The position numbers and the translations under genes are program-made. Below the pieces are notes generated by a model that did no database searches, had not been told where the DNA came from, and saw only the letters and a list, made by a program, of their open reading frames with translations. Of a stretch of DNA of 64,000 nt, positions 1-64,000 are shown in pieces (position 1 is the first letter of the stretch; each line of letters starts with the position of its first letter). Source of the DNA: Maribacter aquimaris (GTDB taxonomy: Bacteria; Bacteroidota; Bacteroidia; Flavobacteriales; Flavobacteriaceae); the NCBI RefSeq assembly GCF_014596745.1, contig NZ_JABTCF010000003.1, forward strand, positions 62,001-126,000, given 5' to 3'.

Positions 1-1321
1 CCTTAATATCGAGTTCATCATGAAACAGGCCTTTATAATACGCATCGGTCATTACCATAAGCATATGTTCATGTCTGCAGGTGCTAAAAGCCGTACTGCC
101 ATCTTTTCCATGGGCACTGAACAAGGGGGATTTGTGGGGCTTATGGTCACTATTGGGAAATGGGTCCCAATTATTGGCATATTTGTACACATCGTAAATT
201 GAACTCGTGATATCCGAATATACATCAGGGCAAAACAAACTATACAAAGGGTATTTGGTACGAAATGAATCCCAGAAAGCGAATCCATTATAGTGTTTAT
301 AGTTTTCGGCCATGTGTAATTGGGCGTCAAACCCTAAAAAGGTTCCATCATAATCGGATTGCACAATAGGTAAAAAGCAGGAATGGTATAGGGCTGTATA
401 AAAAATTCGTTTATCCCTTGTGTTATTTCCTCTTATCTTGATACCCGAAAGCCTATCCCTCCAAAGCTTTTCAGCTTCCAATTTAACATTCTCGAAATCC
501 CATGTTGTACATGTAGCCTTCAAATTCTTATTGGCGCTGTTTATACTGGTAAAAGAAACACCGACCTTAACAAGCAATGGTTCGGTTAATTTCCCAAAAT
601 CACAAATGAAATTCCCTACGGATTTATCATGTTTGCCTTGTTCTTCATTCTTAATGAGGGGTTTATTAAAGACAATAGTGAAATAAGGACCATTTATTTT
701 ATCAAAATATCCTTCAATGGTGTGTTCATCCACAACATTATAGTGTAAATCATTCGTTAAACTACTATTCCCTGATGACAATAGAACTTTTGCGTCTTCT
801 GTTTTTTTAAAGCTATATCGATGCATACCAACATAGGAAGTTGCCGTTAATTCTGCCTGGATACCCTGCTCTTCGAGAAGTACGGAATAATAACCAGGGC
901 TAGCCTGTTCAGTTGCCTTGTCTATTTCGGAGGTAGGATTCTTTATCCAATCGTCATTGGTTATTGTATGAAATGGCAAAAGTGATAATAACCCAGCACG
1001 ATCATGTATACTCCCACCACCGGAACTACCAGTTCTAAAGTGACTAAAACCCCTAACGATGGAATCTGAATAATTATACCCCGAATGTGCCCAGTCCCCA
1101 TCTCCAGTGAGACTACTCGGGAATGTATCCGGACCTAGTTTTACCATGCCAAAAGGAACTAATGCTGATGGATGCCAGTGCCCATGATCTCCCTCTGTAC
1201 TTATAAATGGATCAACAAAACTTAATACATCTATCGCTTTGACTTTTTCCTGTTCTTTCTCTTTACACGATAGAACAATTAAAAAAGAAAATAAAACGGT
1301 TAAAATTTTAAATGTTTTCAT
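1..1321 (-). CDS. GH92 alpha-mannosidase-like lipoprotein, cut by the window edge
   Basis: The reading frame opens with ATG at 1321 and stays open to base 1, so the C-terminal part lies outside the window; about 440 residues are visible. The N-terminus is a lipoprotein signal ending at Cys19 (VLSC). The mature part begins VDPFISTEGDHGHWHPSA and continues with VPFGMVKLGPDT, the usual opening of GH92 exo-alpha-mannosidases, which are Ca2+-dependent and invert configuration. A later stretch, FAFWDSFRTKYPL, matches the GH92 core. It lies 150 bp downstream of the GH3 gene on the same strand and is probably the end of the same operon. It is the third GH92 in this locus. Family assignment is firm; the mannose linkage it cuts cannot be read from the sequence. 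Confidence 0.9.
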   Translation of the reverse strand, partial: MKTFKILTVLFSFLIVLSCKEKEQEKVKAIDVLSFVDPFISTEGDHGHWHPSALVPFGMVKLGPDTFPSSLTGDGDWAHSGYNYSDSIVRGFSHFRTGSSGGGSIHDRAGLLSLLPFHTITNDDWIKNPTSEIDKATEQASPGYYSVLLEEQGIQAELTATSYVGMHRYSFKKTEDAKVLLSSGNSSLTNDLHYNVVDEHTIEGYFDKINGPYFTIVFNKPLIKNEEQGKHDKSVGNFICDFGKLTEPLLVKVGVSFTSINSANKNLKATCTTWDFENVKLEAEKLWRDRLSGIKIRGNNTRDKRIFYTALYHSCFLPIVQSDYDGTFLGFDAQLHMAENYKHYNGFAFWDSFRTKYPLYSLFCPDVYSDITSSIYDVYKYANNWDPFPNSDHKPHKSPLFSAHGKDGSTAFSTCRHEHMLMVMTDAYYKGLFHDELDIK

Positions 1322-1471
1322 TTAGGCTTACTATTTAAATATGATAATCTTGATTTATTAAAACCCAAATCCTTTACAACGCATCTTGATCTGGAAGGGA
1401 ATAGAAGAACATTGTATTGAATATTGAATAGATATTGTTAAGTAAAAAACCAATGTTTTTTGACTTTACTA

Positions 1472-4024
1472 TTATCTCAATTTTATCGATTTCTTTAAAC
1501 GAATATCCTGGGAGGAGGCTCCGATCATAAATGTATACTTACCCTTTACAAAAGTCCATTCCTTATTTTGATCATCCCAAAACCGCAAATCCTTTTTGGA
1601 TACCTTTAACTGTATGGTTTTCGATTCCCCTTTATTTAAGGATATCCTTTTAAAACCTATGAGTTTTTTCAAAGGCCGTACAACGGATGATTCCTTGATA
1701 TTATAGTACAATTGTACCACTTCATCACCATCGAATTCCCCTGTATTCTTTATAGTAGAGGAAAGCATTAAAACATCGTTTTCCTTTTCGATTTTTATGC
1801 CCCCATAATCAAATTCCGTATAACTTAACCCATACCCAAAAGGATACAGTACATCGCCCTTAAAGTACATATAGGTTCTGCCATTGGTGATTTCGTAATT
1901 GTCCATGGATGGTAAGTCGGAAACCGATTTATAAAATGTAAATGGTAATCTGCCAGCAGGATTATAATCTCCGAACAAAACATCGGCAATGGCGGTTCCC
2001 CCAGCTTCACCGGGGTACCATGCATCCAGTATGGCGGGGACATTTTCATCTATCCAATTAATGGCCAAGGAACTGCCCGCCACCAAAACAACGATTATAT
2101 TCTTGTTAATGGCATACATCTCTTTTAAATAGTTGACCTGGTCTTGGGGAAGTTGCAAGGAAGTTCTGTCTTTACCTTCTTTTTCTATCGATTTATTGAT
2201 TCCCATTACGGCTATGACATAATCGCTCGTTTCTGCTGCCTGCCTATCTTCTTGATACAAATCATCGGTACTTCCGGGCACTTCCCATAGTAATTGGCAA
2301 ATGGCATCACCCCCATTATCAAAATACTCCAGTTTAATGGGATATTTTTTACCTGCTTCCATTTCAATGGCTACTTGGTCGGTGGTCGCTCCCCTATTGT
2401 GCCATTCATCGACCACCAATTCATTATTCAACCATAAACGTATTCCATCGTCTGAATTGACGCCGATTTTATATGTTCCTGAAGCATTTGGTGTAATATA
2501 GCCTGTCCAACGCATAGATTTATGTCTATAATTGGTATAAGGATCTGGTGGATTATTTACTGGATCAAAATTAACCTCTTTATCTATTCTAGTTTGGGGA
2601 GTCCCTTCAAGGAATTTATCATCGAAATACTCCGCATACAACCCCTTACCTTCATCGGAATCGTTTCGTAGGTATTCCGCTTCAATAAGATTTAAATTTC
2701 GGGCTGCCGTTTTCCATTTCACATATTCGATTTCTACCTTATCCCCTACCTTATCGATTATACCTTGAAGGGGGGAAATGGGTGAAATGACAGGCAATCC
2801 ACTATAATCACCAAACACCACCTGATTGGCATTAAAACCAACCACAGCCAATTTCGTTATCGCATTGCTATTCAAAGGCAAAATGTTTCGTTCATTTTTA
2901 AGCAATACAATGGACTGTCTTGAAGTTTCCAAGGCAAGGTCCTGATGTTTTTTTGAGCCGATTACCTCCGGCGATATTTTAGTATAGGGATTATTTGTTT
3001 CGGAATCGAAGATGCCCAACTTAAAGCGTGCCCTCAAAACCCTGAAAACCGCCTTATCGATACTTTCTTTAGATACAAGACCTGCTTTGTATGCAGGCAG
3101 TAAATGTTTTGCATAGATATCATCACCGCACTCCAAATCCAATCCAGCTTCTAAAGCGGCTTTCGCAGCCTGCTCCTTATCGGTTACAAAATGATGCGAT
3201 TTTTCGATATAGGTAGGAGCCCCACAATCGCTGACCACATACCCCTTAAACCCCCATTCATCCCTTAATACCGTATTCAACAACCAGTTATTGGCGGTAC
3301 TGGGAACCCCATTGATCGCATTATAAGCACTCATAATGGATTGGGCATGTCCATCTTGGATCAGGGCCTTGTAGGCAGGGAAGTAATATTCGCGCAATGC
3401 CCTTTCGGAAATTTTGGCGTTGTAACCAAATCTATTTTCTTCCTGGTTATTGGCCACAAAGTGTTTGGGTGTAGACACCACTTTAAGATATTTATCATCA
3501 ATACCCTGTAAACCTTTTACAAAAGAAAGCCCAATCTGGGTTGTTAAATAGGGGTCTTCCCCATAGGTTTCCGGGGTGCGTCCCCATCTAGGATCTCTAG
3601 CCATATTAATGGTTGGCGACCAGAAGGTTAAAAGGTCGCTATATTTATTCTTTTGGTCCTCCCCTTGGTTATAAAAATTCCATTTGGCCCGGGCTTCATC
3701 TGAAATTGCGGTGGAAACTTTATAAATCAAATCGGGATTCCAACTTGCCGCCAGTGCGATAGCCTGCGGAAATACCGTAAAACGCCCTCCTTTCACAACT
3801 CCATGTAAGGCTTCATTCCCATGATAATATTTATCGATATCCAATCTAGGAATAGCTTCGGCAGTGGATATCAACAGGGATACTTTTTCTTCCATTGTTA
3901 ATCTGTCCACTAAGTCCTGAACGCGCTCTTCAATCGGAAGTTCTTGATTCTTAAAAGGGTATACAGTTTGGGAAATCCCCAATAATGGTAATAGACCTAT
4001 CGCTAAAACACATAAGCATTTCAT
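1472..4024 (-). CDS. GH3 beta-glycosidase with inserted PA14 domain
   Basis: Secreted enzyme of 850 residues with a type I signal peptide (cleavage near GISQ-TVYP). The GH3 TIM barrel covers about residues 30-340, with RWGR (146-149), KHF (187-189) and the nucleophile Asp266 in VVSDCGAP. The alpha/beta sandwich domain follows. It is interrupted at about 461-585 by a PA14 domain (GLYAEYFDD...GVNSDDGIRLWLN), a carbohydrate-binding module found in some GH3 enzymes. The candidate acid/base lies in IEKEGKDR (Glu614/Glu616). A fibronectin-III-like domain ends the protein. The sequence resembles the beta-glucosidase/beta-xylosidase branch; the substrate (Glc, Xyl or another sugar) is not decided. 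It follows the GH29 gene by 26 bp in the same operon. Confidence 0.92.
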   Translation of the reverse strand: MKCLCVLAIGLLPLLGISQTVYPFKNQELPIEERVQDLVDRLTMEEKVSLLISTAEAIPRLDIDKYYHGNEALHGVVKGGRFTVFPQAIALAASWNPDLIYKVSTAISDEARAKWNFYNQGEDQKNKYSDLLTFWSPTINMARDPRWGRTPETYGEDPYLTTQIGLSFVKGLQGIDDKYLKVVSTPKHFVANNQEENRFGYNAKISERALREYYFPAYKALIQDGHAQSIMSAYNAINGVPSTANNWLLNTVLRDEWGFKGYVVSDCGAPTYIEKSHHFVTDKEQAAKAALEAGLDLECGDDIYAKHLLPAYKAGLVSKESIDKAVFRVLRARFKLGIFDSETNNPYTKISPEVIGSKKHQDLALETSRQSIVLLKNERNILPLNSNAITKLAVVGFNANQVVFGDYSGLPVISPISPLQGIIDKVGDKVEIEYVKWKTAARNLNLIEAEYLRNDSDEGKGLYAEYFDDKFLEGTPQTRIDKEVNFDPVNNPPDPYTNYRHKSMRWTGYITPNASGTYKIGVNSDDGIRLWLNNELVVDEWHNRGATTDQVAIEMEAGKKYPIKLEYFDNGGDAICQLLWEVPGSTDDLYQEDRQAAETSDYVIAVMGINKSIEKEGKDRTSLQLPQDQVNYLKEMYAINKNIIVVLVAGSSLAINWIDENVPAILDAWYPGEAGGTAIADVLFGDYNPAGRLPFTFYKSVSDLPSMDNYEITNGRTYMYFKGDVLYPFGYGLSYTEFDYGGIKIEKENDVLMLSSTIKNTGEFDGDEVVQLYYNIKESSVVRPLKKLIGFKRISLNKGESKTIQLKVSKKDLRFWDDQNKEWTFVKGKYTFMIGASSQDIRLKKSIKLR

Positions 4025-4050
4025 CTTCTTATACTTTGATTTCGTTCGTA

Positions 4051-5355
4051 CTACTTTATTATTTCGACATTGGTTAATTTAACTACAACCGGATTAGGCC
4101 AAACTTTATCATTGTAGAGTCTTTGTGCCCGGGCTATGGATATTTCCAAGAGCTCTTCATGTTGTATAAATCTTGATTCTGGAATGTTTTCGGGCCAATA
4201 TTCAACTACTTTGTCATTCTGTCCCAATACTGAAATGGTCGTGGAATCGGTAGCCTTTAAATTTTTAAGTAAAAAACTGCGCCGTCTTCCTTTAAACCAG
4301 TCCTTCTGACCCGTAATAAATACATAAACCGCATTTTCCCCCTTCTTTTGGGTAAACCAGGCATAACCATCCTTTATCGTTTTTTCCATAGGACGAACGC
4401 CTTTTATGGCTTCTTCATTTACAAACATCCACAACGCTATTTCCCGCAAACGTTCTTCCTGTTCAATCGGTATTTCCCCATTGGGCTTAGGCCCTACATT
4501 CATAAGAAAATTACCTCCCTTAGCCCTAATCTCAATTAATTTCCCAATCAATTCCCCTCCATCCTTATACGCTTCATTGGTCGGTTTATATTGCCATTGG
4601 GTACCCATGGTCATACAGGTTTCCCATGGTCCGGGCATGGGTCCGTCCGGTATCGTTTGTTCCGGCGTTTTCATTTCCCCCCTTGTTACCACAATATTGG
4701 GGTCTAAGGAATGCACATATTGAACTAATGGTCCTGTTTTAAAGGCATCAAAAAAGAGTACATCTATTGGTCCATAATTTGAAACCAGTTCTTTAACCTG
4801 CTCTTTATCATAGGCCAATAATTCAGCATTTTCAGTAATTTGGCTTTTTTCCCGTTTGCGTGAAATAAGTGTTCCTTGTTTGTTCAAAAAAGAAAAATCC
4901 TCAGGGGAAAAATACACGCCTACCTTTAAGCCCTGTTTACGTAATGCCTTAAAAAGCATGCCCGTAATATCCTTACCGTAGGGGGTATTCATGATGTTGA
5001 ACTCCGTAGTTTTAGTATCCCACATACAAAACCCATTATGGTGTTTGGTGGTGAAAACCACGTATTCCGCACCTGTGATCTTAAATAAACGTGCCCATTC
5101 ATCCGCATCGAATTTATCCGGATAAAATGTTTTGGGAAGTTCCTTAAAATATTTATCCACATACTCTTCCGAGGCTCCAACCAAGGAATGACTGATAACA
5201 CTTCCCAATTGCGAATCCATGCTCCAATGTACAAATACACCAAAGCCCATATCCATAAATTCTTCTTCTAAGGCTGGTTTGTTTTTAAGTTGGGCATACG
5301 TTGTGAAGCACACGACTAAAAATAAACCAATGGTGATTTTAATTTTTACCCTCAT
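4051..5355 (-). CDS. GH29 alpha-L-fucosidase
   Basis: A 434-residue exported protein with a type I signal peptide (TTYAQ). GH29 hallmarks are visible: GFGVFVHW (38-44), TTKHHNGFCMWDT (102-113; the family usually has KHHDGF), and GPIDVLFFDAF (195-205), where Asp203 aligns with the catalytic nucleophile. It should release alpha-L-fucose, with retention, from oligosaccharides in the periplasm or at the surface. At 434 residues it is only slightly shorter than many GH29 enzymes and has no additional C-terminal binding module. It starts 3 bp after the GH92 stop codon and is tightly packed in the operon. The Asp-to-Asn change in the KHH motif could mean altered substrate preference; the rest of the family signature is intact. 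Confidence 0.88.
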   Translation of the reverse strand: MRVKIKITIGLFLVVCFTTYAQLKNKPALEEEFMDMGFGVFVHWSMDSQLGSVISHSLVGASEEYVDKYFKELPKTFYPDKFDADEWARLFKITGAEYVVFTTKHHNGFCMWDTKTTEFNIMNTPYGKDITGMLFKALRKQGLKVGVYFSPEDFSFLNKQGTLISRKREKSQITENAELLAYDKEQVKELVSNYGPIDVLFFDAFKTGPLVQYVHSLDPNIVVTRGEMKTPEQTIPDGPMPGPWETCMTMGTQWQYKPTNEAYKDGGELIGKLIEIRAKGGNFLMNVGPKPNGEIPIEQEERLREIALWMFVNEEAIKGVRPMEKTIKDGYAWFTQKKGENAVYVFITGQKDWFKGRRRSFLLKNLKATDSTTISVLGQNDKVVEYWPENIPESRFIQHEELLEISIARAQRLYNDKVWPNPVVVKLTNVEIIK

Positions 5356-5358
5356 AAT

Positions 5359-7674
5359 TTAATTTTTATCTATTGTCGTCCTATTGGACATTTCCAAAAT
5401 CAATGTTCCTCCCTTAATAATTTCGCTATGCTTAATCTTAAAATTTTCAATAGGCTGGTTATTATACCTTACCTGATCGACTTGGGTATTGTTTGGTGCA
5501 TTTTCCACAGCCTGTATGGTAAGGTTTTTGTCTGAATAATACTTGGGATTCAGTTTGATGGTTATCTCATCAAAAATGGGACTTCCAATTTGGTATTCAG
5601 GATTGGCTTCAGTTCCCCCGTTCATTTGAAACAACCCAATTTTCATTAATACGGCCAAGCTCCCCATTAATCCCTGATCCTCATCACCATTATAACCTGT
5701 TGATGGCGATAAACCCGAAAAAGCTTTATCCACTACCTTTCTTGACCAATATTGTGTTAAATCGGGACGGCCTAATTCATTAAAAATGAAAGCTGTTTGA
5801 ATCGAAGGTTGATTACCATAATTGATTGGAATACGGCTGTACTCAGGATGTAATTCCTGATCATGGGAATTCCCGGCAGTGAATCCAAGTTTCTTAGCCT
5901 CGATAAATTGATTGTCCAGTTTTTCCGCAGCCTTTTCCTTACCTGCCATTAAAGTAGCCAAACCGCTAATATCATGTGGCACAAACCAAGTGGATTGTGC
6001 CCCGTTTGATTCAATAAAACCGTGTTCAACCTGATAGGGATCAAAATCTTCATACCATTTTCCATCCACATCCTTGGGCCTCATCCAGCCCTTGGATGTA
6101 TCAAAGACATTCTGATAATTTTTAGATCTTTTTATAAAAGAATCATAATCATCCTGATGCCCAAGTTTCTTTGCTAATTGCGCCAATGTCCAATCTTGAT
6201 AGGCATACTCCATAGTAAGACTGGCACCATCTTGATGCCCCCCGAAATTACCTTCAGGTATTGGATAGGGCACATAACCCTTATTGATATAATATTTTAA
6301 TCCACCACCCAAATCGGTCTTATGCTCATAACCAGCCTTACCCATGATACCGCCTAACATGTGATTCTTTTTAAGAGCCTGATAAATATCCTCCAGATCA
6401 TTGGTGATAATACCTTGTTGTATGGCACTTACAATAAATGGAGTACTGGATGCACCGGTCATTACATAGGTATAATTACCCCCTGATGGACCTCTAGGAA
6501 TCAATCCCCCATCTTTCCCATATTGTAAAAGGGAATGCACAAACTCTTCCTTTATTTCTGGGTAAACCAAGCCCCAAAGGGTATTGATTGTCCATTGTGC
6601 CCCCCAAAATGAATCGGAATTATAGTGGTTGAATTTGGGTTTGCCCTTTTCATCGAGCGGTAATTGTCCAACACGAAATGTCTCACCGGTATTATCGGGA
6701 TAGGCACCATTCACATCACTAATAATCCTTCTGCCTTGCAAGGCATGCCAAAGGTCGGTGTAAAACCTTCGTTGGTCTTTTTCCGTTCCCCCTTTTACTT
6801 TAATCCTTCCCAATAAACCATCCCATTCATTACGGGAATCCTCGACCACGGTGTTAAAATTCCAATTTGGTATTTCTTCCCTGATGTTTTTGGCTGCATT
6901 TTCTATGGAAGTGTACGATATACCTGCCTTCATCAATACCGAATCTTCCGTAGGTTTTAACTTTAGTAAATAATTCCCTGTTTCGGGATCACGCCCAATG
7001 GATTCAATAGGGGTATTCAATTCAATTTTAAAGTATATGGTCAATGGCTTTGGTCGTCGATGCGTAGCTACTGCTATAAGCTTTCCTGATAATTCCTTAT
7101 CCCCTGATTTTTCCAAAACACCTTCAATATTCTCACAAGGCCCTAAAACCGTATTCAGATTGAATAAAATACCTGCTTCCTTATCTTTCGGAAATGAATA
7201 TTTATGGAAACCAACTCGTTTGGTACTGGTCAATTCCGTAATAATCCCATATCGTTCCAATTCCAAATAATGATACCCTGGGTGAATGGACTCTTTTTTA
7301 TGACTGAACGAGGAATAAAAATCAGTATAAATAGTATTCTCATTCGACTTATCAAGGGTCACAGGCATCACTGACAATCCAGAAATCTGCCAAGCATGGA
7401 TATGACTAAAGCCCTTTATTGTATCAACAGCATATCGATAACCGCTTCCCCATGCCCCATTTATTTCGGTATCCGGACTTAAATTGACCATCCCAAAAGG
7501 ACGGTTTGCGGATGAAAAAAAGAACCATCTCGAATTTTCAGTATCCAAAATAGCATATACTTTATCGGATAGATGTTCTTTTGCTACAACAGCAGGCGTT
7601 TTTTGGCGACACGAATTGAAAGAAATTAGAATCGCAAGAATGACTATGCTTTGGACTGTATGGAATCGTTTCAT
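5359..7674 (-). CDS. GH92 alpha-1,2-mannosidase-like lipoprotein
   Basis: A 771-residue lipoprotein (lipid-attachment Cys22 in SFNSC). The N-terminal beta-sandwich has PFGMVNLSPDT. The (alpha/alpha)6 barrel has SFWGAQWTINTLW, DGASLTMEYAYQDWTLAQLA and GNQPSIQTAFIFNELG, and the late GYNGDEDQGLMG holds acidic residues typical of the GH92 active site. The start codon overlaps the stop of the upstream GH115-like gene (ATGA, 7671-7674), suggesting translational coupling. It is clearly diverged from the other two GH92 proteins here, so the three probably act on different mannose linkages or at different stages. An exo-alpha-mannosidase role is known for the family; linkage is unknown here. Confidence 0.9.
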   Translation of the reverse strand: MKRFHTVQSIVILAILISFNSCRQKTPAVVAKEHLSDKVYAILDTENSRWFFFSSANRPFGMVNLSPDTEINGAWGSGYRYAVDTIKGFSHIHAWQISGLSVMPVTLDKSNENTIYTDFYSSFSHKKESIHPGYHYLELERYGIITELTSTKRVGFHKYSFPKDKEAGILFNLNTVLGPCENIEGVLEKSGDKELSGKLIAVATHRRPKPLTIYFKIELNTPIESIGRDPETGNYLLKLKPTEDSVLMKAGISYTSIENAAKNIREEIPNWNFNTVVEDSRNEWDGLLGRIKVKGGTEKDQRRFYTDLWHALQGRRIISDVNGAYPDNTGETFRVGQLPLDEKGKPKFNHYNSDSFWGAQWTINTLWGLVYPEIKEEFVHSLLQYGKDGGLIPRGPSGGNYTYVMTGASSTPFIVSAIQQGIITNDLEDIYQALKKNHMLGGIMGKAGYEHKTDLGGGLKYYINKGYVPYPIPEGNFGGHQDGASLTMEYAYQDWTLAQLAKKLGHQDDYDSFIKRSKNYQNVFDTSKGWMRPKDVDGKWYEDFDPYQVEHGFIESNGAQSTWFVPHDISGLATLMAGKEKAAEKLDNQFIEAKKLGFTAGNSHDQELHPEYSRIPINYGNQPSIQTAFIFNELGRPDLTQYWSRKVVDKAFSGLSPSTGYNGDEDQGLMGSLAVLMKIGLFQMNGGTEANPEYQIGSPIFDEITIKLNPKYYSDKNLTIQAVENAPNNTQVDQVRYNNQPIENFKIKHSEIIKGGTLILEMSNRTTIDKN

Positions 7675-9749
7675 TTACTTTTTTTTAAAAGGACCAAGTT
7701 TGTTTTTATGTCGTCTAACATTTGTTTTGAGGGAAAACCGTTGTTTGGCCTTCGTATTTCTGGATTGTACCAATTCTTCCATTTTGTGTTACGATCACCG
7801 TCCAAACTCCTCTTGTGAAGTATTTCTAATTTTTCATTCGCTATGGGCAACATTTCCAAAGCTTTTTCCAAGGCTCCCGAATCATTCGTTTTCTCAAAGG
7901 TTTTCTTTAATTGTGCCATTTGGTGCAACGTATGCTCAAAATCCAATAGGTCGTAGTATAGGTGAATAGGCAATACGATATAATCATGATAAAAAGTATC
8001 CTCTTTCTGTACCGATTTTTCTCCTTCAACAGCCAATTCAAGGGCCTCCCCCGCAAGTCCGAGACGTTTTTCAACATGTTCGTAATCCTCTTCAACAGCA
8101 GCATAATCATAAGGCACAGGGGTTTTACCCGGTCTACGGATAGGTGCATTGCTCAAATAGGAAACCGTTTCCCGTATTTCCCACAAATGCTCTACATACC
8201 CCCCGCGATCTAATTGGGCCTCGTGCAACCTTTTCATGGATTTTACGGCAATTTCGGCAACGGATGGGGTAAAGTAACGCTGCGTCCAAGCTGTATAGAA
8301 TTTCTCACCATCAAAACCATTTACATCCTTTGACATTTCTGAAAATGCCTCTATATTGAGTAAAAAAGGTCTAAACTGTTGTCCATTGACCAAACAATAT
8401 TTATCGGCCTGAAAATCGTTTACCATATTTTTCATAATGGTATCTATTTTCTTCGGATAAGGATCATGCACGGTATGGTTCAGCCAAAAACCGGCATGCA
8501 TATATGTGCCAAAACCGTACCCCTTATTGCTTTTGGGAAGATGCTTGAAACCAGAGAAACCATCATCGGACCATGCTACCAACCAATCTTTGGGGGGGTG
8601 TAAATTCTCATTGAACATTTCCATTCCGTCAGCATAACAGACCATTACCTTTTTTGCTTTCGGATTGTACTGATCAATTAAATCACCTAATACTTGGTAC
8701 ACTTCGTTGAATACTGCTATTTTATCCTCTCCGCAAGAACTCTTATATTCCCAATCCCAAACTTGGTTACGTGGGCGCAGTGAGATGATATCGGCCTTTT
8801 TAAAGGGGGTTTCCTCAAAATAGTATTTCCATGTATCGATCCAATCCTGCTTATGGTTTTTCCAACAATCGGCCTTATCCTGATCCAGAGGTTTTATTTT
8901 ATAGCCCATGCTTACATCGATCTGCACCATCATTCCCTTACTTTGGGCATAATCGATAAGGCTGTCTATATAGGTTTCCCGTATTGCATAATCGGGACTC
9001 AATTTTTTGTATTCCGGACGTATAAAGAATTCCGGACGTCCCAACATATCAAACAGTTGAATGGCATTATAACGCAGTCTTACCAGAGAGTTGATCATTT
9101 CGGTATAGCTTTCCCAATCGTACTCCAATAATTTCCCACGATAATTGGCCAATTCGTCCACATCGTTTTCAAAATACCCTAGAATGGGTATCTGTGGAGG
9201 AGCTATGGTTTTCGGCTCAAAATTGAATAAAGCTTTTGAAGTTTTGGGTTGTGGCAACTTACCCGTCCAATATTCCAGTGCATCCACACCCAGTATTTCT
9301 TTGCTATAATCATATATGGCATACTGCAATCCTTGTGTATCCGATCCGCCTAAAACTATGGCCTGGACATTATTCTCTAAATCAATCTTGCTCCAGATTC
9401 CGCCACGAGGTCCGGGATATGCAGATGATAATTCCAATTTCTTAATATCTACCAAAGATTTTATCTTTCTATTTGAATCCGCTGTGCCTACGATGAGAAC
9501 ATTACTATTACTAGGAAGCGATTCTGTATCGGTAATATATTTTATTTCCCCCTCCAATACTTTTTTTAAATCTTTCTCAAGATCTATCAAGGTGTTATTT
9601 TCTACTTCGGTTATATCACTCCCACGTACGATATAGAGATCATCACTATTTCCCTCGGAGCAAGATACCATAACACATGCTATGCAAAGCGGTATTAGCA
9701 GAACACAATAACTTAATGACATCTTCATATTCTTTCTTTTGTAGTGCAT
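7671..9749 (-). CDS. GH115-like secreted lipoprotein (putative alpha-glucuronidase)
   Basis: A 692-residue lipoprotein with Cys30 (VMVSC). An internal ATG at 9728 (MKMSLSYCVLL) is an equally good start and gives a more normal signal peptide. The N-terminal alpha/beta domain (about 35-190) has VLIVGTADSNRKI and GGSDTQGLQYAIYDYSKEILGV. This is the layout of the domain preceding the barrel in GH67/GH115 alpha-glucuronidases and GH20 enzymes. A barrel-like domain follows (ILGYFENDVDE, MINSLVRLRYNAIQLFDMLG, CYADGMEMF). GH115 members are normally longer and carry C-terminal domains that are missing here, so this is a distant or new relative. A glucuronidase role would agree with the neighbouring uronate-catabolic operon, but that is inference. 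Confidence 0.55.
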   Translation of the reverse strand: MHYKRKNMKMSLSYCVLLIPLCIACVMVSCSEGNSDDLYIVRGSDITEVENNTLIDLEKDLKKVLEGEIKYITDTESLPSNSNVLIVGTADSNRKIKSLVDIKKLELSSAYPGPRGGIWSKIDLENNVQAIVLGGSDTQGLQYAIYDYSKEILGVDALEYWTGKLPQPKTSKALFNFEPKTIAPPQIPILGYFENDVDELANYRGKLLEYDWESYTEMINSLVRLRYNAIQLFDMLGRPEFFIRPEYKKLSPDYAIRETYIDSLIDYAQSKGMMVQIDVSMGYKIKPLDQDKADCWKNHKQDWIDTWKYYFEETPFKKADIISLRPRNQVWDWEYKSSCGEDKIAVFNEVYQVLGDLIDQYNPKAKKVMVCYADGMEMFNENLHPPKDWLVAWSDDGFSGFKHLPKSNKGYGFGTYMHAGFWLNHTVHDPYPKKIDTIMKNMVNDFQADKYCLVNGQQFRPFLLNIEAFSEMSKDVNGFDGEKFYTAWTQRYFTPSVAEIAVKSMKRLHEAQLDRGGYVEHLWEIRETVSYLSNAPIRRPGKTPVPYDYAAVEEDYEHVEKRLGLAGEALELAVEGEKSVQKEDTFYHDYIVLPIHLYYDLLDFEHTLHQMAQLKKTFEKTNDSGALEKALEMLPIANEKLEILHKRSLDGDRNTKWKNWYNPEIRRPNNGFPSKQMLDDIKTNLVLLKKSK

Positions 9750-9785
9750 GCCTATTTTCTAAGTATAATGATTGTTTTATTTTTT

Positions 9786-11414
9786 TTATTTTAACACATG
9801 AATGCTTTCCGATTCCAATTTTCGATTGAGATTTGTTTCCAACGTTTCTTTCAATACAATTTGTTTATGACCGAATGTTGGTATTTGCACATTGCCCATC
9901 TTAAGGTTATCGACATTGTCAAAAACAAATGCTGGTCTAAAATCGAGGTCATCCAGTTTTAAACGAACATTGTCAAAGGTTATATTACTGGCATGTCTTA
10001 CGTAAAAACCCCATGCCGGAAGCTCCCCGAACATTGAAAATTCCGGGTAGTCCTTTATTTTTTCAGGTACTTGCCCCAGTCGACTTATAGGTACATACGC
10101 CATACCCTTCGTGGCTCTTCCAGGATAGGTGATCTCAACATCCTCAATGACGACATTTTCAATATTATGTTTTGGGATACCCACTATTGAAGAAGGAAAA
10201 GGGTTATGGAAAAAATCAACTTCAGGACCTCTTAGATCATAATCAATATCAGGTCTTTCAAAGGGAACCTGAACTTTCATACTTTTAATATGTATGTTCT
10301 TTATTACCCCTGGCTGGTGGCCATCCCGGTGTCCCAATCGAATGAAAATGGCGTTTCCCGTATTCTTGGCAAGAATGTTGGAAATACTGATATTCTCAAT
10401 AATGCCCCCATCGACACTTTCGATAGCTATTGCCGATCGAAAAGTATCAAAAACCTCAATGTTTTCAATGTTCACATTCTTAAAACCGCCGTAGGAGGCT
10501 GTACCAAATTTTATCGCACTCGCACTAGATCTTACAGTGCAATCCGCTATATAAATACTATCATTGAAACGTCCTGGATAATAGGATTTCAGGCAAATAC
10601 CATCATCAGCAGAATCAATATCACAATTGGTAACCTGAACATTTTCACAATCCGTGATATCGATTCCATCATTGTTCCAGTAAGCTCTATTGACTACCGT
10701 GAGATTGTCCAATCTCAATTTATGACAAAGTTCGAATGATAGTCCCCAGCATGATCCATTATGGAGCTCCACATCCAAAATCTCGACATTTTCACAGGTG
10801 GAAAACCGAAACAATTTTGGCCTTGCGGTTTCATGGGGTCTCATACGCCGGTAGTTATATTTTGGGTCAACCCGTATCCCTGCATGGTGCAGACTATCTA
10901 CATTCAACGCTAACTCCCTGCCTTGGCCATAAATTTTACCTTGGCCATAAATTTTAAAGTTATTGGCCTTGAATGCCTCCAATAATGCTATTTCCGGGGT
11001 ATCATCTTTTTTTGGTGAATCCGGTCTACCTTCCATCGGTATCTTTTTATAATCATACGGATTAGTACTCCCCAATAGCACAGACCCTTTCTTCAAGTAT
11101 AAACTAACATTGGATTTCATTTGAAGACTGCCGGTAAGATATTGGCCTTTTGGAAATACCAAGGTGCCCCCTCCATTTTGATGTACCTGATCAATCAGGT
11201 TTTGTAACTTATCGGTGAGTACACTTTTTATATCTGGAACAATACCATATTCAGAAATCAAATATTCTTTATCATTCGTTTTTTGTACATATTCCAATAC
11301 GTTCCCTTTTTTAGGAAAATCCAATTGGCTTTCAGATGTGTTTTTACATGAACCCAAAAATAAGATCGGTAAAAAACAAAGCAATATTTCCTGAAAATTC
11401 GATTTAATGCACAT
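9786..11414 (-). CDS. GH28-family (polygalacturonase-like) beta-helix lipoprotein
   Basis: A 542-residue lipoprotein (Cys23 in LGSC). The right-handed beta-helix follows GGGTLVFPKGQYLTGSL, a common GH28 opening. Two of the GH28 catalytic motifs are seen: NNDGIDI (247-253) and SADDGICLKS (268-277), giving Asp249 and Asp270/Asp271. A later IRLGHRDG resembles the RxK/RxG substrate-binding region. The usual GHG histidine motif is not evident; the matching stretch reads SAIKFGTASYGG, so the substrate is probably not plain polygalacturonate. An exact 18-bp tandem duplication at 10921-10956 doubles the residues KIYGQG. The gene lies 3 bp after the GH92 stop in the operon. Confidence 0.75.
   Translation of the reverse strand: MCIKSNFQEILLCFLPILFLGSCKNTSESQLDFPKKGNVLEYVQKTNDKEYLISEYGIVPDIKSVLTDKLQNLIDQVHQNGGGTLVFPKGQYLTGSLQMKSNVSLYLKKGSVLLGSTNPYDYKKIPMEGRPDSPKKDDTPEIALLEAFKANNFKIYGQGKIYGQGRELALNVDSLHHAGIRVDPKYNYRRMRPHETARPKLFRFSTCENVEILDVELHNGSCWGLSFELCHKLRLDNLTVVNRAYWNNDGIDITDCENVQVTNCDIDSADDGICLKSYYPGRFNDSIYIADCTVRSSASAIKFGTASYGGFKNVNIENIEVFDTFRSAIAIESVDGGIIENISISNILAKNTGNAIFIRLGHRDGHQPGVIKNIHIKSMKVQVPFERPDIDYDLRGPEVDFFHNPFPSSIVGIPKHNIENVVIEDVEITYPGRATKGMAYVPISRLGQVPEKIKDYPEFSMFGELPAWGFYVRHASNITFDNVRLKLDDLDFRPAFVFDNVDNLKMGNVQIPTFGHKQIVLKETLETNLNRKLESESIHVLK
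10921..10956 (+). repeat. Perfect 18-bp tandem duplication inside the GH28 gene
   Basis: The 18-bp unit CCTTGGCCATAAATTTTA occurs twice head to tail without a mismatch. It is in frame and duplicates the hexapeptide KIYGQG in one beta-helix strand/turn region. Perfect identity suggests a recent slippage event. Confidence 0.95.
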
Positions 11415-11417
11415 AAT

Positions 11418-13490
11418 TCAATTTATTTTACCCCAGTTTTTATTAGGTTGGTCACCTAATTCAAATTGTAAAACCCCGCCCTTGGAAATTAAATTAAAGT
11501 CTATAATACTTGAATTAATTTCATCTCCATTCCATGTTACTTCTTGAATGAATATGTTTTCCGGCGATCTACCATTTACAATAATCTGCAAGGGTACATT
11601 CGATGTCTTTATCGTTACTTTGTCAAATTGAGGTGCTGTCAAGGCCAACTCTGTACTTCCAGGGAAAATGGGATATAAGCCCATTGATGACCACACATAC
11701 CATGATGACATCGTACCGGCATCATCATCCATTTCTTTTATAAAACCATCAGGTGTTGGCGTAAATATTTTTCTTGTAAAAGGTTCGTTCAACTTTTCAT
11801 GTGTGCCATACCAATTATTGGTTTCTTTGTTCAATAGTTCATCGACCAACTTTTGGGTCTTCCACGGTGATTTGGTATAGGCATACAAATATGGTACTTG
11901 AATATCTGGCTGGTTTCCAATATTGAAAAGTTCATTTTCAAAAAAATAATCAAGTTCATTTTCAAAGACGTCCTTTCCTCCCATTAAGGATTGAATTCCA
12001 TTGATATCAAAAGGAACAAACCATCGGTATTGCCATAAGGTTCCTTCATACAAACCATCGCCATGCATGATGTCGGAATTCTCATTCATGGTCAAAAACT
12101 TGTCTTTCCATGAGGCTCTATATTCAAATGCCCTATCGTTATAAAACCCAGCATCTTCGTCCTCGCCAATTATTTTTGAAATCTCTGAAAGTGCCCATAA
12201 ATCGTAACTTGATTCCAATATATTGTCCGGTGATTTAAATGGTAAGTGCTTAGCTTCTTCCTTGAGTTCCTCGTATACATCAGGTAAAGCAAATGGTAAT
12301 ATTCCTTTGCGATAGGCATCTAGTATCACAGCAATGGAATGCTCCGTACGTACCGTTGGAAAAGGCTCGGTATCTGTTGTCCAATCCGGTTTACCTTGTT
12401 TGTACAAAGCTTTAAGAGACAACAACATATCTTTATATCTATCTGGATATAAAAATGAAAATAAAGGTAATTTGGTCCTGAACGTATCCCAAATCGACCA
12501 TCCATGATAATATGATTTTTCTGATGAATACAACTTTCCATCACTACCTCTGTAAGCCCCATCTTCATCATTGATCATAAATGGCGATTGTGTGGCATGG
12601 TATAAATGTGTATAGAATAATTGCTTTAAAGTATCATTTTCAGTTTCAACATTAATAACGTTAATAAGATCCTTCCATGCTTTGGATGCGTTTGATCTTA
12701 CTTGTGAAAAACTTAAACCCTTTGTCTCTTTTAAATTTTCAATGGCACTTTTCTCATCTACCACCGATAATGCACAACGCAACAAGATTTGCTGGTTTTT
12801 TGTTGTGGAAAATCCAAATATCAATGTTGAGTTATCTTCTTTGATTTCTGTTGGTTCTTCATTGAAATGGATTGCATAATAGAAGGTATATTTGCCTTTT
12901 TTACAAACATTTACACTTGTTATGCTTCCGCTTAAAATATTGTTGGTTATTTGATGCTGCTCAGATATATGTTCAACAAACGAACTTTTTAAATCTATAG
13001 TGAAACCTGCATTTTCAGTTTTGGGAAATGAATATTCATGAAATGCGACTTGTCGCGTTGCCGTGAGTTGGGTTTTAACCCCATTATCAAGTACAACCGA
13101 ATAAAACCCTGCCTTAGCTTGTTCGCTTTCTTTTGAATAGGTTTGCGCCTTAGCAATGGAATCACCCTCTGATAGTACGAAAGGTAGGATTCTTAAGTTT
13201 CCACCAACCCCGCGACACCCTACACCAGAAAATCTTGTATTGGAAAAACCTATGATTTCCTTGGCGTTATAATCATAACCGGAATGCGCAATTGGTCTCG
13301 TATCCGGACACGGTTTTACCATACCAAAAGGAACAGCTGCGGCAACGTCGGTTTGGCCATGATCATCAGCCGTATTCATAAACGGATCAATGTAATTTAC
13401 ATTATCCTTTTGTTTTTGTGCGGTAGTAGTGCATCCAACAAAAAACAAGAAGATTAAAACCAAATAAAAAAACTTTACTCCTTTTTTCAC
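11418..13490 (-). CDS. GH92 alpha-mannosidase-like lipoprotein
   Basis: A 690-residue lipoprotein (Cys20 in FFVGC) beginning with a GTG codon at 13490; no ATG lies before the signal peptide, so GTG is the likely start. GH92 features include VNYIDPFMNTADDHGQTD, VPFGMVKPCPDTRP, HGWSIWDTFRTKLPL, NIGNQPDIQVPYLYAY and DDDAGTMSSWYVWSSMGLYPIFPG, the last containing acidic active-site residues typical of the family. It is the first enzyme gene after susD and its hairpin. Its start region resembles the truncated GH92 at the window edge more than the 771-residue one. Exo-alpha-mannosidase activity is expected; linkage is unknown. Confidence 0.92.
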   Translation of the reverse strand: MKKGVKFFYLVLIFLFFVGCTTTAQKQKDNVNYIDPFMNTADDHGQTDVAAAVPFGMVKPCPDTRPIAHSGYDYNAKEIIGFSNTRFSGVGCRGVGGNLRILPFVLSEGDSIAKAQTYSKESEQAKAGFYSVVLDNGVKTQLTATRQVAFHEYSFPKTENAGFTIDLKSSFVEHISEQHQITNNILSGSITSVNVCKKGKYTFYYAIHFNEEPTEIKEDNSTLIFGFSTTKNQQILLRCALSVVDEKSAIENLKETKGLSFSQVRSNASKAWKDLINVINVETENDTLKQLFYTHLYHATQSPFMINDEDGAYRGSDGKLYSSEKSYYHGWSIWDTFRTKLPLFSFLYPDRYKDMLLSLKALYKQGKPDWTTDTEPFPTVRTEHSIAVILDAYRKGILPFALPDVYEELKEEAKHLPFKSPDNILESSYDLWALSEISKIIGEDEDAGFYNDRAFEYRASWKDKFLTMNENSDIMHGDGLYEGTLWQYRWFVPFDINGIQSLMGGKDVFENELDYFFENELFNIGNQPDIQVPYLYAYTKSPWKTQKLVDELLNKETNNWYGTHEKLNEPFTRKIFTPTPDGFIKEMDDDAGTMSSWYVWSSMGLYPIFPGSTELALTAPQFDKVTIKTSNVPLQIIVNGRSPENIFIQEVTWNGDEINSSIIDFNLISKGGVLQFELGDQPNKNWGKIN

Positions 13491-13578
13491 TTCAATTAAA
13501 TTTGATAATGAACACTATTGTACGAAGAAATATGTATTGAAAAAATCCTATAAATACTATTATCAGTGAGGTATTAAA

Positions 13579-13608
13579 ATACAGGCAGGCTTTTATACCT
13601 GCCCGTAT
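13579..13608 (-). terminator. Hairpin between susD and the enzyme genes
   Basis: The arms 13579-13589 and 13598-13608 pair over 11 bp with one A/C mismatch (core GGCAGG / CCTGCC) around an 8-base loop. A T-rich stretch follows in the direction of transcription. It sits about 50 bp after the susD stop codon and 90 bp before the GH92 start. It may be a partial terminator or an RNA-stabilising hairpin that keeps SusCD transcript levels above those of the enzymes, as is often seen in such loci. Not a proven full terminator, because the following genes lack an evident promoter of their own. Confidence 0.6.
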
Positions 13609-13660
13609 TTGACAACTAACTCAAACTAACAACTCAACTTTTATATATTCTATTTAAAAT

Positions 13661-15334
13661 TTAGTACCCAGGATTCTGTTCCAATGAACCATCGGAAAGC
13701 TGTAACTCATTTGCAGGTATTGGTCGCAACAAGTGTTTATTAGCATCAAAAGCTCCATGGTCGATGACCTGTGGGTTATAAAGATCGATACGTTCCTCTA
13801 ATTTACCGGTACGTTTGAGTACTGCCCAACGGTTAGCTTCCCCTGCAAGCTCTAAGGCCCTTTCGTTCAGGATATCATCGATGGTGATCGCAGTATATTC
13901 GTTGGCCACTCCGGTAGCCCGTTCCCTTACAATATTCAAATGTGATAGGGCCGATGCCGTATTGCCGGCACCTAAATAAGCTTCCGCCGCTAATAAGTGG
14001 GTACCTGCTACCCTAAACACATAAGTGTCCCGTGCGCCTTCAGTATCTTCATTAAAATCCTGATCATCGAATTTCTTAAAGATCGGAAAATTGGTTCTTT
14101 CTATGTTTGCGCTATATTGATAGGTAGCACCAGGTACATTATCAGGAAGGCCAAATAAGTACTGATTTGGTTGATACACGTAATAACGGTTCAATTTGTC
14201 CGCCAATTCTGAAGCATCAAGGGCATATTTAGGATAGTATATAACAGTATCTCCAGGTTGTATTACATCTTCTGGTAAAGGCCCATCATTGTCCGCATCA
14301 TAAGTGTCTTCTATATCAGCAAATAAGGCTCTATGAATAGTAGCATCTTCCCTACTGTCATTGTCCGCGAACAATGAATAGAAAAATGGTGTAGGCATGG
14401 CTCCAAAACCAGTTGTACCATAAGGACTTGTAGTTCGATTGATTCCAGGATAATTAAATACCTGGTTCATGAAAAGAGAATGCTTATTGTTGTTCTTATC
14501 AGCTGTTAAACCACCACTTCCCCATTGAATGGCGAAAAGTATTTCATCATTCACTTGGTTGTCATATTCAAAAACCTCTGCAAATGATTGACTTCTGATA
14601 TCATAATTACCAATAGCCTGCTCTGCCAATGCAGCCGCAGTTTCAAAATCATTCGATTCTGCAAAAGAAGTATAACCCCTGGTCAAATAAACTTCGGCCA
14701 GTAAATGTTGCGCTGCCCTTTTGGAAAATCTACCCGTATCAGGGTTATCCAATAAATTGGGTAGTGCAGCATCTAAATCGGCAATAATCTGTGCATAGGT
14801 TTCCGCTTCGGTTGATCTGGCATAATCGGTACGTATGCTTTGTGGTTCCTCCAACTCCAAGACTACCCCTCCATACTGCTGTACAAGATTAAAATAAGCC
14901 AATGCCCTTAACGCTTTTGCCTGGGCAATTCCGTAATCCCTTTCACCTAAATTGGCATCACTCCAACTGATCTGATTTTCAAATCTGTTGATAACTGTAT
15001 TCGCTTTAGCAATAACACTATAGTTATTGGACCAAACCGATAGTCCTGTATCAGCGCTTAAATTGAAATAATCATTGGTTGGGCTGAATGAAAAGACCTC
15101 CCCTTTACTGGCAAAAATGTCTGTACCCATAAATTCGAACGTATAGTCACGATATACCTCCCGAAGGCTACCATATACCCCAACAACCAATTGATCCGCG
15201 TTATCCTGCGTAATAAAGTTTTCACTGGTGATGTCGGAATAGATCTCTTCCTCTATATAGTCATTACAAGCATATGACAGCATCAGAATAACCGAGAAGA
15301 CAGTTATATATTTTAGATATTTAAATATTTTCAT
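13661..15334 (-). CDS. susD: SusD/RagB-family surface glycan-binding lipoprotein
   Basis: A 557-residue lipoprotein (Cys23 in LSYACNDY) with the alpha-helical TPR-like SusD fold: NFITQDNADQLVVGVYGSLRE near the N-terminus, QAKALRALAYFNLVQQYGGVVL around residue 130-150, and HLLAEVYLTRGYT. The C-terminal LNIVRERATG...ILNERALELAGEANRWAVLKRTG stretch is diagnostic for RagB/SusD. It caps the SusC channel at the outer-membrane surface and binds incoming oligosaccharides. It lies 18 bp downstream of the susC gene in the same operon. The name is by homology only; the ligand is not starch by default. Confidence 0.95.
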   Translation of the reverse strand: MKIFKYLKYITVFSVILMLSYACNDYIEEEIYSDITSENFITQDNADQLVVGVYGSLREVYRDYTFEFMGTDIFASKGEVFSFSPTNDYFNLSADTGLSVWSNNYSVIAKANTVINRFENQISWSDANLGERDYGIAQAKALRALAYFNLVQQYGGVVLELEEPQSIRTDYARSTEAETYAQIIADLDAALPNLLDNPDTGRFSKRAAQHLLAEVYLTRGYTSFAESNDFETAAALAEQAIGNYDIRSQSFAEVFEYDNQVNDEILFAIQWGSGGLTADKNNNKHSLFMNQVFNYPGINRTTSPYGTTGFGAMPTPFFYSLFADNDSREDATIHRALFADIEDTYDADNDGPLPEDVIQPGDTVIYYPKYALDASELADKLNRYYVYQPNQYLFGLPDNVPGATYQYSANIERTNFPIFKKFDDQDFNEDTEGARDTYVFRVAGTHLLAAEAYLGAGNTASALSHLNIVRERATGVANEYTAITIDDILNERALELAGEANRWAVLKRTGKLEERIDLYNPQVIDHGAFDANKHLLRPIPANELQLSDGSLEQNPGY

Positions 15335-15352
15335 CTTTTTGTTTTTTTATAA

Positions 15353-18300
15353 TTAATAAGATAATTTTAGGCCAAACAATACTGTTTTAACCGAATATCC
15401 CATATTATAGGAATTCTGTAGACCAGTTTCTGGATCTGGACCATCATAGTCCGTAAAAGTGAAAGGGTTCTGGACATCCAATGAAAAACGTAAGCTAGAT
15501 AACTTTAATTTATCCATAAGTTCTTGTGGAAATTGATACGCCAATCCAATATTACCTACCCTTACAAAAGACATATCTTCATAGAACCATGACTTAGTGC
15601 TATCCTCACCATATTCAGGTGAAGGATATTTTGCATCAGGGTTGTTTGGGGTCCAATAATCTTGCTTTAAGCTATTGAATACAGCCTTATCCCCATTAAA
15701 AGTTGCAAAATTCTGATGAAATTCTGAATGTCCGAAAACTCCTTGTCTTGTATTCACCTGAACATTCAATTCTAGATTCTTATAATTGAAGGTGTTGGTC
15801 ATACCCGCAATCCAATCTGGGGATTGTGACCCTATGACCTTTTTATCCTCTAGATTGATTTCCCCGTCACCATTTTGGTCAACAAATTTATATTGACCAG
15901 GTAAAGCTCCATAAGAAGTTGCCTCTGCAGCTTCATCAATTTGCCAAATACCATCAACTTCATAATCGAAAGTCGCATCGATAGGGGCCCCTACCTGTAA
16001 AACTCCATTTAAACGGTTATCGGATCCCACCAATATCTGATCTAAACCGCCGTACAATTCTAGAATTTCATTGTCGTTCTTAGTATAGTTTATATTTGTA
16101 CGCCAAGTAAAATTATCGTTACGCACGTTTACGGTATTAAGGGTGAATTCCATACCCTTGTTTCGTACAGAACCAAAGTTGCCTACGGTACCTCCACCTC
16201 CAAAACCGGTTACATAAGACAACTGTCTCGCTAGGATACTCCCTTCGGTTTTTTTATTATAGACTTCAACGCCAAAACTCAATCGATTTTTTAAAATAGC
16301 AAAGTCCAGCCCAAAATTATATTCCTTGGACACTTCCCATGTTAAATCTGCATTCGATAGGCCTTCAACGACCTTCCCGATTTCAAAATCATCACCAAAT
16401 AAATAACTACTTTGTGTTAAAAAAGCCAAGGAACTATATGGATTGACTGTTTGGTCGTTTCCTGATTCCCCATAGCTTAATCGTAGTTTTAGGTTATTCA
16501 ACCAATCCACTTCTTGAAGAAATGGTTCCTCACTAGCTCGCCACGCAAATGCTGCAGATGGAAAGAATTTCCATTTATTGTCTACAGCCAATTTCGATGA
16601 ACCATCATACCTGCCTGTAAATGTAAAAAGATATTTATCCTTAATACTATAGTTTAAACGTCCTGCGAAAGAAGCCAAGGTTTCTTTTTCATAATAACTA
16701 CCATAAGCCCTAGCGACATCGGCACCTCCTTCGGTATTGAAAAACAAATAAGCATCCGTATCAAAATTCCTCACCTCGATATCACTGCCTTCCGGGTTAT
16801 TATAATAAATGGAATTTATTAAAGTCGTCTTAAGGTTATGCCCATCAGCAATCTTAAAATCAAAATCCAAGATATTATCCCAAGTATAGGAAGTATTCAA
16901 AGAAGAACTGTAATAGGACCGTATTCTAGAACCATCATTACGAGATGATTTTGTTAATAACCCTCGATACTCCCCATAACGTTGGGCACTAACATTCGGA
17001 GAAAATTGCGTTTTAAAATTAATCCAATCCGTAGGTTTGTAATTTAAAAATACATTGGCTATTACATCTAAAGACCTGTCATTATTACGCCAAGCCCCAT
17101 CGGCTTCATAAACTGGATTCGTGAATCGGGGATCCTGATCGTCTGGAAACATTATCGGTTCTCCATTTGTATCATAAGGATTCACTGTAGGTGCCAAACG
17201 TAAAGTACTCCTGAACAACTCCCTACTGCCCTGCTCACGCTCGGACAATGCCAAATAAGTTTTTATGCCTACGGTCAATTGATCGGAAACTTTCTTGGAT
17301 ATCGATGCACTTAGATTGTATCTTTCATACTCCTCTATACCCATAATACCTTCATCATGCAAATAACCTAGGGACCCACTATAGACCAATCCGTCTTTAC
17401 CGCCTGACATGCCGACAGTATGACTCGTCTGCACCCCGGTTTTTCTAAACATATCCATCCAATCAGTATATCTACCATTGGCGACATTATCGGCCTCTTC
17501 ATTAGACGATTGAAATTCTGTAGATCGGTCAATAACTACATTATTGTAATCCGCTACGGTTCCAGAAGTACCTTGCCATGCTCTAGCCTTTAATACATCA
17601 TCGACAAATTCAACATATCCAGGTCCATCGTAAAGCTCTGGAATATTGGTTGCTGAACGTAACCCAAAGGAGGCTTCATAGGTAAAAACCGTTTTACCCT
17701 CAACACCATTTTTTGTGGTAATGATCACAACACCATTGGCACCACGAGACCCATAGATAGCTGTTGCTGATGCATCCTTTAAAATATCCATCTGCTCAAT
17801 ATCGGCAGGGTTCAAAACGCTGATATCATCAAAGAAAATTCCATCGACCACAAAGAGCGGTTTGGATGGGTCATCATCCAAATTATCACTTACGCCATCT
17901 TTTTCTCCACTTTGATTGGCTGTAATAACTGTATTACCCCTTATTTTGATTGAGAGTGGTGCACCCGGTTTTGAGTTCAACGTTCTAACGTCAACACCAG
18001 CGACCCTACCCTGAAGAGCTTGGCCTAAGTCGGTCTTTTTCTGATCCGTTAAGGCTTCGCTATCTAAAGACGCTACGGCCCCGGTCAAATCACTTTTCTT
18101 AACCGTACCATAACCAATGACCACAACTTCATCCAATCCGGTTGAAGAGGTTGCCAATTGCACGGAATAGCTAGATGAGCCATCCAATTTGATTTCTTTA
18201 GTCTCAAATCCTATATAGGATATGGACAATGTAGCGTTGGCATCAGCTACCGATATTATGAAATTTCCATCAAAATCGGTTACTACACCATTCGTTGTGC

Positions 18301-18439
18301 CTTTCTCCAAAACATTGGCTCCGGGCAAGGCAATACCTTGGTCATCAACAACAACCCCGGAGACCGCTGTTGTTTGTGCAAAAGCATTTGAAGAAATGCC
18401 TATGAACAAGACCATTAATAATAGTTTAAGTTTTTCCAT
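15353..18439 (-). CDS. susC: SusC/RagA-family TonB-dependent outer-membrane oligosaccharide importer
   Basis: A 1028-residue outer-membrane protein. After the signal peptide (SSNAFAQTT) there is a carboxypeptidase-regulatory-like domain (VSGVVVDDQGIALPGANV, about 27-105). The linker DEVVVIGYGTVKKSDLTGAV follows and then the plug domain (ALQGRVAGVDVRT, IKIRG, DASATAIYGSRGANGVVIITTK), which is typical of SusC. The 22-strand barrel ends in an aromatic/hydrophobic strand (VLFGLKLSY). No STN domain is present, so it is not expected to signal through an anti-sigma factor directly. It is the first gene of the locus, 84 bp downstream of the shared operator sequence at 18523-18547. Confidence 0.96.
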   Translation of the reverse strand: MEKLKLLLMVLFIGISSNAFAQTTAVSGVVVDDQGIALPGANVLEKGTTNGVVTDFDGNFIISVADANATLSISYIGFETKEIKLDGSSSYSVQLATSSTGLDEVVVIGYGTVKKSDLTGAVASLDSEALTDQKKTDLGQALQGRVAGVDVRTLNSKPGAPLSIKIRGNTVITANQSGEKDGVSDNLDDDPSKPLFVVDGIFFDDISVLNPADIEQMDILKDASATAIYGSRGANGVVIITTKNGVEGKTVFTYEASFGLRSATNIPELYDGPGYVEFVDDVLKARAWQGTSGTVADYNNVVIDRSTEFQSSNEEADNVANGRYTDWMDMFRKTGVQTSHTVGMSGGKDGLVYSGSLGYLHDEGIMGIEEYERYNLSASISKKVSDQLTVGIKTYLALSEREQGSRELFRSTLRLAPTVNPYDTNGEPIMFPDDQDPRFTNPVYEADGAWRNNDRSLDVIANVFLNYKPTDWINFKTQFSPNVSAQRYGEYRGLLTKSSRNDGSRIRSYYSSSLNTSYTWDNILDFDFKIADGHNLKTTLINSIYYNNPEGSDIEVRNFDTDAYLFFNTEGGADVARAYGSYYEKETLASFAGRLNYSIKDKYLFTFTGRYDGSSKLAVDNKWKFFPSAAFAWRASEEPFLQEVDWLNNLKLRLSYGESGNDQTVNPYSSLAFLTQSSYLFGDDFEIGKVVEGLSNADLTWEVSKEYNFGLDFAILKNRLSFGVEVYNKKTEGSILARQLSYVTGFGGGGTVGNFGSVRNKGMEFTLNTVNVRNDNFTWRTNINYTKNDNEILELYGGLDQILVGSDNRLNGVLQVGAPIDATFDYEVDGIWQIDEAAEATSYGALPGQYKFVDQNGDGEINLEDKKVIGSQSPDWIAGMTNTFNYKNLELNVQVNTRQGVFGHSEFHQNFATFNGDKAVFNSLKQDYWTPNNPDAKYPSPEYGEDSTKSWFYEDMSFVRVGNIGLAYQFPQELMDKLKLSSLRFSLDVQNPFTFTDYDGPDPETGLQNSYNMGYSVKTVLFGLKLSY

Positions 18440-18522
18440 TTTAAATTAGTTTAGTTAAAAATGTGATTATTCGTATGGATATTAATGTTTTGTTAAAATT
18501 AGAACAGTCAATCCTTTTCAAG

Positions 18523-18547
18523 ATGGATTTTTCATTCAAAAACATGG
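18523..18547 (+). promoter_or_regulatory. Shared 25-bp operator, copy 1 (susC operon)
   Basis: Direct half-sites ATGGA at 18523 and 18544 are exactly 21 bp apart, with CATTCAAAA between them. The sequence matches copies at 18676-18700 (minus) and 28378-28402 (plus), with 21-23 of 25 positions shared pairwise for the closest pair. The 21-bp unit partly repeats again (ATGGA at 18544 followed by CATTCAAA at 18554), suggesting an extended site here. Two helical turns between direct half-sites is the geometry used by AraC-type DNA-binding domains, including those of hybrid two-component regulators. Confidence 0.75.
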
Positions 18548-18675
18548 AAAGACCATTCAAATCACTTGTTTTCGATTCTTTAAATATTACCACTGAATTA
18601 TATATTATATTCAAATATTTATGCTAAAAAACGACAATAATTCAACAAAATACCGAGAGGATATGCGAAATATAT

Positions 18676-18700
18676 CCATGATTTTGGTTGTTAAATCCAT
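18676..18700 (-). promoter_or_regulatory. Shared 25-bp operator, copy 2 (SDR-uxuA-MIOX operon)
   Basis: Read on the minus strand, this begins ATGGATTTAACAACC and ends in CATGG, with half-sites 21 bp apart. It lies 77 bp upstream of the start at 18777. Relative to transcription it has the same orientation as copies 1 and 3. Confidence 0.75.
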
Positions 18701-18776
18701 CCGTACACAAAGAACAGATCTTATATTCGTAAACATGGAAATATATAATTCGTAAAGATCAAAACTTAAATCCATT

Positions 18777-19589
18777 ATGGGTCAATTCAATATTAAGGGT
18801 AAAGTAGCGGTAATTACCGGAGGCGCCGGAGTCCTAGGAGGATGTATCGCTGACAATTTAGCCGAAGCAGGGGTTAAAATCGTGATTTTGGATAGGGACG
18901 AGAAAATCATCGCTGCGAAAGTCAATGCCATTATTGACAACGGTGGTGAAGCCATTGGACTTGTTACCAATGTCCTGGATAAGGCTACTTTAGCAAAAAA
19001 TAGGGATAAAATACTTACTCGATTCAATAAAATCGATATTCTATTGAATGCCGCTGGTGGCAATATGCCCGGTGCCACTATTGGGCCCGACCAAACCATT
19101 TTTGATTTGAACATAGATGATTTTCAGAAAGTAACCGACCTTAATTTAAACGGTACCGTATTGCCCTCCCTGGTTTTCGGTGAGGTTATGGCCCAACAAA
19201 AAGAGGGTGCCATTGTGAACTATTCCTCCATGTCCGTAGAGCGGGCCATTACCCGTGTTGTTGGATATTCGGCCTCAAAGGCGGCCATGGAAAATTTTAC
19301 GCGATGGATGTCCGTGGAAATGGCCACGAAATTTGGGGGTAAAATACGTGTGAATGCTATTGCCCCTGGATTTTTTATTGGAAACCAAAATCGGAAACTA
19401 TTGACCAATGACGATGGGTCGTATACGGAACGCGGCAATACCATTATCAAGAACACCCCTATGAATCGTTTTGGGGAAGCCGACGAACTCAATGGTGCCA
19501 TTCATTTTTTATGTAGTGATGCCGCAAAATTCATTACAGGAGTGGTTATTCCGGTTGATGGTGGGTTCAGTGCCTTTAGTGGGGTATAA
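18777..19589 (+). CDS. SDR oxidoreductase, probable D-mannonate oxidoreductase (fructuronate reductase)
   Basis: A 270-residue classical short-chain dehydrogenase: cofactor loop TGGAGVLGG (14-22), Asp39 at the end of the second strand (favouring NAD(H)), NAAGG (91-95), catalytic Ser150/Ser151, Tyr164 and Lys168 in YSASK, and a C-terminal [12 protein letters not shown]. SDRs of this type next to uxuA interconvert D-fructuronate and D-mannonate in Bacteroidota and Firmicutes that lack the long-chain UxuB. It is first in a four-gene operon, 17 bp before uxuA. The specific substrate is inferred from the neighbour; a 2-keto-3-deoxygluconate dehydrogenase-type role is the main alternative. Confidence 0.82.
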
Positions 19590-19606
19590 TTAAAAAACAT
19601 CCAAAA

Positions 19607-20794
19607 ATGACAATGCAACAAACTTGGAGATGGTACGGTCCCAATGACCCAGTTTCCTTACAAGATATAAAACAAGCCGGTGCCACTGGAGTGGTCAGTG
19701 CCTTACACCATATAGCCAATGGTGAAATATGGACGGTAGAAGAAATCAACAAGCGAAAAAAGGAAATAGAAAATGCCGGATTGATATGGTCTGTTGTTGA
19801 ATCCATCCCAGTCCATGAGAACATTAAGACCCAAACAGGGGATTACAAGCTCTATATTGAAAACTACAAGAAAAGTATTGAAAACCTTGCTCGCTGTGAC
19901 ATACAAATCGTGTGTTATAATTTTATGCCTGTATTGGATTGGACGAGAACTTCTTTGGACTACGAAGTACAAGATGGCTCAAGGGCCTTACGTTTCGATG
20001 TGACTGCCTTTGCCGGCTTTGAACTATACCTATTACAAAGACCGGGGGCCGAAAAAAGCTATTCCGAGGATCAAAAGGCCAAAGCCAAAGCATACATCAA
20101 CGGCCTGTCCCCAGAAGAAAAAACCAAATTAACAAATAACATCATCGCTGGCTTGCCCGGTGCCGAAGAGGGGTATACCTTAGAACAGTTCCAGGATATC
20201 CTTAACACGTATTCCGATATCAATGGGACCAAATTAAAAGAACATCTTGTATCTTTCCTAAAGGAAATTATTCCGGTTGCCGAGCAAAATAAGGTGCTCA
20301 TGTGTATTCATCCCGATGACCCTCCTTATCAAATCCTTGGTCTACCACGCGTAGTCAGCACAGAAGCCGATTATGCATATTTATTTGAGCAAGTGCCCAG
20401 TTTATCGAATGGCATTACTTTTTGCACCGGTTCATTAGGGGTTATTCCTGAAAATAACCTGGTCCAGATTTTCAAAAGGTTTGCAGACCGGGTACATTTT
20501 GTTCATTTGCGCAGCACACAACGCGATGAGGAAGGCAATTTTTATGAAGCCAATCATTTGGAAGGGGATGTGGACATGTTTACCATTGTAAAGGAAATCC
20601 TTATGGAACAGGCAAGAAGAAAGAAGGAAGGACGTACCGATTACCATATCCCCATGCGTCCTGATCACGGGCATCAAATGCTCGATGACTTACAAAAAAA
20701 GACCAATCCAGGGTATTCCGGGATAGGCCGTTTACGCGGTTTGGCCGAAATACGTGGTTTGGAATTGGGAATTAGAAAATCATTGACACTTTAA
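19607..20794 (+). CDS. uxuA: Mannonate dehydratase
   Basis: A 395-residue UxuA-family TIM-barrel enzyme that converts D-mannonate to 2-keto-3-deoxygluconate. Typical stretches are the opening [44 protein letters not shown], the metal-binding [27 protein letters not shown] and [12 protein letters not shown]. Length matches the family. An alternative ATG two codons downstream would make little difference. Together with the preceding SDR it forms the lower part of glucuronate catabolism. The glucuronate isomerase (UxaC), KDG kinase and KDPG aldolase needed to finish the pathway are not in this window. Confidence 0.96.
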
Positions 20795-20811
20795 TTGAAA
20801 TACTCCGGCTT

Positions 20812-21684
20812 ATGAAAAATTCGACAGACCAAAACAATCCCATGCAAAATTTGGACGATTGGGAAGACAACCTAAAAGAACGCTATCCAGATCCAACCGA
20901 TATGGAAAAGGATAAGAAAGAGTTCCGAAACTATGTCGATTCAGAACGTGTCGATACGGTTCGGGAATTTTATAGGGTTAACCATCGCTACCAAACCTAT
21001 GACTTTGTCTGCCAAAAAGAAAAAGAGTTCTTAAAGTTCGACAAAAAGGAAATGTCCCTTTGGGAAGCCGTAGACTTTCTGAATACCTTGGTCGATGATA
21101 GTGATCCCGATATTGATCTGGATCAACTGCAACACTTATTGCAAACCTCGGAGGCCATACGGGCCGATGGGCATCCTGACTGGTTTGTCCTAACTGGATT
21201 TTTGCACGATATCGGCAAGGTCTTATGCCTATTCGGGGAACCACAATGGGCTGTCGTGGGCGACACTTTCCCGGTAGGATGTAAATTTTCCGATACCATC
21301 GTATACCCTGAATTTTTTGCGGACAACCCCGATTCAACCAATGGGAAATTCAATACTAAATACGGTATATACGAGCCCAATTGCGGATTGGACCATGTGA
21401 AAATGAGCTGGGGACATGACGAGTACCTATATCAAATCCTAAAGGATTATTTGCCCGAACCAGCCTTGTACATCATACGATATCATTCTTTTTATGCCCA
21501 GCATCGCGAAGGGGCCTATACCCATTTAATGAATGAAAAGGACCTCGAGATGTTCGAATGGGTCAAAAAGTTCAATCCCTACGACCTCTATACCAAAGCT
21601 CCCGTGAAACCTGATGTTAAGGCCCTTAGACCCTACTATGAGGAATTGGTGAAAAAATACTTGCCGGATGTCATAAAATTTTAA
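20812..21684 (+). CDS. myo-Inositol oxygenase (MIOX)
   Basis: A 290-residue protein of the MIOX family, the mixed-valent di-iron oxygenase of HD-domain fold that turns myo-inositol and O2 into D-glucuronate. All six iron ligands can be placed by comparison with the mammalian enzyme: His108 ([12 protein letters not shown]), His132 and Asp133 (GFLHDIGK), His202 (WGHDEY), His225 (RYHSF) and Asp258 (NPYDLY). The substrate lysine in DIGK (Lys136) is also kept. Length equals that of eukaryotic MIOX (about 285). It lies 17 bp after uxuA and 27 bp before a symporter. Its product feeds the pathway of its neighbours after isomerisation. MIOX is well known in animals, plants and fungi and much less common in bacteria. 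Confidence 0.93.
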
Positions 21685-21711
21685 TCAAAAACCAACCAAA
21701 CCAACTTTTCT

Positions 21712-23283
21712 ATGTTATCTACTTATTTGGGATTTTTCGGCTTTACGCTACTTGTTATATTTTACACGAGCTATAAGCTTCGAAAAGATAAGTTTACCAC
21801 ATCGGAAGGTTATTTCCTAGCAGGAAAAAGTCTTACTGGACCCATAATTGCGGGTTCCATGATTCTTACCAATATTTCTAGCGAGCATTTGATCGGTATG
21901 AATGGCAGTTCTTACGAGAACGGAATCATCGTCATCGCATGGGAAGTAACTTCGGCCATTGCCTTGGTTATCGCCGCCATATTCTTTATTCCCAAGTTCC
22001 TGAAAATGGGGCTAACGACCATTCCCGAATTTTTAGAGAAACGTTTTGATGGTCATATTCGTTCCATAGTGGCTTTTTTACTTATGTCCTCCTTTGTTAT
22101 TACGCTGTTACCGATTGTACTTTATTCAGGAGCAATCAATATCGAAAGTGTCTTTGATTTTTCAAACATGTTCGGAATTTCAAATGAAGCATCCTTAGTG
22201 TACACCGTGCTCACCATAGGGATTATCGGTGCTTTTTATGCCGTATTTGGTGGATTAAAGGCCATTGCATATTCCGATTCGTTGAACGGTGTGGGTTTAA
22301 TGTTGGGGGGTTTGCTCATTCCCGCCATCGCACTCTACCAGATTGGAAATGGGGATATTTTCAATGGATTGCGTACCGTTTACAATTTTGCCCCAGCCAA
22401 ATTCGACATTATAGGCAAACCAGACTCTGTATTGCCTTTTTCCGTATTGTTCACGGGGTTGATGATCAATCAATTATATTTCTGGGGAATGAACCAGTCC
22501 ATTATTCAGCGGGCTTTTGGAGCCAAAAACCTTATTGAGGCGCAAAAAGGTTTGATCTACACTGGGGTATTGAAATTATTCGTACCTATAATCATAGTAC
22601 TCCCGGGCCTCATTGCTTTCTATTATTTTCAGGACCAATATTATGAAACCCCCGATTTAATCTATCCCTTACTGGTGAAGAAGGTTTTACCCACCTATTT
22701 GTATGGTTTTTTTGCTGCCATCATTTTAGGTGCTGTCCTAAGTACCTTCAACAGTGTCTTAAACTCGGCAAGTACCATTTTCTGTTTGGATATCTACAAA
22801 AAAATCATCGATAAGGATGCGTCTGACGCCAAACTGGTAAAGTACGGCAAATTATCATCGGTCATTTTGGCTGCAATAGCCATTATCGTAGCCCCTTTTG
22901 TGGCCTATGCGCCTGACGGTCTGTATATGTTGCTACAGGAATTGAACGGTATCTTCTTTATTCCCATTTCATCCATAATCATTGCGGGCATATTTTTTAA
23001 GCAAATCAATACCAAAGGGGCAAAAGCCGGATTGTTTTTCGGATTCACATTTTATATACTGACCACCTTCGTTTTGGATATCAACATACATTTTGTCCAT
23101 TTATGGGGCATTGAATTTGTGTTGAACTTTATTATTATGTTCTTGGTTTCCAGATATAGTACAACTAAAAAAGCGGAAGTCTATAAAGAGAAATTGACTG
23201 AAGAAAAACCTTGGTCCGCCGTTAATATCGCAGGCGCGATCTTAGTTTTTTTAACCATTCTTATCTACGTATTACTTTCATAA
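21712..23283 (+). CDS. Sodium/solute symporter (SSS family)
   Basis: A 523-residue inner-membrane protein with about 13-14 hydrophobic segments and SSS-family motifs: SEGYFLAGKSLTGPIIAGSMILTNISSEHLIGMNGSSY (about 31-68), TTIPEFLEKRFD, and GAVLSTFNSVLNSASTIFCLDIYKK containing the second sodium-site helix. It is closest in style to SglT/YidK-type sugar carriers. As the last gene of the SDR-uxuA-MIOX operon it probably imports myo-inositol, glucuronate or a related sugar acid. Its stop codon lies only 9 bp from the stop of the convergent GH78 gene, and no obvious terminator separates them. Confidence 0.9.
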   Translation: MLSTYLGFFGFTLLVIFYTSYKLRKDKFTTSEGYFLAGKSLTGPIIAGSMILTNISSEHLIGMNGSSYENGIIVIAWEVTSAIALVIAAIFFIPKFLKMGLTTIPEFLEKRFDGHIRSIVAFLLMSSFVITLLPIVLYSGAINIESVFDFSNMFGISNEASLVYTVLTIGIIGAFYAVFGGLKAIAYSDSLNGVGLMLGGLLIPAIALYQIGNGDIFNGLRTVYNFAPAKFDIIGKPDSVLPFSVLFTGLMINQLYFWGMNQSIIQRAFGAKNLIEAQKGLIYTGVLKLFVPIIIVLPGLIAFYYFQDQYYETPDLIYPLLVKKVLPTYLYGFFAAIILGAVLSTFNSVLNSASTIFCLDIYKKIIDKDASDAKLVKYGKLSSVILAAIAIIVAPFVAYAPDGLYMLLQELNGIFFIPISSIIIAGIFFKQINTKGAKAGLFFGFTFYILTTFVLDINIHFVHLWGIEFVLNFIIMFLVSRYSTTKKAEVYKEKLTEEKPWSAVNIAGAILVFLTILIYVLLS

Positions 23284-23292
23284 GAAAGCAGA

Positions 23293-25560
23293 TCAATGGC
23301 TAATCAAAATAGTATTCTTCCCGGGCCGCAAATGAAGTGTTCCATTTTCGGTTTTAATACCGTTAAGCATGATTTTTGCTTTGGGGTATTGCCCAACATC
23401 AAATTCAGCCTTCATATTTCCTGGGATTTCAATGGTAAATTCCCGAGTATCGCCCAAAAGCATGTATACCGCCTTGATCTGTCCCTTAATGGTAGGCACA
23501 ATGATGGAAGTTTCTTTTAAGGAACCCAATTGTGGTTTTATGGTAGCGATGTCGTAACCCGGAACCTTGGGATTGATTCCCCATAATCCCCTCGCAACCA
23601 TATTGGCCGGAACGGCACCCCAAGCGTGGTTCCAATCGGAATTGGGTTTGTATTTCATGTCCCAGGCCTCAAGGGTCATCGTTGATCCTATACGGATCAT
23701 ATTATACCAACTTCTATTTGACGTAGCCGTCATTAAATCCAACGCATATTGCCCTTCACCGGCGTTGTATAAGGCTTCCAACAAATATTGGGACCCATAG
23801 ACACTACAGGCCATCCCCCTACCCTTAATAAATTTTGCTACTGAACCCTTAGCCGTTTCCGGTACGATATGAAATGCCATAGCCATCATATTCGAATGTA
23901 AGGAAGCATGTTCCGTACCTTCCCCATCTACATAAACACCTCGGACAGGATCAAACAATACGGTATTGATCGAGGTCTTTACTTTTTTGGCCAAATCAGT
24001 ATAGAATTTCACATCATCCGCTTTATCCAAAACTCCGGCGAACTCGGCCATGATTTCCAAATTCCTATAGTACATACAATTGACAACCGTATTTATAGGT
24101 GTAAAGACAAAACCATCGCGTTCCCCTTCCGGGGTGGCCAATTTCCAACCGGTATCCTTTTGGGCCGGTGGCCAATCCACAATATCCTTCAATTTGACCT
24201 TAGGATCTTTGAACCCCAACTTCCCCATGAATTCGGGCGTTGCATTATCGGAACTAATGAGTCCGTCTGCCCTACGCAGTCCAGCCAAGGTCTTATACTT
24301 TAAATCCTCATAATACCTTTCGATTAGTTCGGCATTACCCGTATACATATAATCCGCATGAAACATAAGTGCCACATGCAACTGCCATTCCGTTGGCCAG
24401 GTAGGATGTTCCATAAAATACTCAATGGTCCGCCTAGCCATGGCATACTCCCTATCCGTCGAATAATGACTCAATTGGTTAAGATAGGCATCCGCCTCAT
24501 ACGGAATACGTTCCCTATCCCCATCTATATAAACCCCTGCGAAGGTGGTTGCCTTAATGGAATATTTACATAAATCCCATACCTGATCAAGAATGGTATC
24601 GGAACTCTGAAAACGGCTTTCGTTATCGTTCCAATACCCATGAAACGCCAATTGCACCACATCATTTTCGAAAATCGGCTCTTTGGCGTGTTCTATTTCG
24701 GCATATCTAAAAGGCATTAAAACCGGAACCGAATCGGGAAGTGCAATGGCCCCTACCTTTGTATTCCGCTTATCGGGCAGAATGGGTAAGATATAAGTGT
24801 TCTCACGCGAGTTAACCGGTAATCGTACCTCTTGATATCGGATGGTTCCTTGAGGATCCCTATTGATCCTACCATTGATCAATTGCTCGCCTACGCGAAC
24901 GACTAAAGTATCCTTCTTTATGGCTCGGTATTTAAGTTGAAGGGTAGCGAAGGCCGCTTTTCCAAAATCGATACGATATGAACTCTTATCCGTTGCTTTT
25001 AAGGTTATCGGTCTAATGGGGTCCAATTGAAGGCTATTTGCGCTAGTGATCCCTTTTTCTCGTTTTCCTATTTTAAAGGACTGTATTCCAGAAAATGCTG
25101 ATGGCATATCCGTAGCATCCCAGATTTTAACTTTCCAATAATACGTCCGTCCAACAATTAAGGGAGTACCTTTATATTCAACATTCGATGACTGCTTATC
25201 CGACACTTTTCCAGAATCCCATACATCGCCTATGTCATTTCGTAATTGGTCTTCTGATGAAGCCACCAATAGCTGGTAGGCATTTTGGGAAATCGCCGAA
25301 TGGGGAACGATCCACCCAAATTCGGGAGAATCATCAACAATCAACACATTGTTGGTATTTCGAATGTATTCCACCGTTAAGTCTACGGGAACTTCACCAT
25401 AAACAATATCGTTTACCTTCTTCCCTTTACAAGCCAGCATCAAGAAAGTAAGAGTGACACTTAGAAAATACAACCTCGGTACAGTCCGCAAAATCGACGT
25501 ACCTTTCCTAGCGGAACCATGATTTACATCATTGGCCCCGAACAACCTAAATCTGCCCAT
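23293..25560 (-). CDS. GH78 alpha-L-rhamnosidase-like lipoprotein
   Basis: A 755-residue protein. A hydrophobic stretch ending in LMLAC (Cys44) is a lipoprotein signal, preceded by an unusually long N-terminal region of about 27 residues. No later ATG precedes the signal, so either the start is as given or a TTG/GTG is used. An N-terminal fibronectin-like domain (SPEFGWIVPH...YQLLVAS...WDSGKV...YYWKVKIWD) and the (alpha/alpha)6 barrel motif VYIDGDRERIPYEADAYLN, with the GH78 acidic residues, support the family. WNHAWGA and the C-terminal beta-sandwich (PTIKGQIKAVY) agree. It should remove alpha-L-rhamnose. It is third in an operon behind the Gfo/Idh/MocA gene (19-bp gap). Confidence 0.88.
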   Translation of the reverse strand: MGRFRLFGANDVNHGSARKGTSILRTVPRLYFLSVTLTFLMLACKGKKVNDIVYGEVPVDLTVEYIRNTNNVLIVDDSPEFGWIVPHSAISQNAYQLLVASSEDQLRNDIGDVWDSGKVSDKQSSNVEYKGTPLIVGRTYYWKVKIWDATDMPSAFSGIQSFKIGKREKGITSANSLQLDPIRPITLKATDKSSYRIDFGKAAFATLQLKYRAIKKDTLVVRVGEQLINGRINRDPQGTIRYQEVRLPVNSRENTYILPILPDKRNTKVGAIALPDSVPVLMPFRYAEIEHAKEPIFENDVVQLAFHGYWNDNESRFQSSDTILDQVWDLCKYSIKATTFAGVYIDGDRERIPYEADAYLNQLSHYSTDREYAMARRTIEYFMEHPTWPTEWQLHVALMFHADYMYTGNAELIERYYEDLKYKTLAGLRRADGLISSDNATPEFMGKLGFKDPKVKLKDIVDWPPAQKDTGWKLATPEGERDGFVFTPINTVVNCMYYRNLEIMAEFAGVLDKADDVKFYTDLAKKVKTSINTVLFDPVRGVYVDGEGTEHASLHSNMMAMAFHIVPETAKGSVAKFIKGRGMACSVYGSQYLLEALYNAGEGQYALDLMTATSNRSWYNMIRIGSTMTLEAWDMKYKPNSDWNHAWGAVPANMVARGLWGINPKVPGYDIATIKPQLGSLKETSIIVPTIKGQIKAVYMLLGDTREFTIEIPGNMKAEFDVGQYPKAKIMLNGIKTENGTLHLRPGKNTILISH

Positions 25561-25579
25561 AAAATTGTTTTATACGACC

Positions 25580-26923
25580 CTATACAGGTTTAATTTCCCA
25601 ACCAGGTTCATACGTTCTTGACCATAACTTCATGGCTTCCCTATTGAATATTCGCCCTGTGGTTTCGTCAACCTCAAAAGCATCATCGATGCGGGACGCT
25701 ATGTTCGCATAATGGGTAAGCAATTGACTGACCACTCCTTCATCAATAGGTGAAGTCAAAGCTGCTTTTCCGCGAATGGCATCAAAAAAGTTTATGGTAT
25801 GTGCTGTGGAGAGTCTTCCTCCTCCACCAAGTGCGTTACCTGATTCAATTCCTGGAGATAGATTTTCCCTGATAAGCTCCCCTTTTAAACTGTACAATTT
25901 ATAACCATCGCGATCAATATACACACAACCTTTGGATCCGTAGATGATAGTACCCCTACCTGCACCATATTTGGAATACCCGTTTCTACTTTGTCCGTCC
26001 CATTTGATGATCTTATTATCAGCGAACTTAAACGTAGCCTCCATGGTATCGTACATTTCCCAGCCATCGTCTTTATATTGGAATTTTCCTGAATTGACTT
26101 CCACACGTTCTGGATATTCTACTTGTAATGCCCATCTTGCTATGTCCAATTCATGTGTGGCATTATTCCCCATTTCCGCTGTACCATAGTCCCATCCGTA
26201 CCAATGCCAATTATAATTCCATGTATCATCGGTATAATTGCGTCTTGGGGCCGGACCTTGAAAAAGTTCCCAATCCAACCCTTCTGGTGGCGCCGTTTCC
26301 TTTTGATGGGGTACAGGTCCTCTTTTACTGGTGTAAAATGCGGTAGCGTGATAAACGTCCCCGATAATTCCCTCATGGATATCCTTGATGATTTCTTGGG
26401 ATTGGGCGGAAGATCGCTGTTGGTTACCCATTTGCACCACCTTATTGTATTTCTTTTGATAGGCTACGAGCAATTCCCCTTCCCTAGGGTTATGGCTACA
26501 TGGTTTTTCCAAAAACACATGCTTTCCAGCCTGCATGGCCATACACGCCCCTGGTGCATGCCAATGGTCCGGGGTAGCCATAAAAATGGCATCAATATGT
26601 TTATCATCGATGATCTTGCGAATATCATTTTCTAAAATCGGGGTATTCGGAAAGGCTTTGGAAACCACTTCTGCGGCTTTTTCACGTTGACTTTTCATGA
26701 CATCGCACAAATAGCGCAACTCCACATTGCTTTCTTTTTTAACTATTCCCCCTAAATAAGCCTGGTACCTACGACCCAAACCTTGGATAGCAACATGGAT
26801 ACGGTCATTGGCCCCAATGATCTTGGAATAGCTCTGCGCACTCATGGCATTTAAACTACCACCCAATGCAACACCTGCTGTTCCTGTTACTGCTTTTTTT
26901 ATAAAACTTCTTCTGTTCGACAT
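25580..26923 (-). CDS. Tat-exported Gfo/Idh/MocA-family oxidoreductase
   Basis: A 447-residue NAD(P)-dependent sugar oxidoreductase. The N-terminus NRRSFIKKAVTGTAGVALGG is a twin-arginine signal, so the folded, cofactor-loaded enzyme is exported to the periplasm. The Rossmann motif is GLGRRYQAY, followed by ATPDHWHAP and the family signature GKHVFLEKPCSHNPREGE with the catalytic lysine. A C-terminal mixed-sheet domain carries GNNATHELDIARWAL. Secreted members of this family oxidise the C3 hydroxyl of glycosides or reduce 3-keto sugars. Its position between a DUF1080 protein and a GH78 enzyme supports that reading. Alternatives are inositol or N-acetylgalactosaminide (GH109-type) activity. Confidence 0.9.
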   Translation of the reverse strand: MSNRRSFIKKAVTGTAGVALGGSLNAMSAQSYSKIIGANDRIHVAIQGLGRRYQAYLGGIVKKESNVELRYLCDVMKSQREKAAEVVSKAFPNTPILENDIRKIIDDKHIDAIFMATPDHWHAPGACMAMQAGKHVFLEKPCSHNPREGELLVAYQKKYNKVVQMGNQQRSSAQSQEIIKDIHEGIIGDVYHATAFYTSKRGPVPHQKETAPPEGLDWELFQGPAPRRNYTDDTWNYNWHWYGWDYGTAEMGNNATHELDIARWALQVEYPERVEVNSGKFQYKDDGWEMYDTMEATFKFADNKIIKWDGQSRNGYSKYGAGRGTIIYGSKGCVYIDRDGYKLYSLKGELIRENLSPGIESGNALGGGGRLSTAHTINFFDAIRGKAALTSPIDEGVVSQLLTHYANIASRIDDAFEVDETTGRIFNREAMKLWSRTYEPGWEIKPV

Positions 26924-26937
26924 GTTCCCCAGGTTTT

Positions 26938-28305
26938 TTAAGATTTAATTTTTATATTTTTGAAAGACACTCTATCCCCATGATCTTGTAATAAGATCTG
27001 TCCTTTTTCAAGTTCGCCGAAATTGGGCCACTTTGCATACTTACTTTCAGAAACCAGTTTTTTGAAAACATCGCTGTTTCTTTCGTATTCCAAGACTTTC
27101 ATTCCATTCAACCAATGCTCTACATGATTACCTTTTGAAATAATATGTGCAGAGTTCCATTCCCCGATCGGATTCATGTGTTTGTTGGCATCCGCTTTGA
27201 TCAAATCATAAAGGGAAGAGACTGTCCTACTTCCTTCATGATTACCCAATTTAGCATCAGGATGTAAAGCGTCATCCAATATTTGGTATTCAAGTCCGAT
27301 AGAAGATCCCGGTCCTTTGTTGATTTCGGTATCCACATAATATTTTATACCGCTGTTTGCCGCTGGAGTCAATTTGAAATCAACCTTGAATTCAAAATCA
27401 CCATACAACTCCTTAGTAACAATATCCCCTCCGGCAGCGGATTCTTTACCTCCTGATGAAAGTACAGAAAGCACACCGTCCTCAATTTCCCATCCTTGGC
27501 TTGGAAACTCCTCTAATTTGGCACCACGCCATCCTTTGGTAGTTTTTCCGTCCCACAGTAATTTCCATCCATCCTTCTTTTCATCTATGGTGAGTTGGTT
27601 TTTGGTAATTACAGGCTTAAGGGGTGACTTTCTGGCGTACTTAGCAAGACTATCGGTAAGGATGTTTATGTTTTTCCATATAATATGCGTGCCTTCTTTT
27701 TGAGTATCCTTAATGGCATGCACTTGCAGGCCAATAAAGCCCGTTGCGGTTTTATCATCAATGAGATGGGCTGCCGGCACATCATTGATCCAGGTTTTAA
27801 TGGTATCGCCAATGGCCTCAATACGGTAATGGTTCCATTCGTTTTGTTTAAAGGCTTTTTGTGCTTCGGGATTATCGGTCAAGGGACACAACCAACCTCT
27901 TCGTGACTCATCATAAATTCCTGCACTCCATGCGCGTTCAGAGGGGTCTATCTCTATTTGATATCCGTGAACCCTTCCATCCCTATAATAAGGAAAACTA
28001 TTGGAACGAATCTGAATTCCTGAATTCATGGAAGAATCGACCTTATAATCCAATTCCAAAATAAAATCACTATAAAGTTTATCCGATCTTAAGAACGTGT
28101 TTGGCGTATTTCGAACCGTTGACCCGACAATGGCACCATCTTCTACTTTGTAGGTTGCCTCCCCACCTATCACCGACCAACCGTCCAGGGTTTTTCCATC
28201 GAAAATAGTTGACCATGGAGTATTATCTTTTTCTTTTTGGGCACAACTTAAGAAACCAATAACGGTAAGAAGCAATAATGCTTTCTTCAAACTACTTTTT
28301 TTCAT
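26938..28305 (-). CDS. Two-domain DUF1080 (3-keto-disaccharide hydrolase) lipoprotein
   Basis: A 455-residue lipoprotein (Cys21 in LSCAQ) with two successive DUF1080 concanavalin-like domains. The first is at about 30-215 (WSTIFDGKTLDGWSVIGG, SDFILELDYKV, NSGIQIRS). The second is at about 235-455 (WKLLWDGKTTKGWRGA, GDFEFKVDFKL, NSGIKYYV, LEYQILDD). DUF1080 proteins include 3-keto-glycoside hydrolases/lyases that cleave glycosidic bonds after C3 oxidation. The next gene is a Tat-exported oxidoreductase that could supply or reduce the 3-keto group. It is first in a three-gene operon preceded by the shared operator at 28378-28402. Whether both domains are catalytic is unknown. Confidence 0.9.
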   Translation of the reverse strand: MKKSSLKKALLLLTVIGFLSCAQKEKDNTPWSTIFDGKTLDGWSVIGGEATYKVEDGAIVGSTVRNTPNTFLRSDKLYSDFILELDYKVDSSMNSGIQIRSNSFPYYRDGRVHGYQIEIDPSERAWSAGIYDESRRGWLCPLTDNPEAQKAFKQNEWNHYRIEAIGDTIKTWINDVPAAHLIDDKTATGFIGLQVHAIKDTQKEGTHIIWKNINILTDSLAKYARKSPLKPVITKNQLTIDEKKDGWKLLWDGKTTKGWRGAKLEEFPSQGWEIEDGVLSVLSSGGKESAAGGDIVTKELYGDFEFKVDFKLTPAANSGIKYYVDTEINKGPGSSIGLEYQILDDALHPDAKLGNHEGSRTVSSLYDLIKADANKHMNPIGEWNSAHIISKGNHVEHWLNGMKVLEYERNSDVFKKLVSESKYAKWPNFGELEKGQILLQDHGDRVSFKNIKIKS

Positions 28306-28714
28306 AATTATTTAGGAATGTGATTAATTTAGAGTTAAAAATACACTATAAAAATAGCAGTATTCTAAAGAATAAACATGGATTTATCATTCAAAAGCAT
28401 GGGATTTTAATAAATACTTAAGGGCTTAAGTGAAAATCAAGGATTTAGGGTGATACCCAATTCGTCCTTAACCTGTTTCTATTTCCCCTTTAGCTTTAAC
28501 AAGCTATCCTATCGGCTCCCTTTTTTATTTCGAACGATAGATGGGTGTTTGAAAATATCAACACAATATCATGGTCTCTTTTCCTTTTCTATTGATAACC
28601 CTTTCTATAAACAATAGAACAAAAAACGAATCGTTTAAGAATTCGTAAGTGATGGGTTGCCCCCTCAACCGTAGTACAGGGAGCCATTAATGCCTAAGCA
28701 AATAGCTGACCACT
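28306..28714. other. Intergenic region between divergent DUF1080 and TPM genes
   Basis: About 409 bp without a gene. It holds the operator copy at 28378-28402 on the DUF1080 side. Elsewhere I see no strong promoter box, tRNA or repeat; weak TAttTTTA-like boxes lie between the operator and the DUF1080 start. Confidence 0.5.
28378..28402 (+). promoter_or_regulatory. Shared 25-bp operator, copy 3 (DUF1080-Gfo/Idh-GH78 operon)
   Basis: It reads ATGGATTTATCATTC, then AAAAG, then CATGG, with CATGG half-sites at 28377 and 28398, 21 bp apart. It differs from copy 1 at only two of 25 positions. It ends 73 bp upstream of the start at 28305 and has the same orientation relative to transcription as copies 1 and 2. 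Confidence 0.75.
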
Positions 28715-29791
28715 ATGAAAACAAAAAACCTCCTTACCGGACTGCTATTCCTTTTGGCAAGTTTTTGCATGGCACAAGAGAAATACCCTATACTCAATAG
28801 CATTGTAACGGACAGTGCCGGGATTTTCAATGCATCCGAATTGCAATTCCTCTCGGAGAGGCTAACCGGTTTTGAACAGGAAACCTCTAATCAAATTGCA
28901 GTACTTACCATCAAGAAACTACACCAAGAGACCATAGAGAATTATGCGTATAAAACCTTTGAGGCAAATAAACTTGGTCAAAAAGGCAAGGACAATGGTC
29001 TTTTGATTCTCGTTTCCCAATTAGACCGGGAAGTACGGATTGAAGTTGGGTATGGTTTGGAACCCTACATTACCGATGCCATAGCCTCACGGATCATAAG
29101 GCAAATAATTATACCCCAATTTAAAAAAGAGCAATATTATGAGGGGATAGACCTTGCCACAGAACAGATCATCGATATTTTAAGAAATCCCGAAGCGGCC
29201 AAGGAATTTAAGGAAGAAGCTCAAAATGAAGGTTCCTCTATTTTCATCAAAATCTTTGTAACGCTGTTTTTATCGGTATTCCTCTCTGTTGGTGCCTATG
29301 TAATATTTCGGTCCTATCGAAGTTTGATTGCCTCCTTTAGGGGAATTCTTATTGGGAAGGTCAGCCTACTCTACTTTCCTTTTGCATTATTTGCCGCTCT
29401 TTATCCAATGCTATTCGGATTGGTGTTTTTTTTCATGCCCCTTTTGGGAATTGTTGCCATTGATTTCGAATTCTATCCGGACCGACTTACTTTTTTAGCC
29501 GATGATCTGATGTGGTTATACGGTCTTCTGGGTATTGTTTTGGTCCTTATTCCGTTGGTTATTGCTATGTACAGCATAAATACCCATGGTGATTCTTATA
29601 AATTATCATGGTTTAAGAGTGATAAACGATTTATCAATAAAAATCTAAGTACGGGTTTTCACAGTGCTGGTTCGTCAACCCATAGTTCCTCGGGAAGTAG
29701 TTATAGTAGCGGGTTCAGTAGTAGTTCGAGCAGTAGCTTTTCAGGAGGTGGGGGAAGCTCTGGGGGCGGTGGTTCCAGCGGTAGTTGGTAG
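28715..29791 (+). CDS. TPM-domain (YgcG-like) membrane protein with Ser/Gly-rich tail
   Basis: A 358-residue protein with a signal peptide (SFCMAQ) and then a TPM domain at about 25-160 (VTDSAGIFNASELQFL, SNQIAVLTIKKL, GKDNGLLILVSQLDREVRIEVGYGLE, ITDAIASRIIRQIIIPQFK). Three hydrophobic segments follow (about 178-200, 220-250, 265-290). The tail of roughly 45 residues is almost only Ser and Gly and ends GGGGSSGSW. TPM proteins (YgcG, TLP18.3) act in membrane or photosystem upkeep, and some have phosphatase activity. The function of the bacterial forms is not settled. The gene stands alone. Confidence 0.85.
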   Translation: MKTKNLLTGLLFLLASFCMAQEKYPILNSIVTDSAGIFNASELQFLSERLTGFEQETSNQIAVLTIKKLHQETIENYAYKTFEANKLGQKGKDNGLLILVSQLDREVRIEVGYGLEPYITDAIASRIIRQIIIPQFKKEQYYEGIDLATEQIIDILRNPEAAKEFKEEAQNEGSSIFIKIFVTLFLSVFLSVGAYVIFRSYRSLIASFRGILIGKVSLLYFPFALFAALYPMLFGLVFFFMPLLGIVAIDFEFYPDRLTFLADDLMWLYGLLGIVLVLIPLVIAMYSINTHGDSYKLSWFKSDKRFINKNLSTGFHSAGSSTHSSSGSSYSSGFSSSSSSSFSGGGGSSGGGGSSGSW

Positions 29792-29847
29792 TTTGTTTAA
29801 TTTCGTGGCGCATATACACCTTATCAAATAATCCTCAAAAGAATAAA

Positions 29848-29878
29848 AAAAGGTAGTGACATGAAATCACTACCTTTT
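29848..29878. terminator. Bidirectional terminator
   Basis: Perfect 12-bp inverted repeat, AAAAGGTAGTGA (29848-29859) with TCACTACCTTTT (29867-29878), and a 7-base loop. A and T runs on the two sides let it work for both the TPM gene (plus) and the M48 gene (minus), which converge here. Confidence 0.9.
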
Positions 29879-29944
29879 GAATGTAAGATCTATTAAATAT
29901 TAGCTAAAAGTCCAGCTCAAGTTTATTGCATGCAAATCAGGTCC

Positions 29945-31438
29945 CTAATTTACCTCTTGCGCATCATTGATAACACGATCGATAAAATCGGTATGTATAC
30001 GCAATAGCATGGCTAAATTATACAACACACCTACTTCACGGTCATCTATATGTCCATCTGCGTAGGATATAATCGATAGATCCCTTAGAATATTCAGCTT
30101 TTGCATCACTGACAAGACAATATCCAGATCTTGTGTCAATTGTTGTACCTCATTGATCATTTCCTGTTCCGTGAGTCCCTTAATGGTCATCATGCAATTG
30201 GCAAAAACCTTGGGGGAAACAATACTACTCAATGCCTGTATCTCTGCCTCGTCAACCACGCCGTCTGCCTTTGAGATCAAATAGCCCCCCAAAAACATTA
30301 AACGCTGTATTTTTTCGGAATGTTCGCTAGTATCTTCCAGATTTTCCGGCTCCATCAACGACATAATACGTTTGATTTCAACCTCCATGGCTTCTTCGGT
30401 AATTTCCCCGGTGATAGTTTTATTAAAAGCCGCATAGGTTTCACTTCTATTGAAAAGCTCTAAGGCCTTGATGCGTAATGGACTAAATGGATGGCTACTA
30501 TACCAGTCGGAAGGATCGTGATTGGAATCGTTCAATACTTCCTCCAAATCCACAAATTGTTCTATGTAGGCATTCAGTTGAAAATCCAAGGAATCAGTGG
30601 TCACTCCCGAAGATAATTTAAAGAACGTACGCCCTACCGCTTCAAAATTTTGACAACATAACAATCCTGCCCTATCCGCACTGATCTCGGCATTTCTGTT
30701 CCAAGCATATAATTTCATGGCATGGATCGGTGCCAAGCAGGTTTCTCCTTCATCTAAAATTTGTCGTACAGGATAATCAAAATGTTCAAAAAGTACGTGT
30801 CCGATTTCATGGCCGACTACAAAAGTCAATTCTTCCTTAGAAAAACGTTCTAAAATACCGGAAGATAAAATAATATATAATTTATTCTCGTCCGGGGGAT
30901 AACAAGACGCATTGAAGATATCGTTTTGGTAGACAAAAAACTCAATATCGGCCTTAAGCTTTAAGGTGTTTTTACAATGCTCCCCTATTTCATGAAGCAT
31001 TGGAGCCAAGGTTTTTGTCAATCTTAAACTTGATTTCAACAAATGTTTTCTAGACTTGAACTTGCCATTGTTTTCATTTACCTTTTTTAAGGTATCCTGT
31101 ATTAATTCGTCTTTTTGGAATTCAAGAACATAATCCCTATCACCATCATAAACCAAAAGATTTAAATCTATATTGGTCCTGTTATCGGTGTAGATCCCTG
31201 GCACATTCTCGGCTACCACTTTATGGTTCATCGCATTGATTTCTTCAATACGTTTGGTGTATTCAGTGGCTAATTCCGTTGTTATATTCTGGAATACAAT
31301 ACTTGCTTCCTCAATTTTATCGTAATTACCGGATGCTTGGGCATCGTTTAGATCTTTTAACATCTTATCCTGTGCAGCTTTTAGAGCTTCTTGATGTTCC
31401 TTTTCCAAGTCTGATATTGTTTGTGATGTGTATGACAT
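29945..31438 (-). CDS. Soluble M48-family metallopeptidase with C-terminal TerB-like domain
   Basis: A 497-residue protein with no signal peptide or membrane segment. The N-terminal 70 residues are a likely coiled coil (ISDLEKEHQEALKAAQDKMLKDL). A zincin domain has the HExxH motif HEIGH (210-214) and the third ligand in NAEISADRAG (Glu251), as in M48 peptidases. The C-terminal 120 residues (YLISKADGVVDEAEIQAL...SYADGHIDDREVGVL) match the TerB fold, with two acidic DGxxDxxE-type loops. Most M48 enzymes are membrane-bound HtpX/Ste24 types, so a cytoplasmic M48-TerB fusion is unusual. It is the last gene of a minus-strand cluster of poorly known genes and follows the DUF6882-like gene by 6 bp. 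Confidence 0.85.
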   Translation of the reverse strand: MSYTSQTISDLEKEHQEALKAAQDKMLKDLNDAQASGNYDKIEEASIVFQNITTELATEYTKRIEEINAMNHKVVAENVPGIYTDNRTNIDLNLLVYDGDRDYVLEFQKDELIQDTLKKVNENNGKFKSRKHLLKSSLRLTKTLAPMLHEIGEHCKNTLKLKADIEFFVYQNDIFNASCYPPDENKLYIILSSGILERFSKEELTFVVGHEIGHVLFEHFDYPVRQILDEGETCLAPIHAMKLYAWNRNAEISADRAGLLCCQNFEAVGRTFFKLSSGVTTDSLDFQLNAYIEQFVDLEEVLNDSNHDPSDWYSSHPFSPLRIKALELFNRSETYAAFNKTITGEITEEAMEVEIKRIMSLMEPENLEDTSEHSEKIQRLMFLGGYLISKADGVVDEAEIQALSSIVSPKVFANCMMTIKGLTEQEMINEVQQLTQDLDIVLSVMQKLNILRDLSIISYADGHIDDREVGVLYNLAMLLRIHTDFIDRVINDAQEVN

Positions 31439-31444
31439 AATGTA

Positions 31445-32611
31445 TTAAGCTTGAACGGTTATTTTTGAATTGGAAATTTTCATGAGATTCCCTTTTAAGT
31501 CGAAAATCCCTAGAATCCGATCATCACCTTTTTTAGCGACAATGTTGTTGCCAGGAAGTTCAACTTCATATCCTTTGGCCTTTAGGTAAAAGAACAGCGT
31601 GTACTTGTGTGGGAATGTATAATTTGCCGCTACATTGGTAAAATGTGAGCAGATCAATGCTGGTGCTGTCCGTGCTTTACTATCCGCCTCTTTTGAGGTA
31701 ACCGTTACATAAACGACCAAACCTTTGAACGTTAACGGCACATAGCAACTTTCCTTTAACATGGCAGAAGCTATGGTCGAGAAATATGCTCCAGGGTCGG
31801 CATCCATTTCTTTCTTAGGAGTCAACAAATCCTCTATCTGATATGCCTCTCCAATGGATTTCATGGCCCGAGCCGTTTGTAAAAACTTTTCTGGAATACC
31901 ACTTTGAGTATTCGCCCATGACCATAACCAGCTTTTCTCATTTATGGAATAAGATCCAATAATCTGTATGTCGAAAACCTTATCTTCCCCATAGGTCAAT
32001 TTGCCTTCAAGCATATCGCAACTCCAGCCTAAACCTTCCACCATTTCGCTAAAGATCTCCTGTTTTTCCATAGAGATCAAAAAGGATTGGTTATACAATT
32101 CTTGAATGTCCATTTTGGCTGCTTCCTGGGATGCTGCAGTTTCCTCTTTTTTATCTTCCGATTCTGAAGTTGGGGTTTCTGTTGCCCCTTCCGCAAAATC
32201 CTCTAATTTTTCTTCCAATAAGGCGGTAATCCGGGCTGTCCTATCCGCTATCTTATCGGCATTTATGACTGGACTATGGTCGATTTTCAAGACTCCATCC
32301 TCAAAGGTAATGGCACGCTGCAAATTGTGTTCGTTGTTTTCATTTACGATAATTACTTTCTTTAATCCAGCCTTTAAAAGTCCAGCCCCCATTTCGTCCG
32401 AACAAATGACTTTAAAAGCTTCTATCAAGGGTAGAAAATATATTTTTGGATACGTATCATTATATAAATGGGAAAAACGATTTTCCATTAACGTATCCCA
32501 TGAAATATCCAAAGGCACGGCGTATCCTGCTGCTTCATTGATCTTTGTTTCCAATGCAGGAAATAAATCGTTTTGAAATGCTTTGATTATTCTCTTTTCT
32601 TTTAGTCCCAT
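31445..32611 (-). CDS. Two-domain hypothetical protein with DUF6882-like C-terminus
   Basis: A 388-residue cytoplasmic protein of unknown function. Residues 1-136 align without gaps to the whole of the separate gene at 33750-34160, with about 80 identical positions counted by eye, including ENRFSHLYND and YPKIYFLPLIEAFK. A linker rich in Glu, Ser and Ala (about 138-168) joins this to a C-terminal domain with IIGSYSINEKSWLWSWANTQSGIP. That phrase resembles DUF6882 proteins, whose function is unknown. A last small domain (about 325-388) reads TLFFYLKAKGYEVEL. The gene lies 6 bp upstream of the M48-TerB gene and is probably co-transcribed with it. Confidence 0.7.
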   Translation of the reverse strand: MGLKEKRIIKAFQNDLFPALETKINEAAGYAVPLDISWDTLMENRFSHLYNDTYPKIYFLPLIEAFKVICSDEMGAGLLKAGLKKVIIVNENNEHNLQRAITFEDGVLKIDHSPVINADKIADRTARITALLEEKLEDFAEGATETPTSESEDKKEETAASQEAAKMDIQELYNQSFLISMEKQEIFSEMVEGLGWSCDMLEGKLTYGEDKVFDIQIIGSYSINEKSWLWSWANTQSGIPEKFLQTARAMKSIGEAYQIEDLLTPKKEMDADPGAYFSTIASAMLKESCYVPLTFKGLVVYVTVTSKEADSKARTAPALICSHFTNVAANYTFPHKYTLFFYLKAKGYEVELPGNNIVAKKGDDRILGIFDLKGNLMKISNSKITVQA

Positions 32612-32659
32612 ACTATTATTTTTTTGTGTTTGTTTATTCTTTAAATTGATTCTTTCTGT

Positions 32660-33316
32660 TTAAACTATATCAAGTAGTTTTTCTTCCAATATTTTAGATA
32701 GTGGTTTCGGCAAGGCTTTATCCACGGCTATGGATATCGTCAAGGTCGTTTCCTCAATTTGTAGCTGTAGTCTATCCGCTTGTTTTACGACAATGGTCTC
32801 AATCCCTTGCCAAGCTTCCTTTCCCAACCCATCCTTTGTTATTTGTCTTTTTGCTATGATCAAGGCTTTACATACATCTTGAAGGTTTAGCCTGTTGTTA
32901 AGCGTATCAAGAGGGATAGTATCTATTTTAAGCTCCTTAATTTGATTCCCCAATTGAACTTTTTCAGTATTCAACCATCGTTTAAGTTGTAAAACAGAAA
33001 GGTTTTCATCACTCGTTGGCATTGGTCTACTAATGTTCCCCTTAGACAATTCCACCAACATCTTTTTAGGTTGCTTAACCGTAATAAACGTTATGGCATG
33101 TGCCTGAAAAAAAGATATTTGCTCATCTTGCGAAAGCATACAAACCATTTTACGATGGTTGTCTTCTTGTTTTACATCTATAATCACACCTTCCAGATAG
33201 GCGCCGTTATTCAATGAAATCGCTACTAAAACATCTTCCCCATTCTTAAAAACGGATTGAATGATATCCTCGGGCGTTTGGGCCAAAAACGCTTTATAAT
33301 ACGCTGTTTTTTCCAT
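32660..33316 (-). CDS. Hypothetical protein with possible Sm-like N-terminal barrel
   Basis: A 218-residue cytoplasmic protein that I do not recognise. Residues 20-80 (NGEDVLVAISLNNGAYLEGVIIDVKQ...KMVCMLSQDEQISFFQAHAITFITV) have the strand pattern of an Sm/SH3-like barrel, in which a strand carrying GxxxxG is followed by a functional-annotation loop. The remainder alternates helices with a final beta-rich part (LQIEETTLTISIAV). It lies 48 bp upstream of the DUF6882-like gene. The fold guess is based on pattern only. Confidence 0.6.
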   Translation of the reverse strand: MEKTAYYKAFLAQTPEDIIQSVFKNGEDVLVAISLNNGAYLEGVIIDVKQEDNHRKMVCMLSQDEQISFFQAHAITFITVKQPKKMLVELSKGNISRPMPTSDENLSVLQLKRWLNTEKVQLGNQIKELKIDTIPLDTLNNRLNLQDVCKALIIAKRQITKDGLGKEAWQGIETIVVKQADRLQLQIEETTLTISIAVDKALPKPLSKILEEKLLDIV

Positions 33317-33428
33317 GATATTCTGGTGTTATGAATGCGCTATTGATTGCTTCTGACTTCCTGGTTATCTTGTGTGGTAAGAAAATAGGATTTACCCTAG
33401 CTAGAATTATACGTAAAGGCTTCCATAT

Positions 33429-33707
33429 CTAATATGCCGATATATACAAGGCCTTATCTTTTGCGTCCCATTCAAAACTTATGATAACCTTTGGATTTTC
33501 CACAAGCCCTATTTCTACCCAAAATAAATCAGGGTTCATGTTGGCCGTATTAAAGTTCCTTTTAAAAGTCAGGATTTCATATTCGTTTTCATGATGTATC
33601 TTCAGATACTCCTTAAGATCCTTTTTGGCCTCATCCTGGGAAACCCCACAGCCAACGAGCGACAAAAAGAATCCGATTAAAACGATATGGATGGCAGATC
33701 TATACAA
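33429..33707 (-). CDS. Small lipoprotein of unknown function
   Basis: A 92-residue protein with a lipoprotein signal ending LSLVGC (Cys20). No ATG is in frame before the signal peptide; a TTG at 33707 is the best start, and an in-frame stop lies seven codons upstream. The mature part (DEAKKDLKEYLKIHHENEYEILTFKRNF...FWVEIGL...VIISFEWD) looks like a small alpha/beta domain. It lies between the Sm-like gene and the stand-alone domain gene. Confidence 0.6.
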   Translation of the reverse strand: MYRSAIHIVLIGFFLSLVGCGVSQDEAKKDLKEYLKIHHENEYEILTFKRNFNTANMNPDLFWVEIGLVENPKVIISFEWDAKDKALYISAY

Positions 33708-33749
33708 ATCAATGGCAATTACCTGTTAACTATTCGATTATCTGCGTTT

Positions 33750-34160
33750 TTATAAATTGTTCTCCAACAGATCAATTAGGGTTTTTGTCCTGTCCTCCAC
33801 TTTATCGGCATTAATTATGGGACTGTGGTCCACAGTTAAAATACCGTCGGCAAAAGAATATGCGTTTTTGGGGTTGTGATGGTCTTTGGTGTTTGTGATA
33901 TGTATTGCCTTTAAACTTTCTGCCAAAGCTTCTTTACCCATATCATCTGAAGCAATAGATTTAAAAGCCTCAATAAGTGGTAAAAAGTAAATTTTCGGAT
34001 ATGAGTCGTTATAAAGATGTGAAAAACGATTTTCAAATAAAGTGTCCCATTCAATATTGAATGCCACATCAAAACCTGCAGCTTCGATTATTTGGACTTT
34101 TAATTGTGGAAATTGTTCTTCTTGAAAAGTTTTGGTAAATCGGTTTTCTTTTAATCCCAT
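33750..34160 (-). CDS. Stand-alone paralogue of the DUF6882-protein N-terminal domain
   Basis: A 136-residue cytoplasmic protein of unknown function. It is collinear with residues 1-136 of the protein at 31445-32611, at roughly 59% identity by eye count. The most conserved stretches are MGLKE, WDTL, ENRFSHLYND, YPKIYFLPLIEAFK, DHSPxINADK and DRT. The high identity suggests a local duplication, after which one copy kept or gained the DUF6882-like part. A -7 box candidate lies 37 bp upstream, so it may be the first gene of the cluster. Confidence 0.7.
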   Translation of the reverse strand: MGLKENRFTKTFQEEQFPQLKVQIIEAAGFDVAFNIEWDTLFENRFSHLYNDSYPKIYFLPLIEAFKSIASDDMGKEALAESLKAIHITNTKDHHNPKNAYSFADGILTVDHSPIINADKVEDRTKTLIDLLENNL

Positions 34161-34196
34161 GATCTTTTATTTTAAGGGTTATTTGTTTATTTGCCT

Positions 34197-34204
34197 CAAA
34201 ACTA
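34197..34204 (-). promoter_or_regulatory. Candidate -7 promoter box for the 34160 gene
   Basis: The minus strand reads TAGTTTTG, a full match to the Bacteroidota -7 consensus TAnnTTTG, 37 bp from the start codon. No clear -33 TTG is seen at the normal distance. Confidence 0.4.
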
Positions 34205-34267
34205 AGATTTGAAAAGGGCTGTTTTAAAACCGTTTTATATTTGCCGTTATTTGTTTTGTATTTGCGC

Positions 34268-35005
34268 CTATAAGCTTTTCAAAAGCTGTTTTAGATACGA
34301 TTTCTTACGAGTGGCTACGGGTATTTTCTCGTTGTTCGTTAAGCAGACGGTATTATTGGTGTTAATGGTCTTTATATATTTCATATTTACCAAATGGGAT
34401 TGATGTACCCTAACAAAGGTATGTTCACTTAAAATGTTCTCGTAGTATTTAAGATTACGGGCGCTCATTATTTTTCTGTCCGCGGTATGGAAAATCGTAT
34501 AACTACCATCGGACTGGCAGCGTATGATTTCCTTTATCTCAAGGAAATACTGTGCATCCGCCGTTTTGATCAATAACGTTTTTTGAATTTCCTTCTCATT
34601 GATTTCACTAACCTTATCCAAGGCATTTTTATAGACTTGCTCTTTTTTAAAGACCTCCTTAAAGCGGTCTATACATGCTGTCAATTCATCCGAATCTATA
34701 GGTTTGAGCAGATAATCTATGGTGTCGAACTTTATGGCTTTAATAGCGAACTCATCGTAGGCAGTGGTGAAAATCAACTTAAAGGATATACTGTCCAAAG
34801 CCTCTAAAATTTGAAATGCATTTCCTCCAATAAGATCAATATCCAAAAAAATAAGATCAGGTGTTTGCTTTTTCAAAAAAGCTATGGCTTCAACAACATT
34901 ATCGATTTTAGCAATAACCTCAATATCCTTTTGGGTGTATCCAATAAGCTTATCCAATGTATTCATTGCATTGTACTCATCTTCTATAATAACCGCTTTT
35001 ATCAT
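34268..35005 (-). CDS. LytTR-family response regulator
   Basis: A 245-residue response regulator. The receiver domain (1-120) has the acidic pair Glu8-Asp9-Glu10, phospho-acceptor Asp55 (LIFLDIDL), Thr80 and Lys101 (YLLKPID). The LytTR DNA-binding domain (about 140-245) has SDGSYTIFH, FVRVHQSHLVNMKYI and VATRKKSYLKQLL. Its start codon overlaps the stop of the histidine kinase gene (ATGA, 35002-35005), so the two are translationally coupled partners. The target genes cannot be named from the window. Confidence 0.95.
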   Translation of the reverse strand: MIKAVIIEDEYNAMNTLDKLIGYTQKDIEVIAKIDNVVEAIAFLKKQTPDLIFLDIDLIGGNAFQILEALDSISFKLIFTTAYDEFAIKAIKFDTIDYLLKPIDSDELTACIDRFKEVFKKEQVYKNALDKVSEINEKEIQKTLLIKTADAQYFLEIKEIIRCQSDGSYTIFHTADRKIMSARNLKYYENILSEHTFVRVHQSHLVNMKYIKTINTNNTVCLTNNEKIPVATRKKSYLKQLLKSL

Positions 35006-36873
35006 TGGATTTTTAATTTAAAAAACACTTTTGTGCCAGTAGGTTTGTTATTTTCATCAAAGAGATCTTCTATAATAAAGGATTTTTCCTCTCCCCTTTT
35101 TCTCATTTTCAAACGTTCCCTAAAAATAGATGTTGCGTGCAGTTCCTCCGTTATTTTTTCCTGCTTTGCCTTTACGGATCTCCCTACCCCATTATCCGAA
35201 ATCATAAATAGCAATCCTTGAGCATCTTTTTCTATTTTAAGAAGAATCCTACCGCCTTCCTTTTTTTCTTTTAGGCCATATTCTATAGCATTCTCAACAA
35301 AGGGTTGCAGTAGCATTGGAGGTACCTTTATTTTGGAAACATCTATGGTCTCCCCAATTTCAATGGAATAGGCAAAGGCATTATTAAATCGTAATTGTTG
35401 CGTTTCTATATAATTGGAGATCATTGAAATCTCTTTATCCAACGTAATGGATTCTTTTCTTACATAATCGAAATTTTGTCTCATCAGTTTAGAGAATTTC
35501 GAAATATGATTTGATGCCCTTATCGGGTTTCCTTCTAAGGTGATATTCTGGATGGCGGCAAGTGTATTGAATATGAAATGTGGGTTCATTTGGGCACGCA
35601 GTAAACTTTGTTCTAATTTCGAAGCCTTATTGGCAGCCCGTAATTTGGTGTTATATATATAAAACACCATTAAAATGGATAACAGTACAAATAACATAAC
35701 GGTACTGATAAAAAGCCAATGATTCCTGGAATTGATTTCTTTTTGGTGGTTTATCTCCGTTTGTTTTTGTTTCACTTCATAATTGACATTGGCAAAATTT
35801 AAAAGTCTGTCTTTTTCTAAACTATTTACATGCATTTGTAAACTATCCCTGACTATCTGGTGATTCAAAGCCTTTATGTAATCCCCGAACATAATAGCTA
35901 TAGATACCAGTTTATCCCTTATTTCAATTTCTTCTTTTGCGTTTTTATTGGACTTATAGATATCCAATGCCTTGTTGTAATTCACTTCTGCTGAATCATT
36001 TTTGGCCATCAATAAAAATAAATTGCCCAAGCCTTTATATGGCGCACCGTTTATGGCCTTTATATTTTTGTTTAAGGCAACAGCACCTCTTAAAAATTTT
36101 TCCGCACTCTCGAAATCCCCTGCTTCAATATAAGTGTATCCTATATTATTAAGGACCGCTACCAATGTTTTGGGATTTCCCTTGGATTGACTTAGTGACA
36201 TGGCCTCCGAATAACTTGCCAAGGCCTTATTATATTCTTTGAGTTTCAAATAAACGCTGGCAATATTGCTTTTTATGGCAATAATCGAGGTCGTGTCGGT
36301 TCCTTTGGCATATAAACTATCCGTTGCTTTAATGTAAGACAATGCCTTATCATAATCCTTTAATTTGAAATGTAGTTTAAATAGCTGGTTGTAGGCTTTT
36401 CCCTCAATTCGGGCATCACCTATCAGTTGGGCCAAATGCAATGCTTTTAAAGCATAAACTTGGGAGGTCTCAAAATCCCCCATATGAAGTGATGCCCCAC
36501 TTAGTGTAATTAAACAACGACCTTCATTGTATTTATCATTCAATTCAACAAACAATTCATAACCCTTCAAGTGGGTGTTAAGGGCTTCCTGGTACTTGTC
36601 ATATAAGTATAGAGCCTCTCCCTTATTAAACAATACCATGGCCCGTTCCAAAGTGGTTAAGTGTTTATTGTTTTGTAATAAACTATCCAACGCCAAAAGT
36701 GCCTGTTCCGGTTGTGTTTGGGATAGACTATCCAGTTCAGCCAATCTTCTTTCTATATTTGGTTGAATGGTATCTTGTCTTGAACAAGTAAAAAAGAATA
36801 GTGTAAAAGAAATGGCAATACATAATTGCCAAAGGCCTTTGAGGGTTGAAATCATGAAAGCTAAACTCAACAT
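35002..36873 (-). CDS. TPR-containing LytS-type sensor histidine kinase
   Basis: A 623-residue sensor. The N-terminal hydrophobic segment ends at Cys30 (FFFTC) and may be a lipoprotein-type or uncleaved signal; an alternative ATG seven codons in (MISTLKG) is possible. About eight TPR-like repeats fill residues 45-340 (for example ALNTHLKGYELFVELNDKYNEG, YNKALASYSEAMSLSQSKGN). One transmembrane helix lies at about 386-406 after a short coiled coil. The His_kinase domain has phospho-acceptor His432 in MNPHFIFN and ATP-binding motifs PPMLLQPFVENAIEYGL and DNGVGR. Sensing is presumably periplasmic via the TPRs. It pairs with the overlapping LytTR regulator. Confidence 0.94.
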   Translation of the reverse strand: MLSLAFMISTLKGLWQLCIAISFTLFFFTCSRQDTIQPNIERRLAELDSLSQTQPEQALLALDSLLQNNKHLTTLERAMVLFNKGEALYLYDKYQEALNTHLKGYELFVELNDKYNEGRCLITLSGASLHMGDFETSQVYALKALHLAQLIGDARIEGKAYNQLFKLHFKLKDYDKALSYIKATDSLYAKGTDTTSIIAIKSNIASVYLKLKEYNKALASYSEAMSLSQSKGNPKTLVAVLNNIGYTYIEAGDFESAEKFLRGAVALNKNIKAINGAPYKGLGNLFLLMAKNDSAEVNYNKALDIYKSNKNAKEEIEIRDKLVSIAIMFGDYIKALNHQIVRDSLQMHVNSLEKDRLLNFANVNYEVKQKQTEINHQKEINSRNHWLFISTVMLFVLLSILMVFYIYNTKLRAANKASKLEQSLLRAQMNPHFIFNTLAAIQNITLEGNPIRASNHISKFSKLMRQNFDYVRKESITLDKEISMISNYIETQQLRFNNAFAYSIEIGETIDVSKIKVPPMLLQPFVENAIEYGLKEKKEGGRILLKIEKDAQGLLFMISDNGVGRSVKAKQEKITEELHATSIFRERLKMRKRGEEKSFIIEDLFDENNKPTGTKVFFKLKIQ

Positions 36874-37440
36874 TATTAAAAAGTTGCTAAATTAAGGAAC
36901 CCCCAATATCAGTAAAGGAATTTGATGTTATTTTTTTAAATATTCAATACCACCCATATGAATTTGAAAACCGTTTAAGGAATTCATTTCGCCAAATCCC
37001 AACATAAAGGATCAAGACATATCTTGAAGCTTAGCCCTGAATAATGGTTCTATTGGAATTTCGCGGTAACCTGAACAAAAATTCAATAATAGAAAATAGT
37101 TTCTGAAATAGTTTTGCAAACGCCTTTAATCAAAAAAAATCCTTTTAGCGATCATAGTACGTTGGCCTATCCAAAACAAACCCAGGCTTTCAGTTGATCG
37201 AATAATCCAATTGTACCACACAAAATCCCAAAAATCCCCAATACGCGAAAACCCTTTTGATTATAGCAACTACAAAAGCTATTTATCAACCTGTAAAGTA
37301 TATGTGAAAAAGGGATTTATGCACACACATAAGACTCCATGCCATGATTGGGACCTTGTTGAACGTCGTAATTTGCAATACTAATAATTTCCTTGAAAGT
37401 CTACTTTTGATAGCTTTGTAGCCTTAGAAGAAATAGCATT
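36874..37440. other. Intergenic region upstream of the leu operon
   Basis: 567 bp without a convincing gene. Near its right end are two promoter-like octamers, TACTTTTG (37402-37409) and TAGCTTTG (37411-37418). The same stretch encodes a 25-codon ORF (37344-37421, MIGTLLNVVICNTNNFLES...) rich in Leu, Ile and Val codons, ending 19 bp before leuC. Nothing else was recognised in the first 450 bp. Confidence 0.5.
37393..37418 (+). promoter_or_regulatory. Candidate promoter of leuC
   Basis: TTG at 37393-37395 and TAGCTTTG at 37411-37418 match the Bacteroidota -33/-7 elements, though the 15-bp spacer is a little short (17-23 is usual). It would give a leader of roughly 15-20 nt before the leuC ATG at 37441. 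A second -7 box, TACTTTTG, overlaps at 37402. Confidence 0.45.
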
Positions 37441-38850
37441 ATGAGTTCAAAAAAGACACTATTTGATAAAGTATGGGATTCCCATGTGGTAGAACATATT
37501 GAAAATGGTCCGGATGTATTGTTCATTGACCGTCACCTAGTCCATGAAGTCACGAGTCCCGTGGCATTTTTAGGATTAAAAAACAGGGGCATCAAAGTTT
37601 TGCATCCAGAAAAAACGTTTGCCACTGCGGATCACAATACCCCTACCATCAACCAACATTTACCTGTTGAAGACCCACTTTCCGCCAATCAGTTGAAGGC
37701 CTTGGAAGAAAATTCGGCAGCCTACGGTATCTCCTATTGGGGATTGGGCCATGAGAAAAACGGGATTGTACACGTAGTAGGTCCTGAATACGGCATTACA
37801 CAACCTGGGGCCACAATCGTATGTGGAGACTCCCATACTTCCACGCATGGTGCTTTCGGTGCCATTGCATTTGGTATAGGTACTTCCGAGGTTGAAATGG
37901 TTTTGGCCACACAATGTATTATGCAGACTAAGCCCAAGAGTATGCGTATCAATGTAGAGGGATCATTAAACAGGGGTGTAACCCCTAAGGATGTTGCCTT
38001 GTATATTATTTCACAGTTAACCACCTCAGGTGCCACAGGTTATTTTGTGGAATATGCGGGACAGGTTTTTCGTGATATGACGATGGAAGGTCGAATGACC
38101 GTTTGTAACCTCAGTATTGAAATGGGGGCCCGTGGCGGTATGATCGCTCCGGATGATAAAACCTTTGAATATGTAAAAGGACGTGAATTCTCTCCTAAAG
38201 GTGCTGCCTTGGATAAGGCTATGGCCTATTGGGAAACCTTGTACACCGACGAAGGTTCACAATTCGATAAGGAAATCACTTTTGATGCTTCGAACATTGA
38301 GCCTATGATTACTTTCGGAACCAATCCGGGAATGGGTATCGGAATTTCAAATGATATTCCTAATGCGAATGCTGTTGAAGGTGGAGCCGCAACCTACCAA
38401 AAATCACTTCAATATATGAATTTCAATGAAGGCGAAAGTATGATGGGCAAACCCATCGATTTTGTTTTCCTTGGAAGTTGTACCAATGGAAGGATTGAGG
38501 ATTTCAGGGCCTTTACATCCATAGTTAAAGGAAGGAAAAAAGCAGCTAATGTAACGGCATGGTTGGTTCCTGGATCGCATCAAGTGGAAGCAGCGATAAA
38601 GAAAGAAGGCCTACTCGATATTCTAAATGAAGCTGGTTTTGAATTGCGTGAACCAGGTTGTTCTGCCTGTTTGGCCATGAACGATGATAAGGTTCCTGCC
38701 GGTAAATATGCGGTAAGTACATCGAACCGGAATTTTGAAGGCCGTCAGGGTCCCGGATCAAGAACACTATTGGCAAGTCCGTTAGTAGCCGCTGCCGCTG
38801 CCGTAACAGGTAAGGTAACCGATCCTAGGGAGTTGATGGAAGCAGTTTAA
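37441..38850 (+). CDS. leuC: 3-Isopropylmalate dehydratase large subunit
   Basis: A 469-residue aconitase-family protein which, with LeuD, isomerises 2-isopropylmalate to 3-isopropylmalate in leucine synthesis. The [4Fe-4S] cysteines are Cys347 (GSCTNGR), Cys407 and Cys410 ([11 protein letters not shown]). Other signatures are [25 protein letters not shown] and [16 protein letters not shown]. Length is typical. It is the first gene of leuC-(four-helix protein)-leuD-leuA-leuB. Confidence 0.98.
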
Positions 38851-38864
38851 GGCTAAGCGCAAAA

Positions 38865-38882
38865 CGCTATTCGCTATTCGCC
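38865..38882 (+). repeat. Short tandem repeat (CGCTATT) between leuC and the inserted gene
   Basis: CGCTATT occurs twice and then CGCC, just before the four-helix-bundle gene. A related word, GGCTATTCGCC, occurs at 41455-41465 between leuA and leuB. Similar GC-rich words (GCGCAT, GCGTAAAGC) follow the inserted gene at 39255-39290. They look like one family of small intergenic repeats. Confidence 0.5.
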
Positions 38883-38895
38883 AATTATAATTGAA

Positions 38896-39243
38896 ATGAG
38901 GGATTATCGTAAATATGATGTGTGGAAATTAGGACATGAAATAACATTGAATATTTATAGTATTACAAAAGCTTTCCCTAAGGATGAAGAATTTGGAATT
39001 ACAAGTCAAATGAGAAGAGCATCTTTTTCAATTCCCTCTAACATTGCAGAAGGTTGTGGTAGGGCGTCAGATGCAGAGTTTAAACGTTTTTTAATTATTT
39101 CAAGAGGATCAGCAGCAGAGTTAGAATATTTTATGTTTCTAGCTAAGGATTTAAAATATATAGATGATGTATCATACACCACTTTATATGATAAAGTAAA
39201 TAAAGTTAAACGAAGTATAAGTAATTTAATTCAAAAGATATAG
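38896..39243 (+). CDS. Four-helix-bundle protein of the S23/IVP family
   Basis: A 115-residue protein of the family first seen in intervening sequences of 23S rRNA genes. Typical words are YDVWKLGHEITLNIY, FGITSQMRRASFSIPSNIAEGCGR and EFKRFLIISRGSAAELEY. In Bacteroidota such genes are scattered singly through genomes; their role is unknown, though they form oligomeric four-helix bundles. It separates leuC from leuD, is visibly more AT-rich than both, and is flanked by short GC-rich repeat words, which suggests a late insertion. It is in the same direction as the operon, so leu transcription can pass through it. Confidence 0.92.
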   Translation: MRDYRKYDVWKLGHEITLNIYSITKAFPKDEEFGITSQMRRASFSIPSNIAEGCGRASDAEFKRFLIISRGSAAELEYFMFLAKDLKYIDDVSYTTLYDKVNKVKRSISNLIQKI

Positions 39244-39294
39244 TAGTTATAATCAGCGCATCGCGATTTGCGTAATGCGTAAAGCAAAATAAAA

Positions 39295-39891
39295 ATGGCA
39301 TACGATAAATTCAATATAGTAACATCTTCAGCGGTACCGCTTCCCATTGAGAATGTAGACACCGATCAAATAATTCCAGCCCGTTTTTTAAAGGCTACCG
39401 AACGAAAAGGTTTTGGTGACAACCTATTTAGGGACTGGCGTTATAACCCAGACAATACCCCTAAAAAGGATTTTGTGCTCAACAATCCCATCTACGGTGG
39501 TAAGATTTTGGTTGGTGGCAAAAACTTCGGTTCGGGTTCTTCCCGGGAACATGCCGCATGGGCCGTTTATGATTGCGGCTTCCGTTGTGTGGTTTCAAGT
39601 TTCTTTGCGGATATCTTTAGAAACAACTGTTTGAATATCGGGGTATTACCCGTTCAGGTGACTCCAGAATTCTTGCATAAGATCTTTACGGCCATTGAGG
39701 CAGACCCCAAAACTGAATTGGAAATAAACCTTCCTGACCAATCCATCACCATACTTGCGACAGGTGAAAAGGAAAGTTTTGAGATCAATCACTATAAAAA
39801 AGCGAATATGCTGAACGGTTTCGATGATATCGATTTCTTATTGAACATTAAGGAGAAGATAAGCGAATACGCTCAAGATACCCCTTTATAA
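39295..39891 (+). CDS. leuD: 3-Isopropylmalate dehydratase small subunit
   Basis: A 198-residue swivel-domain subunit that pairs with LeuC. Signatures are VPLPIENVDTDQIIPARFLK, ILVGGKNFGSGSSREHAAWAVYDCGFRCVVSSFFADIFRNNCLNIGVLPV and the C-terminal DDIDFLL. Length is normal for LeuD. It lies 51 bp after the inserted four-helix gene and 30 bp before leuA. Confidence 0.98.
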   Translation: MAYDKFNIVTSSAVPLPIENVDTDQIIPARFLKATERKGFGDNLFRDWRYNPDNTPKKDFVLNNPIYGGKILVGGKNFGSGSSREHAAWAVYDCGFRCVVSSFFADIFRNNCLNIGVLPVQVTPEFLHKIFTAIEADPKTELEINLPDQSITILATGEKESFEINHYKKANMLNGFDDIDFLLNIKEKISEYAQDTPL

Positions 39892-39921
39892 ACGTAATAA
39901 TAATCGACAAGTTCCCTATAA

Positions 39922-41439
39922 ATGAGCAAACGGCGGATTGAAATAATGGACACCACACTTCGTGATGGGGAACAGACATCTGGGGTGTCCTTTTCGGTAT
40001 CCGAAAAACTGACTTTGGCCAAATTACTCCTAGAGGAGCTGAAAGTCGATCGCATTGAAATTGCATCGGCCCGTGTATCTGATGGTGAGTTGAAAGCCGT
40101 TCAGGAAATCACAAGCTGGGCAGCGGAAAAAGAATATCTTGATAAGGTCGAAATATTGACTTTTGTAGATGGTGGTATTTCTTTGGAATGGATGGAAAAA
40201 GCTGGTGCCCGTGTTCAAAACCTATTGACAAAGGGTTCTTTGAACCACCTTACCCATCAGCTTAAAAAAACACCGGAGGAACATTTTGGTGATATTTCAA
40301 ATATTCTCGAACAAGCACAAAAACGCGGTATAAAAACCAACGTGTACTTGGAAGATTGGAGTAACGGTATGCGAAATTCCAAAGAGTACGTATTTCAATA
40401 CCTTGATTTTTTGACCCAACAACCTGTTGAACGTATTCTGCTTCCTGATACATTGGGGGTATTGACCCATACGGAAACCTCTGAATATATTTCTGAAATC
40501 GTACAACGTTATCCTGATTCCCATTTTGATTTTCACGGACATAATGACTACGATCTTGGGGTTTCGAATGTGATGGAGGCCATAAAAGCCGGTTGCCATG
40601 GCATACATCTGACCGTAAACGGGATGGGTGAACGTGCCGGAAATGCCCCTATGGCCAGTGTTGTAGCGGTAATTCACGATTTTCTGACTGAAATAGAGAT
40701 TACGGTCAATGAATCTTCTTTATATAAAGTGAGTAAATTGGTTTCTGCTTTTACCGGCTTCGGTATTCCTGCGAACAAACCCATTGTTGGTGATAATGTA
40801 TTTACCCAAACTGCAGGCATCCATGCGGATGGTGATAGTAAGAAAAATCTATATTTCAATGACCTTCTACCCGAAAGGTTCGGACGAAAACGCAAATACG
40901 CTTTAGGCAAAACATCAGGTAAGGCGAATATCCAAAAGAATTTACAGGAGTTGGGCCTTACGCTGAATGATGATGAACTTAAAAAGGTTACGCAACGGAT
41001 CATCGACTTAGGTGATAAAAAAGAGCGGGTAACCAAAGATGATCTTCCATATATCATTTCCGATGTTTTGAACAGTGGAGATCATCAACAAAAGGTATTT
41101 ATTAAATCCTACGTTCTTACCCACTCCAAGGGACTAAAACCATCAACAACGGTTGCTGTGGAGATAGATGGGGAACTGCATGAAGCCAATGCCCATGGTG
41201 ACGGACAATATGACGCCTTTATGAATGCCTTGCGCAAGATTTATAAAGTAAAGAAACGGGATTTCCCCAAACTAACGGATTATGCGGTACGTATACCTCC
41301 CGGCAGTAATTCCGATGCCCTTTGTGAAACTGTCATCTCTTGGGATAATAATGGTACGGAATTCATAACCCGTGGTCTGGATTCCGATCAAACCGTATCG
41401 GCCATTAAGGCGACCGAAAAAATGTTGAATATTATTTAA
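39922..41439 (+). CDS. leuA: 2-Isopropylmalate synthase or citramalate synthase (DRE-TIM family)
   Basis: A 505-residue Claisen-condensing enzyme. The DRE-TIM barrel opens with IMDTTLRDGEQTSGVSFS. It has the metal ligand motif HGHNDYDLGVSN and the loop NGMGERAGNAPM, and a C-terminal LeuA regulatory domain (about 375-505: VTKDDLPYIISDVL, VAVEIDGELHEANAHGDGQYDAFMNAL). Its position between leuD and leuB argues for 2-isopropylmalate synthase with leucine feedback. The sequence type is close to the LeuA2/CimA branch, so citramalate synthesis (a threonine-independent isoleucine route) cannot be excluded. The presence of ilvA nearby makes that less necessary. Confidence 0.88.
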   Translation: MSKRRIEIMDTTLRDGEQTSGVSFSVSEKLTLAKLLLEELKVDRIEIASARVSDGELKAVQEITSWAAEKEYLDKVEILTFVDGGISLEWMEKAGARVQNLLTKGSLNHLTHQLKKTPEEHFGDISNILEQAQKRGIKTNVYLEDWSNGMRNSKEYVFQYLDFLTQQPVERILLPDTLGVLTHTETSEYISEIVQRYPDSHFDFHGHNDYDLGVSNVMEAIKAGCHGIHLTVNGMGERAGNAPMASVVAVIHDFLTEIEITVNESSLYKVSKLVSAFTGFGIPANKPIVGDNVFTQTAGIHADGDSKKNLYFNDLLPERFGRKRKYALGKTSGKANIQKNLQELGLTLNDDELKKVTQRIIDLGDKKERVTKDDLPYIISDVLNSGDHQQKVFIKSYVLTHSKGLKPSTTVAVEIDGELHEANAHGDGQYDAFMNALRKIYKVKKRDFPKLTDYAVRIPPGSNSDALCETVISWDNNGTEFITRGLDSDQTVSAIKATEKMLNII

Positions 41440-41454
41440 GTACATAACACATTT

Positions 41455-41485
41455 GGCTATTCGCCATGCGCTTATCACAAAGCGC
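41455..41485 (+). repeat. Small palindromic intergenic element between leuA and leuB
   Basis: GGCTATTCGCC (41455-41465) has GGC/GCC ends. It is followed by a 6-bp hairpin, GCGCTT (41468-41473) with AAGCGC (41480-41485). It shares the word GCTATTCGC with the repeat at 38867-38882 upstream of the four-helix-bundle gene. Confidence 0.45.
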
Positions 41486-41568
41486 TAAAAATGAGAAAAC
41501 GAAAAAAAATTTACTAATCAAAATCGCGCGAAGCTTACTGCGGATAGCGTGAAGTGCAAAGCAAAAAA

Positions 41569-42624
41569 ATGAAATTAAACATAGCCCTTTTAGCAGGAGA
41601 CGGAATTGGTCCTGAAGTAATAGATCAAGCCGTAAAAGTGTCCAATGCAATAGCCCAAAAATTCAATCACGAAATCAATTGGAAACCAGCCCTTACCGGG
41701 GCGGCAGCCATTGAGGCCGTTGGTGAGCCTTATCCTGATGAAACCCATGAGATATGTGCAAATGCCGATGCCGTATTATTCGGTGCCATAGGTCATCCTA
41801 GATTCGATAACGATCCCTCCGCAAAAGTACGACCGGAACAAGGTTTGTTGAAGATGAGACAAAAATTGGGATTGTTCGCAAACGTTCGTCCTACGTTCAC
41901 CTTTCCTTCCCTTATCGATAAATCCCCATTGAAAAGGGAACGTATCGAAGGAACCGATTTGATTATACTAAGGGAATTGACCGGAGGTATCTACTTTGGG
42001 GAGCGCGGAAGAAAGGATAACGGAGACACGGCTTTTGACACCATGACCTACCAACGTTTTGAAATACAACGCTTGGCGAAAAAAGGTTTTGAGATGGCCA
42101 TGAAACGTTCCAAAAAATTGTGTTGCGTTGATAAAGCCAATGTATTGGAATCTTCCCGTTTATGGAGGGAAACCGTACAGGCGATGGAAAAGGACTATCC
42201 TGAAGTTGAAGTGACTTATGAATTCGTTGATGCGGTTGCCATGCGTTTGGTTCAATGGCCCAGTGCCTATGACGTGATGATCACGGCAAACCTATTTGGT
42301 GATATTTTAACCGATGAAGCCTCTGTGATCGCAGGTTCTATGGGATTAATGCCTTCTTCCTCTGTGGGAAGCAAAGTGTCATTATACGAGCCCATCCACG
42401 GTTCTTATCCGCAAGCTGCCGGCAAGGATATTGCAAATCCATTGGCTACGGTATTATCGGCTGCCATGCTTTTTGAGGATATGGAGTTGACCGATGAAGC
42501 CCAAGCCATCCGTGATGTTGTCAACAAATCATTGGCCGAAGGCATCGTTACCGAAGACCTTTCCGAAGGTGGTAAAGCCTATAAGACCAGTGAAGTTGGT
42601 GATTGGTTGGCTGCCAATTTATAA
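41569..42624 (+). CDS. leuB: 3-Isopropylmalate dehydrogenase
   Basis: A 351-residue NAD+-dependent beta-decarboxylating dehydrogenase that completes the leucine branch. It starts best at ATG 41569 (MKLNIALLAGDGIGPEV); a GTG five codons upstream is in frame but would add only MQSKK inside a repeat-like region. Signatures are LRELTGGIYFGERG, DKANVLESSRLWRE, VDAVAMRLVQWPSAYDVMITANLFGDILTDEAS and PIHGSYPQAAGKDIANP. It is the last gene of the leu operon, followed by a strong terminator. Confidence 0.97.
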   Translation: MKLNIALLAGDGIGPEVIDQAVKVSNAIAQKFNHEINWKPALTGAAAIEAVGEPYPDETHEICANADAVLFGAIGHPRFDNDPSAKVRPEQGLLKMRQKLGLFANVRPTFTFPSLIDKSPLKRERIEGTDLIILRELTGGIYFGERGRKDNGDTAFDTMTYQRFEIQRLAKKGFEMAMKRSKKLCCVDKANVLESSRLWRETVQAMEKDYPEVEVTYEFVDAVAMRLVQWPSAYDVMITANLFGDILTDEASVIAGSMGLMPSSSVGSKVSLYEPIHGSYPQAAGKDIANPLATVLSAAMLFEDMELTDEAQAIRDVVNKSLAEGIVTEDLSEGGKAYKTSEVGDWLAANL

Positions 42625-42653
42625 ATTAAGTACAATTGCATCCCAAAAAATAG

Positions 42654-42687
42654 AGAAGCCCAATGTAATCACATTGGGCTTCTTTTT
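42654..42687. terminator. Terminator after leuB
   Basis: A perfect 12-bp stem, GAAGCCCAATGT (42655-42666) with ACATTGGGCTTC (42671-42682), a 4-base loop and a following T run. An A-rich stretch on the other side lets it also serve the convergent MFS gene. Confidence 0.92.
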
Positions 42688-42722
42688 AATAAAGGAAACC
42701 AACTCCCCTTTTCATATACGTT

Positions 42723-43925
42723 TTAAAACCTGTTAATGGCCATTTTTCTATATTTAACGGCCTTATAGCGTCTAAAGAAAATTATCCCCAAAGCCATTAG
42801 CACCCCTAGACCGGCCAAAACAGCCCCTACTACACCGGCATAGACCACTCCATAGCCTAGGGCGATTGGAAGACCCGCGAAGTACGCCCCAGAAGCGTTC
42901 CCCATATTAAATGCACTCTGATTTAAGGATGACCCTAGCATTTCATTCCCTTTTGATGTATTGATTATTGCCATTTGTATAGGCGTCGCTACCGTAAAGG
43001 AAGCCATTCCTATTAAAAACGTCATCACCAAAACCACATACGGGTTAAAAGCGAACACAGAATTGAACAGTAATAAAACAACCATGATACTTAGGCTAAT
43101 ACTTACAGCCTTAAGGGGAGAAAACCACTCCGCCATTTTAGCCCCAAGAAAATTGCCGACGACCATGCCTAATCCGGCCAATATCATCGCATGTCCAACC
43201 ATATATTCGGGCCAACCGGCAACGTCGGTTATGAACGGGGCAATATAGCTATACCAGGCAAAGAATCCACCGGTACCAATAGTTGTCAAAGCGATCAAGG
43301 CCCAAAGTTCTCCGTTTTTGATCACTTTATCATGATCAATGGAGGGTTCCTTTGGTTCGGATACCAATTTGGGCATCCATAGAAACACACTACACACGGC
43401 CAATAACCCGACAAGACCTACCATATAAAATGACATGCTCCAATCATATTCATGGCCTATATAGGTTCCAATAGGTACACCGATTACATTCGCAAGGGTT
43501 AAACCAGAAAACATAACCGCAATGGCCTGGGCAGATTTACCGGTTTTGGCCAATTTACCAGCAACTACCGCCCCTATTCCGAAGAAAGCACCATGGGGTA
43601 ATCCTGATAAAAACCGAAAGAACAACAAAGTGGTGTAATTTTCCGAAAAACCGGATAAGGTATTACTCAATGTGAACCACCCCATTAAAAGGAGTAAAAT
43701 CTTTCGGGAATCCATCTTGGCAGCGAAAGACGTCAAAAGTGGTGCTCCGACCACTACCCCCAACGCATAAGCCGCGATAAAATGTCCAGCTTCTGAAATA
43801 CTAATATCCAGACCCTTCGCCACATCAGGTAAAATACCCATAATCACGAATTCTGTCAATCCAATACCAAAACCACCTATAGCAAGGGCGATCAAGGCTT
43901 TTTTATTTGTTAAATTCTTTTCCAT
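42723..43925 (-). CDS. MFS transporter, AraJ-like (DHA1 family)
   Basis: A 400-residue, 12-helix inner-membrane transporter. The motifs GFGIGLTEFVIMGILPDVA (TM1) and FLSGLPHGAFFGIGAVVAGKLA (TM4) are typical of the AraJ/YdhP group of sugar or drug exporters, as is the cytoplasmic loop KMDSRK between TM2 and TM3. The substrate is unknown. It stands alone, convergent with leuB. A full TAnnTTTG box (TAATTTTG on the minus strand, 44004-44011) lies 79 bp upstream of the start. Confidence 0.88.
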   Translation of the reverse strand: MEKNLTNKKALIALAIGGFGIGLTEFVIMGILPDVAKGLDISISEAGHFIAAYALGVVVGAPLLTSFAAKMDSRKILLLLMGWFTLSNTLSGFSENYTTLLFFRFLSGLPHGAFFGIGAVVAGKLAKTGKSAQAIAVMFSGLTLANVIGVPIGTYIGHEYDWSMSFYMVGLVGLLAVCSVFLWMPKLVSEPKEPSIDHDKVIKNGELWALIALTTIGTGGFFAWYSYIAPFITDVAGWPEYMVGHAMILAGLGMVVGNFLGAKMAEWFSPLKAVSISLSIMVVLLLFNSVFAFNPYVVLVMTFLIGMASFTVATPIQMAIINTSKGNEMLGSSLNQSAFNMGNASGAYFAGLPIALGYGVVYAGVVGAVLAGLGVLMALGIIFFRRYKAVKYRKMAINRF

Positions 43926-44248
43926 AATTCTATTTTTTATGCTTCAACATCCAATATCGGGAACACTACCCTTACCTAATTCGAATTATTAAAGATGACA
44001 ATGCAAAATTACCTTTGAAAATCTACCGATTGCTATACACGCTTATCCAATTTTTATGGAATTTTACCCCAGTATTTTGTGTTTTATAATTGGCACATTG
44101 GTCCCATGGGTTTGCCTTTATCCTGTTTAAAACATGGGAAAACCCTACCTTTATCAATTACATAACCTTCTGAAATTTATAGGTAATTCGAACAGATGAG
44201 GACGGTTATTGGAACAATGACACATACATTTAAAAAAATAGAGCCACA
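43926..44248. other. Intergenic region between divergent MFS and HAD genes
   Basis: 323 bp without a gene. It holds a -7 candidate for the MFS gene (44004-44011, minus strand) and two direct CATGGG words at 44105 and 44133, 28 bp apart, nearer the HAD gene. The CATGGG words do not match the 21-bp-spaced operator elsewhere. Nothing else was recognised. Confidence 0.4.
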
Positions 44249-44968
44249 ATGAAACACCCACAGGAAAACAAAACCGATTCACAGGAAAGACTACGCCCAA
44301 AGGTTTTATTCTTCGACGTTAATGAAACGTTGTTGGATCTGACCAATATGAAAAAACAATTGGGCCATGCATTAGGTGGTAAAGAAGAACTACTCTCCCT
44401 GTGGTTTACAACAATGTTACAGTATTCCATAGTGACTTCAGCCAGTGGGCAATACCAGCATTTTGGACATATCGGGGCTGCTACATTACAAATGGTAGCA
44501 GCCAATAATGGTATCACGATTTCCCAGGATGAAGCCAGAAAAATTGTTCTTACATCTTTACGCTCACTACCTGCACATCCCGAGGTCAAGTCCGCCTTAT
44601 CTCTATTGAAGAAGCACGGCTACACGTTGGTTTCGTTTACAAATTCATCCAATGAAGGGGTCAAAAATCAATTTCTAAATGCTGGCCTTACGGATTATTT
44701 TGATGCCTGTTTAAGTATAGAGGATGTTGGAAAATTCAAACCGTTTACCGATACTTATGCTTGGGGAGCCCATAAAATGGGTGTAAACCTTGATGAGTGT
44801 ATGCTTATTGCCGCCCATGGTTGGGATGTTGCCGGAGCACTTTGGGCCGGATGGCGTGCCGCATTTGTCAGTAGACCAGGCCAACAATTATATCCGTTGG
44901 CCCCTAGGACAGAAATTGTAGCATCCGATTTAAAACAAGTAGCGGACATACTTATAACTTATAAATAG
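44249..44968 (+). CDS. Haloacid dehalogenase type II (HAD superfamily)
   Basis: A 239-residue cytoplasmic hydrolase. HAD motif I is LFFDVNETLLDL with nucleophile Asp23 (the usual DxN of L-2-haloacid dehalogenases). Motif II is VSFTNSSNEG, motif III is the Lys in GKFKP, and motif IV is AAHGWDVAGALWAGW. The DVNETL and HxWDxxGA words are those of L-2-haloacid dehalogenases and related hydrolases. It should open carbon-halogen bonds of small 2-halo acids by inversion, but many homologues have other small-acid or phosphate substrates. It is monocistronic. Confidence 0.88.
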   Translation: MKHPQENKTDSQERLRPKVLFFDVNETLLDLTNMKKQLGHALGGKEELLSLWFTTMLQYSIVTSASGQYQHFGHIGAATLQMVAANNGITISQDEARKIVLTSLRSLPAHPEVKSALSLLKKHGYTLVSFTNSSNEGVKNQFLNAGLTDYFDACLSIEDVGKFKPFTDTYAWGAHKMGVNLDECMLIAAHGWDVAGALWAGWRAAFVSRPGQQLYPLAPRTEIVASDLKQVADILITYK

Positions 44969-45135
44969 CAGTGGGATTTGTTCTTATATCTACCATTACA
45001 AAACAACCTACTAGAGCGACTTCCCATCCCTCCTGTGCCCCTCTTCCCCCACTAAAAGGTGAAGACAAAATTCCAAATCGATGTGGCATATAAAATAAAA
45101 ATAGCCTATTAAAAAAGAATCCTAAAACAAATCGA

Positions 45136-45143
45136 TAAATTTG
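45136..45143 (+). promoter_or_regulatory. Candidate -7 promoter box for the APC permease
   Basis: TAAATTTG is a full match to TAnnTTTG and lies 62 bp upstream of the permease start. No TTG is seen at -33. Confidence 0.35.
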
Positions 45144-45204
45144 AACTTAAATATGCCCGTACACATAATTCGGATTATCCCGCTTTCAAAAGAAATAACC
45201 ACCG

Positions 45205-46482
45205 ATGACTAAAAAAATAAGCTTGAGGGATGCCATTTCCATAGGAATTGGAGGTATGGTAGGTGGTGGTATTTTTGCCGTCTTAGGCCTAGCCGTATCT
45301 TTGGCTAAAGGAGGTACCCCTATTGCCTTTTTGTTTGCCGGAATTTTAGCCTTGATCACTTCATACAGTTATGTGAAACTTTCAAAAAAATACCCTGATA
45401 GGGGCGGAACGGTAAAGTTCATTAATCAGGGGTTCGGTAAAACAGTCTTTAGTGGTGGCATGAACAATCTTTTATGGGTTAGCTACATCATAATGCTTTC
45501 CTTATATGCTTCGGCATTTGGTTCTTATGCCCCAAATTTATTGGAAATAACCCATGACAAAAACATGGATTTTCATATTTACGCCAGTGCCATCATCATT
45601 CTGGCTACCTTAATCAATTACTATAGTATCGCTGTGGTGGGTAAGATAGAATCCTACGCGGTGATCATTAAATTAGTGATCCTGATCGCATTTATTTTTA
45701 TTGGGGCCTACGGCTTGATCGGAAACCCCAATATGGCACAACTCGCAATGAGTGAATGGGAAACACCTATAAAGCTTTTCGCCGGGGGTATGGTCATTTT
45801 CGTAGCCTATGAGGGCTTTGAACTTATCGCCAATGCGGCTCCCGATATCGTTGATCCTGAAAAGAACATTCCAAGAGCTTATTATTATTCGGTGATTTTC
45901 GTAATCGCATTGTATATTATTATTGCCTTTGTAACCGTAGGTTCACTTCCCTTCCAAAAAATTGCAACGGCCCAGGATTACGTTTTGGCCGAAGCCGCTA
46001 AACCCATGCTGGGCAAAATTGGATTCTCGATAATTAGCGTTGCAGCCTTAATATCCACATTTTCGGCAATCAATGCCTCACTATATGGCGGAAGTAGGGT
46101 CAATTTTGAAATCGCTGAGGATGATGAATTACCCCATAACTTTTTGGCGAAGTTATGGAACCACCCAATTGGTTTATTGATAACCGCCATAGCTACATTG
46201 ATTTTGGTCAATGTATTGGAATTAGAGAGCATTTCAACTGCCGGAAGTGTTGGCTTTTTACTTATTTTTGGGGTCGTAAACCTTGTTGGCTTTCGGTTAT
46301 CGAAAGAAACGGATGCCCATAAAACCATCCCCTTGATCGGTTTTGTTTTATGCATACTCGCAACCTTGGTTTTAATAGCACAAGAATACACTTCGAATAC
46401 CACTGGAGTACTCATTTCCATGGTACTTATCGGATTTTGCTTTTTAGTGGAATGGATATATAAGAAAACAGAAAAAAACTGA
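45205..46482 (+). CDS. APC-family amino acid permease
   Basis: A 425-residue inner-membrane protein with about 12 hydrophobic helices. The first helix carries the APC signature SIGIGGMVGGGIFAVLG, whose unwound GGGIF region binds the amino group of substrates. Later words are GGTVKFINQGFGKT and FVAYEGFELIANAAPDIVDPEKNIPRAYYYSV, which are common to APC superfamily transporters. The substrate is not identified. It ends exactly where the marC gene starts (TGA then ATG), so the two form an operon. Confidence 0.9.
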   Translation: MTKKISLRDAISIGIGGMVGGGIFAVLGLAVSLAKGGTPIAFLFAGILALITSYSYVKLSKKYPDRGGTVKFINQGFGKTVFSGGMNNLLWVSYIIMLSLYASAFGSYAPNLLEITHDKNMDFHIYASAIIILATLINYYSIAVVGKIESYAVIIKLVILIAFIFIGAYGLIGNPNMAQLAMSEWETPIKLFAGGMVIFVAYEGFELIANAAPDIVDPEKNIPRAYYYSVIFVIALYIIIAFVTVGSLPFQKIATAQDYVLAEAAKPMLGKIGFSIISVAALISTFSAINASLYGGSRVNFEIAEDDELPHNFLAKLWNHPIGLLITAIATLILVNVLELESISTAGSVGFLLIFGVVNLVGFRLSKETDAHKTIPLIGFVLCILATLVLIAQEYTSNTTGVLISMVLIGFCFLVEWIYKKTEKN

Positions 46483-47097
46483 ATGGATCATTTAATAACC
46501 TTTTCGATTACCGTATTCACGGGTTTTTTCGCCATTATGAATCCGATTTCCAATTTGCCTATTTTTCTGACTCTGTTAGAGGGTACCGATAAAAAAACAA
46601 AACAAAGAGTGAACAAAAAAGCGGTGCTTATCGCTTTTGTCATTGTTTGTGTCTTTGTCATCCTGGGAAAATTTATATTTGAATTATTCGGTATTACCAT
46701 ACCCGCTTTCAAAATAACGGGAGGTATCCTTATTTTCTATGTCGGCTTTGATATGCTTCAGTCCAAAAAATCCAATGTCAAACATTTGCAGCAACCCAAC
46801 ATTGATGAAAATATTGCCGTTTCTCCCCTAGCCATCCCTATTTTGGCAGGTCCCGGCACAATTGTCACGGCAATGAATTTTGTTTCCAATGCATCGTATG
46901 TCCATATCGGATTAGTGATAGTTATTTTCGGATTGATGTGTATACTGACCTACATAACGTTTAGCCTCAGTGAGATCATTGCCAGTAAAATAGGGGATAA
47001 TGTCATTTCCGTAATTGGGAAAATAATGGGCTTGATCATTGCAATTATAGGCACCAGCATGGTGATCGAAGGAATAAAAATATCCTTTGACCTATAA
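46483..47097 (+). CDS. MarC-family integral membrane protein
   Basis: A 204-residue protein with six predicted membrane helices and the family words FAIMNPISNLPIFLTLLEG (TM1), FKITGGILIFYVGFDML and SPLAIPILAGPGTIVTAM. MarC proteins have no settled function; an early link to multiple antibiotic resistance was withdrawn. Its ATG directly follows the stop of the amino acid permease gene. Confidence 0.92.
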   Translation: MDHLITFSITVFTGFFAIMNPISNLPIFLTLLEGTDKKTKQRVNKKAVLIAFVIVCVFVILGKFIFELFGITIPAFKITGGILIFYVGFDMLQSKKSNVKHLQQPNIDENIAVSPLAIPILAGPGTIVTAMNFVSNASYVHIGLVIVIFGLMCILTYITFSLSEIIASKIGDNVISVIGKIMGLIIAIIGTSMVIEGIKISFDL

Positions 47098-47179
47098 AAG
47101 GACAGAACTGGACAAGATCTAATGCAATAGATCGTAAATTAGGATTGGCTTGAGTAACTTTAAATAACATTCAGGATTT

Positions 47180-47470
47180 ATGAAAACAATAAAAACCCTT
47201 TCAATCTTCATTCTGGCATTACTAGGTCTTGCTGGAATTATCAGTGTTTTTTCAGAAGGATTTATTCCGTTCTTATATATAGCCTTTGGCTTCCTTTTTC
47301 TGTATTATTTGATGGTCTACCTTGGGCTTACTTTTCTGTATAGGAAGGATAATGTTTTCTCGAAATACGTTTTGATAACCCTTTTTTGTATGCCGCTGGC
47401 ATGGGCGTTGTTCAACCCTACGGGACTGTTTGAATTTTTATTGCAAGGGGTCGACGTCAATTTCCCATAA
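47180..47470 (+). CDS. Small membrane protein of unknown function
   Basis: A 96-residue protein with three hydrophobic segments (about 6-25, 29-55, 62-85). It has no recognised motif. It lies 82 bp after marC and ends before a terminator. TAACTTTA about 25 bp upstream is a near match to a -7 box, so it may have its own promoter. Confidence 0.6.
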   Translation: MKTIKTLSIFILALLGLAGIISVFSEGFIPFLYIAFGFLFLYYLMVYLGLTFLYRKDNVFSKYVLITLFCMPLAWALFNPTGLFEFLLQGVDVNFP

Positions 47471-47520
47471 AAAAGCAACAAGGATTCATGTAGTACACCC
47501 AATTTCAAATAATCATATAA

Positions 47521-47554
47521 AAAAAGCCTCCCTATAAAAACAGGAAGGCTTTTT
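47521..47554. terminator. Bidirectional terminator
   Basis: Arms 47521-47533 (AAAAAGCCTCCCT) and 47542-47554 (AGGAAGGCTTTTT) pair over 13 positions with one C/A mismatch and an 8-base loop, between the convergent small membrane protein and GapN-type genes. A and T runs flank both sides. Confidence 0.88.
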
Positions 47555-47590
47555 ACTTTTATTCCTGATTATCGCAGGAACGCTACTTCA

Positions 47591-49168
47591 TTAAAGAATA
47601 TAATCCGTACTTACGAAGTTGGAAAGTTTGGCTTCCAACAATTTTTCCACAATCTCGGTATTCAGGTCATTATCCTTAAAGGCCACAAAAGTCCGTATAG
47701 AGAAAGAGCGCAAGGCATCATGCACACTCAAGGTGGACTGGGCAGAATCCTTTCTTCCCGTAAACGGATAAACGTCTGGTCCCCTTTGGCAAGAACTGTT
47801 TAGGTTTACTCGGCATACCAGGTTCACCAAAGTATCGATCAATGGGGCTACGGCATACACATCCTTACCAAACAAACTCACTTGTTGTCCATAATTACTT
47901 TCTGCCATATCGTTCAACGGCTCTTCAATATCACTAAAAGGTACGATAGGGATAATCGGTCCGAATTGTTCTTCTTGGTATACTCGCATATCCTTGGTTA
48001 CCGGATATAAGACCGCTGGCCAAATATAGTTGTCAAAGCGTTTTCCTCCTTTTTTATTCAGGATTTTTGCTCCTTTAGCTACGGCGTCATCAATAAGTTC
48101 CTGAATGTAATCTGGTTTACCGGGTTCTGGTAAGGGCGTCAAATTCACTCCATTATCCCAAGGATTCCCAAATTTCAAGGCATCTACACGCTCCGCAAAT
48201 TGGGTATTGAATCCGTCCGCAATATTTTCATGGGCATATACTACTTTTAGGGCAGTACAACGTTGTCCGTTAAAAGACAGGGTACCCGCCAAACATTCCT
48301 CAACGGTTAAGGAAAGATCCGCATCTGGTAAAATTATAGCCGGGTTCTTGGCCTCTAACCCCAAGACCAATCGCAATCGGTTACTTTTAGGGTGTTGGTT
48401 TTGCAGGGCATTGGCCGATTTACTGTTTCCAATCAAAGCAAGTACATCTACCTTACCGGTCTGCATAATAGGTGAGGCTACCGCCCTACCCCTACCGAAA
48501 AGGATATTCACAACGCCTTTAGGGAAACTGCTTTTAAAGGCATCGATCAAGGGAGCGATCAATAAAACCCCATGTTTCGCTGGCTTGAATATGGTTGTGT
48601 TCCCCATGATGATTGCAGGAATCAAAAGGGCAAAAGTCTCATTCAAAGGATAATTATAGGGGCCTAAACATAAAACCACACCAAGTGGCCCTCTTTTGAT
48701 ATGGGCATAGACACCGTCCTGTTTTTGAAACTTGGCCGCATCGCGATCCATTTGTTTATAATCCTCAATAGTATCGTAAATATATTCCACGGTACGGTCA
48801 AATTCCTTTTGGGAATCGGGCAATGATTTACCAATTTCCCACATCAACAATTTAACAACTTCCTCCCGCTTGGTTTTCATCTTCTCGACAAATACTTCCA
48901 TACAGGCGATACGGTCCCTAACCAACATGGTTGGCCATGCCCCCTGACCCCGATTATAGGCTCCGGTCGCCGCATCCAAGGCCTCCAAAGCTTCCTTTTC
49001 CCCCATATCAGGTATCGTTCCAAGCAATGTAGGTTTATATTTTTCAGTACTGGAAATAGTGGAATATACCTCAGTAACTTTTCCTGTCCATTCCTTTAAT
49101 TCCCCATTGACCAAATAAGTGGTCTGGTTCAAGGTTTTTGTAATTTTATATTCAGATGGTATTGCCAT
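47591..49168 (-). CDS. NADP-dependent non-phosphorylating glyceraldehyde-3-phosphate dehydrogenase (GapN-type)
   Basis: A 525-residue aldehyde-dehydrogenase-superfamily enzyme. The catalytic residues are Glu272 ([12 protein letters not shown]) and Cys304 ([10 protein letters not shown]). [32 protein letters not shown] is the cofactor-binding region. The N-terminal EWTGK...VYS and late [42 protein letters not shown] stretches are those of GapN proteins. They oxidise glyceraldehyde-3-phosphate straight to 3-phosphoglycerate and yield NADPH, bypassing one ATP-forming step. Substrate is inferred from the subfamily. It is monocistronic with a well-formed promoter. Confidence 0.85.
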
Positions 49169-49200
49169 ACTATTTAATTATTAAGATTAAAATTCAACTA

Positions 49201-49230
49201 CAAAATTATGGGTTTAACAATAAAGAACAA
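49201..49230 (-). promoter_or_regulatory. Promoter of the GapN-type gene
   Basis: On the minus strand TTG (49230-49228), a 19-bp spacer and TAATTTTG (49208-49201) give a complete match in sequence and spacing to the Bacteroidota promoter. It ends 33 bp before the ATG at 49168. Confidence 0.65.
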
Positions 49231-49287
49231 CCAAAGAATACTTAAGAGTTTATTTTTATAATAAATACTCCCCTAAATGTGACACTA

Positions 49288-50538
49288 CTACACCAAATAT
49301 TGGAATAAATCGGGTTTATCATTCAAGTACTCCCCATAAAAATTATCGGCCTTCATTCGTTCGATCAAAGGAGCGAGGTCAGCCGGACTCTTCAATTCGA
49401 TTCCCACAATGGCCGGGGCATTCTCCTTGCTCGACTTTTTGGAATACTCAAAATGGGTAATATCATCGTCTGGTCCCAATATGTCGGCCACAAATTGTTT
49501 TAAGGCACCAGGGCGTTGTGGAAAACGAACGATAAAATAATGTTTCAACTTTCCGTATAACAAAGCCCGTTCCTTAATTTCTGCCGTGCGGGTAATATCA
49601 TTATTACTTCCACTTACTATACAAACCACATTTTTACCTTTTATCTCCTCGGCATAGGCATCCAATGCCGAAATCGTCAAAGCCCCTGCAGGTTCTACCA
49701 CTATAGCATCCCTATTGTAAAGATCCAAAATTGTCTGGCAGACCTTGCCTTCGGGAATGGCGAGTGTATCACTCAAATGCTTCCGACATATCCCAAAGGT
49801 TAAATCCCCAACCCTTTGCACAGCAGCCCCATCGATAAATTTATCGATTTTTTCCAAACGGGTATTCGCTCCCTTCTCAATCGAGATTTTCATTGAAGGT
49901 GCCCCTTCGGGTTCTACCCCTATTATTTTCGTGCTTGGGGATAGGGCACTAAAAACACCACATAAACCGGACGCCAGACCACCTCCCCCAATGGCCACAA
50001 AAACATAATCTATCTGGGACTCTACTTGATCAAGAAGCTCCAACCCTATGGTTCCCTGGCCCTCAATAACCTTTTCATCATCAAAAGGATGCACAAATGT
50101 TTTATGGGTCTCCTTGCAAAATTGTAATGCTGCTTGGGAAGAATCATCGAAAGTATCCCCTTCCAGCACTATGGTGATTTTATCCCCACCGAACATCCTA
50201 GTTTGCTCTATCTTTTGTTTTGGGGTTACCGATGGCATATAAATTGTCCCATTGATACCTAGATGATGACATGCAAAAGCAACTCCTTGTGCATGGTTGC
50301 CCGCACTGGCGCAAACCACACCACGCGACCGCTCTTCTTGGCTAAGGGAACTCATTTTGTTGAAAGCCCCGCGAATCTTATAAGATCGTACACGATGAAG
50401 GTCTTCCCTTTTTAATAGTATTTGGGCCCCAAATTGTTTGGAGAGTCGAATACTTTCGTCCAAAGGGGTTACCCTTGCAACCTTACGGATAGTTTCCGCA
50501 GCAGCCTTGATATCTTCTATTTTTGGAAAATACGTCAT
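49288..50538 (-). CDS. ilvA: Threonine ammonia-lyase, biosynthetic
   Basis: A 416-residue PLP enzyme that deaminates threonine to 2-oxobutyrate, the first step of isoleucine synthesis. The PLP lysine lies in VRSYKIRGAF and the phosphate-binding loop in GGGGLASG. The C-terminal part (KHYFIVRFPQRPGALKQFVADILGPDDDITHFEYSKK) is a single ACT-like regulatory domain, as in the shorter IlvA form. ATG at 50538 is chosen; a TTG two codons upstream is in frame but less likely. A terminator lies between ilvC and this gene, so it is at least partly uncoupled from ilvDBNC. Confidence 0.96.
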   Translation of the reverse strand: MTYFPKIEDIKAAAETIRKVARVTPLDESIRLSKQFGAQILLKREDLHRVRSYKIRGAFNKMSSLSQEERSRGVVCASAGNHAQGVAFACHHLGINGTIYMPSVTPKQKIEQTRMFGGDKITIVLEGDTFDDSSQAALQFCKETHKTFVHPFDDEKVIEGQGTIGLELLDQVESQIDYVFVAIGGGGLASGLCGVFSALSPSTKIIGVEPEGAPSMKISIEKGANTRLEKIDKFIDGAAVQRVGDLTFGICRKHLSDTLAIPEGKVCQTILDLYNRDAIVVEPAGALTISALDAYAEEIKGKNVVCIVSGSNNDITRTAEIKERALLYGKLKHYFIVRFPQRPGALKQFVADILGPDDDITHFEYSKKSSKENAPAIVGIELKSPADLAPLIERMKADNFYGEYLNDKPDLFQYLV

Positions 50539-50596
50539 ATTCAAAGATAAATAGTCCTATCGACTTATAACCGCCAACAGGATTCCTAAATAAAAA

Positions 50597-50629
50597 AGAC
50601 CTGCTAAGTTCTTAAAACCTAGCAGGTCT
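50597..50629 (-). terminator. Terminator after ilvC
   Basis: A perfect 10-bp stem AGACCTGCTA (50597-50606) with TAGCAGGTCT (50620-50629), a 13-base loop, then a run of six T on the minus strand. It closes the ilvD-ilvC operon before ilvA. Confidence 0.85.
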
Positions 50630-50651
50630 ATTATATACTACTAATCCATTA

Positions 50652-52127
50652 TTAAACGATAGGCTTCATCGCTGTCATAGAAGCTCTTAAACGGGCTCCG
50701 ACGATTTCGACCGGATGCTCTCTGAGCGCCTTATTCACAGTAATCAACTTGGCATTGTCAACACCATTATCCTTCCCTTCCCCGAAGTGCTTACCAATAA
50801 CATCGGTTTCGATACCTTTCATAAAATCGGCCAATAAAGGTTTACAGGCATGATCGAACAAATAGCAACCATACTCCGCAGTATCGGAAATTACGCGGTT
50901 CATCTCGAACAATTTTTTTCTTGCAATGGTATTTGCAATCAACGGAGTCTCATGCAATGATTCGTAATAAGCCGATTCCCCAATAATACCTGATTCGGTC
51001 ATTGATTCAAAGGCCAATTCCACTCCAGCACGGACCATAGCCACCATTAAAACACCATTATCATAGAATTCCTGTTCACTGATTTCAACATCGCTGGCAG
51101 GTGTCTTTTCAAAGGCGGTTTCCCCGGTTTCGGCTCTCCAAGTTAAAAGGTTTTTATCATCATTGGCCCAATCCTCCATCATCGTCTTGGAAAAATGACC
51201 ACTCATGATATCGTCCATATGCTTATGGAATAAAGGACGCATAATGTCCTTTAATTCTTCTGATAATTCAAAGGCTTTTATCTTGGCCGGATTCGAAAGA
51301 CGATCCATCATATTGGTAATACCACCATACTTTAAACCTTCGGTAACGGTTTCCCAACCGTATTGGATCAATTTTGAGGCATAGCCGGCATCAATACCTT
51401 TTTCAATCATCTTATCAAAACAAAGGATCGACCCTGTTTGCAACAAGCCACAAAGAATGGTTTGTTCACCCATAAGATCCGATTTAACCTCTGCAACAAA
51501 AGAGGATTCCAATACCCCAGCCTTGTGACCTCCGGTAGCGGCGGCATAGGCCTTGGCCTGTTCCAATCCTTTTCCTTGAGGGTCATTATCAGGGTGTACC
51601 GCGATTAGCGTTGGTACTCCAAAACCTCTTTTATATTCCTCACGAACCTCTGAACCTGGACTTTTAGGTGCGACCATGATCACAGTAAGGTCCTTACGGA
51701 CCTGCATGCCTTCTTCCACGATATTGAAACCATGGGAATATGATAATGTAGCCCCTTGTTTCATTAATGGCATTACGGCACTTACAACACTGGTATGTTG
51801 TTTGTCCGGGGTTAGATTGATCACCAAATCCGCCGAAGGCACTAATTCTTCATACGTTCCCACGGTAAACCCATTTTCTGAGGCATTGATATAGGATTGC
51901 CTTTTTTCCTTGATGGCCGCTTCACGAAGGGTATAGGAAATATCAAGACCCGAATCCCTCATATTCAATCCTTGGTTAAGGCCCTGTGCCCCGCAACCTA
52001 CAATTACTATTTTCTTACCTTTTAAAGCAGTTACACCATCCGCAAATTCACTAGAATCCATAAATCTGCATTTTCCCAATTGGGTCAATTGATCCCTTAG
52101 TGATAGTGTATTAAAATAATTTGCCAT
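50652..52127 (-). CDS. ilvC: Ketol-acid reductoisomerase, class II (long form)
   Basis: A 491-residue enzyme, matching the long enterobacterial/plant-type class II form rather than the 330-residue class I. The NADPH site is [26 protein letters not shown]; catalytic words are [48 protein letters not shown] (metal ligands) and a duplicated C-terminal knotted domain. It converts acetolactate and acetohydroxybutyrate to the dihydroxy acids used by IlvD. It lies 44 bp after ilvN in the operon. Confidence 0.97.
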
Positions 52128-52171
52128 TTTAAATTCTCGTTTTTAGCCCCGATATCCATCGGGATTGATTA

Positions 52172-52699
52172 TTAATCTTGATAAAAATTATTTAAAAGTT
52201 TACTGATCGGCATCTCTGCCTTTGATACCGCTATTCTTCCTGAACGCACAAATTGCATTATACCATAAGGCAATAAGGCCTCGTGCATTTCATCGATCTC
52301 ATGTCGTCGGCCTGTTTTTGCCAAAACAAAAAAGTCCCTTGCAACCGTTACGATCTGTGAATTGCTATCCTTGATGATATTCTGTATTTGACGTTCATCA
52401 AAGAGAAGGTCCGATGCTACTTTAAATAGTGCGGATTCTTGATAGATGATTTCATCATCATCATGATGAAAAGCCTTGATCACTTCAATTTGCTTTTCAA
52501 TCTGCTGCACTATTTTTCGTGTCCAATCCTCAGTGGTATTGACAACGATCGTAAATTTCGATACGTTTTCAATTTCCGACTTTGAAACGTTGAGACTTTC
52601 TATATTGATATGTCTTTTTAAGAATATCCCTGATATCCTATTGAGTAATCCCACATTATTTTCAGCATACACTGAAATCGTAAACCATTCTTTTTTCAT
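52172..52699 (-). CDS. ilvN: Acetolactate synthase small (regulatory) subunit
   Basis: A 175-residue subunit. The N-terminal ACT domain is EWFTISVYAENNVGLLNRISGIFLKRHINIESLNVSKSE, followed by a second ACT-like domain (SDLLFDERQIQNIIKDSNSQIVTVARDFFVLAKTGRRHEID). It confers valine feedback control on IlvB. The start is ATG at 52699 (MKKEWFTIS). The frame stays open upstream to 52750, but that part is a palindromic intergenic repeat and not real coding sequence. The methyltransferase gene and this repeat separate it from ilvB, its usual direct neighbour. Confidence 0.95.
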   Translation of the reverse strand: MKKEWFTISVYAENNVGLLNRISGIFLKRHINIESLNVSKSEIENVSKFTIVVNTTEDWTRKIVQQIEKQIEVIKAFHHDDDEIIYQESALFKVASDLLFDERQIQNIIKDSNSQIVTVARDFFVLAKTGRRHEIDEMHEALLPYGIMQFVRSGRIAVSKAEMPISKLLNNFYQD

Positions 52700-52722
52700 A
52701 ATAAAAGTAACACTAAGTCTGT

Positions 52723-52780
52723 TCGAGCGCAGTCGAGAACTATTTTCCAATGATGATATAGGCCTCTCGACTGCGCTCGA
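52723..52780. repeat. REP-like palindromic intergenic repeat
   Basis: Perfect 16-bp inverted arms, TCGAGCGCAGTCGAGA (52723-52738) and TCTCGACTGCGCTCGA (52765-52780), around a 26-base centre. It is far richer in GC than its surroundings. Elements with the core CTCGACTGCGCTCGA are known to be scattered through flavobacterial genomes between genes. It sits inside the ilv operon, between the methyltransferase and ilvN. Confidence 0.8.
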
Positions 52781-52790
52781 GGGGACCTAC

Positions 52791-53372
52791 TTAATATTTT
52801 TTGACCGCAATGACCAATCCGGTGGACCAATTCATTTTAGTAATTATAAAATCTTTTCTTTCTTCCAGTAAGGCAATCAACCCATCAACATGCAATTCAT
52901 GTCCTTCTGGCCAATTGGACTGTGCCTCCATATCATCGATAACATAAAATCCACCTACTTTTACCATGGATAGGATTTCCTCTATTTCAGAATATTTTCC
53001 AGGCCATGCATCGGCAAAAACCAGATCAAAGGATTGATTCCTATTTTCTTTGATCCAAGCAGCACCGTCACCACATAAAAGGGATACCCTAGGGTCACTG
53101 CCGAAATTATCCTCTGCTATTTTTATCAATTCAGGGTCATTATCGATAGACACAATCCCGGAACCTTCATCCATCCCATCCATTAACCAGGATAAAGACA
53201 AACCAATGCCTGTACCCAGCTCTAAAAACTTTCCTTTAGGTTTTGAAGCAACCAAAGTTTTAAGCAAGGTACCTACATACAGATCCGAGGGCATGGTAAA
53301 ACCGATTTTCTTAGAGGTTTCTTCCAATGCACTGTAAATCCGTGGTGTATCCTGAATGTTCGAATCGTTCAT
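52791..53372 (-). CDS. Class I SAM-dependent O-methyltransferase-like protein
   Basis: A 193-residue cytoplasmic methyltransferase. The SAM motifs are FLELGTGIGLSLSWLM (motif I), IVSIDNDPELIKIAEDNF (post-I), FDLVFADAWPGKY (motif II/III) and GGFYVIDDM. The layout resembles the O-methyltransferase_3/24 group, which modify small catechol-like or other hydroxyl substrates; the actual substrate is unknown. Its ATG is 1 bp after the ilvB stop codon, so it is part of the ilv operon, splitting ilvB from ilvN. Confidence 0.85.
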   Translation of the reverse strand: MNDSNIQDTPRIYSALEETSKKIGFTMPSDLYVGTLLKTLVASKPKGKFLELGTGIGLSLSWLMDGMDEGSGIVSIDNDPELIKIAEDNFGSDPRVSLLCGDGAAWIKENRNQSFDLVFADAWPGKYSEIEEILSMVKVGGFYVIDDMEAQSNWPEGHELHVDGLIALLEERKDFIITKMNWSTGLVIAVKKY

Positions 53373-53373
53373 T

Positions 53374-55107
53374 CTACTTCAATCTTATTTCCGTTACACA
53401 AGCTCCTGAAGGAATCATAGGAAAAACATTGTCCTCCTTCTCAACCATGACTTCCAAAAAGTAAGCATCTTTGGATGCCAACATTTCCGCTACCGTAGTC
53501 TTTAAATCCTTTCGCTCTGTAATTCTTTTGGCCGTAATATCATATCCTTCAGCGATTTTGACAAAATTAGGATTGCACATAACGGTGGAAGCATATCTAC
53601 TTTCAAAGAAGAGTTCCTGCCATTGACGTACCATTCCCAAATGTTCATTGTTCAAAACTACAATTTTCACCGGTGTTTTATTTTGGAAGATGGTCCCTAA
53701 TTCCTGGATGGTCATTTGATACCCACCATCACCGATGATAGCAACAACTTCCCTATCCATAGCGCCCATCTTGGCACCAATTGCAGCAGGTAAGGCAAAG
53801 CCCATGGTTCCCAATCCGCCAGATGTGATATTACTTTTGGATTGCTTGAACTTGGAATACCTACAGGCAATCATTTGATGTTGTCCTACATCGCTAACAA
53901 TAACCGCTTTATGACCGGAGGCGATATTGATTTCATTGATTACCTCGGCCATGGTCATACCTTCCTTAGTAGGATGCAATTCGTCTTTTATGACAGCATC
54001 ATACTCTATCTTATATCTTTTCTTGAATTCATCATGCCACGCTTCGTGCTTGTTCTTTTTGATTTTGGGCAACAACAAGCTTAATGTTTCTTTTGAATTT
54101 CCCAATACGGGAACATCCGCAATCACATTTTTGTTTATTTCAGCAGGATCGATTTCAAAATGAATAACCTTCGCCTGTTTGGCATAGGTATCCAAACTTC
54201 CGGTTACCCTATCATCGAATCGCATACCAATGGAGATAAGCACATCACATTCATTGGTCAACATATTTGGCGCATAATTACCATGCATCCCTACCATTCC
54301 CACATTCAAGGGGTGGTCAGAATCCAAGGCGGAAAGACCTAGCACGGTCCATGCAGCAGGAATCCCAGCTTTCTCGATCAATTCCTTCAATTCATCTTCA
54401 GCATGACCTAAAATAACCCCTTGACCGAATACGATCATGGGTTTCTTGGCTGTATTGATCAATTGGGCAGCAGCATCAATTGCCGATGCATCAGGTTTTG
54501 GCACCGGATTATAACTGCGAATACCCGTACAATGTTTATAACTGAAATCCAATTCCTCGATCTGGGCATTTTTGGTTATATCCACAAGAACAGGTCCTGG
54601 ACGCCCAGATCTTGCGATATAAAATGCCTTGGCCAAAATCTCTGGAATCTCCTCAGCCCTTGTAACCTGATAATTCCACTTGGTTACCGGAGTTGAAATT
54701 CCGATAATATCAGTCTCCTGAAAAGCATCGGATCCCAATAACTCCCGTGTTACCTGTCCTGTTATACATACCATTGGGGTAGAGTCTATTTGCGCATCTG
54801 CCAAACCTGTGACCATATTCGTGGCCCCAGGTCCTGATGTAGCCATTGCTACACCGACTTTACCGGTAACCCTTGCATATCCTTGGGCAGCATGGGTCGC
54901 CCCTTGTTCGTGTCGGGTTAGGATATGGGTCAGTTTATCCTGAAACTTATAAAGTTCATCATAGACTGGCATAATTGCCCCACCAGGGTACCCATAAAGT
55001 AAATCAACACCTTCCGCCAACAAACAATGTATTATTGCTTCAGCTCCACTAATCTTAATGGTAGCCGGTTTTTTTGCTTCTTTTTTCTTTTCTTTCAAAG
55101 TCTCCAT
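53374..55107 (-). CDS. ilvB: Acetolactate synthase large (catalytic) subunit
   Basis: A 577-residue thiamine-diphosphate enzyme that makes acetolactate or acetohydroxybutyrate from pyruvate. It has an N-terminal domain with the catalytic-Glu region (YGYPGGAIMPVYDELY...HILTRHEQGATHAAQGYARVTGKVGVAMATSGPGATN), a central FAD/DHS-like domain, and a C-terminal ThDP domain with the GDGGYQMTIQELGT motif for Mg2+. The start is taken at ATG 55107 (METLKEKKK); a GTG four codons upstream is possible. It lies 80 bp after ilvD. Confidence 0.97.
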   Translation of the reverse strand: METLKEKKKEAKKPATIKISGAEAIIHCLLAEGVDLLYGYPGGAIMPVYDELYKFQDKLTHILTRHEQGATHAAQGYARVTGKVGVAMATSGPGATNMVTGLADAQIDSTPMVCITGQVTRELLGSDAFQETDIIGISTPVTKWNYQVTRAEEIPEILAKAFYIARSGRPGPVLVDITKNAQIEELDFSYKHCTGIRSYNPVPKPDASAIDAAAQLINTAKKPMIVFGQGVILGHAEDELKELIEKAGIPAAWTVLGLSALDSDHPLNVGMVGMHGNYAPNMLTNECDVLISIGMRFDDRVTGSLDTYAKQAKVIHFEIDPAEINKNVIADVPVLGNSKETLSLLLPKIKKNKHEAWHDEFKKRYKIEYDAVIKDELHPTKEGMTMAEVINEINIASGHKAVIVSDVGQHQMIACRYSKFKQSKSNITSGGLGTMGFALPAAIGAKMGAMDREVVAIIGDGGYQMTIQELGTIFQNKTPVKIVVLNNEHLGMVRQWQELFFESRYASTVMCNPNFVKIAEGYDITAKRITERKDLKTTVAEMLASKDAYFLEVMVEKEDNVFPMIPSGACVTEIRLK

Positions 55108-55187
55108 AACTATTAACACTTATTGGGCGGTCGTAATCATCACCCCTTAACTCCCCAAAAAAAGGGGTACATTTTGATTATAATTTC

Positions 55188-56864
55188 CTAGAATTCATCG
55201 GTAACACAACCTTGGGCTGCCGATGAGACAGAACGGGCATATTTATACAATACCCCTTTTTTGAATTTCAATTCCGGTTGTACCCACTCAGCTTTACGCT
55301 GTGCAAGTTCTTTTTCTGAGACTTCTACATTGATGGAATTCGTTTCGGCATCAATTATAATGGTATCACCATCCTTCACCAAGGCAATAACACCACCTTC
55401 TTGTGCTTCAGGTGATATATGCCCAACTACAAATCCATGGGTACCCCCTGAAAAACGACCATCAGTGATCAATGCCACTTCTTTTCCCAAACCTGCCCCC
55501 ATAATGGCAGCAGTTGGTTTTAACATTTCGGGCATTCCCGGCCCTCCTTTAGGACCTTCATACCGAATAACAACGACATCCCCTTTTTTGACGAGTCCGT
55601 CGCGTATTCCATCATTGGCATCATATTCACTGTCGAATACCTTTGCCTTACCTTTAAAAATCAGACCTTCCTTACCTGTAATCTTTGCCACTGATCCATT
55701 TTCCGCCAAGTTACCGTAAAGCATACGCAAATGGCCTGTAGCCTTGATAGGCTTGTCCAAAGGCATTATTACATCCTGACCTTCCTGCAAATCAGGAACA
55801 TTCTCCAAATTCTCCGCCAAGGTCTTACCGGTAACCGTCAAACAATCACCGTGCAAAAGACCATTCCTCAATAAATATTTCAATACCGCTGGAATTCCCC
55901 CAACACGGTGAACATCTTCCATCAAATACTTGCCACTTGGTTTTAAGTCGGCGATAAAAGGGGTTGTATCACTAATATGTTGAAAATCCTGCAAGGTAAA
56001 ATCGATATCGGCAGCCCTGGCAATAGCAAGGAAGTGAAGTACCGCATTTGTCGAACCTCCCAGAATCGTTACCAAACGAATGGCGTTTTCCAAGGATTTT
56101 CGGGTTACAATATCCAAAGGCTTAATATCTTTTTCAATAAGGACCCGCATTTGTTTTCCTGCCTCCAAACATTCCGCTTCCTTATCCTTACTAATCGCTG
56201 GATTAGAGGAATTATAAGGCAATGACATTCCCAATGCCTCTATGGCAGAAGCCATGGTATTGGCTGTGTACATACCGCCACAAGCCCCAGCTCCTGGAAT
56301 CGATTTCTTAATGATACTTTTGAATTCCGATTCCTCCATGGTCCCGGCAACCTTCTCGCCCCATGCCTCAAAAGCAGAAACGATATCCAATTTTTTATGG
56401 TTATGACAACCCGAGGCTATAGTTCCCCCATATACCAAAATAGCAGGTCTGTTTAAACGCAACATGGCCATTAAGGCTCCTGGCATATTTTTATCACACC
56501 CAACCACTGTCACCAAAGCATCATAAGACATGCCCTGCACAACGGTTTCCATAGAATCTGCAATAATATCCCTTGACGGTAAGGAAAATCGCATGCCCGG
56601 TGTTCCCATTGATATACCATCACTAACGCCAATGGTATTGAAGATCAATCCGACGGTTTCCTTGGAATTGACCCCTTCCTTCACCAATTTGGCCAAATCA
56701 TTCAAATGCATATTACAGGGGTTACCTTCGTATCCTGTACTTGCAATGCCGACCAACGGTTTATTAAAATCCTCATCCTTAAAACCAATCCCGTACAACA
56801 TGGCCTGGGCCGCTGGTTGCGTAGGGTCTTGGGTAACATTCTTGCTATATTTATTCAATTCCAT
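55188..56864 (-). CDS. ilvD: Dihydroxy-acid dehydratase
   Basis: A 558-residue Fe-S enzyme that forms the 2-oxo acids for valine and isoleucine. The cluster cysteines Cys50 (YEGNPCNMH), Cys123 ([10 protein letters not shown]) and Cys195 ([14 protein letters not shown]) are all present, as expected for a [2Fe-2S]-type member. It also has [14 protein letters not shown] and the late [24 protein letters not shown]. It is the first gene of ilvD-ilvB-methyltransferase-ilvN-ilvC. Confidence 0.98.
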
Positions 56865-57224
56865 CCAGAAAATAATTATTGATGATTTATGCTATCGCAT
56901 GCTAATTAACAATCAAATATAATTCAATAATGAAAGCTAAATTTTTAACAATGATGCCTGCTCTAAATCCAAGACTTGTATAATTTATACAAATTACTGG
57001 TTATCATATATTTAACTTGACTTTTTATACCATATTCAATACTTTTAATATCTTTAGAAAGTCATGTTATGAAGTATAAAAAAGGCCATTCTTATTACGG
57101 GGTAAAAGACAAGGATGGAATTACTTTGGCTTATTGGAAAGCCCTTTTATCCGGATTGGCCCAATAGCTATGGAAACATGATAGTCATCTTTTTATTCGC
57201 TACATTTGATTTCATTTCAATCGT
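56865..57224. promoter_or_regulatory. Divergent control region between ilvD and the aldehyde dehydrogenase gene
   Basis: 360 bp that contain no convincing gene. A full -7 match for ilvD, TATATTTG, lies on the minus strand at 56921-56914, 50 bp upstream of the start. A 17-bp perfect palindrome lies at 56976-56992. A 32-codon ORF at 57069-57167 (MKYKKGHSYYGVKDKDGITLAY...) has no recognised relative and is probably chance or a relic. Confidence 0.5.
56976..56992. promoter_or_regulatory. Perfect operator-like palindrome
   Basis: TTGTATAA-T-TTATACAA, 8-bp arms around one base. It lies about 110 bp from ilvD and 233 bp from the aldehyde dehydrogenase start. The size and symmetry are those of a site for a dimeric repressor; no cognate regulator gene is in the window. 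Confidence 0.5.
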
Positions 57225-58589
57225 ATGGACATACTTAAAAGACAACGTGATTTTTTTGATTCCCACCAAACAAAAAATGTGGCTTTTCGCAAAAAGGTCC
57301 TAAAGGGTTTGCAAAAGGAAATCGAATTGAAGGAAGATGTAATTTGCGATGCGTTATATTCCGATTTTAAGAAGCCTAAGTTCGAAACCCTGGCTGCGGA
57401 AACCCAGTTTGTTCTTGCCGAATTGAAATTGGCCATTAAGAATATTGCCTTATGGGCGCGACCCGAACGAAAATCAGGTACGTTATTGAATTGGCCTTCC
57501 TCTGATTGGATATACAAGGAGCCTTATGGTTCGGTTTTGATCATTGCTCCTTGGAACTATCCTTTTCAATTGGTATTTGCACCCCTAATCGGAGCCATTG
57601 CGGCAGGTAATACCGCCGTGGTAAAACCCTCTGAAGCCACCCCGCATACTTCAAGAATCGTTCAGGAAATCATAACCAAGGTATTTTTGCCGGAACATGT
57701 GTCGGTTGTAGAAGGGGGTGTGGAAGTCTCCCAACGATTACTCTCACAAAAATGGGACTATATCTTCTTTACGGGGAGTACCCGTGTAGGTAAGATCGTT
57801 TACGAAAGTGCGGCCAAGCATTTAACACCGGTTACCTTGGAATTGGGAGGTAAAAATCCATGTATCGTTGATGACACCGCTGCAATAAACCTTGCTGCCA
57901 AAAGAATTGTCTGGGGTAAATTTTTAAATGCCGGACAAACCTGTATCGCCCCGGATTATATTTTAGTACATAATAGTGTAAAGGATAAACTTATAGAGGC
58001 CTTAAAACGAAGTATTAAACAATGTTTTGGAAAGTCCATCGAAACCTCCCCGGATTATGCCCGTTTGGTCAACGAAAAGCACTATAACGGTTTAAAAGCG
58101 ATGTTGCAGGGCGAGGCTATTTTATTTGGTGGGGAGACCAATGATAGCGACAACTTTCTAGCTCCGACCCTGGTCAATGAACCCAAAGTGGATAGCAAAC
58201 TCATGGAAGGGGAAATATTTGGACCTATACTCCCGATCATAGCCTATGACAACGATGGGGTTATTCATGAATATATCACTCGATACGGTAAGCCCTTGGC
58301 CACTTACGTGTTTTCCACCAATAAAAAATTCCAAAATAAAATCATTACAGAATATGGCTTTGGAGGTGGGGCCATAAATGATACGGTCATCCAAATCACG
58401 AACAAGAAACTCCCTTTTGGCGGTGTTGGTGCCAGTGGCATTGGTGCCTATCACGGAAAGTCCTCCTTTGAATTGTTCTCCCATCAGAAAGCAATCATTA
58501 AAAAAGCCAATTGGTTGGATGCCCCACTTCGGTATCCCCCTTACAACCTTCCTTTAAAATTGATAAAAAAAGTAAAACATCTTTTTTAA
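57225..58589 (+). CDS. Aldehyde dehydrogenase, class 3 type
   Basis: A 454-residue NAD(P)-dependent enzyme of the ALDH3 group, which oxidise medium- and long-chain or aromatic aldehydes. The catalytic residues are Glu206 (VTLELGGKNPCIV) and Cys240 (FLNAGQTCIAPDY). GSVLIIAPWNYPFQLVFAPLIGAIAAGNTAVVKPSE is the cofactor site. The end (RYPPYNLPLKLIKKVKHLF) is the usual ALDH3 tail. It is co-directional with, and 4 bp before, a nitroreductase gene, so the two form an operon. Confidence 0.93.
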   Translation: MDILKRQRDFFDSHQTKNVAFRKKVLKGLQKEIELKEDVICDALYSDFKKPKFETLAAETQFVLAELKLAIKNIALWARPERKSGTLLNWPSSDWIYKEPYGSVLIIAPWNYPFQLVFAPLIGAIAAGNTAVVKPSEATPHTSRIVQEIITKVFLPEHVSVVEGGVEVSQRLLSQKWDYIFFTGSTRVGKIVYESAAKHLTPVTLELGGKNPCIVDDTAAINLAAKRIVWGKFLNAGQTCIAPDYILVHNSVKDKLIEALKRSIKQCFGKSIETSPDYARLVNEKHYNGLKAMLQGEAILFGGETNDSDNFLAPTLVNEPKVDSKLMEGEIFGPILPIIAYDNDGVIHEYITRYGKPLATYVFSTNKKFQNKIITEYGFGGGAINDTVIQITNKKLPFGGVGASGIGAYHGKSSFELFSHQKAIIKKANWLDAPLRYPPYNLPLKLIKKVKHLF

Positions 58590-58593
58590 AACC

Positions 58594-59319
58594 ATGGAAA
58601 AAACAGTTACAGAAGCCATTGCATATCGCCGTTCGGTTCGTATCTACAAGGATGATGCCTTGGATGACGAAAAAGTAAAACAATGTTTGGTTAATGCCTC
58701 CCTGGCCCCAACCAGCAGTAATATGCAATTATGGGAGTTTTATCATGTGACCGACAAAACAAAACTCAAGGCCTTGGCAAAGGTTTGTTTTGACCAACCT
58801 GCCGCCAAAACCGCGCAGCAATTGGTGGTAGTCGTTACCCGCAAGGACCTTTGGCGTAAACGGAGTAAGGCAAATCTTGAATTTTTAAAAAAGGGGTATG
58901 GCACTAAGTCGAAGGAAGATTATTCTACCCGGGAAAAATTCACGCTGAAATATTACAGTCAACTTATTCCTACCCTCTATATGGAGTTCTTGGGTATTTT
59001 TGGGGCGTTGAAATATGTGTTTTTCCAGATGGTAGGCCTTCTTAGACCTATCTACAGGCAAGTACGGAATTCAGATATGCGTATCGTAGCCCATAAGAGT
59101 GCTGCCTTGGCCGCAGAAAATTTTATGGTATCCATGGCAGCGATCGGTTATGATACCTGTCCTATGGAGGGCAGTGATACCTTAAGGGTCAAAAAGATTT
59201 TAAATTTACCAAGGGGAGCAGAGATCAATATGATCATTGGTTGTGGCCTACGGGATGATAAAGGGGTTTACGGACCAAGATTTAGGATACCCTTTGAAGC
59301 GGTGTACCATAAAGTCTAG
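58594..59319 (+). CDS. Nitroreductase-family flavoprotein
   Basis: A 241-residue FMN-dependent oxidoreductase. FMN-binding words are AYRRSVRIYKDD near the N-terminus, LAPTSSNMQLWEF, and AALAAENFMVSMAAIGYDTCPMEGSD near the C-terminus. A helical insert of about 70 residues (KKGYGTKSKEDYSTREKFTLKYYSQLIPTLYMEFLG) makes it longer than the basic fold. The substrate is not identified; family members reduce nitroaromatics, quinones or enones. It lies 4 bp after the aldehyde dehydrogenase gene. Confidence 0.9.
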   Translation: MEKTVTEAIAYRRSVRIYKDDALDDEKVKQCLVNASLAPTSSNMQLWEFYHVTDKTKLKALAKVCFDQPAAKTAQQLVVVVTRKDLWRKRSKANLEFLKKGYGTKSKEDYSTREKFTLKYYSQLIPTLYMEFLGIFGALKYVFFQMVGLLRPIYRQVRNSDMRIVAHKSAALAAENFMVSMAAIGYDTCPMEGSDTLRVKKILNLPRGAEINMIIGCGLRDDKGVYGPRFRIPFEAVYHKV

Positions 59320-59370
59320 GACATACTTTGCCATATTCGTATATCGAAAGCTGATTGCAGGTAAAAAACC

Positions 59371-60210
59371 TTAAGCCAACTTAAAAGTAACTTTATCCCC
59401 CAATTTCTTTTGCGCCAAAATAGAGATGGCCTTGTCACTTAATTGCAGGATCCTAGGATATCCCCCGGTTGTTTGCCCGTCTTTCATCAAAACGATCAAT
59501 TTGCCCGAAGGTGTTAGTTGCACCGTACCCGGTAGGGTTGCAGAAGTCAACATAGACCAATCATGGCCCTTGATCTTTTCGTTGAATTGATACCCCATCC
59601 TGTTGTATTCCTTGGCTACGGTAAATTCCTTTATAAAAAGATTTTCCAATTGCTCATCGTCCAATAACTTGAATTCTGGACCTTTCGAAACTTTCAAAAC
59701 CTTTTCATCCAAAAGTGATTTTACCTTTAGCTCACTTATTTTAGGTTCAAAATCAATATACGTATCATACTTCAATTCCTCATGATCTTTGAGTGAACCT
59801 CTTTTCGTTATCGGATAGTACTGAGATCGGCTTCCCAACACCTCTTTGGATTTAAAACCGTTCTTAATGGCTAAATAAGCCCTAAAACCATTAATCAATT
59901 TACCATAGGAAAGAATATCACCTCTCTTAACCTTATGGACCTTGTTATTAGAAATCGGTTCATTGTTCAGTGTTGTCGCAAATTCCGCCCCAGCCAATGC
60001 AATGTAAGTATCCCGTTCAAATTGTAAGGTCGGACCAGTCATGGTTATTTCCAAAACGGCTGCATCGTGGTCATTCTCCAATAATATATTGGCATTACGA
60101 ACCACACCTACATCCATTACCCCTGATACGGGAACACCCTTATCGCGATATCCAAAACGCCCTTCATCCTGAAGGGTCGTATAAAAACCGGATTTTAATA
60201 CCTTAAGCAT
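59371..60210 (-). CDS. pxpC: 5-Oxoprolinase subunit C (PxpC/KipA family)
   Basis: A 279-residue protein of the biotin-dependent carboxyltransferase-like (AHS2) fold. The opening VLKSGFYTTLQDEGRFGYRDKGVPVSGVMDVGVV and later LRAYLAIKNGF and KDGQTTGGYPRILQLSDKAISILAQKKLGDKVTF are typical. With PxpA and PxpB it hydrolyses 5-oxoproline to glutamate using ATP. Its ATG overlaps the end of pxpB by 8 bp. Confidence 0.93.
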   Translation of the reverse strand: MLKVLKSGFYTTLQDEGRFGYRDKGVPVSGVMDVGVVRNANILLENDHDAAVLEITMTGPTLQFERDTYIALAGAEFATTLNNEPISNNKVHKVKRGDILSYGKLINGFRAYLAIKNGFKSKEVLGSRSQYYPITKRGSLKDHEELKYDTYIDFEPKISELKVKSLLDEKVLKVSKGPEFKLLDDEQLENLFIKEFTVAKEYNRMGYQFNEKIKGHDWSMLTSATLPGTVQLTPSGKLIVLMKDGQTTGGYPRILQLSDKAISILAQKKLGDKVTFKLA

Positions 60211-60937
60211 CCAACTTTATTTTTTCAAATTGGTAAATTCCTACTTCCCCTTGGATCTTATGCAAGTCGTATTCTGCCCGGGAAATAGCATAAAACTGTA
60301 TTCTATCACCTACATTCACAAAACAGGGTTCCTCCCGTTTAACATCAAAGATAGGAACCGAGCAATTACCGATTATATTCCACCCTCCCGGCGATTCCTG
60401 TGGATAAATACCGGTTTGTTTACCAGCCAGGCCTACAGCCCCTTTCGCAACCTTCTGACGGGGTTCCAATCGTCTGGGTACTTCCAATTCCTTTGGCAAT
60501 CCCCCCAAATACATGAAACCGGGCAAAAAACCGATACCGTATACCGTAAAAACATTTGAAGTATGCAGTTCAATAATCCTCGCTACCGATTGTCCCAATC
60601 TTTCTGCAACTTCCTCAAGGTCTATTGCAAAATCGAGATCATAGCACACAGGCAATTTCCACAAATACCTCAACCTACTTTTGACCCCAACCCGTTCACG
60701 ATACCAAATTTTCAATTGTGCCTTGAACATCTGATAATCGATGGTTCGCTCCCTATCTATCAAGGTAAGGGAATTATAGGCTGGAACCATTTCCCATTCC
60801 TGTGGGTCTAAATAATTTTGTTTTAGGAAGGACCTAAATTGAATAATGTCCTCCAAAATAGCATCATCTACTTCATTAGGCCATTCGATCAAAACAGCAT
60901 GCTCCCCAAAGGATCGTATTGAAATCGGATATTCCAT
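60203..60937 (-). CDS. pxpB: 5-Oxoprolinase subunit B (PxpB/KipI family)
   Basis: A 244-residue AHS1-domain protein. Typical words are SFGEHAVLIEWPNEVDD, ELHTSNVFTVYGIGFLPGFMYLGGLPKELEVPRRLEPRQKVAKGAVGLAGKQTGIYPQESPGGWNIIG, and the C-terminal RIQFYAIS. The start is ATG at 60937 (MEYPISIRS), where the start and the pxpA stop share TGATG. The frame is open further upstream, but that part overlaps pxpA and is not coding. It forms the 5-oxoprolinase with PxpA and PxpC. Confidence 0.94.
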   Translation of the reverse strand: MEYPISIRSFGEHAVLIEWPNEVDDAILEDIIQFRSFLKQNYLDPQEWEMVPAYNSLTLIDRERTIDYQMFKAQLKIWYRERVGVKSRLRYLWKLPVCYDLDFAIDLEEVAERLGQSVARIIELHTSNVFTVYGIGFLPGFMYLGGLPKELEVPRRLEPRQKVAKGAVGLAGKQTGIYPQESPGGWNIIGNCSVPIFDVKREEPCFVNVGDRIQFYAISRAEYDLHKIQGEVGIYQFEKIKLDA

Positions 60938-61680
60938 CACTTTTTGATATAGATTTGTTGCTTGGGCAATTCCTGCGAAAGATACATTAAAATTTGAAAC
61001 GCATTCGGGGTATCGCCATGAAGACAATACGTGTCTGCATGTATGGCCCGTTCAACACCACTAATCGTAATCACCTTTTCTTTTTCGACCATAGTAACCA
61101 AGTGACCCAAAACGGCTTTAGGTTCCTTAATGACCGCTGAGGGAAGGCTTCTGGAAACCAGACTTAAATCATCATTATAATTTCTATCCGCAAAGGCTTC
61201 AAACTTTACTGCAAAACCCTGTTCTTTAGCTTTTAGGGCTATGATGGAATCCGGCGGCACATATAATACCGTGGAAGGTTTATACGGTTCAATGACCGAT
61301 AAAAACATATCGGCCAAAGCAGGGTTCTTGGCCAAATCGTTATAAAGGGCCCCATGGGCCTTTATATGATTTAATGGTATCTTTTCCTTATTTAAAATTG
61401 TTATCAGGTCGTTTATCTGGCGTTGAATAGCCTTTTTTAGCAAATCGTCTTCAATAACCATTGTTGTACGCCCAAAATTCCCGCGGTCAGGGTACGATGG
61501 ATGCGCTCCGACAAGCACCCCATATTTTTTTGCCAACGCCACGGTCCGGGCCATCGATCCAATATCGCCCGCATGTCCACCACAGGCAATATTGCAAGAT
61601 GAGATCAAAGGGAGTATATCCGCTTCATTGCCTATCCCCTCTCCTACATCACAATTGATATCGATAGTTATCTTTTTCAT
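60937..61680 (-). CDS. pxpA: 5-Oxoprolinase subunit A (PxpA, LamB/YcsF family)
   Basis: A 247-residue TIM-barrel-like protein with the diagnostic opening IDINCDVGEGIGNEADILPLISSCNIACGGHAGD, then GVLVGAHPSYPDRGNFGR, HIKAHGALYNDLAKNPALADMF and YCLHGDTPNAFQIL. It is the subunit for 5-oxoproline ring opening. It begins directly after the Nramp-homologue stop codon (61681). 5-Oxoproline forms spontaneously from glutamine and from glutathione turnover, so this is a metabolite-repair function. Confidence 0.96.
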   Translation of the reverse strand: MKKITIDINCDVGEGIGNEADILPLISSCNIACGGHAGDIGSMARTVALAKKYGVLVGAHPSYPDRGNFGRTTMVIEDDLLKKAIQRQINDLITILNKEKIPLNHIKAHGALYNDLAKNPALADMFLSVIEPYKPSTVLYVPPDSIIALKAKEQGFAVKFEAFADRNYNDDLSLVSRSLPSAVIKEPKAVLGHLVTMVEKEKVITISGVERAIHADTYCLHGDTPNAFQILMYLSQELPKQQIYIKK

Positions 61681-62874
61681 TTATAGAAAACCCAAAACTT
61701 TAATGATACTTTTTACCCCTAAAACCAACGCCAAACCTATAATCACAAAACCAAGTACATTCTGCATTTTAGTGTTGGTATATTTTCCCATAACCGTGGA
61801 TTTGTTGACCACCCAGAACAGGAAAATAGCGATTACGGGCAGTAATATTCCGTTGGCCACTTGGGCAAATTTGATAATTTCAATCGGTTTGATTCCAAAG
61901 GAAAGAAAAAACACCCCCAACCCCAGAATAAACATCCAAACCATCCTAAATCGCTTATCTTTTAAACCGGCTTTCCAGCCAAAACAACTATTGGCCACAT
62001 ACGCCGCGGCCAAGGGGGCGGTAATGGCGGATGTTATACCAGCCGCGAACAGACCAATTCCCATAAAGTAATGGGCACTCTTCCCATATAACGGTTCCAA
62101 GCCTTTCGCCAGGTCCATGACATTGGTTATCTCCCCACTGGGTATGGAAGCGGCCGCAATAACTATGGCCATGGATACCAATCCCCCCAAAGCTATTGCC
62201 ATTATCGTATCCTTTCGGGCATATGGTAGGTCTGATTCGTGCTTCCATTTTTCACGCACCAGGGAAGCATGTAAGAACAAGTTATAGGGTACCACCGTTG
62301 TGCCGACCAAGGCCATCATATTCAATATACTACCTTCGGGTATTTTAGGCACAAAGGTCCCTTTCAATATGGCAAGCAGATCGGGTTTGGTGACCATAGC
62401 CGTGAGAAGAAAGGAAAGGCTCATCATCAGGACCAAGGCAATAAACACCTTCTCCAAGACCTTATAACTACCCATAAATAACAATACGAATGCCAAGGCT
62501 CCGATGATTAGGGGATAATACACCGAATGTTCCGTTCCGAAAAGGGCATTCATTCCTAAGGTAGCACCGCCGATATTTCCTGCTTCATATGCCGCATTAC
62601 CCAATACAATGGCGGCCAATACAATACCTAAAAGCAGGGTACGGACCCATGGAATATCCAATTCGACCTTTATGGCATCTGCCAAACCATTTTGGGTGAT
62701 TATCCCCAACCTTGCAGACATTTCCTGTAAAACTGCCGTGGCGATAATAGAAAGGAATAAAGCCCATAAAAGGGAAAAACCAAAGCCCACTCCGGCCAAG
62801 GTACAGGCCGTAACAGTCCCTGGACCAATAAAGGCCGCTGCCACCAAAACTCCAGGGCCCATTTTTTTAAACAT
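61681..62874 (-). CDS. Nramp-family transporter homologue without canonical metal ligands
   Basis: A 397-residue inner-membrane protein with about 11 helices and the Nramp layout (LGNAAYEAGNIGGATLGMNALFG in TM3, GTTVVPYNLFLHASLVREKW in TM6). In true Mn/Fe Nramps, TM1 has DPGN and TM6 has MPHN. Here TM1 reads GPGT (17-20) and TM6 reads VPYN (195-198), so the Asp, Asn, Met and His that bind or line the metal site are missing. Bacillus subtilis also has an Nramp homologue (YcsG) beside its pxpA homologue ycsF. A role in import of 5-oxoproline or another organic substrate is inferred, not shown. It is 1 bp downstream of the DUF2891 gene. Confidence 0.85.
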   Translation of the reverse strand: MFKKMGPGVLVAAAFIGPGTVTACTLAGVGFGFSLLWALFLSIIATAVLQEMSARLGIITQNGLADAIKVELDIPWVRTLLLGIVLAAIVLGNAAYEAGNIGGATLGMNALFGTEHSVYYPLIIGALAFVLLFMGSYKVLEKVFIALVLMMSLSFLLTAMVTKPDLLAILKGTFVPKIPEGSILNMMALVGTTVVPYNLFLHASLVREKWKHESDLPYARKDTIMAIALGGLVSMAIVIAAASIPSGEITNVMDLAKGLEPLYGKSAHYFMGIGLFAAGITSAITAPLAAAYVANSCFGWKAGLKDKRFRMVWMFILGLGVFFLSFGIKPIEIIKFAQVANGILLPVIAIFLFWVVNKSTVMGKYTNTKMQNVLGFVIIGLALVLGVKSIIKVLGFL

Positions 62875-62875
62875 A

Positions 62876-63985
62876 CTATTCTGAATGGTTTAAGGCGTAC
62901 AGGGCAAAAGTTCCCAACCAATGGGTACCCTCATAATTATCATCCACGATACTTGATAATGAATAATTTAGATGTTCATCTGCTATTTTATTCAAATACG
63001 AATATTCCGGAAGCGTTTTGGCTATGCCATATAGACACCATGCCCGGCTAAAGTTAAGTCCATCGATATGTACCAGTTTCCCATCGGTACGATCGGATAC
63101 CTTTCCGGGTTCCATAACAAAGGATGGTTTTGTCAATTGCGGCAAAAAATTCTTGATCCAATGTTTGAATTCCTTAGCGGTCAACACCTTTCGAACCACA
63201 TCTGCCTCTTGAAGGCAAGGTGACAAAAAGTCGAAACCACTTGGTTCCCATTCCAATGGACATTCAATATCTTTTATATAAAAGCGTTTGACACTCTTTT
63301 TTATGATTTCTTGAAGCTCCAAATGATTCATTGTTTTGGCATAATCCCATGCCAATGACATACCGAAAGCCGTATTGCTGTGTTCCCCAACACGAATGGG
63401 ATAATTCAATTTGGGAAGAAAATCAATATAGCCCTGTACAATTATATCTACCAAGGGTTGAAGATTAACACTCAATTCTTTTGCCATAGGGTCATCCCAA
63501 GTATGGAGTTCCTCTGCCAATTTCAGTAACCAGGCCCAACCATACGTACGTTCATAAGTGGCATTCCCTTGCATCCTAAAATAGCTTACTTCGGATTCTA
63601 TATTCTCCTTGGATAAGTTCTCTGTCAGTTTCGTTCGAATTGCGGCAGCTTCATTTATATTGGGAAATTGCTTTAAAAGTGAAACCAATGACCAATGCCC
63701 ATGCACCGAAGAATGCCAATCAAAACAACCATAAAATGCCGGATGCAAGGATTTCGGATTCCTGAGATGGGACGAATCCTGCAATGTTTGCCCCAATCTA
63801 TTCGGGTATTCCGTCTGCATACACCCAAAAGGTAGGCTTGCGAGCCTATTGGCCTCTGACAAGTTCAGTTCTGGCCTAATCGCTTCCTTTGTAGTTGTTT
63901 TTTGCCTGTCAGCCCCTTCCTTACAACCAAACATTAAAAGCAATAAGAAAAGCATCGTATTGGATTTCATATAATTTCTAATCAT
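62876..63985 (-). CDS. DUF2891-domain lipoprotein
   Basis: A 369-residue lipoprotein (Cys21 in LLMFGC). A start at ATG 63970 (MKSNTMLFLL) is equally possible. The mature part matches DUF2891: FGCMQTEYPNRL, HPAFYGCFDWHSSVHGHWSL, YGWAWLLKLAEEL, SNTAFGMSLAWDYA, WEPSGFDFLSPCLQEADVVRKVL and HIDGLNFSRAWCLYGIA. The helical repeats and conserved Trp/His/Asp residues suggest an (alpha/alpha) barrel of unknown activity. It is the first visible gene of the DUF2891-nramp-pxpABC operon and is separated from the Nramp gene by 1 bp. Confidence 0.9.
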   Translation of the reverse strand: MIRNYMKSNTMLFLLLLMFGCKEGADRQKTTTKEAIRPELNLSEANRLASLPFGCMQTEYPNRLGQTLQDSSHLRNPKSLHPAFYGCFDWHSSVHGHWSLVSLLKQFPNINEAAAIRTKLTENLSKENIESEVSYFRMQGNATYERTYGWAWLLKLAEELHTWDDPMAKELSVNLQPLVDIIVQGYIDFLPKLNYPIRVGEHSNTAFGMSLAWDYAKTMNHLELQEIIKKSVKRFYIKDIECPLEWEPSGFDFLSPCLQEADVVRKVLTAKEFKHWIKNFLPQLTKPSFVMEPGKVSDRTDGKLVHIDGLNFSRAWCLYGIAKTLPEYSYLNKIADEHLNYSLSSIVDDNYEGTHWLGTFALYALNHSE

Positions 63986-64000
63986 AATATACTGTCTTAA

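Follow-up and report, generated by a model that had tools for sequence, protein, structure and literature searches.

In this study, we found that three predicted operons of Maribacter aquimaris are preceded by the same 25-bp sequence (CCATGNTTTTGRNTGNNAAATCCAT in gene sense), and that an orthologous hybrid two-component system (HTCS) accompanies this sequence across one bacterial family and two other orders. HTCS proteins comprise a sensor, a kinase, a receiver and an AraC-type domain within a single polypeptide. Sequence comparison points to the 1348-aa HTCS of this locus as the likely regulator, and we consider it highly probable (about 0.88) that the 25-mer is its operator. The predicted regulon comprises 20 genes, in operons of 13, 4 and 3 genes, and the gene cluster would import and digest a glycan chain that bears inositol and glucuronic acid.

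Results

We searched the whole genome (4,863,295 bases, up to three mismatches) and found exactly three copies of the 25-bp site, all with zero mismatches and all within the 64,000-nt stretch of DNA analysed here (the window). No further copies occur in the 4.86 Mb at that tolerance. When read backwards, the pattern gave three genome matches at up to three mismatches, which is the chance level, and none of 100 dinucleotide shuffles of the window contained three such matches (mean 0.01). The original prediction had placed the three copies correctly, both in coordinates and strand (Table 1), as well as their distances of 84, 77 and 73 bp to the susC, SDR and DUF1080 starts and their identical orientation relative to the three genes. 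The stated distance of 21 bp between the ATGG boxes was also right; in gene sense these boxes read CCAT, and they occupy site positions 1-4 and 22-25 in all three window sites. An alignment of 58 sites, our own three included, yields the conserved pattern CCATg.tTTTGA...A....TCCAT, in which both CCAT boxes are kept. Two of the blocks shared by the window copies vary in relatives: the "central CA" and the three A's that precede TCCAT.

That the genome holds only three copies could speak for chance similarity or for copies of a small repeat. The shuffles, the whole-genome search and the conservation of the site before orthologous operons of relatives refute this explanation, to which we assign almost no weight. 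A repeat or transposon remnant is rejected as well, as only the site and a promoter box downstream of it recur among the aligned upstream regions.

The genes behind the three sites (Table 1) sustain the proposed link between glycan import, the 3-keto-type chemistry of the DUF1080/GFO operon, and inositol and uronate catabolism by SDR, UxuA, MIOX and SSF. The susC array is collinear over 29.4 kb and leaves the window. To the left of the GH92 gene that spans the window edge, it continues with PI-PLC, GH115, metallophosphoesterase and, at its end, the HTCS gene. Its neighbouring susC and susD genes, its glycosidases and the regulator gene co-localised with them give the cluster the make-up of a polysaccharide utilisation locus. 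A terminator-like hairpin follows susD and the array contains gaps of 170 and 150 bp, which could separate the HTCS gene from the susC promoter.

Table 1. Predicted operators, promoter boxes and genes of the three operons (window positions unless a contig is given)
Feature	Position	Strand	Remarks
Predicted HTCS operator, susC array	18523..18547	-	CCATGTTTTTGAATGAAAAATCCAT in gene sense
Sigma-A type -7 box, susC array	18494..18501	-	TAATTTTA; 21 nt downstream of operator
SusC/RagA TonB-dependent outer-membrane importer	15353..18439	-	First gene of array
SusD-like lipoprotein	13661..15334	-	Pfam SusD_RagB above cut-off; NCBIfam matches below cut-off
GH92 family (alpha-mannosidase family)	11418..13490	-	
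GH28 family	9786..11414	-	
GH115-like	7671..9749	-	62 bits, cut-off 27
GH92 family	5359..7674	-	
GH29 alpha-L-fucosidase family	4051..5355	-	
GH3 family with PA14 domain	1472..4024	-	
GH92 family, 5' part	1..1321	-	Gene runs on left of window (G000:C21:61075-63321)
HTCS gene	G000:C21:51083-55129		Last gene of collinear susC array; 6.9 kb left of window base 1
Predicted HTCS operator, SDR-uxuA-MIOX-SSF operon	18676..18700	+	CCATGATTTTGGTTGTTAAATCCAT
-7 box, SDR operon	18722..18729	+	TATATTCG; 21 nt downstream of operator
SDR, D-mannonate oxidoreductase	18777..19589	+	NCBIfam PRK08277, 369 bits vs cut-off 281
UxuA mannonate dehydratase	19607..20794	+	
MIOX inositol oxygenase	20812..21684	+	PF05153; nearest solved structures inositol oxygenases 2huo/2ibn
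SSF sodium:solute symporter	21712..23283	+	
Predicted HTCS operator, DUF1080-GFO-GH78 operon	28378..28402	-	CCATGCTTTTGAATGATAAATCCAT
-7 box, DUF1080 operon	28349..28356	-	TATTTTTA; 21 nt downstream of operator
DUF1080 / 3-keto-disaccharide hydrolase family	26938..28305	-	PF06439
GFO/IDH/MocA oxidoreductase	25580..26923	-	Nearest NCBIfam: glycoside 3-dehydrogenase BT_2158 family, far below cut-off
GH78 alpha-L-rhamnosidase family	23293..25560	-	

The earlier statement that the window lacks a regulator gene holds for AraC and HTCS types only: none was found by Pfam in 44 of the 58 listed open reading frames of at least 120 aa, the 14 omitted frames overlapping longer ones on the other strand, and a LytTR response regulator with a histidine kinase is present at 34268-36873. 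The HTCS encoded outside the window carries Reg_prop, Y_Y_Y, HisKA, HATPase_c, Response_reg and HTH_18/HTH_AraC domains, each above its Pfam gathering score. By similarity, the genome contains four more HTCS-like genes, whose open frames span 1360-1414 aa.

To compare site and regulator across species, we used 64 genomes: 62 with a full-length MIOX, a congener without MIOX (G258), and G119, which was included because the site had already been seen there and is not a random control. HTCS orthologues were present in 31 relatives and in our own genome (51-69% identity, 1410-2078 bits), the best paralogue among the matches listed scoring 568 bits. Allowing one mismatch, an extended composite pattern gave 53 matches in 26 of the 32 HTCS-bearing genomes; six had none, and four matches, each with one mismatch, lay far from the HTCS gene. 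The 32 exact matches in these 32 genomes all lay no more than 50 kb from the HTCS gene. The 32 genomes without the orthologue yielded five matches at up to one mismatch and none that was exact, and the reversed pattern gave nine matches in the 64 genomes. The two congeners searched, G032 and G258, lack both the HTCS and any composite match. These genomes are related, and the counts are thus not independent.

Among relatives, the site is found before MIOX, susC, DUF1080, SDR or uxuA operons, as the original prediction expected of orthologous operons, and it follows the HTCS orthologue also into loci of differing gene content. Within the same MIOX clade, a leave-one-genome-out comparison detected a site above 12.5 bits before MIOX in 21 of 23 loci with the HTCS and in none of eight without it; 31 genomes carry only the second MIOX clade, and the MIOX locus of eight was taken for upstream comparison. 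A refined matrix placed an upstream site above 12.5 bits in 30 of the 32 HTCS-bearing genomes, a figure that is partly self-selected since the matrix was trained on their loci. It also gave seven matches above 12.5 bits inside genes and, in G129, which lacks the HTCS, one of 16.4 bits that does not precede a gene. Cleaner tests are the leave-one-out comparison, the orthologue loci from other genomes described below, and a matrix built from the three window sites alone. Above 14 bits, the latter produced 66 matches: 42 upstream of genes outside our own genome, 17 inside genes and seven others, our own sites being counted among those that are not the 42. The scanned stretches amounted to 1.25 Mb with and 0.30 Mb without the HTCS, and the sole upstream match in the latter was that of G119.

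Two exceptions (G339 and G119) and two further cases deserve mention. G339 encodes the HTCS (51%), its best score before MIOX is 3.0 bits, and no site was found elsewhere in the examined stretches. G236, also HTCS-bearing, has no site at MIOX, which belongs to the other clade. G211 is borderline (12.4 bits, box present). Finally, G119 carries a good site and a correctly spaced box before a DUF1080 operon 81% identical to ours, without an HTCS orthologue (best match 36%, 453 bits).

We extended the comparison to 11 further orthologue loci, selected at an identity of at least 50% among the best 80 matches listed. One of them, L229, is not independent, since its DNA is identical to that of G203, which corresponds to Cellulophaga sp. 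F20128; the other ten match no previously examined stretch. Nine of the 11 contained a site match, and seven of ten matches had the promoter box at exactly 21 nt; the Marinoscillum match did not. The two loci without a match were L228, where the contig ends after the HTCS gene, and L231, which has no susC or MIOX start. Two other orders are represented, as the site lies before susC beside an HTCS orthologue in Marinoscillum (62%) and Puteibacter (50%). By comparison, 69 loci of HTCS paralogues from other genomes showed no upstream or box-bearing match. The DNA-binding domains of the orthologues are 71-90% identical to our own over 79 residues and are better conserved than the whole proteins, with 33 of the 79 columns invariant in 33 sequences. 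This co-occurrence lends support to the earlier suggestion, drawn from the repeat geometry, of an AraC-type protein and particularly of a hybrid two-component regulator.

Another regulator might bind the site instead, for example a LacI or free AraC protein or one of the HTCS paralogues, while the HTCS described here merely travels with the locus. The four further HTCS-like genes of our genome, the site of G119, and LacI genes near the locus in G374 and G323 favour this explanation. However, the sites track the HTCS orthologue into loci of differing gene content and into two other orders, the paralogue loci from other genomes lack upstream sites, and none of the eight same-clade MIOX loci without the HTCS carries one, which makes binding by another regulator improbable. 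A LacI-type operator is rejected, since the known LacI operators differ from direct, non-palindromic repeats such as those of the site.

The distance between site and promoter is fixed. A TAnnTT box lies exactly 21 nt after the site in all three window operons and in 36 of the 41 upstream sites of HTCS-bearing relatives, which were found with the matrix built from the three window sites alone; no other spacing between site and TAnnTT occurs in more than four of the relatives' sites. Promoters mapped in Flavobacterium psychrophilum have TAnnTTTG at -12 to -5 (PMC9723704). The boxes described here correspond to this -7 element of Bacteroidota sigma-A promoters with its final two letters variable: of the three window boxes, none ends in TG and one retains the G alone. 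The second element of such promoters, TTTG around -33, was not found, and there is a weak preference for T at +1 to +3 after the site. A sigma-70 scan of the window, which is not informative for this phylum, gave 15 promoters against 21.1 expected.

Placed 21 nt before the -7 box, the site would extend from about -58 to about -34. The strict spacing could also suggest that the block is no operator, and that it belongs to an extended promoter, an alternative sigma-factor element or a leader RNA. This is very unlikely: usual sigma contacts lie less far upstream, exact composite matches occur only in genomes that have the HTCS, the box itself is of the housekeeping -7 type, and no Rfam family matches the window at gathering scores. 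On position and distribution, an alternative sigma element is rejected.

Discussion

Our results argue that the 25-bp site serves as the operator of the HTCS. The periplasmic propeller domain of this protein would bind an oligosaccharide freed from the target glycan, and its kinase would then phosphorylate the receiver domain. Two AraC-type DNA-binding domains may sit on the two CCAT boxes, which are two helical turns (21 bp) apart on one face of the DNA. The downstream half-site would occupy the place of a -33 element, and the HTCS would recruit RNA polymerase as a class-II-type activator. The three operons would be switched on jointly, coupling SusCD import and surface or periplasmic glycosidases to inositol and uronate catabolism and to 3-keto-type chemistry. 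Since its gene closes the collinear susC array, the HTCS may also amplify its own synthesis.

Sites of AraC-family class II activators likewise consist of two half-sites in direct orientation, of which the proximal one adjoins the -33/-35 region. Unlike in those activators, sensor and phosphorelay would reside here in the same polypeptide, and the promoter is of the Bacteroidota TAnnTTTG type. HTCS proteins are described as one of the major groups of regulators of Bacteroides glycan loci (PMC11253607), and their motifs are direct repeats in which tandem sites are 21 bp apart on average (Ravcheev et al., 2013, PMC3878776). Our pair of boxes about 21 bp apart has the same geometry, and we regard the site and its HTCS as probably another case of this published operator type rather than a new kind. 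The regulons of B. thetaiotaomicron share with ours a direct-repeat operator, with tandem sites about 21 bp apart, upstream of susC-type operons, a regulator gene in the same locus and an AraC-type DNA-binding domain. Mannosidases and a glucuronidase are also under HTCS control in HTCS_Man, and several operons of one locus share one site type in HTCS_Rgu. The host here is, in contrast, a member of the Flavobacteriaceae, and the likeness of the operators is one of repeat geometry. Moreover, the predicted regulon includes an inositol oxygenase operon; the word "inositol" is absent from the main text of PMC3878776, and its sections on HTCS_Man and HTCS_Rgu give no inositol, PI-PLC or MIOX component. 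Nor do the parts of that paper at hand describe a constant distance to the -7 box such as the 21 nt that we measured.

The locus combines PI-PLC, alpha-glucuronidase and alpha-mannosidases with inositol oxygenase and uronate genes, which makes a glycosyl inositol phosphorylceramide (GIPC) a candidate substrate. GIPCs are glucuronic acid-inositol-phosphate sphingolipids of plants and algae, where they are common membrane lipids. We tentatively propose, at slightly less than even odds, that the regulon is a dedicated catabolic locus for these lipids. PI-PLC would cut the head group from the ceramide, and GH92/GH125, NAGLU, GH2 and GH43/arabinofuranosidase would trim mannose, GlcNAc, galactose and arabinose; all of these trimming enzymes except GH92 are found only in the loci of relatives. 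GH115 would split the alpha-1,2 bond between glucuronic acid and inositol, a phosphoesterase would free the inositol, and MIOX, SDR and UxuA would catabolise both inositol and glucuronate. A single HTCS would sense the head group and switch on the whole locus through the 25-bp operator.

There is nearly an even chance that the substrate is a pectin- or glucuronomannan-like polysaccharide and that the inositol genes serve a side product. GH28, GH78 and GH29 genes in the locus fit such a polysaccharide, as do nine HTCS-bearing genomes with a short version of the locus (susCD-GH92), to which seven of them add GH115-like or GH28; in the examined stretches of these nine, neither MIOX nor PI-PLC occurs less than 20 kb from the HTCS. 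Against it, the other 23 HTCS-bearing genomes encode, within 20 kb of the HTCS, MIOX (20), metallophosphoesterase (19), PI-PLC (15) and GH115b (15), and loci of relatives carry NAGLU and a glucosamine isomerase/PIG-L fusion.

We found no bacterial utilisation locus for inositol-phosphate glycolipids described in the open-licence PMC literature, and the regulated genes point to these lipids as the substrate class. The printed HTCS DNA motifs that we found come from gut Bacteroides; here, an HTCS and its predicted operator are described from another family. Altogether, the predicted regulon (three operons with 20 genes), the exact geometry of its promoters and about 30 genomes available for comparison make the binding code and the activation mechanism directly testable.

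Results

The original prediction placed one 25-bp sequence before the susC, SDR and DUF1080 genes, and all three copies were confirmed from the sequence. At up to three mismatches, the pattern of their shared letters matched only these sites in the window, a number reached in 0 of 100 shuffles. The whole genome (4,863,295 bases) likewise yielded only the same three sites at this tolerance, each with 0 mismatches; read backwards, the pattern gave 3 matches.

Features of the proposed regulon and its surroundings (G000, own genome; other G numbers, relatives' genomes; L numbers, fetched loci; HTCS, hybrid two-component system; MIOX, inositol oxygenase; SSF, sodium:solute symporter)
Feature	Location	Description
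Site before susC	window 18523-18547	CCATGTTTTTGAATGAAAAATCCAT (gene sense)
Site before SDR	window 18676-18700	CCATGATTTTGGTTGTTAAATCCAT (gene sense)
Site before DUF1080	window 28378-28402	CCATGCTTTTGAATGATAAATCCAT (gene sense)
susC array, window part		SusC, SusD, GH92, GH28, GH115-like, GH92, GH29, GH3
susC array, leftward beyond window		GH92, PI-PLC (PF16670), GH115, calcineurin-like phosphoesterase, HTCS
Inositol/uronate operon		SDR, UxuA, MIOX, SSF symporter; gaps 17 to 27 bp
Third operon		DUF1080 (3-keto-disaccharide hydrolase family), GFO/IDH/MocA, GH78; gaps 14 and 19 bp
Terminator-like hairpin	window 13602-13581 (minus strand)	within 170-bp gap after susD
Regulator pair	window 34268-36873	LytTR response regulator, TPR histidine kinase
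HTCS gene	G000:C21:51086-55123	6.9 kb left of window
Second GFO + DUF1080 pair	G000:C21:30337-33085 (L125:337-3085)	18 kb left of HTCS; without site
NrtR/AraR-type regulator	G000:C21:47593-48345 (L124:5593-6345)	NUDIX + winged helix; adjoins GH3 and GH9 genes
Site in G119	G119:C37:420581-420605 (L204, L008)	intact, box spaced correctly, before DUF1080-GFO operon
HTCS pair in G228	C3:468363-472394; 500639-504655	69% and 64%; 28 kb apart
Isomerase/PIG-L fusion	L225:4886-6814; L223:13833-15761	glucosamine-6-phosphate isomerase-like + PIG-L (GlcNAc-PI de-N-acetylase) domains, in relatives' HTCS locus

The susC array comprises 13 genes on a single strand (29.4 kb; largest gaps 170 and 150 bp), and the SDR is a D-mannonate oxidoreductase by family match above cut-off. 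The second GFO and DUF1080 are 25% and 56% identical to their window counterparts. Among the window ORFs scanned, the LytTR/histidine kinase pair are the only regulator genes. The NrtR/AraR-type gene lies near the HTCS gene, yet is not part of the array.

An ORF of about 1345 aa recurs around relatives' MIOX (14 loci), and the four scanned each carry propeller, Y_Y_Y, HisKA, HATPase, receiver and AraC-type domains. Our genome holds one full-length orthologue of this HTCS, 64% identical to the query; its next HTCS-like matches reach 31-36%, over the C-terminal half only. With our own protein as query (E <= 1e-150), 33 of 64 genomes matched; G129 was set aside, as its 517 bits are at paralogue level. 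The orthologue is found in 32 genomes including our own, each with at least 1410 bits, other matches among those listed scoring at most 568 bits. Over the last 79 residues, the orthologues' DNA-binding domains are 71-90% identical to ours, with 33 of 79 columns invariant across 33 sequences. In G228, the two orthologues flank the susC/MIOX sites, one on either side.

That one activator of the AraC/HTCS type serves the three operons, as first proposed, is supported by the way the site tracks this orthologue over the 64 genomes. The composite pattern CCATNNNTTTG-N9-TCCAT-N21-TANNTT, at up to one mismatch, gave 58 matches; genomes with the orthologue account for 53, spread over 26 of the 32 (reversed pattern: 9 in the 64 genomes). 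Exact matches occur only in genomes with the orthologue, and all 32 lie within 50 kb of its gene, as do 17 of the 21 one-mismatch matches there. The 32 genomes without it gave five, each with one mismatch (G135, G103, G080, G247, G119). Six genomes with the orthologue (G011, G211, G227, G339, G347, G382) had no composite match at this tolerance; in G011, G227, G347 and G382 the refined matrix still detected the site before susC.

Upstream of MIOX, a leave-one-genome-out matrix (threshold 12.5 bits) found the site in 21 of 23 loci with the orthologue; G211 scored 12.4 bits, and G339 had no site there (3.0 bits). No locus of the same MIOX clade lacking the orthologue passed (0/8; best 7.0), nor did any examined locus of the other clade (0/8; best 3.9), seven of these eight being from genomes without it. 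The two clades separate at about 362-379 versus about 313-327 bits (MIOX matches, 397 genomes of the family), and the eight second-clade loci examined hold a plain SSF-MIOX pair without upstream site or neighbouring HTCS.

A first family search at up to two mismatches matched 58 of 299 genomes, mostly as background: in 30 relatives' loci, 24 matches fell inside ORFs, and four of the other six preceded susC, MIOX or DUF1080. The G119 operon is 81% identical to that of the window, and the best HTCS match in that genome reaches only 36%; its site may be an orphan or reflect a regulator swap.

Outside the sample, named orthologues with 50% identity or more came from Flavobacterium, Cellulophaga, Jejuia, Maribacter and Algibacter. 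Two other orders are represented as well, by Marinoscillum furvescens (Cytophagales, 62%) and by Puteibacter caeruleilacunae (Marinilabiliales, 50%). Among the matches listed, 9 of 11 orthologue loci carry the site. In M. furvescens it precedes susC (33.3 bits) without a TAnnTT box at 21 nt; P. caeruleilacunae has sites of 24.3 and 18.9 bits before susC, the latter with the box at 21 nt. The 69 paralogue loci among the matches listed (1.47 Mb) gave five matches above 14 bits; all five lacked the box and none preceded a gene.

When only the three window sites, promoter letters excluded, went into the matrix, 42 upstream matches were found beyond our genome, 41 of them in genomes with the orthologue. 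TANNTT lies exactly 21 nt past the site in 36 of these 41, any other spacing occurring at most four times; past the window sites the box reads TAATTTTA, TATATTCG and TATTTTTA.

Discussion

Regulator, domain order and site geometry are alike here and in Bacteroides HTCS regulons. The account of HTCS motifs in PMC3878776 describes direct repeats, with an average of 21 bp between tandem sites, and proposes a dimer on one DNA face; according to PMC11253607, two Bacteroides HTCS proteins bind susCD operon promoter fragments in mobility shifts when their receiver/DNA-binding interface has been opened. On this analogy, our HTCS, when phosphorylated, would bind the site and activate. As its gene is last in the susC array, positive feedback on its own synthesis is suggested. 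The hairpin after susD may act as an attenuator between the importer genes and those for the enzymes, and could damp this feedback; terminator-like matches in the scan were no more numerous than in shuffles (chance level).

Taking the TAnnTTTG box at -12 to -5, as PMC9723704 has it for F. psychrophilum, the site would span about -58 to -34. In PMC7366714, B. fragilis combines TAnnTTTG with TTTG near -33, a motif not found there for F. johnsoniae. Downstream of our aligned sites the -33 letters are nearly unconserved, a pattern one would expect were the activator to take the place of this contact.

As to substrate, the 20 kb on either side of the HTCS gene contain one or more recognised neighbours in 31 of the 32 genomes (identity at least 45%, stretches examined): MIOX in 20, metallophosphoesterase in 19, PI-PLC in 15, GH115b in 15 and any GH92 type in 22. 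Counted genome-wide, PI-PLC-C1 is present in 19 of the 23 genomes with the orthologue and first-clade MIOX, in 1 of 9 with the orthologue and only second-clade MIOX, and in 4 of 32 without the orthologue. The site also precedes NAGLU (G061, G308), GH2 (G308) and arabinofuranosidase-like genes (G061), the same runs including the isomerase/PIG-L fusion (G061, G308) and GH43 (G308). Plant glycosyl inositol phosphorylceramides (GIPCs), as outlined in PMC8099651 and PMC6743777, are GlcNAc(a1-4)GlcA(a1-2)inositol-phosphoceramide, to which Man, GlcN, Ara and Gal are added. Judged at family level only, the enzymes would correspond to this structure bond for bond; xylan alpha-1,2-glucuronidases are among the nearest solved GH115 structures. 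Our search of open-licence PMC papers found no published locus of a GIPC-degrading kind. We put GIPC as the regulon's substrate at slightly under even odds (about 0.45), because GH28, GH29 and GH78 are not accounted for and the locus in nine genomes with the orthologue is short and lacks both MIOX and PI-PLC. The operator itself would be a new member of the known HTCS class; the bold part of our interpretation is that the regulon may serve the degradation of GIPCs.
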